A program made the translations under genes and the position numbers. A DNA stretch of 64,000 nt, taken from contig NQMI01000109.1 of assembly GCA_002270565.1 (NCBI GenBank), positions 94,899 through 158,898 of the forward strand, given 5' to 3'. The notes under the pieces were generated by a model that saw nothing but the letters and a program-made list of their open reading frames with translations, did no database searches and was not told the DNA's origin. Position 1 is the stretch's first letter, and each line of letters begins with the position of its first letter. Below are positions 1 to 64,000 of the stretch, one piece after another. The DNA is from Stenocarpella maydis. Taxonomy: Eukaryota > Ascomycota > Sordariomycetes > Diaporthales > Diaporthaceae.

Positions 1-1549
1 TGGATAATGAGAAGGAATTAGGCTTCTGGTGGCTGCTGGAGCAGGTTCATGATCTCCTCCGGGAGTGTAAAAATGAGGACCCTTCGCTCTTTATTATAGA
101 CTATGATACTGTCTTAATTAATGCTCTAGCAAAAGAATTTCCTTAATTAAAACACTAGCTTTGCATCTTCTATATTAATATAAACGTTGTCCTTAATATT
201 AAGAAGAAATGGCGGAAGCCAGGCTGGGAGGAATCGCCTATAGCTACTGAGGATGAAAACTCCACGGGAAGCCCGGATCCTGAGGATCCTGAGAGTGATG
301 ATGAAGATTTCGGACTTCAGAATGTGTTGCAGAGAAATACCACTATGGCGCCTTTGAAAGTGCTTGCCCTTAGTGCCATCCCCAATACCCGAACAGCCCT
401 CTTCAACCTCTTCAAGACTATGGAGTTTGCTACTGATCGCAAGACCTATGAGACAGCCTGGGAGCATTTGCAAGAGAAGTTCTCAGGCTAAAGGGCGATC
501 CTTAACTATCTTAAGATATATTATGTTGATGAGAAGGAGGAGATCGTTGCTAAATGGGCCGGCCACAAGATCTGCAAGAACCTCAACTTCGGCTTACGTA
601 CGACGTCCTCTACTGAGCGGATGCACCAGAAAATCAAGCTCCAGCTGGGCCATGGGATGGGGAATGTCTATTATCTGTTTGAGGCTGCGTTTGAGGCTAT
701 CATTAAGACTGCTTGTGATATCTGGCTTAAGGAAGCCAAGCAGAAAACGGCGGCCCTAGAAAAGTTCAATGGAAAGCCGTGGGTTGGCAAACTACACCTT
801 TAAGTGGCGAGGGAGGTACTTGAGCTTCTCGTGAAGATGAGGAAGCAGGCGAAACGTATGCTTCGAGGCGAAACACCACGAGGAGAGTGCTTGCGATTGA
901 CGTGCCGTTGCCTAATCTACACACAATTCGGCTTAATCTGTGCTAATAGAATTGCTGATAAGGAGGAAGCAGGTATTCCTCTTAATAAAGAGGATGTCCA
1001 CTCGGCATAGTACCTCGATTATAACCTCTCAATCGAGAACCCCCTCCTCCTCGTGCTTTCACCCAAGAAGGTCCTCAACTCAAGAGGAAGGCCTCGGGAT
1101 AACAATCCGTTTGCAGGGGATGAAGAGGGTATCTTCAGCAGCATCGGGAGGGCTGTAATAACCCATCAGACCTCCTCCAATACCACGAGCCTAGGCAGCA
1201 GGGCTGGTGACAAGACGGGGGCGATGATGGCTTTAGCATAATGCGTAAACTCAGCTTTTAAGTGGAATGATACAACCCTTGAGTCCCTAGATGATGAGGA
1301 CCAAGCCGGCCGTCGCCTGAAGCGAAAATACCAAGGGATGGCTACGATATCTAGGGGCCCGGCTTCATCGGTGCCTCCCCGGATGCATACGGCCCCTAGC
1401 ACGCCGCCGGTAAAGAGGCGGCGTATGGCGGCTATGGCTATAATCAACAGGCTTCCAGCAATAGATTTAACCGCTTCAAACGTCGACAACGAGAGTGACA
1501 ATGGCTTTATTAATTTAGGCAACAAGGAGGGTAACGGGAAGGAAACGTA
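1..1549 (+). pseudogene. Mutator-like (MULE) transposase, RIP-inactivated, 5' end outside window
   Basis: Reading the plus strand from base 1 gives one transposase-like frame, later broken by stops and frame changes. Near 90-170 it holds the MULE core pattern (IIDYDTVLINALAKEFP, then LCIFYIN). At 590-700 it has the TSSTERMHQKIK motif that precedes the helical region, and at 900-1090 the C-terminal Cys-rich 'PC-H-I' area followed by SRGRPRDNNP, typical of fungal MULE/Hop-type proteins. Stops (for example near 145, 159 and 490) sit where CAG/CAA is expected, which fits RIP. No terminal inverted repeats were found; the left end lies outside the window. This is a dead copy with no expected function. 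Confidence 0.85.
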
Positions 1550-1902
1550 GTCCCAGATAATAGTGTCTATTAACTAAGCAATTCGCACCACTTGTCACGA
1601 TGAATTATTGCGCTAATTTGGCGCGCAATTGGGCGTGCAATAGAGTGCTTATTTGCACGCAATTAGGCTTGTAAAGATGTGTGTAATTATGCAAAACACC
1701 ACGAATTTGCGCCGATGAGGTTGGCGATGGCATAACGCCAGGCACGCTGACGACGCCAGCAATGCCCCTTGTAGATGGGTACAACGGAAATAAGGGTCTT
1801 GGCTGCTTAATAAGTGGCCGATCCCTGCTTCCCGTTGTATCTGTGTACCATCCGTTTTTTTATGTGCGGTAGCCGGTTTCTTATGTGCGAATATCCGCAT
1901 TC

Positions 1903-1903
1903 N
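1903..1903. other. Single-N assembly join
   Basis: One ambiguous base separates the MULE flank from a different repeat. Continuity across it is not guaranteed. Confidence 0.9.
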
Positions 1904-2427
1904 TGCTAAGGCTGGTTTTCCTCTGGATTCCGAAACATGCCGGTTCCCCTAGACCCCGGAACACTAGTACCCTTATCTATTAAGGAACTCTAATTAAAAA
2001 CTCTTATTTTACCCTTAGAATGCAGCTATACCTTATGTGCTACTATCCTACCAGCCTCTTTAGTGGAACTTTAGCAAGTAACCTTAGCAGACTGCTTAGC
2101 AATCCGCCTCTACTCGGCAATAGCCTCCTCCTTTTCCACATAATCCAGCTTATCAATAATAGCAATGCCTTAATGCATGGCATACGCTATCTTCTCGGCC
2201 TATAAATACCGCTATTTGCATAATTAATGTACCTTCACAACTACCTTCTCTAACTCCTCCTTAGCTTTATCTAGTATAGCCTCAGCTAGATTATACTACT
2301 TAGCAATCTTCTGCATTTAGGCGGGTGTAAGCCCATGTATATTATAATTTATATACTTTTAATAAATATACTTAAAGCAGCAAGAGGAATCTTCTTTAGA
2401 GGCAATATAAGAAGTCTTGCTAGCCAT
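1904..2427 (-). pseudogene. Small coiled-coil-like repeat ORF, RIP-stopped
   Basis: Read on the minus strand from an ATG at 2427 (MASKTSYIASKED...), one frame runs about 170 codons with scattered TAG/TAA where Gln is likely. The middle is charged and helical (LAEAILDKAKEELEKVVVKV). It ends with GSRGTGMFRNPEENQP next to the N at 1903. The same 3' tail recurs in the opposite orientation at 15771-15829. I cannot name the family. It is probably a transposon-associated ORF, since it lies between other repeats. Confidence 0.4.
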
Positions 2428-2550
2428 ATAGGATGAATAAGTCAGTATAATGTTACCACGAGAAAAAACAGTAAGAGACAGGAATTCACTCTACTTAGTC
2501 TTCTTAGAATAATAGGATAACTTAAAAACCTAGGAATCTCTAACTCTAGA

Positions 2551-3675
2551 TAATATAATGAATTAGGAAGGTATAAACAATAATATAAATGAGCGAAAAT
2601 AACTTATGGAGCACTTTTAAGGATAAAAGAAGTAAGGAGGGAGATAGTGTTATAAGCTAATATGCATTAGCAGCTAACTACTACAGAAGACAACCCTGCG
2701 AGAGGGAAAATGGTTCCCAAAAAGGGCGTCCCGCCTAATCCAATTAGTAATGCTACCTTATTAGGGTTAGGGTTAGAGACCCACCAACCAGGGTGGACCA
2801 ATAAGACTAATAGGCGGTTCAGGCAACTATAAGGCTGGACCGTATGAGTTAATAGATGGTCCATGCGGTCTATCACTAAGGACGGATGAAGAGTTAGAAT
2901 ATATAAGGATATAATTATCACCATAATAGATAGTTTTCATAGGATAGACTCTTTAGTTATCAATCTAAGTATTCAATCCTAGTATTAAATAGCCTTACAG
3001 CTAGTAATTATTATCAATTAATAATATTGCTTAATAACTGCCTAATAACGTATTCCGAACATAAACCCTTAATCTTCCAGGTTTAATGTACTCAGAAACC
3101 CTCTGATCATTATAATATAATGGATTAGGAAAGTATGAATAAAAATACTAATAAATAGAAATAACTTATGGAGTACTTTTAAGGATAAAAGAAGTAAGGA
3201 GGGAGATAGTATTATAAGCTGATATGCATTAGCGGCTGACTACTGTAGAAAATACCCCTGACCTCGGCGGGGTAATCCCCAAGCTAGCTAAAACACCTAA
3301 TGGGTTAGTAATGACCAGCCCCTATTAAGGGTTAGGGTCTGACTTGTAACGCTTGATTGCAAGCCATGCAAGCTTGCTTAAAGGATGAAGTATCAAGCCT
3401 TATGTAATGGCTCAATAGCTTGGTATGCAAGCCTGCGAGCTACTGAAGAGTTAGAATATATATATATAATATGGTTATTACTATAGTAGATAGCTTTTAT
3501 AGAATAGATTCTTTAGTTGTTAATCTAAGTATTCAATCCCAATATTGGATAGCCTTATAGCTAGTGATTATTATTAGTTAATAATATTACTTAATAACCG
3601 CCTAATAACGTATTCTGAATATAAACCCTTGATCTTTTAGGTTTAACGTACTTCGAAACCCTCTGATCATTATAC
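2551..3675. repeat. Tandem ~560-bp LTR-like direct repeat with polypurine tracts
   Basis: Two head-to-tail copies, about 2551-3110 and 3111-3675, share a purine-rich AAGTAAGGAGGGAGATAG, then TGTTATAAGC (TATTATAAGC in copy 2), and the same ending ACCCTCTGATCATTATA. The purine tract followed by TG-type sequence looks like the 3' end of an LTR retrotransposon, so each unit is read as internal 3' end plus LTR. Differences between copies are mostly C/T and G/A. The middle parts (about 2680-2880 versus 3240-3430) diverge strongly. Confidence 0.55.
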
Positions 3676-5011
3676 CAATCTCATCCACCGTATTGTAATC
3701 CCATGAAGTATAAAACGGATTAGGTCTTAGAGGGGATTGGTAATATTCATGGCATTGGCAAAAGACCGTTTGGAGTAGACCCTCCAGGATCATTTTGCAT
3801 GCGAGTCCCGTAATTCCAAACGCAGAATGCTGCTTGGATGGCAATGCCGCCTCTGGCGCGGTCTCTCAGCATCTATCTAAGTGGTATACTAAGATCCAAG
3901 ATGGTAAGTGTCTCTGGAGAACACAGAAGAGATCAAAAGAGAGAACAGTAGGAGCATTTACAAGATGTCTCTTATGTTTCGTCTCTTGAAGTGATTTCTC
4001 TCTGACGCCGATGTGAGTGAAGCCAAGGCTGTACAGATGTTTGTCACCTAGACTCATCAATTGACCTCACCTGGGCAGGAAGATGATTACGACACCGGAG
4101 AAGATCACCAGGTAACTAAATAAACAGTCAGAATGCATTGACGATGGAAAACTCTCCCGGGGTTGACAACATTGAGGGGAATCGAGATACACTAGTGGAT
4201 ATCCATTGGGAATATCATGCTTAATCTTTATCGGACCGTGCTGGAACGAGCAGATTATGTCAGGGGCACCCCTAAACCTGCCAGTGAAAATATGGAACAT
4301 GCTGCCTGCTACTTAACCTTATCAAGAGAGAGAATAATTGTCCGTCAATCTTTTAACTGTCTTCTTAACTGACGAAACTTATCATCTCACCCGTCAACAC
4401 GGTGCTTGTAGCAGGTGATTTTCGCGGGCTTCTTTGGTTTTGTTAGGTGGTGGGGGCTTTTCATGCTACACTGGGAAACACCAGCTACTTCAGGACGGGA
4501 CAGTGAGCTCATTTTCTCTGGGCGCCGTCACTGATGCCTTGTGAACCACGGCCGTGAGTCAATAAATCTCGTGACGAAAATAGAGGGGACGGGGGCTTCA
4601 TTCGTGATTCAACAGTGAGATCCATATGACTGTCCGGACCTATAAAGAGCATCTCGCTCCGGTAAGCACCTTAACTCCTCTGGGAAAGCTGGGCTATTCT
4701 CCCTGATTTCTCCACAAAAAAATATGATTCTGGTGCGCGCATGATCCAGTACCCTGTCCCTTAAGGGACAATAGGAGTCAAGAATATTTGGGTGGGAAAG
4801 GAGAAAAATACCACTCGCGTCCGGGGTATTCTTCGAAATTGACGGCAGCTTGGAGAATAATAGTTGAATAGTTTCATCTCTTCACTCGTTCTGGACCTCT
4901 TGCTGATATTTCGGAGACAGCACATATAGCCAGCCTATGTCTTAGGAGTCGGGGGGCGGGCTTGATTTAGGCGAGCCCGCAGGCTGAATTGCGAGCCATT
5001 GCCCTTATCGG
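3676..5011. other. Unique-looking intergenic DNA, no gene recognised
   Basis: Base composition is moderate and several ORFs of 60-80 codons occur on both strands. None has a recognisable motif, a usable splice structure or a family resemblance. It lies between two dead transposons. Confidence 0.5.
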
Positions 5012-5013
5012 TA

Positions 5014-5109
5014 TTCTGATTTGCAAGCGAGAGTGCCAAAAACGCGCTAGTGACGCGCACATGTTGACATATACCCGTTCCCCATACAAATTAGCATCCC
5101 TTTAGCATT
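5014..5109 (+). repeat. Left terminal inverted repeat
   Basis: About 96 bp, matching the reverse complement of 8891-8987 almost throughout. The few differences, such as TTGACATATACCC here against TTAACACACACCC there, are transitions consistent with RIP. Confidence 0.85.
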
Positions 5110-5473
5110 AACGCATATAACGTTGTCGTTATTATCACACATTTGCAACTATTACCACTTGGAATTGTGGTGTTTCTTATAGCATATATAGCGGTTACTC
5201 CTAAACATTAATTATTACCCTATAACCCACCGTTAGGGTTAATTAAGGTTGCTAACGCCCTGTTTGAGCTGCACGCAGGTTGATTCGGTGCCCTCTTCGC
5301 GTAATATATTACTATAGCTAATAATATTCTGAATAGCGTCTTTAAGTATTACCCCTAAGCTAAGGTTGATTTTGTATACTGATCTGCAGCCCCTAACTAC
5401 AAGTCCTTGCCAACTATACTCCCAATTAAAATAATAAATTGCCTTTAATAATAGTCCAGTTAAGACTAGTAAA

Positions 5474-7460
5474 ATGGCTTTATTAAAGAGGAGGAATACT
5501 AAATCTATATCATTAGGTAGCTCTACTATAAAGAAGACCTGGACTATTAAGTTGGCTGCACTAGCTCCAGTAAAGCAGTCAGCCCTAGTAAAGAGGAAGG
5601 CTCCGGCGAAGAGGAAGGCCCTGGTGAAGCCACTATTACCGCTGCTGCCGGCACTGCTGCTGGAGAGTAGCCCTGCTAAGCCTGATTAGGAGGAGCTAGA
5701 CCTAACTAAAGCTCCTAATTATAATCCCTTTAATAACTAGGTGCTTCCCCTAGATAATAATATTATAGAGATCCCTAAGAAGGTTACTATAGCTAGCTTT
5801 TATTAGGAGGAAGCCCCTATTTAGATTAAAGTCTCAACTAATATTAGGGTAGTCTTTAAATATGCTCCAAGTGGGGCTAGCTAGTTTAAAGGTATTACCC
5901 CCCCTTTAGTACTTATAAAGTACCCAGAAGCTTTAAAGATGATATTTAGGGGTACTCTTATTAGGTCTCTTAATATATAGCTTAAGGAATTAAAAACCTG
6001 GGTTGCTAAGACTATTTATAGCCATGAGATTAACTAGAACTATATTAATACTCTAATCTAGCTAAAGAAGGCTACCACTAGGAAAGTTAAATACTCTAAT
6101 GAGTTTCCAGCTAGAGCAACCCTTAAGATGATTTAGGATTTAATAATCAGCCTTATAGGGCAGATATAAGCAGAGCCTTACTATATACTTAATATATTAT
6201 ATTTATTTTAGCTGTTAACTGCTTGCTGTGTAATCCCGGGGCGCTAATAGGGATTAATAATACCCTTATCCTCTAGTTAAGGAGGACAGGCTTCTATTAG
6301 TATTTTATCTTATGATATTAGGGGTACTGCTATTATAGAGGCTATAGAGAATGATAAGGGCCATTTATTTTGGGTAAGGCTAAATAGTAGTAATAGTACT
6401 AATATTAATATTGCTTTACTTAATGATTAGCTGAGAATCCTATTCTTTTTAAAGTTAAAGTCCTCTGTAATATAAGAGGAGATTGCTATAATAAGGGAAG
6501 CAAAAACTAACTATTTTATAAGGCTAAGCTAAAGATAGGAGTATTATAATAGGGGTAAGTGCCTAAACTGTAAGAGGGAAGCCGAGTTAGCCTTATAGTA
6601 TTTCAAGAGGGGGGATGGGTTACATCTAGTACTTAGCTATAAGAACTTAATTAAGTAGGCTAATTTAATTAAAAAGAGCTAGGAAAATGCATCTTTTAAA
6701 AACATCCCTATGAGTATATATAATTAGGTACTTATTTAAGAGATTAGGAGGAAGATAGGTGGGCTAGATAATATAGCAAATATTTTCTTAAATCTTGGGC
6801 CGGATGATGATATCCTTAGTGTAATGCTAGGGCGCCCAGGCTGAGCTAATGTGTAATGGGGCAGAAGTAGTAGCTTTAGTAGCGGGAATATTATTAATAT
6901 TAATAGCGGCAGCAGTAAGACCAGTTAGCTTGTATTAGCTATTGTAAATGCCTTTAGTAGAGTTCATATAGTAGCTAGCTAGTTGATTTAGCTACTACTG
7001 CTACTACCGGCAATATGAGCAGCTGGGTAGGCATATATACTCCCAGAACCCCCTTTCTCTGTTGGGGCGCTATTAGCAAGGGTCACGCCACCTCTATAGC
7101 TTTAGCTAGTAATAATATTATCATTACTAGTAGTGCCTAATAGCTTTAAGTTGGAAGGGCTTTTAGAGAACTTTCTTATATATATTTATTATTAGAAGGC
7201 CTAGGATTATAAATAGAGATTATTATTAATTAGGCTAGCCTATAAGCTTTACGAAGCAGGTATATACTTGCTTAGGGACTTCTTAATATAGCTAGATGGC
7301 TAGTATAAGGAATGTTACTTTAATAAGAACCTGGGTGGCTTTCTTTATTAGTATGTGAAGGATTTTATTTAAGAGTATATGCTCTTAGTAGAGGACTTGC
7401 TAGCGGGCCTTAGGGCAAGTAAGGCTCCTAGGAATATTACTGCTAATAGGGAAGCTTGAT
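5474..7460 (+). pseudogene. Long RIP-stopped ORF of the TIR element, function unknown
   Basis: From ATG 5474 a single frame of about 660 codons continues to about 7460 without an obvious frameshift; it is broken by numerous TAG/TAA codons, as expected if CAG/CAA were mutated. The N-terminus is Lys/Arg-rich with repeated 'KRKAPAKRKALVK'-like segments. Near 6560 there is a CxxCK pair (CLNCKREAELAL). The C-terminal part is helical and acidic. I do not recognise a transposase, reverse transcriptase, helicase or recombinase. Coherence in one frame shows this was a real protein-coding gene, killed mainly by point mutation. Confidence 0.6.
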
Positions 7461-7650
7461 TTTGGCTTGTTTATGTTGTTTAAGGGGCCTAGCGGTTGGT
7501 CTGCAGCAAACTGATTGCTGGGCCCTTTAAGGAATACGCTCTTAGCGGAGGACTTGCTAGCGGCCCCTGGGGCAAGTAAGGCCCCCTGGGGATGCTGCTA
7601 TTGCTGGGGGAAGCTTGATTCTAGCTTATTTATAGTGTTTGAGGGTATGT
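7378..7650. repeat. Internal ~105-bp duplication, one copy RIP-mutated
   Basis: Segments 7378-7485 and 7546-7650 match. The second keeps GC-rich text (GGCCCCTGGGGCAAGTAAGG) where the first has A/T transitions (GGCCTTAGGGCAAGTAAGG). The differences include both C-to-T and G-to-A, the two-strand RIP pattern. Confidence 0.7.
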
Positions 7651-7956
7651 AAGGGCGTTTCTTGAGGGTGTAATGGCTTATTGGTGAGAAGTGCGTTAAG
7701 GGGTTGATTAGCGGTTATTATGCAAGTTTATAAAGTTTGCAAAATGTGCAAAACATTGATACTAGTGGTATGGCCCTTGAAGTGTGCCTATGGGTGCCGC
7801 CTAACTTAAAATATAGATTCCCTTAATAGAACTTTAGCTTATTATAGCTAGAGTAGTATTAGACGAAAGAGGAAGCTTTAATTTATTTAGTATAGCAAAT
7901 AGATTGTATATATGTTTTTTTCTTATAAAGTCATAGCTGAGTAATGGTATAGTATT

Positions 7957-8553
7957 TGTTAAACGGAACCGCTCAGCAGGGCGTTGGTCCTCCGTGCAAG
8001 GAGTTACCCTAGACTTCGTTGCAAGGAGTTACCCTAGCTCTTCTAGCAAGGAGTTACCCTAGACTTTTGATGTCAGGCCATTTTCGCTAAGTACGCCCAG
8101 TGCGTGCGTGATGCAAGATGAAGTTTGGTGCCGTAGAGTCGATTATTTTAGCCTGCTTTTACACCTTAATTCAGACTCTTTTGCATTACCCTTATTTCTC
8201 ACCAAAAAGTAAATATATAATTAGGCATTAGATAGCCTAATTTCTGAAGTTTATATATACCTAATTTGGGTATTGCTAGCGCTATTGTTGGCTGGTTCTT
8301 GGAACTAAAGATGGTGTTGGAAGGGCGAATTTTCGGCATTTGCAAATTTGCACCAGAGCCTATCGCAGCGTGCCCAGGGGTGAGAGGATCGGAGGGTATA
8401 TAAGGAGGGCTTACAGAAGCCCAACTTAATTCAATACAAAGTTGTCCAGACCATTGTCAATCGTCCGAATTCGCCTCAGAGCACCATACTGCGACCCTGC
8501 CGAAACACACACACGCTGAACTGAATGCTATTCTATAGCACAACTTCATCAGA
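7957..8553 (+). mobile_element. Solo LTR of a Ty3/gypsy-type element (TGTTAAACGG family)
   Basis: This 597-bp sequence starts TGTTAAACGGAACCGCTCAG and ends TTCATCAGA, like copies at 49380-49945 and 54712-55305. It carries three tandem ~22-bp units of (G)CAAGGAGTTACCCTAGACTT near its start. No matching 5-bp duplication is visible: GTATT lies on the left and ACTTG on the right. It lies inside the TIR element, so it inserted later. Confidence 0.8.
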
Positions 8554-8890
8554 ACTTGAATTATAAATGTTATAATAGAAGTCACTTAGCTATATGCTAT
8601 TATAGGCTAATAGCAATATGCCTGGCGTGAATATATTATTAGATATTTAATTCTTCCTCCTTAGCTTATATATCCAGCGCTTAGAACACTTTATAGTCTT
8701 TATAATAGTTACATCATTAGCTAAATTAATATCTAGAAGCCCCTTGATCATTATGAGCTCCAGCGGGGTGAGGTAGCGCCGCATAGTTGCAAAAACACTA
8801 TATATCAAATCATGAGAGTTGATTTATATGGGGTTAATAGCCTTATAGCGTGCTAAGGCGTGGTGGGTTGAGCAATGGGCGTTAATAGTT

Positions 8891-8987
8891 GAATGCCGAA
8901 GGGATGCTAATTTGTATGGGGAACGGGTGTGTGTTAACATGTGCGCGTCACTAGCGCGTTTTTGGCACTCTCGCTTGCAAATCAGAA
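8891..8987 (-). repeat. Right terminal inverted repeat
   Basis: Reverse complement of 5014-5109. It ends CAGAA followed by the TA duplication, and retains less mutated sequence than the left copy. Confidence 0.85.
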
Positions 8988-9123
8988 TATGGGACCTGCA
9001 TGTATCTACAACAGTTGCCAAATGCTACCTATAGTTTCGATTAGTCATTTTACGAGGCGCAGCCGGCCTGAAGACCTAAGGAGGATAAGATTGTAAATTT
9101 CGGACAGTTCAGTTCTCCAGGCA

Positions 9124-12100
9124 ATGAGCCAAAACCCCTCACTTCAAAACTCACCTACCAGGGCAAACAAACCCGGAGGAGGCATGGCGGGCCTCGTCAA
9201 GCTTGCAGGCGTGTGGCTAGCTGCAACCCAAGATGATGACATTTCGATGTTGAGCACCCATCTTGGTGCCCTAGTCCAAGTGCTCCGAGGCATCCAAGAG
9301 GCATTGGCGCTCGAGAAGCGGTCACAGCCTGACGGCTTCGCCCTTAATCTCATTGACGAGCTTTTGGGAGCCCACACACATATTCTTACGGAGGTAGACG
9401 AATACCATGGATCAGTGAACGGCGATGCCGCAGACGCGGCCGAAATGGGCGTCAAAATGAAGAAGAAGCTCCTCAAGCTCGTCAACACCTTGACGATTGG
9501 CGTGCATCTGGCACAGTGCACAAATAGGTAAGCGGAGACACCCTCTGTTCGGACTGGCGAAACGTGTCCGCCGACTAGGCATATGTATATATATCTGATA
9601 CTAGACCGAAGTGAAGTGAAGGCGGCCATGGTTCAGTTGATCCAAACGCAGTTGGAAGATTCGTGCAAGTGGATCTACAAGCAGGAAATCTATCCCCCAA
9701 TTCTGCCCATGACGGACTCGGAGAAAATGCGACTTAGTTTCAGGTTATACGAGGCGGAGCTGGTGACCACGTCCGGGCGCGCGGCGCGAGCCACCTACAC
9801 CCTCGTGTGCCCAGGTGCGGCCCTTCCCACGGTAGACGACGATGGGAGACTGCCATCCGAGCTTCAGTTTCGCTGTCTATGCCATGTTGATAATCACACC
9901 AGCGCTTTGAGGTACAATGGTGAGCCACTTCGTGTCTGTTCCGCCAAGAACGACAGGACAATAACATACAGCAGTCTTGGCGAAGCAGCCCGAGCTTGCC
10001 ATTCCAGTGGAGGAAGCTGGGCCGTACTCGGCTGTAATTTACAGGATGATACTGAGCAAGGCGGACGCCACGGTCTCAGTACGCTTGTCGAACCTCCTGC
10101 CAATCCGTACGGTCTAGGACAACCCCGTGGGATGGAACATAGGTGTTGCGCTGACAGGAGACATGCAGATTTTGGCCAACTCGAAAGACTCTTCAACAGA
10201 CTCGCGGCGGCCTTGATCAGGCGGATGCGGAAGGGCAGTGATCAGGAGATCGAAAGTCGCACGGGTGAAGCACTGTGGATCCGTCCGGACAGAGTGAGCG
10301 TTTTGCGAACAAGGAGGTTAGTTAGTCTTGACATTGCGTCGTGACCGTTGAACGTGCAGAGCCGATGGGTATTCTTCTATACTAATACAGACATACAGCA
10401 CTGCTCCGTTGCAAGGGTTGAAGATCCTTTCGTGCGAATTAAAGGTTGAGCAAATTGGCCGCCGCCCTCAAGTACTGCCCCTCGTCTCGGTGAAGCCTCC
10501 ATACATCTACTGGCAGATTCTTCATTACGCCACCAGCCCCAAATATTCAGTAATTTCATCCGGAGACGAAATTTCAGACTCATTCTTTTCGAACGAACCC
10601 TTCTTCATTCTCGTCATTAGCAAGCAACTTCCGTCAAAGATTTTGCCCCACGAATTATACAAGATCAAAAGTAAGGCATCACAGATGATCTGCTAGGCAA
10701 CCCTCTCTGACAGGGAATGTCTTCTAGTATCCAATGAAAATGTCATTAGAGAGGAAGATGGAGAAAACATCGTTACTATCTCAGACGTTGACTGTATCTC
10801 GGAAATCTACCAAAAGGACCGGTCTCTAGCTCCGAGAGTTATTCACGGGCATTGCGCGTCGGTCCAGATCAAGTTTATGAATTCAAATGACGGCACATAC
10901 ACTGGCACAGGTTCGGGAGGGCAGTATCATTCCTGACAGATGCCCACAAGACTGACATACGTTAGCTTCTGGAACTTTCATCAGGAACATCGAATACATG
11001 AAGAACATATTAGGTTATAAAGCATGCCAAATGCCGCTTCAAGGAGAGGAGATTGTCTACCAGCAGTAAGATTTGCCTCCCCCCCCCTTGTATGCGAGGG
11101 GAAGATATTTTTCGGTATTCGCGACCCTAATCGAAGGGCAGCTCCTCTATCAATGTGTTCTCTGAATCTGCCCCCGCCATCGGTGCACCACGTGTCACTG
11201 TTGTCCACAATCCCAAAGCTCAAGTGGGTAGTTATCGCTATATCGTGGCTTATGGCCCGGATGGTGGGACCATCTGCTTTGAATGTAAGCAGAGTCCAAT
11301 GACGCCATGACAAGATTATAGAACAATGGATAAGCCTGGAAGGAAACTGATGACACTTGACTGTGATAGTGGACTCGATATCGCCGCAAGCTGCCCCCGA
11401 TGGGTGGGCCAAGCTTTTCACCTCCAAATTTGCCCTGGTGGTCTATCGTACAAGCTCCGGGGCACTACTTATGGAGAGAAAGTCATGGGAAGAGCTTGAG
11501 GAACGCCCCATAAAGCGACGAGCCAAGACGAGTAGCCTTGATACAACCACATTTAGCATCAAAAGGTACATATACTATCCTTTTCACGTTCCCTTCGGCG
11601 CCTTCGTCTCCAACTCCGGGATGCCGTGAGCGGTACCAAGTGTATAGGGTCAGGACAAACATATAAGCTGACTTATTTACCTCAGGGAGAATGAAAACTC
11701 ATCTACCCGGTGGTTTGACGAACTTGCAGACACCGTTGACATCCTACAAGCCAAAAAGGGACTCGTGGATAAGGATGAGATGAAGTTGTACAAGCGTGTT
11801 AAGATCGCCGTGATCGATACAGGATTCACGAGTAACACACAAGATCCTAGAGATCCAAGAAACACTGCGCGCAAGGCTATTATCAAGTACAGAGACTTTG
11901 TTACCCGGCCGAAGCCAACTGTCCCGGAAGGTACAAAGCACAAGGGCCCAGTCGAAGAACCCATGGACGACCCTTTGACTTCCATGCGCGACGACGCGTC
12001 AGACACGCATGGCACCGTGATCGTGGAGCTGGTCCTCAAGGTCTACAGAGATGCTGAGCTGTACGTGGCCCGCACCTTGAGACACAACACGGGGAGCAAG

Positions 12101-12839
12101 GAAGAACTGAAGGGCCAGCCAGTCCTAATGGCAGATGTGAGCCACCACCTAGCCATCGGCATTGTCCCAGCTGCCGTCTCGTTTTCCTTGTCGCTAACCA
12201 TGCGTCGACCCTTATCAGGCAATTAATTGGGCAGCTGCTCACAAGGTCGACATCATCAACATCTCTGCCGGCTTCAAGACGTGCCCTCTCGCCCTGCACA
12301 GGGCCGTCCGCGACGCCCACGCCGCCGGGATCCTCATCTTCGCCTCCCCGGGAAACTGGGCACGCTTGTACCCCGTCGCCTTCCCCGCGAGGCTCAGCGG
12401 CGTCACCTGCGTCTTTGCGACGACCGCCGGGCTCATCAACACGGACCAGATCAACCCGGAGCCCCTCCGGCACACGCACAACTTTGCCCTGCTCGGCAGG
12501 GACATTCTGCACCGCGGCGTGCCCTTCGACGGGACGTCTCCCGCCACGGCCATCGCGTCGGGGTTTGCGGCGAGGATATTGGACTTCATCAGACAGCCCG
12601 AGGTCAGGGACCTGGACAACGTGGAGCTGCTGGCAACCAAGGCGGGCATGGCGGCCGTCTTCCAGAAGCTGGCGAACTTGCACCAGGGTTATGATTGCGT
12701 GCATCCGGGAAGGATTGGTGCCTTGAACTGGGACGAAAGCAAAGATGACGATGAGGCGGAAAGGAAGAAGAAACGCAGAAGGGCAGTGATGAAGTTGCTT
12801 GTGGCCGTGTTGTACGACATGTGCAGTATTGAGAGATGA
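9124..12839 (+). CDS. Intracellular subtilisin-like serine protease (S8) with large N-terminal region; HET-Q2-like candidate
   Basis: Exons 9124-9527, 9579-9919, 9972-10106, 10169-10316, 10399-10670, 10728-10910, 10966-11065, 11142-11284, 11370-11565, 11686-12136 and 12219-12839 join in phase to 997 codons. Most introns are 50-120 bp with GT-AG ends; the donor at 10911 (GTTCGG) is weak. The catalytic triad is visible: Asp about 685 (VIDTGF), His about 749 (DTHGT) and Ser about 898 (GTSPATAIASG), with Asn in the oxyanion-region motif SPGNW. There is no signal peptide or pro-domain, so a cytosolic enzyme is expected. Residues 1-640 include a part resembling the DUF7580-type N-terminal domain of fungal STAND/het-related proteins (about 110-260) and a further unassigned domain. 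Fungal S8 proteins of this kind cleave linked gasdermin-like proteins; the candidate partner lies at 16668-17734. The protease domain is certain; the HET-Q2 role is inferred. Confidence 0.85.
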
Positions 12840-12886
12840 GGTAAATCTGAACTAGGATGTTTTGTTCCTGATCAGATCACAAACAT

Positions 12887-12894
12887 NNNNNNNN
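12887..12894. other. Assembly gap (8 N)
   Basis: Eight Ns just after the protease stop codon. The true distance to the following repeat is unknown. Confidence 0.95.
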
Positions 12895-15845
12895 GTAAAG
12901 ACCCTTGCCTCTACCCTTAAGATTGTATATCTTAATATTTATTATAAAGGCCTTGTAAAGCGATAATTTATAGACCTAGTTTTATAAAAGGATTGTATTC
13001 GGCTGGAAATAAGTGTAGATGCCCTCTTTATGGATAGGAGGAGGATTGTATGTTTTGAAGACCCTAATGATAAAAGGCGATTGCTCCCTACCCTTTCCCT
13101 TCTCTTCTTAGCTTGGTTAAGGAGGAGAAGATATAGTGATGGTGAAGTTTATCTGATTAGAGAGGCTTAATAGTTTAATAATGAGATTAATAATTAATAG
13201 TTAATAATGCTGTTGGGGGGAAGTTAAAGAAAAGGATTAGTAGGGGAAAAGCGACTTTAAATATGAAAAGTTGGAGAGGGGAGCTCTTATCAGAAGCATT
13301 TAAAGTAGTAAAGGTTGCTACCTAGCAGAAAAGGGAAGGAAGTTGAGTGATTTACTAGCTTAAGTGATTCACCCATCTTGAGGCTCCCCTTTTAATAAAA
13401 GCCTACCTTTTTGCTATAACCTCTAACCCAACTACTTCTTCTATAACTACTATACCTTGGCTGATCTCTAATTAGCGCAGCATAACTTGCATCATTAAGA
13501 CTTAAAAGCTGCTGTAACCATTAACCTCTACCCTTAAAACTTATCACCTCCCCTCCATTACTTAATTTCTCCTTGCCTTAGCACCCTTTTCTCTTGGTCT
13601 GACTGATTAGAAAGATGTCTTCCTTAAGCCAGCAAACGATAAAGAAAGGTGAGGGAAAGAAGAAGGGATCCCCATTAATCTAGTTCACAGCTATTAACAG
13701 TCCAAAAGGCCAAGTCAGCCCCATAAATGATCCCAACACCCCCGTGCCTACTATCAAGTACCCAGACCCTTCTGATCAGGTTAGCCTCAAAGCATGACTT
13801 TCAGCATTACCCTTTATCACGAATTTTAATGATATTAACCCTATATAGCAGCTAAGATTTCCCAACCCATGCAATATCTGCAATTAAGGAAACTAGGATC
13901 ATAGAGCTAGTATAGATCTAATAAAAGACCCGTTTAAAACTAGAATCCTTAATAATAGGTTAGCACTCTCTCAAGCTTTTAATATATCAGACCTTTTAAT
14001 ACAACCACCATTCTTTCAGAACTAAAAATAAGGGCACAGTGATCATGCGTAGTAGGTAATAGATATATATTTTAAGGGCATTAATCCCTATCCTCAGTTT
14101 AGAGACCCCCCTAGGCAGAAGAACCTATTTAGCACTTACTATAGTAACTTCCTTATGACCCTTTATAATGCAGAAGGTCTCCTAACTCAAGAAGCATGCC
14201 TATATACTAATCATATTCTAGGGCTTATTAATTAGCAGCTGATTAATTTTAGCAACCTAGTCTTTATAGTGCCCATAACCTATAATATTAATGGAGAACC
14301 CCCCAGATCATAGAGATACCACTCACTAAAGGACAGCCAGAGGTTCATCATTCAAGTTATGCATACCCCAGGCCATTAGGTATTAAGCATCTTCAATAGG
14401 GATACCAAATGACTCAGTATAATTAATACTCATCCTGATCGGAGAACTTGTGATAGGATGTACCCCTGTATAAGGGACTGTATTGCATACTTCCTTACCC
14501 TTGGGCTACCTGAAGGATTCTCAAAACAGGCATGCATGGCGATCCAAGTAAAGGTCACGCTACAGCTGGGATCAACTGCCTGTAGACTCCTTGTGGCTAC
14601 CTATGTTGCCTTTTTCTTTCGGGAGAATTGTGGAAAGAATGGCTAGGAGTTTGGAGACTGGATTAAGACCAGGCTGCTTGAATCCGCCCCTTCTGGCTTA
14701 CCCGCTAAGAAAGCCTTAGCTCTTATCTGGGGTTTTACTATCCGATTAGAAATTAATGAATCCAGGCATCCGATTAGGGGCATTCAGAATACTCTAGTTA
14801 TTAGCTATAATAAGTATAAGAGGCTTATAGCAGGAAAGAATGTTATATACTCTCAAGCTGATATCTTAGGGATGAATAAGGGGGAGACTAAGTATTGCGC
14901 TATACCTGGTATGGGATTAAAACCGGGATAAAATCTGCTAGGCTTCCTTATAGCAAGATTTAATAAGGCTGATCTTTTAAGGCCTACTAATATCCGGACT
15001 TCCAGATCAAGCAAAACTCCTATTACCCCTAATAGCTTAAAGAACCGGCCACCTATCCTAACATCTAAGATACCTAATGTGGCTATAAAGGATCTAATTA
15101 TGATATTTGGGCTTGGACTTTATAAGGACTCATCCAAGACACCTGAGCCTCTACCTTAGGCAGATGGGGTATGGACATATGGAGAAGATAGTCTTGGGAT
15201 ACTAAGTGAAGCGAGAACTGCTCTACAGACGCCTAATCGGAGCAGGGCTGGAATGCTATAGGGTGACCCTATTAAACTTCTCTTGTAGCAGATATTAGAG
15301 GCAAGTATTAGGAATATATCCCTAGGAGGAAATATAAATATAGGTGGGATGACCCCTAAGCAATCAGGTATCTTAAGGTCTTTATTATTATCTCTGTTCT
15401 TTATTCTGGCTATGCTGCTATTATATTGCCCATCGCCTGCTGTGATAAGAATTATAATGATTTAGGAGTATAACTAGAATGTAAGTAAGTGGGTAGGAAT
15501 TGAGGAAGCAAATTGCTGGGTTCCTATACCGGCAATTAGTAACAGCTATTAATCCTAAGCTTATAAAAAGGCGGCTGAGCGAGAGGAGAAGGATTGCAGA
15601 CTAAATGTGCTACAGCAGAACAAGAGTAGGGATAAGCGGGCTAGGAATTAAGAGCTATAAAGGGTCCAATAGAGCTGAATTTAGGTGGCTTATCTGATTA
15701 GAGGAGGAAAGTAATTTTGGTTGTTTTAAGCGGACTATTACTTGTTCTTTATAATGGTCTAGAGAGGGGTGTGTTCTGGGGTCTAGGGAAACCGGCATGT
15801 TTTGGAATCTAGAGGAAAACCAGCCTTAGTATTCCCCCCCCCCCT
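12895..15845 (+). mobile_element. RIP-inactivated repeat element between protease and gasdermin-like genes
   Basis: AT-rich DNA begins right after the gap. It contains the long TAG/TAA-broken frame at 13615-15679 and ends near a tail shared in inverted orientation with 1904-1964. No terminal repeats could be paired because the left edge is at the gap. Its stop pattern and repeat sharing show a transposable element. Confidence 0.6.
13615..15679 (+). pseudogene. Ulp1/C48-like cysteine protease ORF of a transposon, RIP-stopped
   Basis: From ATG 13615 one frame of about 690 codons runs with stops only at TAG/TAA positions expected from CAG, CAA or TGG. In the middle is a Ulp1-like catalytic layout: PGH followed by a stop where Trp is expected (about 14377), then VLSIFN and SIINTHPDR (about 14380-14445), and LQLGSTAC (about 14560-14583). 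This gives His, Asn/Asp, Gln and Cys in order. After the Cys an AGA codon replaces the expected Gly codon GGA, a G-to-A change. The C-terminus is Lys/Glu-rich and helical. Ulp1-like domains travel with several eukaryotic DNA transposons; no transposase domain was identified here. Confidence 0.55.
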
Positions 15846-16667
15846 CCCGGATATAAAAAAAAGGCTGTGACGGACCCTGAATAAAATTATATACGCTCAA
15901 ACGCTCAGTATTCAACATGGATATAGTTTTAATAATGGTTCTTTTCGACATATAATAGCCTATCACTAAGAAAATACAGCCAGTCTCATCACGAGACTGG
16001 TTGAGTCTGAACTAGATGTGCATGATCAGACACATGTGCAAGTTCACTCTTTGCAAGCCAGCCGGGACTGAGTCCCATACTTTATACGTACCTATATACT
16101 ATAACGTAATATATGATAATTAGCCTTGATTATTAAATCAACAGTCCCGACTTTTTACCTAATATTAGAAATTGTCATGATATACTAAAGGGGTAGGAGG
16201 GGGGTGCCTTAGGTTGTGGCGTCACACTTTGAAGTTACACAACAAAAATAATAATAATAATATATAAAATTATTTCATCATGAAACCCTTTAAAGCACCT
16301 CTATAAATGCTGCTATCGTAGAGGAATCAGCCAGCGGCGTAACCGTTGCCATAGGTATCAATGTAGACCGGATCGGGCATCGCTAAGCGCGAGCCCGTGT
16401 ATAAGATATATCCTGATAGCGTATGAGAAAATCAATTCAGCTTGATCCGCATCAATTTGGAAGTGGGAACCGGATGCTACGTGAGCATGCGGTCTGATGC
16501 TACTGCAGAATCATCTTCAGGACCATATACGAAGGCTCGGTCGTAGTCAGGGCCACGGCTTGGTCTGAATACCTAGGTGGTCTCTGCAACAGTGCAAGCT
16601 TCCATATCAGGCGAGATCGTGTGCTGGGCCTTTTAAATTGTCTGGACCGGCTTTGTTTGTTGACGAC
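15846..16667. other. Intergenic, no gene recognised
   Basis: Contains a C-run (about 15835-15846), a moderately AT-rich stretch and then unique-looking DNA downstream of the gasdermin-like stop. No supported coding region or RNA gene was seen. Confidence 0.5.
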
Positions 16668-17734
16668 TCAGGCCTCCGACACCATCAGCTTCCCTATTTG
16701 CAGCCCGAGAGCCTCTTCAGCAGCAGCCCCAAACGGAACCCGCTGCCAGTGCTGCTGCTGGCCTTCATCGTCATCATCAATAATGGCTAAGCCAGCCTCC
16801 TCATCTTCAATGACCTTGAAACGGTCCAGGCCCTCGGCGGCCACAGTATGATAGACATCAAGGTCCTCTGCCTCTGCGGCAAAGGTAGCACGCGAGGTGT
16901 AGGTGTCGAGGGTCCAGTCATTCATCAGCCGCCCCTTATGGACCTTGGCAAGGCGGACTGCCCAGATAAAGTCCGACTTGAGCTCACCCCCAAATTTCTG
17001 GACATGGCCGCGAGACACATTGGTATTGGCGCTGCCAAATGCAACAGTGGGTATTTCACTTTGTTTAACATGATTAACTTCCGTTTCTTCAGATGTAGGA
17101 GACGCAACAAGAAACAAGAAGAATGTACGCACAGTTCAGTCTGGCCCTTGACCGTGGTCTTGTCCGAGACTGCAGTTGTCTTCTTACCATGCCTTGCAAC
17201 CTTGACCCCCGTGACCATGAACATGGACCATCCCTTCTTACCCTCTACCTCCTTGGCCAGTTTCTTCTTCTCCCCCTCCCCGCCGGCTACCTTCGCCTTC
17301 AAAGCCTCCACTTGCTCACCCAGCTTCTCCCCCTCCAGGCAGTCCGCCACGTAGCTCTTATCCGGCTGGCAGATGTACGTGTCCAGCCTGTCGTACTCCT
17401 CCCAGTTCTTGACGCTCTTCTGGAAGATAACCTGGATACTGGCCTTGATTACCAGGCCCATGAGCGCAGCAATGGGAGCCCCGCCGCCGAGCCCGCCGCC
17501 CGTCGTGGCCGAGTCGGCGTCGTGCCACTTAAAATGCAGAGACTCTGTCGGATAGACGGGCATGTTGGATGGGAACTCCTCGATCTCGCCCCCGTTAAGG
17601 ACGAAGTCGAGGCGCTTGAGCGACGAGATGAAGTGGCCTAGGCAGAGCGGGGCTGTCTCTCGCCCGGTGCCCATGGCAGCTTCATCTTCGGGAGGATAGT
17701 GGGTCTGCCGGAGCTTGAACCAGACTTTTTCCAT
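16668..17734 (-). CDS. Gasdermin-like pore-forming protein candidate (HET-Q1/RCD-1-type)
   Basis: Exon 1 is 17734-17133 and exon 2 is 17058-16668. The 74-bp GT-AG intron (GTGCGT donor, CAAAG acceptor) is the only in-phase solution I found and gives 330 aa. The layout follows the fungal gasdermin-like family: N-terminal WFKLRQTHYPPE, then LGHFI..LKRLDFVLN, a Gly/Ala-rich hydrophobic hairpin region (about 75-100), SVFMITG-like SMFMVTGVKVARHG, and SDFIWAVRLAKVHKGRL followed by SRATF at about residue 260. About 70 acidic residues follow and would be the regulatory tail removed on activation. There is no signal peptide. The family assignment is from memory of the pattern; the alternative is a conserved fungal protein of unknown function. 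It lies convergent to the S8 protease and shares a promoter with the VIT-vWA gene. Confidence 0.55.
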
Positions 17735-17934
17735 TGCTCAGCTGAGTTTAAGCGCTCAGTATATCGGTTCGGGTGGGTTGTGCGCGCCCGCTGCGTGGCT
17801 TCTCTTTTGCAGTTCAGTGATTGAAAAATCTCTAACAACACCACAGATTCTGTATCGCCTTGGACATCCATGGGTTCGCGTGAAAAATTGTGAGCAGAGC
17901 CTCTCGGTTATCTCCTGGAGCGGCGTGAGACGTA

Positions 17935-17985
17935 GCATGCAGGCAGTGAAACGTGGCATGCAGGAAATGAGCTACAGCATGCAGG
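17935..17985. repeat. GCATGCAGG repeated three times at 21-bp spacing
   Basis: GCATGCAGG occurs at 17935-17943, 17956-17964 and 17977-17985, exactly 21 bp apart (two helical turns). Its palindromic GCATGC core and strict spacing suggest cooperative protein-binding sites. Confidence 0.6.
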
Positions 17986-18097
17986 CAAAAGCCTAGCTGA
18001 GGCTGACATGCATCATTTCGGAATTCTCGGTTAAATGTTAAGAAAATTGCATTCGCTCCGTACATATGCATGTCCCGGGTGGTTCCTCTTCGACGAG

Positions 18098-18104
18098 TAT
18101 AAAA
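18098..18104 (+). promoter_or_regulatory. TATA box (TATAAAA)
   Basis: Perfect TATAAAA about 150 bp upstream of the ATG at 18256, suitably placed for the VIT-vWA transcript. Confidence 0.5.
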
Positions 18105-18255
18105 GCCGAGTTCGTAGACAAGTCAGCACTGGCCGATCCAGCCGGCTGCTGCTTCGCGCAGACCCACTGTTAGTGGCGAAGAACAACGAATACGGCGCTT
18201 GACATTTGCTTCCTGATTCTCTGTCTTCGAGGCTCTGGCTGTTCAAAGAGCCAAC

Positions 18256-21200
18256 ATGAGTCGACGCCTCCGGGTTGAGCGACTGCCCTCCGGGGTGCAC
18301 TTCCCGGCCACGAGCCAGAAGCGGATCTACGATCCGAACAAACAAGTGGTCAAGGCGAAGGTCAAGCAATTTTCAAGAAACACCCAGCTCGCCAGCTCAG
18401 AAAAATATGAAGCCAAATGGGTCCCAAACATCCAGGGGGAGGCATACGATGGCGAAGGAGTCGCTTTTTCACCCTACTACCCAGTCTTCACGATAATGCC
18501 TCCTAAAATTCATCAAATAGGTCAACCTTATTCAACCACGACGCCAAATCCACCTCCGCCGGAGCCTGTAACGCTCTGTCTGCCCCTCTTGAGCGTTTCC
18601 GTGCACGTGCAGGTTGACGGCACCGTCGCTCGCACCACGCTCGTCCAAAAATTCACCAACAAAGCCGACGAGCTCATCCCCAAGGCCACGTACACTTTTC
18701 CGCTATACTCGGGCGCCGTCGTGACATCTTTCCAATACAAAGTCGATGGGAAGACCCTCATCGGAGAGGTTAGGCCTAAAAAGGAGGCCAGGAGCGAATT
18801 TAACAATGCGGTCGAGAAGAAGAAGGCAGCGGCGCTTGTGGAGGAGCAGACGCCCGAGATTTTCGAGACATTGTTAGGCAACATCTCGGCCAACGCAGAA
18901 GTGGAGGTACACATCACTTACGTGAGCGAGCTGCGCGTCGCCATGGTTGACCATGATGGCACGGGGAGGGACCTCGATGTCGTGATACCCATGTCCATCG
19001 CTCCGAGATACCGCCCTCTTCAGAGCGAAGCCAACGACGCCAACGACGCCGAGTTTGAGGGACCTCTCGAGTTTGACAAGAACGGGCTCGTCATCGACAT
19101 TGAGGTGAACGACAACGGCACAATCCTCGACATGCAGTCGCCGACTCATGGACGCGCAGTCGAAATCAAAGACAACGTCACGGCCAAGACGGTCGTAGTA
19201 TCGACACCCGACCAACTATTTGGAAGCGACTCGAAGCCAGCCGGAACACAGCGCGTCGCTTCGTACAATTCCGACGCTGTTCTCGATGGGGACTTCATAC
19301 TGACCATCTCGGTGAGGCCGGAGTACGTGCTGCGGTCCCGTGCCGTCCTCTCGCCCCCCAACGACCACGGGCACGCCGCGCTCATGATCAGCATCAAGCC
19401 GAGCGACATGTTCGAGTACGACTACCGGCCAGACACATTCAACGGCGAGGTCATCTTCGTCCTCGACCGCTCCGGGTCCATGGGCGAGAGCTTCCAGACG
19501 CCACTCGTGAGGCGTGGCTCTGTGACCAAGATCGGCACGCTCCGCGCCGCCCTGCCCCTGGCCCTGAGCAGCCTGCCTCCAGACTGCGCCTTCAACTTCA
19601 TCTCATTCGGGTCAGACAGGGAGCTCATGTGGGAGGAGTCGAGGCCGTACTCAAAAGACGCCGTAAAGTACGCGAAGGACTACATCAGGACGGTAAAGGC
19701 AAACATGGGCGGCACAGAGCTGCTGCTCGCGATGCAGGACGCCGTGGAGTCGCGGTCAGAAACCAGATCATCCACCCAGATCATCGTCATCACGGACGGC
19801 GAGGTGGATGACTTGGGCATCACGGACTTTGTGCTCCAGACGCGCAGGGACTGCGGGGACAGGGTCCGCTTCTTCGCGCTCGGGATCGGCGACGAGGTCT
19901 CGCACCTCCTCGTCGAGAGCATAGGCGAGTTCGGCGGCGGGTACGGTGAGGTTGTCAACCTCGCGGCCAAGCCCCAGTGGCAGGACCGGCTGGGCCGCAT
20001 GCTGCGCCTCGGCGTCACGCACAGCAGCTGGGACGTCGACATCAGCCTCGGCCCCGGCTTCCAGAGGCGGAGCCTGCTCGACTACCGCATCCCCGAGGAG
20101 CCGCGGAAGACACAGATGAATGCCGTCCCCTACATCCAAGCGCCCTACCCTGCCCCATATTTCCACCCCTTCACCTTCCACTCCGTCTTCTTCCTTCTTG
20201 ATATCGGCTCCAGGCCCCCGCCCGGGGAGGTGACCCTGACCCCTAAGAACACGACCTCCAGATCCGCCCGCCCTCACCCCCTTGACATCCAGCCGGCTTG
20301 GACAGACCACACCACCATCCACCACCTCGCCGTGAAGGCGCTCCTTGACTCCCTCCAGTCCGAAGTCGCCCAGGCCGACCCCGAGCCGGCGGTGAGCAAT
20401 CTGGCCCGTGAGAATGCCGAGTCCCTCGGCAAGATGTACACTATCGCTAGCAAGTGGACGAGCTTCGTGGCCGTGGACAGGGCAGCCGATAAGGTCATGG
20501 ATGAAATCAGCATCGACAAGGCAGACATGCTAGCCATCGACCTCGCGGCGATGCAGGTTATATCGGAGGAGCAGGGCGGGTTCTTGCCCTTCCCCTATTC
20601 AGTTGATATTCCGCGGAATCCAACTGCATTAAAAGCATTACAACACCTCTGGACGAGATCGTCTGAAAAGTTCAGGCATGGGCGAAGCAGGTCACGGTCT
20701 CGGAGCCAGGAGGAGAGGGAGGAGATGCAGATTATATCGGAGGAGCAGCGCGGGTTCTCGCCCTTCCCAGGTGCTGGTGCAGCTTCGGCTTCTATGCGGA
20801 ATCCATCACCTGACTCTAAGGTGAGTTCGCATCATGAGCGACGCGCGAAAAGGGCTGTCGCTTCAAAGAGCGGCGTGCAAATTGATTCCGTGCTCGATAC
20901 AGAGCTTGATTTTGAGTCGTCGACTAGTAGTGAGAGTAGTAGAGACACAAGTAGAGAGCGGCGCGTTAGTGACACATCGGAGGCGCGGAAGGAGGAGGTA
21001 AAAAGAGTGATGGACGTGTCACGAAACTCGAGCAGAGAGAGGATCCAGGACAGTGTGTCGAAGGGACGGGAACGGGGAGAGCAAAGGGATCGGCCTGATG
21101 TACCGGTAATGGGCGAGGAGGGAGCCCTGAACCTCCATGCTGAATCTGTGGAGGAGAAAGCTAAAGGTGGTGTGAGAAACACGGAGACCCTTGAAGCGGG

Positions 21201-22582
21201 TAAGAGCGAATTTTCCAGCATCTATCGCTAACCCATCTTACGGTAATGGCAGAGCTGACAGATATGCAGAGCCATCAAAAGAAACTGAGGTAGGAGAGGA
21301 GCCCTACGCCAGCGAGAAACTCGACACCGTCAAAGCCGAAGTCGCCCAAGACCCCGGATTCGACATGGAAACCGAGACTCAGCCTCTTATTGTAGACTTT
21401 CAGCGCTCGTCCGGCAGCCTTGCCGACGCAGATGGATCTGGCTGTCTTTCTCTCCCAGTGACGCCTCCTATCGACGACAGACTTGACGAGTGTACGCCAT
21501 GGCAGCCATCTATGGAGGACGAGAGGCCATTGGGGACGGCAGAAACACCAATCGCAAGTCTTGCCCGTCGAAGAATACTTGCATTCGTCAATGAGGACGA
21601 GGACGAGGAGGGCTCCTATGGAGATGATTCCAAAACCTACTCCGAATATTGGAGCGGAAGCATCGACGACGACGAGTATGAGGATGACGAATCCATCACG
21701 GATCGAGATCCCACATCCAACGCCGTTGACTGGAAGGAAGCCGTGGAGGCCCAGTTGGAGGGGCCAAGCGGGTTGTTCGAGTTCCCTGCCGATTTGGCTT
21801 GTTCCGATGTCGACGGCTCTATCCCGTCGGCAAGGGAGAGGCTGTACACGCACTTCTGCCCTGGTCTCGTGCCAAAACTCAAAAGATTGCTCTCGATGTT
21901 CACAGGGGACCCAAGGACTACAGCAGGGCTAGAGTTGTCGGAAGAAACGAAGGGACGGATCGTCGATACGCTGCTCATGATGCATTACTTCAAGATCCAC
22001 ATGCCCCACGACCGGAATCTGTGGGACATGGTGGTGGACAAGGCCGATCGGGCCGTGGCCGAAACGCTAGATCCGCCGGCGGAGCAGCAGACCACCGACC
22101 GGGCCACGGGGAAAGAAGCCGAGCCAGAGGAGGAGGAGGAGGCCGCTGCCCGGGAACAGGCGGCGTCCAGAACCAAGGAGGGATCGGAAGCAGACCCGTC
22201 AGAGGGCCGCGGAGACACGCCCAAAGCGGAAGCCCTCCTCGACACCCTGGCCAGCATCATTAGCTCCTCCGCCCAGCACGCACACTACCTCCCCAATGAA
22301 CAACACCCCCCCTCCGACGCGGACGAGTCCCAGCCCGGTCCGTTCCCACCTTCCGCCCTCCTCAAGGTCTGCCTTGCCTGCGACACCGCAGCAGCACTGA
22401 GCTCCGCGCCCGCCCGCGGCGGAGAAGGTAGTTCGCAACTCTCTTGTCCCTTCGATGGCTGTGGGTCGTCCAACAGGGCATGGGATTCATGGGAGGAGCT
22501 GTGGGATCACCAACTTGCGGATGGCCATGTCGTGTGCCGGGAGAGGGAGTGGATGGGCAATCTGCAGGATGAGTTTGAGTAG
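18256..22582 (+). CDS. VIT and von Willebrand A domain protein with C2H2-like C-terminus
   Basis: Exons 18256-21199 and 21255-22582 (55-bp intron, GTAAGA...CAGAG) join in phase to 1423 aa. Residues about 100-225 form a VIT domain (LPLLSVSVHVQVDGTVARTT; LIGEVRPKKEARSEF). A vWA domain starts near 395 with a complete MIDAS motif DRSGS (FVLDRSGSMGE). A conserved helical part follows near 680-760 (LAVKALLDSL, WTSFVAVDR). The rest is Ser/Arg- and Asp/Glu-rich and probably disordered. The last 40 residues hold CPFDGCGSS...WDHQLADGH, spaced like a C2H2 zinc finger. With no signal peptide, an intracellular scaffold or metal-dependent adhesion role is likely. Fungal VIT-vWA proteins have no settled function. 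The exon 2 linkage is inferred from splice phase. Confidence 0.85.
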
Positions 22583-22934
22583 GGAGGACGTTGCCATTTC
22601 ACGCTACCCTAACCCTTTTGAATTCTTGGCCCTAACCCTCTCAACTCCCAACCTCAGTAGGCTTTCGGCACACCCAGTGGGCTTTCAGCATAAGTACCTA
22701 AGTACCTAGTAGGCTTTTAGCACACCCAAAAGAAGACCCTTATTAATATCGCATGAACCAAACTCGTCTCGACACACCTCGCGACTCAATCACAACGACT
22801 TTATGATACTGCCCGCAAGCCTTAAATACAGCGACAAAGGATCTCAACTACCAATGCCCTTTCATGGGAGGCCTACTCCGTCTCAGGCCTTCTAATCACC
22901 AGCGCCGCAGACCGGACTGCGAGGGGCATCTCGG
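22583..22934. other. Intergenic with short degenerate repeats
   Basis: Between two plus-strand genes. Around 22660-22730 a GTAGGCTTTCGGCACACCCA-like phrase occurs about three times in degenerate form. No gene seen. Confidence 0.5.
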
Positions 22935-24658
22935 ATGGAGAGGTCGGGCAACCCGAGCGGGGTGACGGAGCTTCCGTTGTTGCAGGAGTCCACTCATAAT
23001 ACCTCCGGAGCACGAGCATCAGGTTCAAGAGAACCGAAGGCAGGGGTGAATTTGGCGTCTTCTGACCTGAAGTTTGTCACAATCTCCCATCCAGATGACA
23101 TTCGCCGGCGCAAGGATGTGCGGACCGATATTCGCCGTCATGTCATGAAGAAGATAGGTCAGCAGCGGCGGCGGCCAAGGGCACAGGCAGCTCAGGGGAG
23201 GGCATCATCAGCACCATCGCCCGCCTCGATCAGCCCTGTGGCCCAACAGGTTATGCCTGCGGGTGGCAACGCTAACACAAGCACGGCGCCCGCCAACCCC
23301 TGCACAACGCTACCGATACTATGGGACTTTCCGATTGAGCCCAACGATCGCGCCATAGAGCTTATTCGATTTCGTATGTTGCAGGAGGTCTTGTTGTGGG
23401 AGTCTTCCTGGACATTTGCTTACCCTCGGCCCTCCAGTGAACGAGCAGAGCTCCGTCTACCTGCCCTTCCGCGCCATCTGGTTTGACATAGCATTGACCG
23501 ATAAAGGCGCGTTCCTCATGACGCTAGGGAATGCCGCCGACCTCATGCTCCGTGTGAAGGCAGGCGCAGATCCGGATAGGAACCCGGAGATGCTGCAGTA
23601 CTACTCCCTCTCCGTGACCCATCTGAGAGAGCGTCTCGGAAGTGCTGGTGACAACATCAGTGATGGGATGGTAGCCCACATTCTGTCCCATCTCTGCCTC
23701 TGTGTATGTGCACTCACCCGAGCCCTTTGCAAGCATTACGTATTACTGACTCTCTGGTCTAGATGAGGCGGCAAGACTGGACAGCATGGAAAGCCCACAT
23801 GGATGGCTTAGCAGTGATTTCAAGGCTGAGAGACGGCCTTACTCATTGGAGCCGCGGAGTACATACTTGGATTTTATTGTAAGCATGCGCCTCATACTGG
23901 GCAATTAGGAAGAAGAATTTGTGTGAGGCTCATTGCAACATAGCTCAGACCTGGGTGGAAGCATAGTGCACGACACGATTCCCCGGCTGCCCTTGCCCTC
24001 CTACTTGCGTCCTGCAGGCAAGGCATCCCCTCGGAACCTGCCAATACGTCTGCGACAGTTCCTATCAAGATTGGATACGAACTCGATCGCTGCGAAACAA
24101 ACTAGTCAAGCCTTGCAAGAGGTTTTCCTCGTCGCGAAAGAGGTGAACACCAATGGTCATTCTCCCCACTTCTGGCTCCAAGCCGAATATGGCCTGGACC
24201 TTCTCGGATCTTGTATCCATTTCCTTCTGTCCATGCCTCGTCTATCAGAAGATATGGACTTGACTTACCAATCTGATGAGCTCGTCATGGAGATGACGCG
24301 ACTGATCAGCCTCTGGCTCATGTCAAGGGTCAAAACAATGTTTTCGTTCAATGCTCCCGAGCAAGCCCAGCTAGAGAGGAAATTTTCCGAATTCGCCACC
24401 TCCTACGCCGGATATCTCGGGGGGGTATACCGCGACCTGAAGTCCTGGGCGCTTGTTACAGCATCTTTGTTGCAGAACGGTGGGGGTCGAGATGTGTACC
24501 TGAACGAGATTCGGCGGGATATGGCTACTTCAGGCGAAACAGATGCTACTAAATACCTCCAGGTGGCGAAGGATTTTACCTGGTTCGAAGCATTGGGGAA
24601 ATCAGGCTCAGGGCAATTAGCACGGGATATTGCATTGCACAGTGATGGGCCAGCCTGA
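22935..24658 (+). CDS. Fungal transcription-factor-domain (tachykinin-family-like) protein
   Basis: Exons 22935-23373, 23438-23703, 23763-23878 and 23944-24658 join in phase to 511 aa; donors are GTATGT, GTATGT and GTAAGC. The N-terminus has the pattern common to this fungal family: FVTISHPDDIRRRKD, then a basic HVMKKIGQQRRRPR segment that could act as a nuclear signal. The C-terminal two-thirds matches the fungal-specific regulatory domain (YLPFRAIWFDIALTDKGAF; WTAWKAHMDGLAVISRLR; GGSIVHDTIPRLP). No Zn2Cys6 cluster is present, which is usual for this subgroup. Target genes cannot be read from the sequence. Confidence 0.75.
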
Positions 24659-24826
24659 TACCAGTGCTACAAGGGGGCGGCCGTGTGATGAAGGAATGAC
24701 CACATTCCAATTCATAGAAGATAAATTGAAGCTCCAGTCTATCGTTCATTGGAGACAATTAATTCCCATGTGCATCTTAGCAACTTGATGCTCTCACTGC
24801 GACCTTGTTGCGAGTATCCTGACTTT

Positions 24827-25790
24827 TTACCCACCGTTGATGCCACCACTGGCGGAGATGAACTGCCCCGTGATCCAACGACTCTTCTCGCTTGCCAGAA
24901 GAAGCACAGCATCGGCTATATCCTCTACCGTTGACACCCGCTCTTCGGCCCGGGTCCTCGACACGAGGAAATCCTTCATCGGCTCGACCTCAGGAACGGC
25001 GGGCAGCGTGTCCGTCAACGTCGGGCCCGGCGCAACTGTGTTGACGGTTATGTTCTTGCCATCGCGGCCGACCTGTTGTACGTTGTTGGCATATTGGCGC
25101 AAATTTTCGCAGCGTGCGGTGCCGGGGGGGGGGTGGCGCAATCTCACCTCTTGAGCCAGGGTCCAGGTGAGCTGGTCCATGGCGGCCTTGACAGCCCCGT
25201 AGATCGCCATCTGGTGGAATCCCATCTTCGAGGCAACACTTCCAATGTTGACGATGCGGCCATACTTGGGAATGTAGGGGTAAGCCGCCTGTAGGAGCAG
25301 CACTGGGCCGACAACAGCGACTTGGAATGACTTGATCATGTCCTCGGAAGAGGTTTGTAGCGCGCCTCCTGGGACCATGTATGAAGCATTGTTAACTGGT
25401 ATGTGTTAGCGTGATACATTTTCTCTTGCATCCACATACCGGCAACTATTTAGAACATGGAATTGACATCTGGAAGCTGCGGTACTCACCAATGATGTCG
25501 ATGTGGTCAACCCCAAAGTTGCGCAGTGTCTCGTCCACGATCTTCTTGCTACCTTCAGGAGTAGAAACATCCGCCCTGACAGCCGTGGCCACACCCTTGC
25601 CAGCGGCCGACTCAAGGTTCGAGACGACTTGTGCGGCACGGGAGGCTGAGGGTTCGGAGATGTAATTGATGGTCACGCGGGCGCCTGCCTTGGCCAGGGC
25701 AAGGGCAATGGCGGCGCCGATACCGTTTTCCCGGCCAGAGCCAGTGACAATGGCCACCTTGTTGGTAAGAGAGAGGCTGTCGGTCGACAT
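24827..25790 (-). CDS. Short-chain dehydrogenase/reductase (SDR)
   Basis: Exons 25790-25490, 25395-25148 and 25072-24827 (introns 94 and 75 bp) join in phase to 264 aa, the normal classical SDR length. The Rossmann motif is present as VAIVTGSGRENGIGAAIA, followed by DIIVNNA, a catalytic Ser in NIGSVASK and the YxxxK pair in YGAVKAAM; the C-terminal SGGINGG is also typical. An NAD(P)(H)-dependent oxidoreductase acting in the cytosol is expected; the substrate is unknown. It is divergently transcribed from the NmrA-like reductase at 26696. Confidence 0.9.
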
Positions 25791-26695
25791 TGTAGATATT
25801 ATAGGGATATACGGGAAAGTATAGAGGTGAATGGGAGAGTCAAGATGTTCAAATGTTGAGGATTGGTTGATTGCTTTTAATTCTTTGCTGCTTTTCGATT
25901 GCCAGATTGACATGGACAGGCGACGAATTCCCATATTTATATTGTTCATGATCATACGCGCAATCCCATTGAGATCCAGCTCCCCTGTGCTTCAAGTTCA
26001 TTCATTCTTACAAATCTGACCTTTTCACAATCAAGGGTCTCGCCTCGAGACCACTCAAAGCAATGGCTTATACAGCACTTGGTCCTAAGCCGAATCGAGG
26101 CATTGGTCCCCCCTGCACCCTCCACGGAGCGAGGTTTATATAAGTGTACACTAGTCTCGCCTCCTTTCAGCCAATGGCTTATCTGTAACAAAGCATCACG
26201 ACCCACACTGTTGACAAGCACGCTTGAGCCCAGACTGGCATGCCACTGCAGCACGTAGCCCTAGGCCGAATCGAGGCATTGGTCCCCCCTGCAGGCTTCG
26301 CGGAGCGAGGCTTATGTAAATCTGTGCTGGTTCATCATGCCCATGTGTGTTGTTTATGTATTTGCAATGTTCCGGGGGGGAATAATTAGAGCGAAATCTC
26401 TGTAATGGTACACATGCGTGATTTAGATTATCAGCCCAACGGACCACACGGGAAGGATTGCACATGTGGTATTTGTCATGAGCTATGACGCCCAACTCCG
26501 AGTGCCGTTCCGCAGATAGGTATTAGCTCGAGGAAGGTGTGGACATAAATAGTCCTCGACGACGCCAGTCTATGGTGTAAATTTTTTTTTTTTTTTATCA
26601 AGCCAACCACGAAAACTACATCCGTGTCTTCGACAGGATCTGGCATCGCAGCTCTTCTTGCATCTATCCTCATACGTTGAATTCAACACTATCCA
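25791..26695. promoter_or_regulatory. Shared promoter of SDR and NmrA-like genes, with duplicated element
   Basis: A 905-bp divergent intergenic region. It contains two copies of a ~80-bp block (26073-26150 and 26249-26330) and a T-tract of about 17 bases near 26581-26597. Shared control of the two oxidoreductases is plausible. Confidence 0.55.
26073..26330. repeat. Two direct copies of a ~80-bp promoter block
   Basis: Both copies start CAGCAC and share CCGAATCGAGGCATTGGTCC, then CCCCTGCA, GGAGCGAGG and TTAT(A/G)TAA. They lie 176 bp apart. The perfectly kept core of about 30 bp within diverged flanks suggests selection on a binding site. Confidence 0.65.
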
Positions 26696-27880
26696 ATGTC
26701 GAAGCTCATCACAATCCTCGGCATCACCGGCGTACAGGTACTTACTGCGTGCCTCCCACCCCTGGACTTACATTTGCGTATTTGATTCCTTTGCTGACAT
26801 ATACAGGGCGGCTCTGTCGCCGACACATACCTCCAGACGCCAGGCTGGAAGATCCGTGGTGTGACGCGGAACCCACAGTCCGAGGCCGCACAGGCCTACG
26901 CTTCGAAGGGGATCGAAATCGTCCAGGCCGATCTTGACGACGTGGAGTCACTAAAGAGGGCCTTTGCCGGGTCAGATGTGATCTTTGGCGTCACCGACTT
27001 CTGGACCATCCTCAGGGAACTCGCCGGAAGCGACAAGAAGCAGCCCGGCAAGGAACTCGTCGAATCCAGCTACGAGGTTGAGCTGCAGCAGGCAAAGAAT
27101 ATCGCCGATGCCGCCGCCACCGTGCCTGGCCTCCATCGCTACGTCTTCAGCTCGATGGCGGACGCGACCAAGGAGAGCGGCGGCAAGTTCAGCAAGCTTT
27201 GGCATATGAGCTCCAAGGCAGAGGCCGTTGCTTACACGCAAACCCTGCCCGCCCTTCGGGACAAGTTCTCTCAGGTCCAAGCCCCCATCTACTTTCAACT
27301 CCCCTGGCAGTGGGGCCTGCCGACGACACCCAAGCAGGTACGGACAGATGGGCTCTTTTGATGCTAATATCCGCACGCTCAGGATGGGCTGACACCTGCC
27401 ACATAGCAAGCCGACGGGACCTGGCGCATGAAGGGCATCGGCCCGGGCGACAGGGGCATCCCGTTCGGCCACGTCCGGAGGGACTTTGGGCCCTGCGTCA
27501 GGGCTGCCGCCGAGGCCGCGCCCGGCGCCAACCTGTTCGCCATTGGCGAGTACGTGTCGTGGACGGACTACCTCAGGACGTTCTGCGAGACCCAGGGGCT
27601 CAGGTACGGCGGCTACGACGAGCTCTCGTACGACCAGCTCTGCGGGCTGATGCCCGGCGGCCTCGGCCACGAGTTTGGCCAGAACGTGCTGTTCGCCCTC
27701 GAGTTTGGCTACGCGGGGACCGACCCCGCGCTGGTCACGCCGGACAAGGTGCGTCGTGTTAGAGAAGCGAGGTCGTGTCGTGGGCGCATTTACTGACAGG
27801 ACCATTATTAGCTTGGTGTTGGGATGACTTCATTCCGGGAGTACTGTGTGGAGACGGACTTCTCTGCAATCCTTCCTTAG
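26696..27880 (+). CDS. NmrA-like family NAD(P)-binding protein
   Basis: Exons 26696-26737, 26807-27337, 27407-27748 and 27812-27880 join in phase to 327 aa. Exon 1 encodes the first half of the Rossmann beta-strand (LITILGITGVQ), and exon 2 continues with GGSVADTYL, giving a GxxGxxGG nucleotide-binding loop. Further NmrA signs are IRGVTRNPQS, IVQADLDDVESL, VIFGVTDFW and FSSMADATK. The Tyr/Lys pair of catalytic SDRs is not obvious; members act as redox sensors or reductases. Intron 1 splits the cofactor loop, common in this fungal family. It shares a promoter with the SDR at 24827-25790. Confidence 0.88.
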
Positions 27881-28448
27881 GGGCGCGACGCATCAATGGT
27901 GCTGGGATAGCTGGGGATTGGGCCGCATATAGACATGGGAGTTCAATCGATATTTATGCAACCGGGTGATCTTATACATGCTCCTCGACTCTTTCGAGGA
28001 CTACCCCCTTGTTCGTGATTGGATCAGCATCTGTCCTGATCCGGGGATCATGCAGGCTGTTTGTAGCAAGGGTAGACCAGTGTCTCAAGGCCGGTCGTAT
28101 TATAGCCACGTCAGTCCCATCACCTCGAACGAGAGAGCAGCGTATTCCCACACAGTGGTCGATGGCTCGGGCTCCGGGGCTGAGCCAAGCCAGATATGCT
28201 GAGGCGTTGTGGTGTACAATTTACAATTAGGGATCCTAGATTTACCAGGCCAGGACCCTTCTTCGGCTCTATGATGTGCTTAGGCTTGGTCCCAGACATG
28301 TCGCTAGCACCGGCAAATTAAATAGCCTGGGTACGGTGATGTTACATGGCAATTGCATCTCTTTTTCTTGAGCAAAAGGCACGGGGCCTTGGATTGCATT
28401 GCATTCAATCACCCGTGTGGGTTATCTCTTGACTATGTGATTTTTTGC
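27881..28448. other. Convergent intergenic region
   Basis: 3' flanks of two convergent genes. Only short ORFs were seen, without recognisable motifs. Confidence 0.6.
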
Positions 28449-30180
28449 CTAAGAACAGAAGGTCCCATTGTTGCAGCCCTGGGGGTGAACAGGCACCGTG
28501 AACGACTGCGGCTGCTTCCTCGCGAGCGGGTCCAGCAGCGTCGGGGTGCCGGTCAGGGTGAAGTTGAAGGTCAGGCGCGAGTCGTAGTCGAGCATCATCT
28601 CGTAGTCGCCCGGGTAGAGCATCAGGTCGCCGTCCGAGTTGGCGCGCGCCAGCGCGCCGAGGTTGAGGCTGAGCGACACCTCCTGCGACGCCCCGGGGGC
28701 CACGCCGTGCGCGCGCGCGTACGAGGCGAGCCACTTGTTGGGGAAGGGCGAGGGCCCCGCGTTGGGGGTCCGGAGGAACAGCAGGGCCACGTAGTCGGAG
28801 GCGGCCCTGCCGGTGTTGTGGACGTTGACGCTGACGGTCGTCCACGGCGAGGCGTCGTTGACCGAGGGCGCGCGGCCGGAGGAGCTGCCGCCGGGGATGA
28901 GGCTGCTGATGGCGTACGAGGCGCTCGGCTTGGTCCCCCAGGAGTAGCTGAAGGTTGTGTAGTGCAGCCCGTAGCCGAACGGCAGCACTGGCTCCTTGCT
29001 GTACCACTTGTATGTCCGGCCGGGGGAGGAGCTGCTCGGGCGGAGGTTGGGGTCGAAGAGCGAGACCTCGTTGATATAGTCGGCTGGGTACTGTGTCGTC
29101 GTCAGTCGCCCGGCGATGGGCTGCTTGCCGACGAGGACATCAATGAGCGCGCTGCCGCCCTCCTGGCCTAAAGACGGGGGATCAACATGTTAGCATACTC
29201 TATCCCAGGCACTCTAACCCCCCCCCCCCACCCGCCAACATGCTCGTGATACATACCGGGATATCCGCCCCACACAAGAGAGTTAACCTTGGTGTTGTTT
29301 AGCAGCGCGCTGTCGTCTATCTGCCCGCCGCCAAACTGCACGACCACGAGGGGCTTGCCCAGCTCCGACAGCTGCCGCACCAGGTCGAGCTGGTTGCCCG
29401 GCCAGGCGATGCTGGTGCGGTCCATGCCCTCGGCCTCGATGCTCACGTCGATGCCGCCCGCGTAGATGACGACGTCGGCTGCCTTGGCTGCGGCGAGGGC
29501 AGTAGCAAAGCCCGAGGTGTCAGAGCTGTCGATGGCGGTGCCCAGGGCGTAGGTCACGTCGGACCACTGCGCTCTTGCTGCCTTGAGCGGGCTGATGAGG
29601 TACGGCGCGATGCCTTGGTAGTTCCCCTGCATCTGGGTGGTCGCGTTGGCCCACGGCCCGATCAGGGCGACTGACCCGTACGAGGTCTTGAGGGGGAGCA
29701 GCCCGTCGTTCTTCAGCAGCGTCATGCCCTCCCATGCGGCTTGGTACGCCACAGACTGGGCCGACGGCGTACCGACGTTGGACCAGGACAGGGAGTCGTA
29801 CTCGGGCTGCCCGTCGAAGTATCCGACGGTGAACAGGGCATTGTACAGCCTGGTCAAGGAGAGGTCCATTTGCTTCTCCGTCGTGAAGTTGTTTGCCACA
29901 GAGACGTTGAGGACGTTGTAAGAACTCCCGCAGTTGGTGTCTGTGCCCGCGTTGAGGGCCACCGCCGCCGCCGCCGCCACACTATCAGTGAAGTTGTGAG
30001 GCTCATAGATGTCGTCCACGGCGGCACAGTCCGAGGTAACGTAATGGTATGGCTCGCTGAAGCCCCACGAGTCGCGGAGGACGTCCTGCAGAAGGTACTC
30101 GTTGGCGCAGGACGGCACTGCAGCATCGGTCAGCTCTAGCTCTAGCTACGCGCACCAAGTCATCACATATATATATATGC

Positions 30181-30228
<48 letters not shown>

Positions 30229-31446
30229 ATAGTGTTTGCTCACCTCCATCGACGGCATTGTAGGCACACATTATACTGCCTACTTTGACGTCCCTGACGC
30301 ACGTCTTGAATGGTTGCAAGTAATACTCGCCCAAGTCCTGTTGGGTTGGGTCGTAGTTCTGTCCATGGCGGTTGGTCTCGACATCATACACGGCAAAGTG
30401 CTTGCAGGTCTACCAATAGAACGTCCGCCGTCAGCTACCCGGACTCAGTGACATGAGACTTCCATGCTTACCGCGATGATCTGCTTGCTGTGGGTGTTCT
30501 GGAGACCACCCTGGAGCCCGGGGATGAGCTGCGCAACATAGCTCTGAACGTGGAAGCTATCCTCGGAGGGCACCTCGAGGCCTCGCCCCCACCGCGGGTC
30601 CAAGAAGGTGTTGATATTTGGGGTCCAGAAGTCGAACCCGGATTGCATGTAATTGGCAAAGGCACGAGCCTCCATTCCGACAGTAGAAGCAACCTTGTGG
30701 ATCAGGGCGTCGTCGAACGCGGCCCCCATGAGGATAGGTTCCGGGAAGCTCGTGGCATAGCTGAAATTTGAGCCGTTTGGCGAGTTGAAGGTGACGCCTG
30801 GGCTCGCGGCGACGCCGTGCAAGGCCTCTGACCACCACTCATAAGCCGGCAGCCCAAGCCTCGGCACGCCAGCCGCAGAGTTGACCATGTTCGTGGCCTT
30901 CTCCTCGACGGACATCTGTGCGAGAAGTGCCGCGATGCGCTCGTCCTGTGTGAGAGAGGCATCGCAAGCCTTGTTGGCGCAGAAGGGGTTCGTGTGGCAG
31001 ACGGCTTCCCGGCGGGCCGTCTGCGGCGGCGGGTTGGGATTGGGGTTGCTGATGGCGTACAGGTTCATAAAGTAGGTGCCCCCGCATACTTCGGAGGGAC
31101 TGCCAGGACACGAGTATGAGCAGGTGCTCGAGTTCTGAGAGACCTTGGACGCAATCGGGTTGATGCTGTTGCCACAAAAGCACTGTGTCGTATATTCGGT
31201 ACCCGACAGGTTGTAGCCCATATAGCCACAGGTATTGGCGCAGGTTTGGGCGTCATTTTGGGCAATGCTAATTTGCTTCCCATCCAGTGTACGCGTGGTG
31301 CCGTCGGTGTAGCATCCCAGGGACGTGAAGGAGGCGTTGAAGTCCTGTATGGGATTTATGCCAGTGCACACGAAGCTGCTGTTCTGAGCCAGGCTCCTGG
31401 TTCCGAGCAACAGCAGAAGACTGCTCAATACAAGATGACCGTGCAT
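28449..31446 (-). CDS. Secreted GH3 beta-xylosidase with N-terminal WSC domain
   Basis: Exons 31446-30472, 30409-30244, 30117-29257 and 29167-28449 join in phase to 906 aa. It starts with a signal peptide (hydrophobic LVLSSLLLLLGTRSLAQ). A Cys-rich WSC domain follows at about 38-135 (LGCYTDG, CFCGNSI, CPGSPSEVCGG), a carbohydrate-binding module. The GH3 body has EWWSEALHGVA, DPRWGRGLE, TCKHFAVYD and the nucleophile Asp near 410 in YVTSDCAAVDDIY, then the second GH3 domain (QGNYQG, GQEGGSAL) and a C-terminal fibronectin-III-like domain (LPFGYGLHYTTFSY). The family releases xylose from xylo-oligosaccharides outside the cell. Many N-glycosylation sites (NxS/T) are visible. Confidence 0.92.
30158..30228. 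repeat. (TA)n/(TG)n microsatellite in an intron
   Basis: About 10 TA-type units followed by about 20 TG units lie within the second intron of the GH3 gene (30118-30243). Confidence 0.9.
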
Positions 31447-33368
31447 GGTGTAGTGCTGCTACAGAACAGTGATATCGTCGTTGAAGAGAGACATAACTCA
31501 GGAAGATGTGCCTTATTTGTATGGCATGAGATCCAGGTAGCCGTACCCTGAGTGGTATCTTTTTCAATCCATCTATACGCTCCAATAGAGTTTGTACCTT
31601 ACAGGCCGGCTAAATTAAAATTGTTAGTGATCGATATGCATGTTAAACACCCTGGCGTCGGCAGGCCCCGCGCTCAAATGCAACCATGAACTATAATCTT
31701 TCCGTCTTCCCGGCTTCGCGATCACGAGGCTTATATCCACCTCGTATTCACCGGCGACAGTCCAATTGATCAGATGCCATACGCAGGCAGGCAAGGCTCT
31801 TTCCGTCAGCTAAGCTAGTCTTTATTGTAGGTGCTTCAGGTTGCGTGACATATGAAGTTATTTGCTTACATACCTACTCAAGTAGGTAGACTTCAGGAGG
31901 TATAATTTCACCGCCTGGGCACTTAAACAGCCTGGCCCCTCAAATTACAAACTGAATAATGCAACGACCATCGGATTGACAGGCACTAATCTCCCAAGTT
32001 CAGCCTAAATGTATATAGACTTTTCCTGGTTTCTATCAAACTCGAATATGTGGGTAGCCCATCCGCCTAGTTGGCATTACGAGCCCCGCAACCTTATTTG
32101 CGGGGATCGTGCATGTTGTATGGCGCATGTCGGCGTTCTACTTATACCGAAGCCTTTCCAAAGTATTCGAGCAAATCACGCATGTGGGATGAAGTCGGGC
32201 ATTGGTCTCAGTGTGCAACTAGCTTCTCACTTGTAAGCGCACCAAGAAATGGGATGGGAATATGATCAAGTTCTTACGACCAGGTGACGTCTTCATCTCG
32301 GGGTAAGTGATGGCATGATGTACCGTAGACCCTCCCCTCAGGCCACCGCCCATTGCCGCCCGTTCCGGCTCTCCTTGGTACCTACAATAGACAAGTTCTG
32401 TTCTAGAACAAGAGCCGACACCCCACACATGTACACTCACAGGTCTGCCTCTGGCCAACCATATCGAATACCGGCCTCGCCAAACTCTGGGTCGTCTCGA
32501 TCTGTATCACCAGGGGTAGTCAGCGTAGGTAATAACGGCTGTTTCCGATCGTCACTCCACCGTGGAGCCTGCACGCCAAGACGGGACAAGCTTGAACAAG
32601 CTCACTATAATACCAAGTAAGCTCACTACACCCTAGCCAAGCAGCCTGTCAACTCCGGCCCGGCCGAAAGTGCCCGTGGAACACATTTGCGGGATTCAAC
32701 CACACCACCTCTTCAGCTGTGGACGAAAAGTCGACAACGAGAGCCGAAGTGGGATCGTACTGCGCATGTACTAGATAGTCTGGTCGCGGTGGTCGCGGCA
32801 GGCGTAGTGGTGGCCAAGATATAAGAGGATGGACTATATATCTTGTGGTGTTGGACATGGAGCAGTGAGATAAGTCACCAAAGTCGCGGATAGGGTGCCC
32901 TTCGAAGACGTCCAACTTGGGCCCGTTTCATCAAGTCCGTTCTGACATGCTGACAATAACAGATTATTCTGACTGGCCCTCCAGTGCCGTACCATCTCTA
33001 CGTACCGACACTGGGCCCCTCGCCCGTCCGGACCGCCATTTCGTAGTACCTGGCGCCTTTGTGTCACCAGCGCGACTGCAGCCTACGAAAATGAAAGAAA
33101 AACGAAAACGAGTAGCCTACGCCACACCAAATCTAGCTATGCAGGTCATTAGGTTATGGAATTAGTTGTTGCGCAAGCTAGGTGCTGCCTTGGAGCCGGG
33201 CCAGATCAGCCACCGCCCTCGGCAACGTCGGTCACCCTTCCGACTTTGCTCCCAAGATACAACATATGTAGCGTTCAGGTCGTTTCCCCGCCTGGCTCTT
33301 CTCGCACGCATTTTGCAGCCCCTTCCATTGTCAAACTCTTTCTCGCGAGACCCCGTGCAAACTTCAAG
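31447..33368. other. Intergenic, no gene recognised
   Basis: A divergent intergenic region between the xylosidase and the small secreted protein. Short ORFs exist on both strands but show no motif, signal peptide or splice-supported structure. Confidence 0.55.
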
Positions 33369-34010
33369 ATGCGAACCATGTGCTTCCTCATCCCAGCACT
33401 CGCCTGCGGCCGACGGGCATCAGCCCTCTCCCTCAACATCACCGCCATTGGGGCTGCCAATAATGCATCAACCCTTGAGTGCTGGCAGTTGGAGACCACA
33501 TTCGAGTCTCCAACAATCCCTGGGATCATAGGAGGCGCGACGGCGTTGATGGGGAACGTGGGAAACCTGTCGTACACAGTGTTACCCGCTTTCTTTGATG
33601 GCGGCCTGCACCATGCGCCTTATAATCAGTAAGAACTCTCTGCCCTATGCTCTTCCAAGGCCTCGGTGAGAAAGGAGTCCGCACTGGGGTGCTGACTGTC
33701 GAGCACCAGGTGGGTCGCATTTATCTCTGGGTTGGCGTACATCACGCTTCCGACGGACGAGACCGCCCGCGCGTATGTTGTAGGAGGGGAGTACGGGCTA
33801 ATATTCGCCGCCGACACCACTGCGGTGAGCGCCCAGGGCCACCGCACGCAGTTCCCTGGCATCACCGAGACTGTGAGCCTTGCGGTTCCGACTCGCGACG
33901 GTCTGGTCCCCGGGCACATGGTCTTGCATGACGGGGCATGCACCACGGCCGATGTCGAGGGGCTCCGGGGGCTGGCGTATGGGCTCCCCGGCCCTAGGGT
34001 ATGGGATTGA
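33369..34010 (+). CDS. Small secreted protein, conserved fungal family of unknown function
   Basis: Exons 33369-33628 and 33710-34010 (81-bp intron) join in phase to 186 aa. The N-terminus MRTMCFLIPALACGRRASALS is a likely signal peptide, though the RR pair is unusual within it. The mature part begins like a known family of fungal secreted proteins (NNASTLECWQLETTF; GDV/GNVGNLSYTVLP; FDGGLHHAP; YGLIFAADT; HRTQFPG; PGHMVLHDGAC). It is probably a compact beta-rich fold; its role is unknown. The 3' end is convergent with, and only 40 bp from, the next gene. Confidence 0.8.
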
Positions 34011-34050
34011 CGACGGCGCCTCAGGGGCTGGGCATCTAGTGGGCCGGGGG

Positions 34051-34877
34051 CTACCTCGCCGGGTTCTTCCTCCACACTGAGGTGTCATGTTATCAGTAGG
34101 AGAATTCATGGCCGCATGTGCGCCCTTATAGATGGTATACTCACGACTGTCCACGCCACGGTCCAGGGGGCCCTTTGTGTTGTCTGCCGAGTACTGGAAC
34201 ATGCGGCAACACCACAGCGCCACGAGCACATCGAGCGTCTTGCGGGGCAGCTCCACGGTGACGATCAGCCGGTTCATGCCGTCCCTCACATCCTCGACAG
34301 CAACGGCCTTGCCGTCGGCGTCGGTCCACCCGAAGCCGTTCTGCTCGAGGTTCAGCAGGAACACGGGCCGTGCGTCCTTGACAAAAGTCAGGAATCCGTT
34401 CTTGCTCTTCTTGCCCGACGTGCCGACGGGCAGGACCTTCCACCTCAGGTGCTTGGGGCCCGACCACAGTGTCGACCACGCCTTCTTCATGCCCAGGATG
34501 CCGGTGTCCCTCGTGGTGCTGGAGACGGGCTCGATGAAGTAGTTGGGCGAGTCAGAGGGCCACACCTCGATCCCGCCCGGCACCTGGCAGTACATGTGGC
34601 GGATGTTGAAGATGTGCCGCTCGCGGGGCTTGACCGAGGGCTCCCCGCCCGGGCCCGTCCTGATGCTGTACTGCACGCGCTGGAACTCCACGCTGCGGGT
34701 CGCATGCGTCAGGGATGTGACGCCGCGGTTGAGGTGGTAGAGGGGTGGGGAATCGGCCGACTCGGCGTGGATGGACTGCCCCGCGAGGATGAGAATAGTG
34801 GGCTGGCAGACATCGACGACTTCGTCGTACTCGGGAGGCCGCCTGATACTCGGCAGTGCAGTGGCCGGAGCAGCCAT
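34051..34877 (-). CDS. Conserved fungal protein of unknown function
   Basis: Exon 1 (34877-34145) and a 26-bp exon 2 (34076-34051) join in phase to 252 aa. The start MAAPATALPSIRRPPEYDEV is preferred over an upstream in-frame ATG at 34970 because related fungal proteins begin this way. Conserved phrases are ILAGQSIHAESADSPPLY, KPRERHIFNIRHM and PRKTLDVLVALWCC. There is no signal peptide or membrane segment. I recognise the family but not a function. Two related-looking residue blocks flank a basic GKKSKNG loop. Confidence 0.75.
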
Positions 34878-36780
34878 GTTGGGGGTTGTGCCACGACCAG
34901 GTCCCTCGATGTAGGCTTTCCGTGATAGGATTCCAACGAGGGAGGCGCCCGCAGGCAGAAAAGAGGTCAAGGTGGGTGGTGTTGTGAGTAAAATCCCTCA
35001 ATGAGCCACAGGTCAGATGAGCAAGCCAAATGCAGGTCATCGGCGACTTCCAAGGTTAGCTTGGCACTGCACCGCAAATGGATGGTGCTTACAGCTCAGT
35101 GGACAAGCCTGGGCCCGACACGTATTGCTTCTCGTTTGTGTGGGGGAGAGTCGCAATCGAAAGAACGCCTGCAAATGCAGCACTTATTTGACTTGGTACT
35201 GCCAATATTCACTTGCATAGGAGCAGCGGCCTTGGGGCAATCCAGCAACACGCAGGAAATTGGCAATCCTGTTGGCATATGTTTCCATTCCCCACCTGGG
35301 AGGCTCGCTCCCTCTCCTCCGGCATTGGATTGCCTTAATGATTATGGGGTTTGCAAGTTATGGGTGAACAAGCTCTGCGGTGATCGGATCTTAGCCTGAT
35401 GGTGAACAAGACGGCGCGGAGGCGTCAGGCCGTCTGAAACAAGGAGCAAAAACAATCAAGCTGCAAAAGGGCAGCAGGTCGGAACAGCAGAACGGCAACA
35501 TTAGCGCCGATATTAGACTCGACTCAACAGCTACAAGAAAGAAGAGCCTGTGCCTACTGAGGATATTGCCTGTACGCGTCGACGAAAGACGAATTGCAGG
35601 GAATACGACTTGAGGTAAGCGAGGATTTTGTAGCGGAGCTAGAGCTTTGCCAGATACCCGGCCACAGCCCTTTCAGACCTAAAATGTAGATGCATATTCT
35701 TTAAGGCTAGAAGCCATCTATCTGGTGTTCATAGGAATCTCATGAGCTGCTCCATGACTCATTTTATGGAAAAAAGTAACTTCGCGAATGCAGTCGTTAA
35801 GAGGGATTTAACCGACGGTATTATTGCTAAACAAGATATACATCTGTAAAGGAGCGAATACAGCTGCTTTCCTAAGCCTCAAGTGCTAAAGACTGGATTC
35901 AATCGACTATATCTGTCTTAGAAGACCGGAACATATCCTGTATAAAATACCTAGGTAGTCAGCCGCCAATGTGTGTTGGCTCATAACATAGGCGTAGCTT
36001 GTATAGCTAGTACATGTCTATATATGTGTATGTAGGCTATGTTACCATAGTGACTACGGTCAGTTACTATGGTAGTGAAGTGCCCTACTGGCTGGTGGCT
36101 AGTTGTCCACTGGTATTGTCACAGTGATAGCTGTATCCTTATATGTTCTCACTCTTTATTAGTCTCGATCGTATTAAGGATAATCCTATCGATCGTATAG
36201 TGTTGCTCGATGTGATCGATATAAAGCTCATCGATCCCTTATTCCGATTGCTGTCCACCTGCCTCTGATGTCAGAAGGTGTGCACCTTTTGGTGCAGTTA
36301 TAATTCCTACAAGTGTCCATGGTCACCCTTTTCTAGGCTGTTCTGTGGCGCTCGATACCAGTTTGCAGGATCAAGCCAAGATCGCGATCGCGAGCGACCA
36401 TCCGCTATGGGCAACGCCATCAACGGGCTTGCTTCTAAGAGCTGCATAAACTTTCCCAGGAGGTAAGGTGACGGGATGTCTACCAACAAGCCCGCCGGGA
36501 GCAGGCTAGTGTTTACGATAGTTAACTTGTGAGATCAGCACTATACACAGGTTGAAGGTCGCGGGGTTCCTTCCATTTAGCCCAATGAAGAAATCGTGAC
36601 ACCGGCTGTCAAAATCGGCATAACCATCTCTCGCGTGGATTATACGCTGAGCATACTGAACCAGTTACCCAGTCTCACTCTTCCATTACTGATAAGCCCA
36701 AGGAGCAGGGAATTTCGGTGCGAATTTCCCTAGGAAACATCCCTATTCAACATCATGACACCAAACAAACAATCAACAGC
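34878..36780. other. Intergenic with a hairpin and a possible LTR fragment
   Basis: No supported gene. At 35980-36270 an AT-richer stretch with TG...CA-like limits, ATCGAT palindromes and a perfect 9-bp stem (TACCATAGT at 36043-36051 with ACTATGGTA at 36066-36074) could be a degraded solo LTR, but no target duplication was found. Confidence 0.4.
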
Positions 36781-38508
36781 TCAAAACCTGAATCCCCACA
36801 GTGGAAGCAGCCGACCCCCGGCATTAGTATTAGCAAGCCCAGAGCTGGCCGGCGGGATGGCCATGCCCCCAGTCGGGCTGCCCCTGGACGAGCCATTCCC
36901 GAAAGAAGTACCCCATTGCGCGGCACCTCCTACACCACCGGGTGCCTGGGCGGGCCACTCCCTCTCCGCAAACCGCATCTCCGAGGCCCCAACATCGAAC
37001 ACCGCAACCACGCCGCTCAGGAAGGTAGCCCCTAGCGCGCCCGCCTGCGGGATGCCCGGCTGGGACCCCAGGGCACAGTACGGGGTGCCGTCGACCGTCA
37101 CGTTGGCGCCGGGGACGAGCACCTGGGCGGGGGACTGCTCGAAGACGCGGCCGGCGATCCGGATGCCGAAGGAGGGGACCTCTGCGCCGCAGGGGGCGGC
37201 GTACAGGGCCGCGCCCATGAAGTCGACGAGCTGCGGCGGGTTCTCGAAGGCGCCGTAGAGGGCCTTGGCTAGCGAGGGGGGCAGGATGTTGGTCGAGTAG
37301 CCGCTGTCCACGATCACGGGGAAGACGTGGCTTGGAGGGGGCTGGCTGGCCTCCTGGGACGTCTCGTTTTGGGGCCCGGCGGCGGCGGCGGCGGCGGAGA
37401 GATTTGCGAAGCTCTCGCCCGCGATGAGGTAGTCCTCGGCGATTATGGTGTAGTACGTGAAGTTTTCGGCTCCGCGCCCGTCCATGTTTAAGTCGAGCTG
37501 TTGACCGTTAGTAGTTATGCCAGGAATTGAAAAGCAAGAGATGGTACTCGACTAACCATGAGGATGGGAGTGGACAGATATTCCCCGGTGGTGGGCACAT
37601 CGACCGCACCTCCGATGGCCAAGACGCCGCCGCCGTCGAGTTCCAGCGCCATGCTGAAGACGGGGTGTGTCAGGTTCTGCCCGACGGCACTTGCGAACCA
37701 AGGGTCATATGATGCGATGGGGTCACCGTTGTCAAAATTCTCACGTGCGTCTGTTCCGCTTCTTGCCGCTGTCGTGGCAGGGAAGCCCAGGCCCATGATG
37801 CCGGAGAAGTCGCCCGAGATAGCATGAAAGTACCCAGTTGATGGCAACGCAATCTGCTGATTCTGCACTGTGATACCACAAAAGGTGACAGTCTCTAGGC
37901 CGTATTCGCCGTAGAGGTACTGCCCGTTTACATCTGGAAACTATTAGCAGCGTATTACAGCAAGGTATCACAAGGAGGTCGCAGTAGGCATGGACGGCGA
38001 GGACCTTATACATACAGCTGATGGAGAAATATTCATCCTTGACCACTTCAACGCTGAAGGTGCCCTGGAAATAGACGGGAATGTTACACGTATCCCTCGG
38101 CGCCTCCTCGTGCTGCTCGTTGAGACAGACGAAACTGTCTGGGGCCACCCACAGATCCGCGGAGCCGGTGTCGATCAGCACGGGCATCTTCTGCTCGCCG
38201 AGGGTGACTTCGGCGACGTAGGACTGCCCTATCAGGCGGACCGTCGCCGGCGGTTCCCCCTCGTGGCGCCTTCCGATGTGATCCTGATCATGGCCCAGCA
38301 CGCTCCGTAGAGCATGGTGTTTGGGCAAGGCCTCGCTGCTCCTCCTTATGTTTACATGGCTCACTTTTTTAGCTACGGCCAAGATGGGTGGATGAACAGC
38401 CGGGGAAGACCGAAGCTGAAGATGAGGGGCTGGATCGCCGCTCGATGTTGTAAGCGTAGCAGCTATGCCGCTAAGCAATGTCGAGAGGATCAGAAATGAA
38501 GGCGCCAT
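36781..38508 (-). CDS. Secreted aspartic protease (A1 family)
   Basis: Exons 38508-38016, 37933-37557 and 37497-36781 join in phase to 528 aa. The N-terminus is a signal peptide (MAPSFLILSTLLSGIAATLT) with a propeptide after it. The two catalytic Asp motifs are DTGSADLWV (Asp about 113) and VDSGYSTNILP (Asp about 354; DSG instead of DTG). The flap region contains QYLYGEYG, and FSGIMGLGFP is also typical. An Ala-rich insert lies before the second motif. The last ~50 residues are Gly/Pro/Ser-rich, with no clear GPI signal. Extracellular or wall-associated proteolysis is expected. A Gly- and Asn-rich tail may be a linker. Confidence 0.9.
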
Positions 38509-39964
38509 CTTGTCAAGTCGAGTTTAGCAATAAGAAAGATGGATTTTTAGATTGAAGACTTTTATCTTTAGGTGCTGTGTACACCTCGAGAATCGATTAA
38601 ATGACAGAACAGGCACCACTTGATGCCGCCCTGCCACTCGTGCCGGCCTGAGGGCAACTTATGGAGGACTCAAAGGGCTTCCAACAAAAAAGCGGAATAC
38701 CGTCGCGATATACAGTCACTTTTCATATGAAGGCGGCCGGTGGGTTTCGTGATCAACATATGATATGATGCTTTGACTTGTCCCATTGGCTGGAAGTTGT
38801 ATGTGGCGTGGGGATGCGGGCCGTGACGGCTCACAATGTGCCGCATTCTGCCTTGAATAGGCCAGTTTTCAGCGACCAAAATATTTCTTTTTGTTCAGCA
38901 AATAGTTGGGTACTTCTCCAATGTGGCTTAATTAATTCGTGTTGGATCAGGGTCAATGCGGTGTGGTTCTTTATCACTTGCACCTTAAGATACCAACCGC
39001 CGTCTCTTCAGCGCGGGTTTGAAGGGGAAGTAATGGACAAGATTGGAAGGTTGAGTGGGAAAACTGCACCGATCCGTATCATCACCAATCTTGAGATGCC
39101 GCGTGCGGCAAGAGAGTCAGACTGTCGTCGGGAACGAGGGTCACTCAAGCTGGAGTGCCTGCCGTGCTCTGCCGCGACAACATTTCCGGCGGTACTGAAA
39201 AGCCCGTAGGGTATCAGGTCAATGTTACTTACTTAGCGCCCGGTCCCTGGATAAAACACTTTTTGTTCAATCAATGCCCACCGGGTCTGTTGTCATGTAT
39301 GATTGATCGTCGTGCAGATGTTCCAAAGTTCCCAAAGGAGAGGAGTGGCGAACAACTCAGCAAGGCCAAGCAGGCATGGAGTTGTCAATTCATACTGCCG
39401 GCCTCTGGGAGAGAGAAACCATCCAGACGCACCCATCAAGGCCTTGGGTTTCTTATAACGACAGGACTCGGAAAATACTGTGCAGACACTGCAGTCGAGT
39501 TCGACGTTTCATTTGCTCGAGCTTCTGTAATAAATTGTTAGTGACTTTGGTCTGGGAGGGGGGTGTGAGTTGATGTCCAATGCCCTTTTACTTTGACAAA
39601 GTTGGGCCCGCAGGAACCTTTTTGGTCTTTGCCTCAAATGGCCATGGCCTCTGGCCCCTAGTCGCAGCCTCGCCCCTGTTGCCCCTCGAGTTGCGGTCAA
39701 CAATCATCGCCAAGCCGGATAAACTACGGGGCCTCACTGTCTGATGGGTCCTGAGGGTCCACCTGGCGAGACAACGACATCTCATTTCGTAGGGATCTCC
39801 GAGAACCTCATTTTAAGCTTAACCTTGACGGCTGTTGCGTGTTTTCTCCCTCCCCCCGTCCACCTGCACTATCTCTTGTATCAACACCAGAGCACGCGGC
39901 GCATACACCCACCCACACACACTGCTGGCCGTCGCGAGCACCCCATAGCAGCGGCCGCCATACC
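38509..39964. other. Intergenic, no gene recognised
   Basis: Divergent region between the aspartic protease and the membrane protein. ORFs up to about 140 codons occur but lack motifs or family resemblance. Confidence 0.55.
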
Positions 39965-42172
39965 ATGTGGGACATTGTGGCTGGGGCCGAGGGCAATGTG
40001 AGCAGCGGGTTCACATGGGAGCCACAGCCCGAGCGTAGGGGCACTTTCGGGATTCTCTCGTCGTGCTTTGTGACACTGGCGCTATGTACTTGGAAAATCG
40101 TGCACCTAAACCTGCCTGGCATGTGCCCGGACGAGGGCCTGCCGTGGACAGCGTGGTTCAAGAAGGGGACCAGCAACAGCATGCGGCATAGATTCGTGCA
40201 CATATTTGGCGGCCACCAGGTCACCAGGCAGATCGGGTGGTTACTCATTGGGCTGTTCGCACCGGAGCTGGTAGGTCACTGCGGGTCGGATACGGTATAC
40301 CTACTTAGGCAGCCGGCACACTCTCGGGGGCTGTTCTGATCATATCTGCCTAGATCGCATATTCTGCCTTCAGGCAGTATTGGGACGTCAAGTCCCTGCA
40401 GGAATTCATGGAGCGCGTCTACTTGCAGCCCGCACAGCCGCGGAGATGGTGGGCCGCTATGCTGAATAGCCGCCGAGTAAGTGCATCCGCGCTGCCGGGT
40501 TCAGACATGCCCAGCTTGAGGCACTGTATAGCTGACATCTTGTTAGCAGGTGCCGCGACAGGACGTGGAGGTTATCGAAAAACCCGTATGGACCCTGACG
40601 CACAGCTGGTACGCCGTGATGGGGGGCTACAGCTACAAGATGCGCGACGGGCTGAAGGTCTATCTCCCGGATGACCACAACCGGGAGCAGCTTGTCCTCC
40701 GCGACGAGGCGCTGCGGTTCGTGGCAGAGCACGAGCCGTCCGTGATACCACGCCTGTCCGCCCTCGACATCCTGGACAAGAGCAGCTCGAGCACCTTTAT
40801 GAAGGTCGTGGCCCTGCTCCAGGCCTTGTGGTTCAGCCTGCAGTGCATCGTCCGCATGGCTCAGGGACTGTCCATCTCCCTATTGGAACTGACAACCTTC
40901 GCGCATTGTGTGGTCGCCCTGATCATCGGCTGGCTCTGGCTGCAGAAACCTGTCGACATCTCAAAGCCAGACCCCCTCGATATGCCCGAGACGCTCAGCC
41001 AGCCCCACTGGCTCATGGCAGTGCTGTACTCGCTTACTAGCTTCGACCATAACGAGTCCGACGAGGAGAGATATAATAAGCTGGGAAAGGCCGGGCAGGA
41101 TGCAGTTCAGAGTGTTGGAGAGGGCCAGCGGGCGTCTACCTACTTGGATGCAAGCATCAACCTGGATCCCATCACCTTCAGCGACCTGAACCTCCACGGA
41201 GGCCGCCCACAGTCATCCGCCGTCAGCACGGGTCGTCCGGCATCAGGTATCCCGAGCCGGCCGACCACATCGCAGCCAACAGTCGCCAGCCCACGGGCTT
41301 ATCTCTCGCCGCCGACCCAAGACCAGGACCAGTCGAAGATATCCGGCGCCCAGAGCCTAAGCGAGCTCGTCCAGGCAGCCGCCGACCAGGAGCGGCGCTT
41401 CCGGATCCGCATGCAGATGGCCCAGAAGGGCTGGGACCACTACATCCTGGACCAGCACCCACACGAGGAGGGGGCTCTCGACGCCGACGCCGCCGCCGCC
41501 GGGGCCACGGCACCCGTCTCGGTGGCCGACGCAGCAAGGCAGTCCATGGACGCGGAGAACAGGCAGCGCCTGCAGCGCAGGCTCAAGTTCCGGATGCGCA
41601 ACACGCTCGTGGACCGCGTGACCAACTTCCCGCGCATGCGGCACGACACGACGCCGCAGGAGCAGCACGCCTTCAAGACGCACCTGGGCATCAGCCTGAC
41701 GGGGATCCTGTACGGCGGGCTGCACATGCTGGCGTGGGACGCGTCCTTCACGAGCGGCGGGGAGGCGGCGGCGTGGAGGGTCGCGTCCGTCAGCCTGGCG
41801 TGCAGCGGCCTGCTCGTGCCCGTGGCGCACGCCGAGGGGGTCATCATGAGCGCCGTGAGGCCGTGGCTCATGATGGACGAGGAGGACCGCGACGCCGAGG
41901 AGGCCGAGCACCTCGCCGAGAAGGCGGCCCGGATGGGCGGCCGGTGGCGGCACGGGTGGCGGCGGTACTGGTGGAGGCTGTACAAGTGGTGCTTCCTCTG
42001 GATGGTCGAGGTCGTCCGCGTGTGCAAGGTCGTCGGCGTCGTGGCGGCCGCCGCCGTCTACATCGGCCTGCGGGCCTTCATCTTTGTCGAGTGCCTTGCG
42101 AACGTGGCCCACCTGCCGCCCTCTGCGTATGATGTCGTGAGGTGGTCGCAGTATGTGCCTCACATCACCTGA
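39965..42172 (+). CDS. Multi-pass membrane protein, fungal family of unknown function
   Basis: Exons 39965-40270, 40354-40476 and 40550-42172 join in phase to 683 aa. It has the hallmark opening of a fungal family (WEPQPERRGTFGILSSC, then TLALCTWKIVHLN). Further family signs are LTHSWYAVMGGYSYKM and ALWFSLQCIVRMAQGLSIS. About seven or eight hydrophobic helices are visible, two near the N-terminus, two near 240-290 and the rest after 540. Between them (about 330-520) lies a polar, disordered Ser/Pro/Gln-rich insert. Some members resemble channel-like proteins but no transport motif is evident. It faces the next gene tail to tail. Confidence 0.8.
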
Positions 42173-42281
42173 GAAGTGCCTAGCGGTTCTGGGACAGGTC
42201 ATGGACGATACAGGGTGCCCATATAAAAAAACCACCAGCTAAGAAGACAAGAATTATCGAAAGCGTCTCTGTAGTCCAGCC

Positions 42282-43330
42282 TCAAGCAAGCTGGCCTTTC
42301 TTATATGGAAATTGCTCCTTGAACGCCTGTGCAATCTCACTCCTCGTCGCAACCCAAACGCCTTCCTTCCGGCTGATGTAATCTACAAAGTCCTGCAGGG
42401 CCTTGAAGCGACCAGGTCTTCCAATTATGCGACAATGCAGCCCAACAGTCATCATCTTCGGCTTGCCCTCGAGTCCCTCCTCGTAGAGGACATCAAAGGC
42501 GTTCTTGATGTGGTCGTAGAATCCCTGGGGATCCCGGAAGCCCGACCCAACAACATGAAATTTAAAGTCGTTGCAGTCGTACGAGTACGGCACCATGAGA
42601 CAGCCCTTCGGGCTCGGCGAGTCTTTCTCCGCAGGGAGGTCGATCCAGTACGGCACGTCATCGGCGTAGGTGTCCGAGGCCCACAGGAGCTCCTCGCCCA
42701 GCTCCTCATAGACCTGCGGCACGAGTGTCCTGGAGCGCGGGCTCGGACGGCCGTAGTACCACCCTCGTGGTGCGTAGCCGGACAAGGACTTGAGGGACGC
42801 GATGCACTTTCGGATGTAGTCCCTTTCCTGCTCGGCATCGAGGTCGTGATAGTCGATCCATCGATAGGCGCTGGATACGAGATATCAGTGTCACGACGTC
42901 TGAGACATGTCCCGAGGCATGGCACTCACTGGGAAGCGATATCGTGCCCTTCCTCCACGCATCTCCGTGCTACCTCAGGCTGCTGCTCCACTGCCTGAGC
43001 AACTGCGTACAAGGTGAACTTCATCTTGTATTTGTTGAACAGCCGGAAGAGACGCCACCAGCCTGAGCGGCTGCCGTATTCATACTCCGACTCAACACTG
43101 TAGTCGCGCTCGTTGATGGCGGCAGCCCCAAGTGGGTTCTCCTTCAAAATACTCTCCGCCTTGCCATCGCCGGAAAGAACATGGCGTTCGCCCCCTTCTT
43201 CGTAGTTTATGACGAACGACACAGCAATCTTGGCGTTGTTTGGCCACTTGATGTCCAGCCCGGCTTCACCGTAACCTTTGAAGTCACGGGTGAACTCATA
43301 CTGTGGGTCGGCGTGGTATACTTCAGCCAT
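42282..43330 (-). CDS. Polysaccharide deacetylase-fold hydrolase, PuuE/allantoinase-like
   Basis: Exons 43330-42930 and 42870-42282 (59-bp intron) join in phase to 329 aa. The sequence follows the PuuE subgroup of the NodB/CE4 fold: VSFVINYEEGGE near the start, SVESEYEYGSRSGWWRLFRLF, EEGHDIASHAYRWIDYHD with metal-site-like His residues, RGWYYGRPSPRSRTL, YADDVPYWID and MTVGLHCRIIGRPGR. Bacterial PuuE is a metal-independent allantoinase; fungal members are often named chitin deacetylase or allantoinase without tests. There is no signal peptide, so a cytosolic C-N hydrolase is likelier than a wall enzyme. It is divergent from the amidase gene at 44286. Confidence 0.88.
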
Positions 43331-44285
43331 AGTTCCAGGATCTTGCGTTGAGGGGGCTGGGGAGCAGACGTTCAAACGTAGACTTTTGTGATAAACACCT
43401 GGCTGGGACCACGATAACCTTGGAGGAGGGAGGCCGGGAAAAAGATTTATCTCAAGGGCAGGCACCTGCAACATATAATCGCCGACAGCTCCTTGTCTTC
43501 ACAGCTTGCTCAAGTAAGACCCCGACCTACACATGTGATAGCACAATGGTTCTCATTACTAGCCATAGAACCACGTACATGCAACCATGGCCAGCCGCCG
43601 ACGATCTTCCCGGCTACAGATCCCACCTTATCACGAGTGGGGACCCCATCCAATGGTGAGGAATGTAAGACCCTCCCTTGGACACACGTTATGCGAGTTG
43701 AGGCTGCACTGCTAACCTTGTGGTTGCGTGACTGCAGGATACGACGTCACTCCGTGCATCTCGGTCAAGCGAGGACCCACCCAAGGAAGACATTTATCAT
43801 CGTTGTCCTCAGATTAATATGGATCGTTTACTGTGAGTGTGACCAGTCAGATGATATTGCATCGCGAGGAGAGGCGGTCCAGAGTCTGATAGCATCACCT
43901 CTATTATCAAACCTATAGTTATCTGGTTTGGGCGTGCCGGTGGCACGGCAGTGGAGCTATTTTACCGTCACCGAGACCGGCAACCCCGCCTCAGGAATCG
44001 TGCCGTTCATGGCGAGGGCGAGAACAAGCCTTCTCTCGGCCCCTATACGTATCTAATCAGATAAATGCACGCCAAGAAGGTAATGATGCTATCATCCACG
44101 GCCGTCTGATCTGCTCACGACTCCCAGATCATCAAGATCGGGGTCTTGGAGACTACGGCACCTGAGTCCAGTCTATATATCCAGAAGCCTATATCGTTTA
44201 CCGATCAGCTTCCTGGAGGCAATACAGCGGACACCGACAGATTTTAAGCCAAACGCCCTTCACTCTGTGGAGCTGAAGTCTGAAA
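43331..44285. promoter_or_regulatory. Divergent promoter region of hydrolase and amidase genes
   Basis: 955 bp between outward-facing starts. A TATATAT at 44174-44180, about 110 bp before the amidase ATG, is a candidate TATA box. No other clear site was recognised. Confidence 0.4.
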
Positions 44286-45687
44286 ATGGTTAACACCGAA
44301 TTATACAGACTGACGGCGTCTGAAGTCGTTGCAGGAATACGCTCCAGCTCATTCACAGTCGAGCAATATGCACAGTCCTTACTCTCACGGATCAAGAGGA
44401 GAGACGGCACGGTGAAAGCATGGGCATACATCAGCCCGGAACAAGTCCTCAGCCAAGCTCGGATGCTGGACAAGGTCCATCCCGAGAAAAGAGGACCACT
44501 GCATGGCGTCTCGGTCGCGGTGAAGGACGTCATCTACACCAAGGACATGCCGACGCAGCACAACTCCCCGATCTACGAGAACAGCCACGTCCCCGTGGAC
44601 GCAGGCTCCATCATGATACTGCGCAACGCCGGCGCGCTCATACTGGGCAAGACGGCCACAACCGAATTCGCCGCCACGACCGAGGGCCCCGCGACCTGCA
44701 ACCCTCACGACACGAGCCGCACGCCCGGCGGCTCAAGCTCCGGCTCCGGCGCTGCCGTGGCGGACTTCCAGGCGGCGGTTGCCCTTGGGACGCAGACGGG
44801 GGGCAGCATTATCCGGCCTGCGTCGTTCAACGGCGTGTATGGGTTCAAGCCGACGTGGAACTCCGTCACGCGGGAGGGACAGAAGATATTCTCGCTCATC
44901 CTCGACACATTTGGCGTGTATGCTCGGTCCGTGCAGGATATCGAGCTGCTGGCTGACGTTCTTCAGCTGAGGGACGACGTGCCACCTTTCCAGGAATCAG
45001 GTGGGCAGTTCGCTGTCAAAGGGGCCAAAGTCGCGTTCATGAGGACAATGGTTTGGGACGAAAATGCGGAGCCGGGCACTAAAGAGGCGATGGCCAAGGC
45101 TGCTCGGCTACTGAAGGACCATGGCGCCGAGGTGGACGAGGTCGAGTTCCCGGCTGATATGAAGGAGCTGCCCAACTGGCACGGCGTTATCTTCAAGACC
45201 GATGGCCGTACTGCGTTCCTCCCCGATTATCTTGTCTCCCAAGACCAGGTTCATGAACAGCTGCATGAGTATGTTGAGAACAGGAGCAAGCACACGCATG
45301 CAGAGCAGTTGGAGGCATTCGACAGCATAGCCGCCGCCAGGCCAAAGGCGGATGCCCTGCTGTCGAAGTATGATGTGGTCTTGACTCCCTCTGTCCCCGG
45401 CGAAGCACCCGTTGGTCTCAAAAGCACAGGGTCTGCCATTTTTCAGTTGATATGGACTGTAAGTCTCCTCCGCTGCCCTCTGCCACCAAGGAAGTGACCT
45501 TACAATTCCATCGAAACAGGCTCTGCACGTGCCTGTCATCAATATCCCTGGGTTTCAGGGAGAGAACGGCATGCCCGTGGGAATCTCTCTCGTGGCCCCG
45601 AGATACCATGACCGAAAGCTGTTGGCAGCGAGCAGGTCAATTGGGAGGATCTTCCAGGAGGAGGGCGGATGGAAATCTGCACTATAG
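44286..45687 (+). CDS. Amidase (amidase-signature family)
   Basis: Exons 44286-45458 and 45520-45687 (61-bp intron) join in phase to 446 aa. The Ser-cisSer-Lys triad is complete: Lys about 80 (HGVSVAVKD), Ser about 150 (TPGGSSSGSG) and Ser about 174 (GTQTGGSIIRPAS), with the 24-residue Ser-Ser spacing of the family. FNGVYGFKPTW and the C-terminal PVINIPGF..NGMPVGISLVAPRYHD are also typical. It hydrolyses an amide; the exact substrate is not readable. The size fits the shorter fungal amidases. It is intact and has no targeting signal. Confidence 0.93.
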
Positions 45688-46133
45688 AAGCTCTCATTTT
45701 GTGTAGCGTTTACAATGCGCAAGATGTCTATCGGATTGAGAAATATGCTCCACTCGATGGTCTGTCAAAAGTATGATCCAAGAATAGACTCTTCAGCAGG
45801 GTGAGAATACATCTACGCACTACGGCAATAAACCGCCCACTTGTTCAGAAACAATCGGGCGCCTTGCGGCCATAGTTCACGCACCCATCCTTCAAGGAGA
45901 GAGATAAAGTCTACCTCGCTCGCAATAACATCAAAACAAAGCGACCAAGCGACCAAGCGACAAACTTGACTGCAAACAGACAGACTGGACCATTCAAAGT
46001 CAAGCGGAGGCTTTCAGACACTAACTACGTACGAACTATCATTTTTAAGCAGAGACGGGAGTGGACTGAGCCATACAAGACCCGTTCAGTTGTCCACCTC
46101 GACATCCAGCCTTTTCCTCTTCCTCCCTTCACC
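45688..46133. other. Intergenic and 5' region of the following gene
   Basis: No gene. Contains two tandem GCGACCAA units near 45940-45960 and a frame open upstream of, and continuous with, the ATG at 46134. Confidence 0.5.
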
Positions 46134-47591
46134 ATGGACAAGAAACAAGTCTCCCCGGAGCTCTTGCAAGCAGAACTTCTGCTAGCCCGAGAAGAACAAG
46201 TTCCAGCAAATCCACCGTCACGAAAACAACAGATCGACAGCGACAGCGACGCCGAACCTCTGATAAAACGAGCACGATTGACGCGGAAGACCTTAGCCCT
46301 GTTTGACAAGATGGGCAAGAAGAAGGCCTCAGACCCCACAGAGGACTTCAAGTCAACCAAAACCACCTCAACGGCGACGTCTGGCTTTGCCGACAAAGCT
46401 TACAAGAATGGAATTCTCCGCCCACTTCACTCCAGACCACCCACGAACCTCGACGACATCCGCAGGCAACATGCAGAGCCTCGCGCGACTGCGTCGCCCC
46501 CGGAGTCCGTGTACGAGGGCTATGCCATCCAAGTCGGGAAGGCAGGCAACGAAGCAACCGTGGTCGTCGAGACCAGCGGGAAGCTGCTGAAGGAGTATGA
46601 CGACAAGGGGTATAACCGAGCCTACAGCCGATCGTTCACGAATGTCACGCCAAACGCCGGGTACAACGACGGGTTTTCAGCCCCGCAGCCCGACTTCATG
46701 GAGGGTCTCGAGAAGCAAGAGTTCCGCCCGTTCCAGGTCGTCGGCCACATCCCTGGAGCCGCCCTCTACCAGGATGACCCCTTCTCCCTAACGCTACCGC
46801 ATATAGCCGGAGAATTGAAGGGCCCCGACGGCAGTATGAGAGAAGCACAACTGCAAGCCGCCTACGACGGAGCAGCCATGGTTCACGCACGAAATAACGC
46901 TCTCGCCTACATGGGAGACTCAGATCCCCTTAGATATGCAGCTATCACAACATTCACTACAGACGGCACCAATCTTAATATATATGCTCATTACGCAATC
47001 CCATCAGAAGAGGATAAAGACACACTCGAGTACCACCAGTACAAGTACGCATCAACGAATATCAAGGACTCCTACTAAGGACACAAAGACGGTCGAAAAG
47101 GTCTCAGGAACGCCCAAGACTGCGCAAAGGACCAGTCGTATGCCCTGAAAGACCAACTGAAAGAACACTGGAAACAACGCAGCACCTTCCACCGCATCGC
47201 CGAAGAAGATCCTCTACCCGCACCAGATGAGGCTCTCGGGGCAACGAGCGCGGACGAAGAAGTAGTTCCCTACGAAGAACCGGCACCATACGACGACGAA
47301 GCCGATGAGCACGACTACGAGGTAGTGGAACCACGACCTTGCCAGCCAACGCCCGCAGCCTCTGCTGTATCACCCAAGGCATCACACTCGCATGCTTCAT
47401 CGAAACGAAGCCACACCTCTGGCGATGAAGACCGTAAACGAAAAGCCTCACCGCCGCCCCGTGCACTGTCTAAACCACGAAGAAGCAAGGCAAAGCCCTA
47501 CTGGGTCCTCGACGACGAAAGCGGAGAACACTATCACAAACACTACAATAGCACGATCTCATGGCTCAACGGCGACAACAACGAAGATTAA
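46134..47591 (+). pseudogene. Fungal protein of a PD-(D/E)XK-like family (DUF7924-like), single RIP-type stop
   Basis: From ATG 46134 (MDKKQVSPELLQAELLLARE) one frame runs to the TAA at 47589, broken only by TAA at 47076-47078 inside KDSY-stop-GHKDGRKGLRN, where related proteins carry a codon such as CAA. The N-terminal half is polar. The core has NDGFSAPQPDF, LPHIAGELKG with a downstream Gln/Ala helix (an E-x-K layout as in restriction-endonuclease folds), TTFTTDGTNLNIYAHYA and DQLKEHWK. The C-terminus is acidic, then Ser/Lys-rich, ending WLNGDNNED. A truncated 314-aa product is possible. No intron could remove the stop cleanly. Confidence 0.7.
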
Positions 47592-49374
47592 GAATCCCTA
47601 CTTAGGACATCAGTCTCTAGAACATCAACCATAAAGGAGGGGAGACCTATTATAACCTGCTAAGCCATATCAGCATTATAAGCATATAACTCTAGTTAGT
47701 TATAAGACTATAGTAAGACATAAGGTTAAAAGAAACTATAAGATAATTAATTACAAGGTAATAATACTAAAATAAATAATATTAAACCTATAAATAAGAA
47801 ATTTTAAATAGTTAAATAATAATATTATTAAAATTATTATCTATAATATAATATCTTAATATTATAAACTAATATATTATATATTTAAAAGTTTGTTTTA
47901 ATAACTCGAATAATTAAAAATAAATACTATAATATAACTTTATAAAATATAATTTATTAATGAATAAATTATTTTAGGAAGTATATTAAGTTTATATTAT
48001 TTACTAACTTAAATTAATCTTAATATTTCGCTAAAGCTAAGTAATTAATACTAACTATACTTAATTCGTTAATTTAATTATTTTACTGATTTAAAGATAT
48101 GAATAAAGCTATATTATTAATTTAGATAAGCTAACCTTTATTAAAAGATTATATTTCATATTAATTTATATTAACTCTACTTTTAAATTCCTAAATTATT
48201 ATAAATTACTAATATATATATATTTACATTAATTAGTATTAATTAAGCTAAATATATTATAATATAATTAAAATTATATTTCTTAATCTTTTTCGTTTCT
48301 TTCCTATATACTTTTATAATATATCTAACCATATTGTAATTATTATAACGTGATTTATTTAATCCATTATAAATTAACTTCTTAATATTAGTATTAATTT
48401 TCCTAACTAGGTACTTGTTTTTAATTAATACTTAAGAGTTTTTAATATTAAATATTCTTCAAGCTATATTTAAGTTTTTTTAGCTTTTCAAGATTTAAAA
48501 ACTATTATATTATCCTTTTTTAAAATATAAACTTAGTTTTTATAAAAACATAATATTATTTATTATTACTTTTATATTCTTTATTATTTACTTCAAAGCT
48601 AGGATAATTAATATAAGAACGCTGTTTCAATATATAAAAACTTTAGTTTTAATAAAACTTAATTATTAAATACTTTAAAAAAAACTATTAAAAGTATTTA
48701 AAACTCTTATTATTAAAAGAAATAGAAACAAGTAATATTAGAGTTTTTAAGTAAATATTAAATATAAAAAACAATTCTAAATCCTTAGGTAGGATTTTAG
48801 CTTTCGTAAATATAGCTATTTTATTACTTTTATACAAGCTTAAATAACGTACTTAATTTCTTTATTTTATATATACTTAAAGGGTAAATATAATATAATA
48901 TTTAATACTTAAGTTAAATGAAACATAACACAATAATACATAAAAAATGATAATAATATTTCTTTCCAATATTATTTAAATTTAATTAATATATAGTTTG
49001 AATAATTATTTCTAATTAATATTTAATAATTTATATTTCTTTAAAGTCTTATATTTATTAACAGATTAAATTTATTTTAAGCTAATCTTATTATGGATAT
49101 TTTGTTAAAATAAAATGAATTACCTAAAAGATAGAGAAACTTGAATTTATAATTTACCTTAAAGATAGTAAATAATTCAAATAATAATAAATCTTAAATT
49201 ATATTATCTTATTATATTAATGTATTTAGTATTTATCACTTATTTCTAAATATTAAGTTAATAAATTTAGCTTTTGTAAGTCTATTAATTTATGTAAGTA
49301 TTATTATATGGGTCTATTTAGCATCTAATTATATACTTAGAGTACTATCCTAAGTCTACCTATTATATATTTAG
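47592..49374. repeat. RIP-type AT-rich block
   Basis: The DNA turns abruptly AT-rich after a purine tract AAAGGAGGGGAGAC (47634-47647) and TATTATAACC, which looks like a polypurine tract and mutated LTR start. It is almost only A/T with no ORFs, as expected for heavily RIP-mutated repeats. Confidence 0.75.
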
Positions 49375-49379
49375 GTATT

Positions 49380-49945
49380 TGTTAAACGGAACCGCTCAGC
49401 AAGGAGTTACCCTAGACTTCTTGCAAGGAGTTACCCTAGACTTTTTAGCAAGGAGTTACACTAGGCTTGCGAGTCGGGCGATTTTCGCTAAGTACGCCCA
49501 GTGCGTGCGTGACGCAAGAGAGTTGGGGGCCGTGAGTCGTTATTTTGGCCTGCTTTTGCACCTTAATTCAGACCTCTGCATTACCCTTATTTCTTACCAA
49601 AAAGTATATGACTTAGTGCATTTGATAGCCTGATTTCTGAATTTTGTATGTACTTAATTTCGGCATTGCTAGGGCTGGGTTTGCTAGTTGCTTGGAACTA
49701 AAGATGGTGTGTTTGAAGGGCGAATTTTCCGGCATTTGCCAATTTGCACCAGAGCCTACCGCAGCGTGCCAGGGGTGAGACGACGTTGGAGGGAATATAA
49801 GGAGGGCCTACAGAAGCCCAACTTAATTAAAACAAAGTTGTCCAGACCATTGTTTGTCCATACCAATTGTGTATAAGAGACATACTGCGACCCTGCCGAA
49901 ACACACGCTGAACTGAATGCTATTCTATAGCACAAATTCATCAGA
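49380..49945 (+). mobile_element. Solo gypsy-type LTR with perfect 5-bp target duplication
   Basis: 566 bp, TGTTAAACGG...TTCATCAGA, flanked by GTATT on both sides (49375-49379 and 49946-49950). Three ~22-bp CAAGGAGTTACCCTAGACTT units lie at the left. Its composition is normal although it sits in an AT-only block, so it inserted after that block was mutated. Confidence 0.9.
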
Positions 49946-49950
49946 GTATT

Positions 49951-51175
49951 CTATTCTTATCCTTGTTCTATTTTAAACCTATTCTAGCCTTATTCTAGCT
50001 ATTTTTATTATATTTTTCCAGACTTTTAGCTCTATTATAGTATTATCCTGGCTGTATCCGTATAGTTTATTATATATTTATCCTATGTTTTAGCTGTATC
50101 CTTATACTAGTCCTAAAGTCGTATTATATATTAAAATAATAAAAATATTTCTTTTTATATATTACCTTTTTCTTATATCTTTTATACATTCTAAGTTTTA
50201 GGTTATCTTTTTATATATATTTTAGTCCCTCATTTAAATTTATAGGTATCTTATACTTTTTTTTTTTGTCTCATTATATATTTAGTATACCCTTTGGGCA
50301 ATAGCAGTGTGCAACAGCACACTGGTGACTAGCGCTACAGCCACAATACTGTAGCCAGAGGACGTAGTTGCTTACTCTTAACCACTACGTTTGTATAAGA
50401 CAGGATAGGTGGCGATAAACTTACCTAATACTCCTAGATAGAGGATTTTTCCCATAAACCCCAATCGTATTGCAATACGGGACCCAGCCAAACCCTTATA
50501 ATCTTCTTAGTATTCTTTTATATTTATATTTTCTATTAATTTAAATTAATTTATTAAGGTTAATCTTAAGTTTAACTCCAATATAATTTTCGAAGATATA
50601 TTATTTATACCTTTTTACTTTTTATATAATAAGGTTTATAAAGCTAATTCCTTTATATTATATAAACTTTTTTATTTAGCCTATTTATAAAAGCTTTTAC
50701 GTAAATCTTAAGGGTATTTATAACTATAAGACATTTTAAGATATAATCAGGATTCTTCTTTATATATATATTTATTATTATTTTATATTAACTAAAAAAA
50801 AAATAAAAAAATAAATATTTATTATTAGTCTTCCTAAAGTACTATAAATTAATACTAATAATAATATAAAAAAATTTAATTAATTAAACATAATATTTAT
50901 TTAAATATATAAATATATTATTTATAATTCTTTTAGTAAGGTCTATTAGTGGTTTTATAATATGCTTAACGTTTACTTTTTTTTTATATACTCTTTTTTT
51001 AACTCTAATAGATAATATTACTTTAATTTAAAGTAGTTATATAATTATTTATATACCTTAATAATAATAATTTAATATAATAAGTTCTTTTAGTATACAA
51101 CATTTAATAAAAAACAAAAAAAAAAAAAAAAAAAAAACATAATATTATCTTTAGTAATTTTTTATATATTATTTT
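49951..51175. repeat. AT-rich block containing a solo copia-type LTR
   Basis: Same AT-rich character as 47.6-49.4 kb, without coding frames, interrupted by the LTR at 50294-50491. It ends with a run of A (51118-51137). Confidence 0.75.
50294..50491 (+). mobile_element. Solo LTR of the Ty1/copia element, 5-bp target duplication
   Basis: About 198 bp, matching the LTRs at 51176-51355, 59934-60144 and 60865-61077 (GCAATAGCAGTGTGCAA...CCCAATCGTATTGCAATACG). It is flanked by ACCCT (50289-50293 and 50492-50496). Confidence 0.85.
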
Positions 51176-51355
51176 TGTGGCAATAGCAGTGTGCAACAGC
51201 ATACTGGTGGCTAGTTATCCCTTACTGTTTTTGTTATTGCTTCAACCTTTTTAACCGAGATAGCTGGCATGCTACACCCACTACACCAACTACTCCTAGA
51301 TAGAGAATTTTAACAATAACCCCCAATCGTATTGCAATACGTGACCCAGCCAACA
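51176..51355 (+). repeat. 5' LTR of the copia element
   Basis: 180 bp, shorter than the 3' LTR by a small internal deletion around 51215-51240. Starts TGTGGCAATAG and ends CAGCCAACA. Confidence 0.85.
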
Positions 51356-51880
51356 CTGATCAGTGGTTGCAAGGGCGACCACAGATTAGCAAGGTTGAAG
51401 AGACAAGCCCTGCTTTAATAGTAGCTTGTATGGTACTGATGGTACTGCCCCTTGAAGAGACTTTAGCGGATTCCATATAATGCTATAGTGGACTTTAATG
51501 ATATTGTTACTACCTATCGTGAGGCAAAGAGGGCTCTATATGCACTACGCTATACTCTATCTTCGTTAAACGCATATTTATTACGCCCTGAGTATTATTA
51601 GAAGGCAACCGCGGAATGTAAATACTGTATAATATTACTAACCCCCGCTACTCTTAAAGATAATGCTGAAGATATCACCACTTTAGCACACATCAGCAAT
51701 CAACTGGTAACAACCCTGGTAACAGCTATACTAACTGAGGTTAACTCCACCAGCCGGCACATCTTCACTACCCCCTGCTAATAAGCTTACCCCTATATAC
51801 TTACTACCCCTTGTTACCATTTATTTAACCCCTACTTTGCCCTAGCACACCCCTATTATTAACTATACAACCCATATATT

Positions 51881-53600
51881 ATGATGGCTAGTGAAGATAA
51901 CACCCCTATGCTATTAGTATTAATAACTACACCAGCAGGTGCTACCGGTCTTAGCCCAATCAACTTATAGGATATAATTAAGGAAACATTACTTAAGGAA
52001 GCTATCACTAAATCAGGTCTTAATGCCAACCTATGGGGAATAGACCTAGATCTAGAGGCCCTAAGTAACCCAAGACAACATATAATGCACCTGAGTACCT
52101 ATATGTAATAGCGCTATTAAGTATATGCAAGACTTACTGGCCAAGATGTCTATAAGGAGTTCAAGAATGACTTCTAGGGTTGGGAAGAACTAGCATTTAA
52201 GATAGTTTATCACGATATCCTCTTAGCCCTTAAGAAGATGCTACAATGCAAACGGATACGCCTACGGGTTAACAATAATATAAAGGCCTTTATAGAACTA
52301 TTGGAGTTAGAATCCCTACTAAGAGCCCTGGCGTCTGCATAACACTAGTATTAACAGATAATTTAGTTAAAGAGATATTATAATTATATTCCTTTTAATA
52401 ATAATAGATTGTTTAAAGGATATATATTAGTACCAAGCAACAATTGGAGAACAGGCCTAAGTACTTAGGGACCCATACTGCAACCTACTACACTGGCTGT
52501 ACCCGAACCTTAACCACTATCCCATTAGCCATACAGCATCTATGCCTTTAAGACCTCTAACGGCTACAAGTCATCACCCAAGTGGGAAGAATTCCGAGTA
52601 TCCTATGAGAAGTATATAATAATCCCTCTAGTGCTGCTAAATGGCATACTATTGGAGAAAGGGATGTCCGCCAACTTAGCTAAATACTACTCAGATGATA
52701 AGAAGTTTACTAAGATAATGGATGAAGTGCTTAATGATAAGATTCATCTTTTTTATAATGTCTGCAAGAATAATCACCTATACCCTACCTACTTCTGGGC
52801 AGCATTACCTGTAATATTAAAGGGCGAGGCTAAGGACTTTTATATCCAGTCAATTACAGATAGAGATACCTTTGCTACAGCATATGCCAAACTCAAGCAA
52901 CAATTTAATATAGACGGCAGATAATGAGTATATTTGACTGTATGGAATACCACTACTTTTGCATTAATATAGCAAAGGAATGAGGATAAAACCCTATTAG
53001 AAGTAGTGGAGATTCTGATTAAAAACATAAAGTAATACACCTAAATACTTGGCTATAAAAGAGTACTTAAAGACAAACTACTATATAACAACCTTATATG
53101 TGCAATATATAGTATACCTGAGTTCTACTATATTAAGGTGATAGCCCCAGCTACTGCTAATAAAGCATATAATATGCTCTATCATTATGATGTATCATCA
53201 GGACCTTAGCGCCCCTCCTGGCAATACACTATAGGGCAAGGTAATAATGATTGGCTAGATAGCAACTATAATGATAAGGAAGACTAGGGTAATAACAAGC
53301 ACTTTGACTACACTGGTGATAACTAATTTTATCATTTTAAGTACCCTAATAATAACTAGTACTACCTAGACTGCTAGTATAATAATAACTGGTGGCATAG
53401 AGGCAACTATTTATAAGGCTCTGCATGTAGGCAATACCCCCTGGGATAAGGCAACTACTATCCCTAAAGTAACTATTGCCCCTAGGGCAACTTCTAACCA
53501 CCCCCTAGAGGAGATAACTACCCATATAGAAGGCATAGGAGAGATAACCCCCTAAATAAGAAAAGGTACTATATTTGCTAGAAGGAGGGGTGTTAGTTAT
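51881..53600 (+). pseudogene. Ty1/copia gag remnant
   Basis: From an ATG near 51881 the frame holds gag-like helical text with many TAG/TAA stops; the longest open piece is 52631-52921. A zinc-knuckle-like YYIC..KEGC lies near 53568-53591, directly before the gypsy insertion at 53601, so gag and pol are split. Confidence 0.65.
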
Positions 53601-54004
53601 TGTTAAACGGAACCGCTCAGCAGGGCGTTGGCACTTCCTGCAAGGAGTTACCCTAGACTTCTTGTAAGGAGTTACCCTAGACTTCTAGTAAGGAGTTACC
53701 CTAGACTTCTTGCGAGTCAGGCGATTTTCGCTGAGTACGCCTAGTGCGTGCGCGACGCAAGATGAGTTTGGTGGCCGTGAGTCGATTATTTTGGCCTGCA
53801 TTTGCACCTTAATTCAGACCTCTGCATTACCCTTATTTCTTACCCAAAAAGTATATGACCTAGTGCATTGGATAGCTTGATTTCTGAAGTTTATATGTAC
53901 TTAATTTGGGTATTGCTAGGGCTATGGTTGGCTGGTTGCTTAGAACCAAAGATGGTGTGTTGGAAGGGCGAATTTTCCGGCATTTGCAAATTTGCACCAG
54001 AGCC
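53601..54004 (+). mobile_element. Gypsy-type LTR fragment, plus orientation
   Basis: The first ~404 bp of the TGTTAAACGG LTR, with the three 22-bp repeats. It stops abruptly at the N (54005), inside GCACCAGAGCC. It is inverted relative to 54712-55305. Confidence 0.85.
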
Positions 54005-54005
54005 N
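54005..54005. other. Single-N assembly join
   Basis: Joins a plus-strand LTR fragment to the minus-strand gag of the same family; likely an artificial or collapsed junction. Confidence 0.85.
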
Positions 54006-54262
54006 GGAGGCGCCGGAGGCGCAGGCTGGGGCGCCTGCTGGGCTACTAGGGCCGATAGGCCCTGAATAGCAGTAGCTAATTCCCCTAGCGTACCTTGAAG
54101 GGTATTGCTAGTGGCTACTTGCTGAGCTAATAGCTCTTGTACAGACTCTAAACGGGTGTTTAGGTCTAAAATCTGCTGATTTTGCAGATCTAGGCGCTCT
54201 GCTAGAGCCCTATTCCCCCGGGAATTAGGGGTAGTCCCCTCTGCAGGGGCACTAGAAGCCAT
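54006..54262 (-). pseudogene. Ty3/gypsy gag N-terminus, truncated at the N
   Basis: Minus-strand ORF from ATG 54262 (MASSAPAEGTTPNSRGNR), with a coiled-coil (ILDLNTRLESVQELLAQQ) and a Pro/Ala tail, typical of the start of gag. It is open and not RIP-stopped as far as the N at 54005. The rest of the element is missing from the assembly. Confidence 0.7.
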
Positions 54263-54449
54263 ATTGGCTGTTGAGGACGACTAAATACACCTAGAGAATA
54301 GGTATATAAGGGGCAGAATATTGCTAGAAAGTGTGATTCGTAGCAACCCAATAGTATAGTCGTATATTTCCTCAGTGCCTATTCCGTAGAAATCCTAGGC
54401 GTGACCCTCTGACCTGTAGTCTCTGAAGTGAAACTTTCCCTCGTACAAA

Positions 54450-54540
54450 ATTGCTAGCGTTTGAGTTGCAATTGTGAGAAATGGTGTCCGCGGCACAATG
54501 TGCGCTGAGGGCCGTGGGTTCGAATTACCCAGCGAGCAAT
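54450..54540 (+). other. tRNA-like/Pol III-like sequence in the gypsy leader
   Basis: ATTGCTAGC (54450-54458) can pair with GCGAGCAAT (54532-54540), 8 of 9 matching. Inside is a near-perfect B box (GGTTCGAATTA at 54518-54528), and a T run follows. It does not fold into a full tRNA by eye (no clear D or anticodon arm), so it is a remnant or SINE-like piece. Confidence 0.35.
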
Positions 54541-54694
54541 TTTTGCTCTTTTTGCAGTTGTTTCTGGGCGTTGCAGGCCCAAACCAGCGATGTTTTGGCT
54601 GGTCCGCTAATCAGTGCAAATAGCGCTGTAGCGTACAGATAGGTAGGCTTGTTTAAGGCCTAAATTCAATGTTGTTTCAGGGCGCTGACTGCTA

Positions 54695-54711
54695 GAGCCG
54701 GGCTCATAACC
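54695..54711 (-). promoter_or_regulatory. Primer-binding site, complementary to initiator-Met tRNA anticodon arm
   Basis: Directly after the minus-strand LTR end (TTCATCAGA) comes GGTTATGAGCCCGGCTC. Its complement contains GGGCTCATAACC, the anticodon-arm sequence of initiator tRNA-Met. Priming from an internal tRNA fragment, as in Drosophila copia, is inferred. Confidence 0.6.
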
Positions 54712-55305
54712 TCTGATGAATTTGTGCTATAAAATAGCATTCAGTTCAGCGTGTGTTTCGGCAGGGTCGCAGTGTGGTGCCCTGAGGCGAATTCGGACAA
54801 TTGACAGTGGTCTGGACAACTTTGTATTGAATTAAGTTGGGCTTCTGTAAGCCCTCCTTATATACCCTCCGACGTCGTCTCACCCCTGGGCACGCTGCGG
54901 TCGGCTCTGGTGCAAATTTGCAAATGCCGGAAAATTCGCCCTTCCAACACACCATCTTTGGTTCTAAGCAACCAGCCAACCATAGCCCTAGCAATACCCA
55001 AATTAAGTACATATAAACTTCAGAAATCAAGCTATCCAATGCACTAGGTCATATACTTTTTGGGTAAGAAATAAGGGTAATGCAGAGGTCTGAATTAAGG
55101 TGCAAATGCAGGCCAAAATAATCGACTCACGGCCACCAAACTCATCTTGCGTCACGCACGCACTGGGCGTACTTAGCGAAAATCGCCTGACTCGCAAGTC
55201 TAGGGTAACTCCTTGCTAGGAAGTCTAGGGTAACTCCTTACAACAAAGTCTAGGGTAACTCCTTGCACGGAGTACCAACGCCCTGCTGAGCGGTTCCGTT
55301 TAACA
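54712..55305 (-). mobile_element. Gypsy-type 5' LTR, minus orientation
   Basis: 594 bp starting TGTTAAACGG at 55305 on the minus strand and ending TTCATCAGA at 54712. It is followed by the primer-binding site and gag, so this is the 5' LTR of a minus-strand element. The outer flank is GATAT (55306-55310) against GTTAT (53596-53600) at the other edge of the insertion. Confidence 0.88.
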
Positions 55306-58300
55306 GATATTAAGACTAGCGAAGGAGCCGGCAGTATTAAGGAGGTCTTTATAATAGATAACTACTTGCGTTAGCGTTTCTAAGGGATTCTCCTAGATAC
55401 TAGCGCAGCCAACTACTCTACTGTTGGGTACAACCAATATACTGCGCTGTGGCAACTTGTGCCTATTACTCTTAATATGTCCCGTGCAGGAGAAGCAACA
55501 GTCTGCTTTGGGCCAGGAGAACTACTATAATTAATAGGGGTAACTATAGTTAATATAATAGCTGGCAACTTAATATTCCATGTAATAAAGATGCTAACCC
55601 CCTTCCTCTTGTGTATATAAGACATGAATATATACTTGCTCTTTATGTGGAATATGACTAATGAAGTCATATAACATAAGCTAAATTAGCAGCATAAGAG
55701 GATGTTTCCTATTATTTAGAAGTAGGGATATCTATGGTTCCTTATAGATATTAATAAGGGTAGTAATGCCCCCATTTTCTTTCTTATAGAGACCGAGTTA
55801 TAGTGATTATATAGATGATTTAGGCACCTATTAGTTGAGAGGCTCTTTTAGCTACTAGCGGGCGCTAGCTATAATATTAATTCCTTAGCACTAGAGGCTA
55901 TTACCAAGTTCTGCTACTATTGCTAAATATACTCTCCCGCGCCCTAGAGATTTAAGTTTAACCTCCGTGATGATGTTGACTTTAATTATGAAGTTATTAT
56001 GGATGTAATATACTTGATAGGGCTCCTTGTACTACACGTTGTTAACTTAGCTACCTCCTTCCAAGCCGGATGATTCTTGGCTTCTCTCTCTACTAAAGAT
56101 ATATGGGAAGCCCTATGGAGCTGCTGGATTAATATATATATTGGTCCCCTAGATCGTCTTGTATTTGATGTGGGGACTAACTTTGCTTCCGGTGAGTTCA
56201 AGAGTACTGTATGTATTATAGGGATTATATATAAATAAATACCTGTGGAAGCATACTAGTTGATTAGCAAAGTAGAGCGATATTACTCTCCTTTGTATAG
56301 GGCTTTTAATATATTATATATTGAGTTATTAACTCCGTTTACTAAAGAAGCTATACTATAGGCAAGCTTTAGTGTGGTTAACAATATAGTTAGCCCGGAT
56401 AGTCTTATGCTAACTCTCCTTATATTTAGAGCATACCCATGTGTAATAGAGGACTCGGCCCCTATGCTATCTACTCTAAAGAGAGCTAAGGTAGTATAGA
56501 AGGTAATAAAGGAGGTTAGAAAAATTAATGCTGTATGCAAAATTAGTAAAGCATTGCGTATAAGGAACAGCCCAGTTACATTAGAAGTCTTGAGCCTATT
56601 ACTCTAAAGCGAAGTTTGGATATGGAGAGAAAAGACTGGGTAATAAGGCCCATACAAACTGCTCTCTATTGATAACTATAATGTAATAATCAACCTTCCT
56701 AATAGACTAGTTGTCTTCTAGTCAACCCTTATATAGCTGTACTATTGTAATAAAGAAGAACCTCTTAATCTGCCAGACCCTGATAATACCCTGGAGGAGC
56801 TAGTATATTTTAAGCTAGACCCCATACTAACTATTCCTAACCCGGTAGTCCCTCAATGATGAGGATGGCTATGGGGGGCTAAGAGCAGGAAGAAGGCGGT
56901 TATTATTATAGATAACGATAATAATAGCGCTACTACTACTAATGATATAGAAGATAAGATTACCGCTTATATATTCCTTACCCTATGTGAAGTTAAGAAC
57001 TATAAGCTTGCTCTAAAGCTCCGCTGGGATGGCATTATTACTACCTTAGGTAACCCCTTTAAAGAGTTAGATAATAAGGAAGTATCTAAGCTGATCGGCC
57101 AAGGAGTATTCTAGTTTAAGCGGTTTAATAAGTAGAAGCATGAAGGAATCCAAATCTTTAAATCTTATATTATTAGGGAGATTAAGGGTAAAACTAAGAA
57201 GCTATATAAGAAGTCCCGCCTTATTATTACTGGATTTAGTAACCTTATAAAGTATAAGATCCTTATATAGTTACCAATAGTATAATATACAAGTTATTAA
57301 CTTCTTATTACTCTTATGCCTATATTAATAACTAAGGGACTATATCTTAAGCTCTATAATATTACCCAGGCCTATTTATAGTTAAAATCTATACTCAAGA
57401 GGCCCATTCTATGCTACCTTCCTCCTGAAATAAGGGGCAAATACCCGGCTAGCACAATCATGAGGGTAATTAAACCCTTATATAGCATTACAGAAGCCAG
57501 TATGCACTAGTGGGCTACATACTATAAATACTATATCAAGAAGCTGGGGATGATTGTGTCTGTATATAACCCGTGCCTCTTAATAGCTAACTATAGCAGT
57601 AAGGATATCTTTAGTATTACTGCCATGTAGACTAATAATACTCTCACCCTCTGTACCCCAGCCTTTTTAAAGCTTGAAGAATAGAAGATTAAGGAGGAGG
57701 AGATCTGCTATAAGCTAAAGGATAGGCTGACTCCTGAGAAATTACTGGACTTTAATAGCATAAAGATCACAATGTCACATAACGGCATTATATATCTCAG
57801 ATAGAAGGGCTAAGGGGCAAAGATATAGTTAGTTAACTATATGGCTAAGGACTGCGCTTAATAGTATATGGAGTAGCACACAAGAGGAGTATATCTAGCT
57901 TCTATTTGCCACCTGGAAGCAGCATTTAACCTCTCTATTGCAGCTTAAATCCAAGACCCTAAAGAAGAGGACTGTACTAAGTTAAACAAGCGGCTAAAGT
58001 AGCAAGCAGATTACCTTAGCCGTGGTCTTAACTATATTCCTCTAGACCTTGCGGCAGCTAAGTTGATAATCTTCGTGAACGGATCTTTTACCAACAATAA
58101 GGACCTTAGTTCTCAGATTAGCTATATAATTGCCCTAGTGAATAAGCGCAAGCTAACCAACTATCTATATAGGAGATCACTGGGAATATCCTCCATTAGT
58201 TATTAACCAAGTGTATGAAGGTTATATATAGCGTACTTGCTTCTGAGATCTATAGCATGGTTAATAGCTTTAATATAGGGATTATAATAGCTGCTACTCT

Positions 58301-58631
58301 CCGCCAAATTACCACATGCTTGAACCTGCCAGAGATCCCTCTTATTATCTATACAGATTCCTACTCTTTATATAAGTATTTAGTCAAGCTAGGGATAATA
58401 AAAAAGAAGCGCCTTATAATTGATGTGATAGTATTAAGGCAGTTATATAAGAAGCATGAGATCCACAAGATCCGGTGGATTGCTAGGGATTATAACCCAG
58501 CAGATGCCTTTATAAAGAGTACCCCAAATAAGGCATTGGAACGCCTTATTAATAACAATACCCTTATTATTAAGGTAGAAGGATATATAGACTATAGCCA
58601 GCTGGTAATAATAACCCCTTCCTCTACCTAA
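55306..58631 (+). pseudogene. Ty1/copia pol remnant (protease, integrase, RT, RNase H)
   Basis: Directly after the insertion the protease active-site text GILLDTSAANYS appears (about 55385-55420). Integrase follows (KFCYYCQIYSPAPRDFKF near 55908; HVVNLATSFQAG near 56037; FDVGTNFASGEF near 56166; VERYYSPL near 56274). RT-derived text runs to about 58200. An open 138-codon piece (58215-58631) is the fungal copia RNase H (EIYSMVNSFNIG; IIYTDSYSLYKYL; RWIARDYNPADAF). Many TAG/TAA stops make it non-functional. Confidence 0.85.
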
Positions 58632-59933
58632 ATACTATGTGAGGGATTATGATAATTGCTGCAAGAATAGCTATATACTAACTTGCCTAGCAAAGACTAC
58701 AACCTATAGCAGTTAACTAACTAATGCAACTTGGTTAGTAAAGCCACGCATACCAATGCCGCCCTACCCCATGGGGGAGGACTACCAATCATTACTACCC
58801 TGAGCCCCGGATGGCAGTTGATAAGTACCCTAAGATACAAAAAGGGATCACACAGTACCGGCAACTAGCAAAACTTTATATCCCTATTGATTAGTTACCT
58901 ATATCTTACCCTAAGAAGCTATACAGTTGGCCAATCTATAGTTTAAATCCATCTTAAGGGCGAGACCTTATAGCTAAGATTTTTATAGTAGTGCCTATAT
59001 ATTAAGGGTTTAGGTGACAAGGGTTACCACTATCCCACAGGCACTTAAATTGCCAGCTGTATTATATTAAGCATCCCTAGTTAAGATTTCATGGTCTCAA
59101 CTCCTGCTCAACGTGTATTTTACATACTTACCCAGAGCGGCATCGGATAGTGCACGCTTTACTACGTATTTGCTGAGAAGTTGACTCCAATATGCTATTC
59201 ATTACTGTTTACTATAATCCCTACCTAACCTAACTACTGCTTCCTCTACCCCTACTAACTCTTGATATTAGCCTCTAATGGAGAGGGCTTTTACTAATTG
59301 AGTTATTATTAAACCCTATCGCTAATATCTGCCGCTAGAAGATAGTTAATCTATATTATACCCAATTTAGCTAATTATCAACACTTAATTAGGGGGAGAG
59401 GGGGTCTAGAGATCCGGGTTTAGGAGGCCGGATAATTATTATTCCAGTTCTAGGGTATCTGGATAATTATTATTCCAGTTCTAGGTAAATCCTTATTTAA
59501 CCTATAGCCTGTAGGCAAAGGAATTATGAGTCCTTATTATGCATTTCTTTTACAACCCTTAAGTACTAGAGATAATAAATAAGCGGTGTAAATTGTTAAG
59601 AGCGGACATTTTGTATGGGAATAGTACTATATTATGCCGGACCGTACAATTGTATACTCTTAGCTTCTAGGGGAAGCAAAGACCGCCATGATATACCAGG
59701 TCTTTCCGGGTGCCTATATTTCATGAGCACTTGGCATAATGGTATACGCGATGAACTCGACAAAGGGACTGGCATAGCTAAAAGTAGTAGTAGTATAGGG
59801 ACTTGGTGATGAATGCGGTAATTTCTTTTGTTTTTCCTTGAAATGGTGAGAGCATGGGTTTAACCCCACGCCTGGGACTTTTTTTTTATGTTTTTAGAGG
59901 AGATAGTTGCTGGTAAAAGAAAAAGACTGCCAG
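58632..59933 (+). other. Long 3' untranslated tail of the copia element
   Basis: About 1.3 kb with no convincing frame, shared with the inverted copy at 62915-64000 and, for its last part, with 60668-60864. Near its end (59846-59889) is a B-box-like hairpin followed by a T run. Confidence 0.6.
59846..59889 (+). other. B-box-like hairpin with T run in the copia 3' tail
   Basis: GAGAGCATGGGTTTAACCCC, then ACGCCTGGGAC and nine T. The other copies are 60781-60820 (GCGTGGGTTTAACCC) and 62945-62988 on the minus strand (GGGTTTAATCCC). With C-to-T and G-to-A reversed, the core resembles GGGTTCGATCCC of a tRNA T-arm. Confidence 0.4.
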
Positions 59934-60144
59934 TGTAGCAATAGCAGTGTGCAATAGCACACTGGTGGGCTAGCGCTATAGCCACCATACTGTAGCCAGA
60001 GGACGTAGTTGCTTACTCAGCAACCACTACCCTCTATATAAGCCTGAGATAGCTGGCGGGCTATGCCCACTATACCCACTACTCCTAGATAGAGAATTTT
60101 AACCATAACCCCCAATCGTATTGCAATACGTGACCCAGCCAACA
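59934..60144 (+). repeat. 3' LTR of the copia element
   Basis: 211 bp, TGTAGCAATAG...CAGCCAACA, immediately after the 3' tail; right flank ATTTA. Confidence 0.85.
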
Positions 60145-60196
60145 ATTTATATATTTAAGGTACTAATGTCTCTTTCCTTAAAATCTTTAATATAAG

Positions 60197-60666
60197 TGTT
60201 AAACGGAAACAGTTGAATTCGACCAACTACGCCCAGTGTGTGCGTGACGGGAGATGACTTGTATGGCCGTGAGTTGATTTTTTAGGGTATACAACTACCC
60301 CAACTTTGAACCTCTGCATCAGACTTATTTCTTGCCCAAATTCTTTATCAAGTAAACCAATCAGAAGGCTAGCTTCTGATATATATCTGTATGTATTTTT
60401 ATAGGCGTATGGGTTAGGGATGTTGGGTTATTCGGGGTTAAAGTAGGTTGGTTTTTGACTAGATTCTTCGTCATTTGCAAACTTGCACCAGAGCCACCCG
60501 CAGCGTGCTGCGGGGTGAGACGATGTCGGAGGGTATATGAGGAGGGCTTACGGAAGCCCACTCAAAATCAGTACCAGATAGCAACAAGCAATCACAAGTT
60601 TTCCAACCAGTACTCTGCAGCCCCCTGAACCACTTCGATCCAGTATCGTACCTACCAATAAAACTA
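60197..60666 (+). mobile_element. Diverged gypsy-type LTR fragment
   Basis: Starts TGTTAAACGGAAACAGTTG and shares TTGCAAACTTGCACCAGAGCC and the GAGGAGGGCTTACGGAAGCCCA region with the other LTRs, but lacks the 22-bp repeats and is overall diverged: a second subfamily. It stops at the N at 60667. Confidence 0.7.
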
Positions 60667-60667
60667 N
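60667..60667. other. Single-N assembly join
   Basis: Joins the gypsy LTR fragment to a copia 3' tail mid-sequence. Confidence 0.85.
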
Positions 60668-61077
60668 GTATAATAGTATATATGATGAACTCGATAAAGG
60701 GACTGGCATAGCTAAAAGTAGTAGTGGTATAGGGATTTGGTGATGAATGCGGTAATTTCTTTTGTTTTTCCTTGAAATGGCGAGAGCGTGGGTTTAACCC
60801 TATGCTTGGGATTTTTTTTATGTTTTTGGAGGAGATAGTTGCTGGCAAAAGAAAAGACTGCTAGTGTGGCAATAGCAGTGTGCAATAGCACACTGGTGGG
60901 CTAGCACTACAGCTACCATACTGTAGCTAGAGGACGTAGTTGCTTACTCAGCAACCACTACCCTCTATATAAGCCCGAGATAGCTGGCGGGCTACGCCCA
61001 CTACACCCACTACTCCTAGAGAGAGAGAATTTTAACCATAACCCCCAATCGTATTGCAATACGTGACCCAGCCAACA
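60668..61077 (+). mobile_element. Truncated copia 3' end with LTR (60865-61077)
   Basis: Matches 59735-60144: the same tail (GATGAACTCGATAAAGGGACT..., T run), then an LTR of 213 bp ending CAGCCAACA. Only the last ~200 bp of internal sequence is present, cut at the N. Confidence 0.85.
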
Positions 61078-62281
61078 AAAGTCTTTATTATAAGGTCTTA
61101 CCCTTAGGATAAATATAAACTTAAGATTAGCTAATTATATAGTTCCTTAAGGTAAGATATAGGTAATTAGTTAATAAGGATCTAAATTTTAATTAATCTT
61201 TTATATTATATCTTTCTCTTTCTTATCTATAAAGTATATGCTTATTTTTATTGAAGGTTCTTTATATATTTTTCTTCTTAATTATATAATTTATATATAA
61301 TACTTAAGAAAGGGATATACTTATACCTAGTTAGCTATAATTAATATATTCCTTAATCTTAATAATAAGCATATTATTATTAATAAAGCATTCTAGTGCC
61401 TTATTTAGTGTATATTTTTATAAAGGTATTAGCTAAATTACTATTACTAGTAATCTAATGAATCTTATAAATCTTATGCTTTTTATATAATTATTATAAA
61501 GCTGTTATATTAATTACTAAATGATTCTCCTTAATAATGCTTAACTTAATAAGGTACTTATATAGTAAAAAAGAATTAGTATAAAACATAAATAGAATTA
61601 TAGATAGGCTTGAATAAAAAATAATTTAATAAAGTATAGCTAAGAGAATAATACTTATATTAAACCTATTAACTATCTTATAGATCTTAAAAATAAGTAT
61701 ACTTTAGGTAATATACTTATATTTAATAAATAACTAGTATAAGATATTACTCTTAATATTCTATTAGTCTTTCTATTTACTTAGTTTCTTATTAACTAAA
61801 GTAATTATAAAGCTAACATAAAAGCTAAGATCTTTATTATTAAAAAATAAGCTATTTATAAAGATTATTAACTTAGCTATAAGAAGATTTATAGGAATAT
61901 ATTGTAATCCTTGGTTTAAATTTTTAGCTTATTATTTAAGGTAATAATTTAGTTACTTATAATCCTTATTTATAGAATCTTAAACTTATATTATAATACT
62001 AAGGTTAAATAAAGCTTCTAGTTAATATATAAATACTAGGTAGGCACCTTAAGCATATTATTCTATATATTATTAGGCCTAATCCCTTACCTTAATATTT
62101 ATTTCTTAAATTTTTACTTCTTTTTCTTTTACTAAAGGTATAGTTTATTAATTCTTATTATTATCTTAATATTCTTGAAATTTAAGTACTTATTAGTAAA
62201 TAATTCCTCCTGTTAGTAAGTTATATACTATGATATAAGTAGTAGTAGTAAATATATTTAATATATCTCTAAAGTAGTATT
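61078..62281. repeat. RIP-type AT-rich block
   Basis: Nearly all A/T with TTAGTATA/TAATAA-like words and no ORFs. Nothing else recognisable. Confidence 0.7.
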
Positions 62282-62437
62282 TTAGCAGGCATAGCCTGCA
62301 CAGCCAGGTCAGGCATATATAGTATAGGGTGGTTGCTTAGTTATTCAACTTAATCAGCAACCACTCATTGCTACTACAGTAGTAACTATAGTAGTAGCCC
62401 ATTAGTATGCCGTGCATACTACTGTTACTACACTAGC
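62282..62437 (-). mobile_element. Diverged copia-type LTR fragment
   Basis: On the minus strand it begins TGTAGTAACAGTAGTATGCA and keeps the LTR order (GTGGTTGCTGATTAAG...GGTTGC, AGGCTATGCCTGC). It is preceded by the same AAAAGAAAAGACTGCTAG context as the main LTRs: a variant subfamily. Confidence 0.55.
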
Positions 62438-62699
62438 AGTCTTTTCTTTTTAAATAATCCTTCCTTCTAGGTAACTATAAAAAATTCCTAGGCATAGGAT
62501 TAAACTTATACTTTTATAGTATTAAAAAAGTGTAAATAGTTATTATATATAGTCTTAAAGTTATTATCTTTATTTCTTTTTTAACTTTTTATTATTTATA
62601 TTATTAAGTATATTATGTATACTATTATATTAAATATTTTTAAAATTTAATATAGAAAAAGGCCTAGTGCATTATAATTATTTAGGCTTATAATGAAAG

Positions 62700-64000
62700 T
62701 GTTGGATAGGTCACGTATTGCAATACGAGTGGGGTGTTATTCTTATATTTCTCTCTATCTTTCAAGTAGTGGGTGCAGTGAGCATAGCCCGCCAGCTATC
62801 TCGGGTCTATATAGTGGGTAGTAGTTGCTTAGTAAGCAACTACACCCTCTAGCTACAGTACGGTGGCTATAGCAATAGCCCACCAATGTGTTGTTACACA
62901 CTACTATTGCCATACTAGTAGTCTTTTCTTTTAAAAATCATAGTAAAAAAAAATCCCAGGCGTGGGATTAAACCCATGCTCTCACTATCATAATAAGAAC
63001 AAAAGAATTGCCATATTCATCATTAGAATCCCTATATTGCCGTTACTTTTAATTATAGCAGCCCCTTTATTAAGTTCATTAAATATACCGTTATGCCAAG
63101 TGCCCATCAAATATAGGTACCCAGAGAGGCCTGGCATATCATGGCGGTCCCTACTTCCTTTAGAAGCTAAAAGCCTGTAATTATACGGTCCGGCATAATA
63201 TAATGCTTTCCCTATGCAAAATATCCGCTTCCATTAATATATACTACTTATTTATTATCTTTAATACTTAAGGGTTTTAAAAGAAATACGTGATAAAGAC
63301 TCATGCTTTTTTCGCCTATAGGTCATAGGTTGAATAAGGATTTGCCTGGAGCTGGAATAATAATTGCCCGGACTCCCTAGAACTAGAATAATAACTATCT
63401 AGCCTTCCAAACCCCTTCTCTCTCTTTACTAAGTGTTAACAATTAACTAAATTAAGTATAGTCCAGATTAGCTGCCAATCTAACGGCAGATATCAATAAC
63501 AAGTTTCAACAACAACTCAATCTATAAAAGCCCTCTTTGCCCGAGGCCATTTAGGAGAAGAACACTCAGTGAAGCCCTCTCCATTAGAGGCTAATAGCAA
63601 GAGTTGGTGGGTGTGGATAAGGTAGTAGTTGGGTCAGGTAGGAATTATAGCAAATAGTAATAAATGACATACCAGAGCCAACTTATTAATAAAATATATA
63701 GTAAAGCGTGTAATATCTAACGCTACTCTTGGTAAGTATATAAAACATATATTAAGCAGGAGTTAAGACCGCGAAATCTTAACCAGGGACGCTTAATATA
63801 CACAGCTGGCAACTTAAGTGCCCGTGGGATAGTGGTAACCCTTGTTACTTAAACCCTTAGTACATAGGCACCACTATAAAAATCTTAGCTACAAGGTCTC
63901 GCCCTTAAGATAGATTTAAACCATATACTAGCCAACTATATAGCTCCTTAGGGTAAGATGTAGGTAACTAATTAATAGGAATCTAAAGTTTTACTGGTTG
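62700..64000 (-). mobile_element. 3' end of a second copia copy, minus strand, running off the window
   Basis: The LTR at 62700-62914 is followed (leftward on the minus strand) by the same long 3' tail as 58632-59933; for example 63750-64000 is the inverse of about 58880-59110. The remainder lies outside the window. Confidence 0.85.

What the first reader, a model, noticed from the sequence alone, without database searches (positions are those of the whole stretch)
9124..17734. Candidate gasdermin/protease cell-death pair
Seen: an S8 subtilase gene with an intact triad and no signal peptide (9124-12839, +), and convergent to it a 330-aa gene (16668-17734, -) with the layout of fungal gasdermin-like proteins. 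Known: in Podospora, the gasdermin-like HET-Q1 is cut and activated by the subtilisin-like HET-Q2, and such genes are often neighbours in fungi. Inferred: this locus is such a heterokaryon-incompatibility or immune-like module, with cleavage near the Phe of SRATF (about residue 260), releasing an acidic tail.
Basis: partly seen in the sequence, partly recalled or inferred. Interest (0 to 1): 0.88.

Follow-up and report, generated by a model that had tools for sequence, protein, structure and literature searches.

The report
Fungal gasdermin with its protease partner
This stretch of a fungal genome holds a pore-forming cell-death protein next to the protein-cutting enzyme that probably switches it on; such pairs are already known in many fungi, so this is a good but ordinary new example.

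Summary
The minus-strand gene (17734-16668, two exons, 330 aa) is a fungal gasdermin: it matches Neurospora RCD-1 (E 1.2e-35) and a close homologue folds like RCD-1. The plus-strand gene (9124-12839) is read through by an intact multi-exon model of about 985 aa: an unannotated N-terminal region of about 620 aa and a C-terminal S8 subtilase with its Asp, His, Asn and Ser. The pair is conserved: 7 of 13 S8 homologues share a longest-contig length with a homologue of this gasdermin, 4 of them with consecutive locus tags, and divergence of the two genes correlates over eight pairs. A multicopy 2.96-kb repeat separates the genes here; without it they would lie under 1 kb apart. Most likely the S8 protein is a receptor-protease that clips the gasdermin near Phe260, releasing an acidic 70-aa tail and freeing a pore-former that kills the cell. 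Cleavage, trigger and any heterokaryon-incompatibility role are inferred, not shown. It is a new member of the known fGSDM/Q2L two-gene clusters; the S8 protein's N-terminal region, absent from Pfam, is the least-known part.

The parts
16668..17734 (-). fungal gasdermin gene, 330 aa; exon 1 17734-17133, exon 2 17058-16668
   Evidence: splice model; RCD-1-1 8jyz_A E 1.2e-35; 99 homologues
17059..17132 (-). 74-nt intron of the gasdermin gene
   Evidence: recovered by spliced alignment of P0001 and P0002
16671..16880 (-). codons of the C-terminal tail after Phe260 (70 aa, net charge -14), proposed inhibitory fragment
   Evidence: tail and charge; 60 of 60 homologues with the motif have a net negative tail, median 42 aa; coordinates worked out from the exon 2 frame
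17249..17311 (-). 63 nt coding a 21-aa insertion, or a possible extra intron
   Evidence: longer insertions at the same spot in P0005 and P0006
9124..12839 (+). S8 receptor-protease gene (Q2L type), about 985 aa, 11 exons; 5 of 10 intron boundaries provisional
9124..11565 (+). exons 1-9, N-terminal region of about 628 aa without a Pfam match (proposed sensor)
   Evidence: homologous to P0100 and P0104
11686..12839 (+). exons 10-11, S8 subtilase domain with D673, H737, N825, S886
12896..15859 (.). dispersed repeat of about 2.96 kb inserted between the two genes
   Evidence: 39 further copies of 2.6-3.0 kb at 86-89% identity among the scored matches; edges from L020 and L021

Best explanation
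A two-gene fungal pyroptosis-like module. The S8 gene encodes a cytosolic receptor-protease: a sensor-like N-terminal region of about 620 aa holds a C-terminal subtilase in check (inferred). On an unknown cue the subtilase cuts the neighbouring gasdermin in a flexible linker, most likely after Phe260, removing a short acidic inhibitory tail (inferred from HET-Q1/HET-Q2). The 1-260 fragment then oligomerises into a plasma-membrane pore and kills the cell (inferred from RCD-1 and HET-Q1). Shown here: the two families, the intact reading frames, the catalytic residues, the gasdermin fold of a close homologue, the conserved Phe and acidic tail, and conserved linkage with correlated divergence. Not shown: cleavage, toxicity, trigger, or biological role.
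Against: No experiment. The HET-Q1 alignment stops before its cleavage site (chain residue 209), so equivalence of F260 with F238 rests on position and conservation. RCD-1, the closest solved relative, works without a protease (PMC12881547). Linkage in three of the seven pairs rests on equal contig length alone; 6 of 13 S8 hits have no gasdermin hit with their contig length, though both searches score only proteins that share short words with the query. The window's two genes are 3.8 kb apart because of a repeat. Without the Ophiocordyceps pairs the correlation falls to r 0.63, 3 of 120 relabellings, and the IQ-TREE gasdermin tree does not resolve window, F. euwallaceae and Exophiala (bootstrap 33 and 39).
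Confidence: 0.85

Rival explanations
1. The gasdermin acts like RCD-1, by allelic partnering without proteolysis, and the S8 gene next door is incidental.
For: Closest solved relative is RCD-1, which is activated by co-expression of two allelic variants (PMC12881547, passages; PMC11760362, passages).
Against: RCD-1 lacks an inhibitory C-terminal domain (PMC11760362); this protein and the measured homologues keep an acidic tail behind a conserved Phe. Linkage to S8 recurs in three ascomycete classes (classes).
Confidence: 0.06
2. The module is decaying: one gene no longer yields a working product, for example because of the repeat insertion.
For: A multicopy repeat lies between the genes and AT-rich stretches lie in both flanks of the window; 5 of 10 S8 intron boundaries are uncertain.
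Against: Spliced alignments cross both genes with no stop or frameshift, and the catalytic residues are intact. The repeat lies outside both coding regions.
Confidence: 0.1
3. The S8 gene is an ordinary secreted or vacuolar subtilase.
For: The genome has many S8 genes: 43 exon-level matches, most presumably of ordinary kinds.
Against: No propeptide domain found, and a long N-terminal region shared with gasdermin-linked S8 proteins.
Confidence: 0.03

Closest known systems
fGSDM/Q2L two-gene clusters of ascomycetes (Clave et al. 2022, paper not held; known here through passages of reviews PMC10197012, PMC12881547, PMC10989679)
   Same: gasdermin and S8 protease genes side by side, short C-terminal tail on the gasdermin, long protease with an extra N-terminal region
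   Different: the N-terminal region has no Pfam match, so none of the annotated repeat, NLR or kinase-like modules could be assigned; a multicopy repeat sits between the genes
HET-Q1/HET-Q2 of Podospora anserina
   Same: S8 protease plus gasdermin; a Phe before a short tail (F238 in HET-Q1 by the reviews, F260 here)
   Different: HET-Q2 is 388 aa and het-Q1/het-Q2 are idiomorphs (PMC10989679, PMC12881547); here both genes lie in one genome and the protease is about 985 aa; the gasdermin is only remotely similar to HET-Q1
RCD-1 of Neurospora crassa
   Same: closest gasdermin of solved structure
   Different: RCD-1 is shorter (257 and 244 aa), lacks an inhibitory C-terminal domain and is not controlled by proteolysis (PMC11760362, PMC12881547)
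Fusarium euwallaceae BHE90_010298/010299 and Exophiala spinifera PV08_07586/07585 pairs
   Same: best and second-best homologues of both genes, consecutive locus tags
   Different: named only hypothetical proteins in the listing; their exact spacing and orientation could not be read here

Membership tests
fungal gasdermin (fGSDM) | sequence homology to RCD-1 over the pore-forming domain | tested here: met
   phmmer E 1.2e-35, query 1-257; profile E 3.9e-65
fungal gasdermin (fGSDM) | gasdermin fold | tested here: met
fungal gasdermin (fGSDM) | pore formation and cell killing | not testable with these tools
   needs expression
Q2L (HET-Q2-like) receptor-protease | S8 subtilase domain with catalytic Asp, His, Ser | tested here: met
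   Pfam E 1.5e-14 on the spliced model; D673 H737 S886, oxyanion N825; labels of the roles are recalled
Q2L (HET-Q2-like) receptor-protease | gene within 10 kb of an fGSDM gene | tested here: met
   3.8 kb between stop codons; linkage recurs in relatives
Q2L (HET-Q2-like) receptor-protease | annotated ANK, TPR, WD40, NLR or kinase-like module | tested here: inconclusive
   Pfam finds only S8 in the spliced model, and only S8 above cut-off in P0100, P0101 and P0103-P0111; P0102, P0112 and P0113 carry DUF7580. The AF2 model of P0104 is too weak in that region. PMC10197012 says roughly a third of about 1500 Q2L sequences have annotated architectures
HET-Q1 type proteolytic activation | Phe P1 residue followed by a short inhibitory tail | tested here: inconclusive
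   conserved F260 (58 of 64) and net negative tail (60 of 60); cleavage not shown and the alignment to HET-Q1 ends before F238
heterokaryon-incompatibility (het) locus | allelic or idiomorphic polymorphism that kills fused cells | not testable with these tools
   one genome only; PMC12881547 states that the vast majority of fGSDMs are not involved in allorecognition

The most novel reading that the evidence does not exclude
The roughly 620-aa N-terminal region defines an undescribed sensor family (a helical bundle followed by beta-rich modules in a low-confidence model, absent from Pfam) that travels with RCD-1-type gasdermins as one unit across ascomycete classes, by horizontal transfer or long-lived haplotypes. 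In that reading protease-independent RCD-1 would be a derived form that lost its tail and its protease. In both gene trees Fusarium oxysporum (Sordariomycetes) groups with Stagonosporopsis (Dothideomycetes) at bootstrap 100.
Probability: 0.2. Interest if true: 0.55.

Novelty: new member of a known kind. Interest (0 to 1): 0.32.

Why it matters
It adds an apparently intact pair in which an RCD-1-type gasdermin keeps a tail and a linked protease, useful for asking how RCD-1 came to work without proteolysis. It also points to a sensor region whose ligand is unknown; PMC12881547 calls the nature of the stimuli for these sensors a major open question.

Tried and rejected
Tried without result: Rfam scan of the window (0 matches); Pfam on the gasdermin and on seven raw S8 frames, which do not cover every exon (only the last S8 piece matched; the spliced model was scanned); AF2 of the whole S8 homologue P0104 (mean pLDDT 55.8, the middle of the N-terminal region mostly below 50), so no fold is claimed for the sensor. 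Its structure comparison showed only subtilases in the 50 rows listed, over residues 616-949. An own-genome search with a divergent gasdermin homologue, P0097, gave this gene and three matches at E 0.7-3.2, taken as chance. A PDB search with P0113 listed its best 60 of 116 matches, all subtilases, so it says nothing on its gasdermin-like end.

Considered and rejected: an ordinary secreted subtilase; RCD-1-like activation without protease (kept as a rival); a pseudogene reading of the S8 gene (its out-of-frame pieces are explained by introns).

The first S8 query was a rough joining of open frames, later replaced by the spliced model; P0100, P0101 and P0102 came from it (P0100 and P0101 came back). 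One search scored only the 7995 candidates sharing most words. The correlation test drops the 6 of 13 S8 hits without a partner. Papers were seen as passages only or as listings.

Full report
What is there. The window belongs to a 53.5-Mb genome in 312 contigs. Its name is not given; gene structure and homologues point to an ascomycete fungus (inference). On the minus strand, exons 17734-17133 and 17058-16668 join over a 74-nt intron into a 330-aa protein. Against all PDB chains the 4 distinct sequences matched with E up to 10 are all RCD-1, best E 1.2e-35 over residues 1-257. A search of 5.8 billion proteins gave 99 homologues; the best are from Fusarium euwallaceae and Exophiala spinifera, 57% identical each. 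A profile of 31 sequences also reaches the HET-Q1 pore chain 9uv9_A at E 1.6e-7, so the protein is an fGSDM closest to RCD-1 and only remotely HET-Q1-like.

The proposed cleavage site. F260 of SRATF is Phe in 58 of the 64 homologues that have a residue in that column; the other six are L (2), W (2), M and Y; 35 of 99 have a gap there, mostly proteins of about 180-250 aa. By a motif search 60 of 99 could be measured (F in 54): tail median 42 residues, range 38-190, net charge negative in 60 of 60, median -11. The window tail is 70 residues with charge -14, the longest in the alignment of 31 though not among the 60. Reviews report that HET-Q2 removes about 40 residues from HET-Q1 after F238 (PMC10989679, passages). 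F260 is probably the counterpart, but the HET-Q1 alignment ends too early to test this.

Linkage. Of 13 S8 homologues, 7 have the same longest-contig length as a gasdermin homologue, and 4 of these have consecutive locus tags: F. euwallaceae BHE90_010298/010299, E. spinifera PV08_07586/07585, Stagonosporopsis vannaccii SVAN01_11866/11865 and Ophiocordyceps unilateralis XA68_13557/13556. The other three, known only by equal contig length, are F. oxysporum f. sp. conglutinans (5258184) and two Ophiocordyceps (523894 and 214379). Six have no such match: P0101, P0107, P0108, P0109, P0112 and P0113. P0113 (Cudoniella acicularis, 1219 aa) has an S8 domain and a gasdermin-like stretch at about residues 1040-1183, either a fusion or a merged gene model. 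The best and second-best relatives of both genes come from the same two species. Over eight pairs the identity matrices correlate at r 0.92, with 11 of 40320 relabellings as high. With one Ophiocordyceps only, r is 0.70-0.78 (3, 5 and 3 of 720), and with none r is 0.63 (3 of 120). Both IQ-TREE trees group F. oxysporum (Sordariomycetes) with Stagonosporopsis (Dothideomycetes) at bootstrap 100, while F. euwallaceae (Sordariomycetes) is elsewhere; the gasdermin tree leaves window, F. euwallaceae and Exophiala unresolved (33 and 39). This fits inheritance of the pair as a unit against the species tree, by old paralogy or transfer.

The gap. The 3.8 kb between stop codons is mostly a repeat, 12896 to about 15859. 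The own-genome search found 272 candidates and scored 40; the 45 rows listed are the window, 39 further copies of 2.6-3.0 kb at 86-89% identity and 5 shorter pieces (edges). Without it the genes would be under 1 kb apart. In this genome only this gasdermin was found, while S8 gives 43 exon-level matches; two other places resemble P0100 in the S8 domain alone.

How it compares. About 80% of fGSDM genes lie beside protease genes and about 63% beside S8 genes (PMC10197012, passages; PMC10989679 gives approximately 60% for S8). PMC12881547 (passages) describes the proteases as multidomain sensors and notes that the vast majority of fGSDMs are not involved in allorecognition and that het-Q1 and het-Q2 are idiomorphs. 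The primary papers of 2020 and 2022 were not held. The locus therefore belongs to a known kind, and an immune-like cell-death role is more likely than heterokaryon incompatibility as such. The sensor region, the repeat insertion and the joint inheritance are the only unusual parts.

Noticed in passing
window 12896-15859: Dispersed repeat of about 2.96 kb; 39 further copies of 2.6-3.0 kb at 86-89% identity among the scored matches in the genome; its left edge abuts a short run of N.
   Followed up: partly
window 18217-21231: VIT plus von Willebrand A domain protein (1004-aa frame), head to head with the gasdermin gene; its link to the module was not tested.
   Followed up: no
P0113 (Cudoniella acicularis G7Y89_g4593): One predicted protein with DUF7580, S8 protease and a gasdermin-like stretch near the C-terminus: a fused activator and executioner, or two merged gene models.
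   Followed up: partly
window 29171-31458: Glycoside hydrolase family 3 pieces on the minus strand with an N-terminal WSC domain, probably one gene.
   Followed up: no
window 7995-8066, 49398-49468, 53633-53712, 55196-55267: The same 24-25-nt tandem unit (CAAGGAGTTACCCTAGACTTCT or its complement) recurs as arrays of about three copies at four places, perhaps part of a transposon.
   Followed up: no
window 48001-52000: Very AT-rich stretch (24-29% GC) beside a long region of 53-63% GC, as in genomes with RIP-type mutated repeats (recalled pattern, not tested).
   Followed up: no
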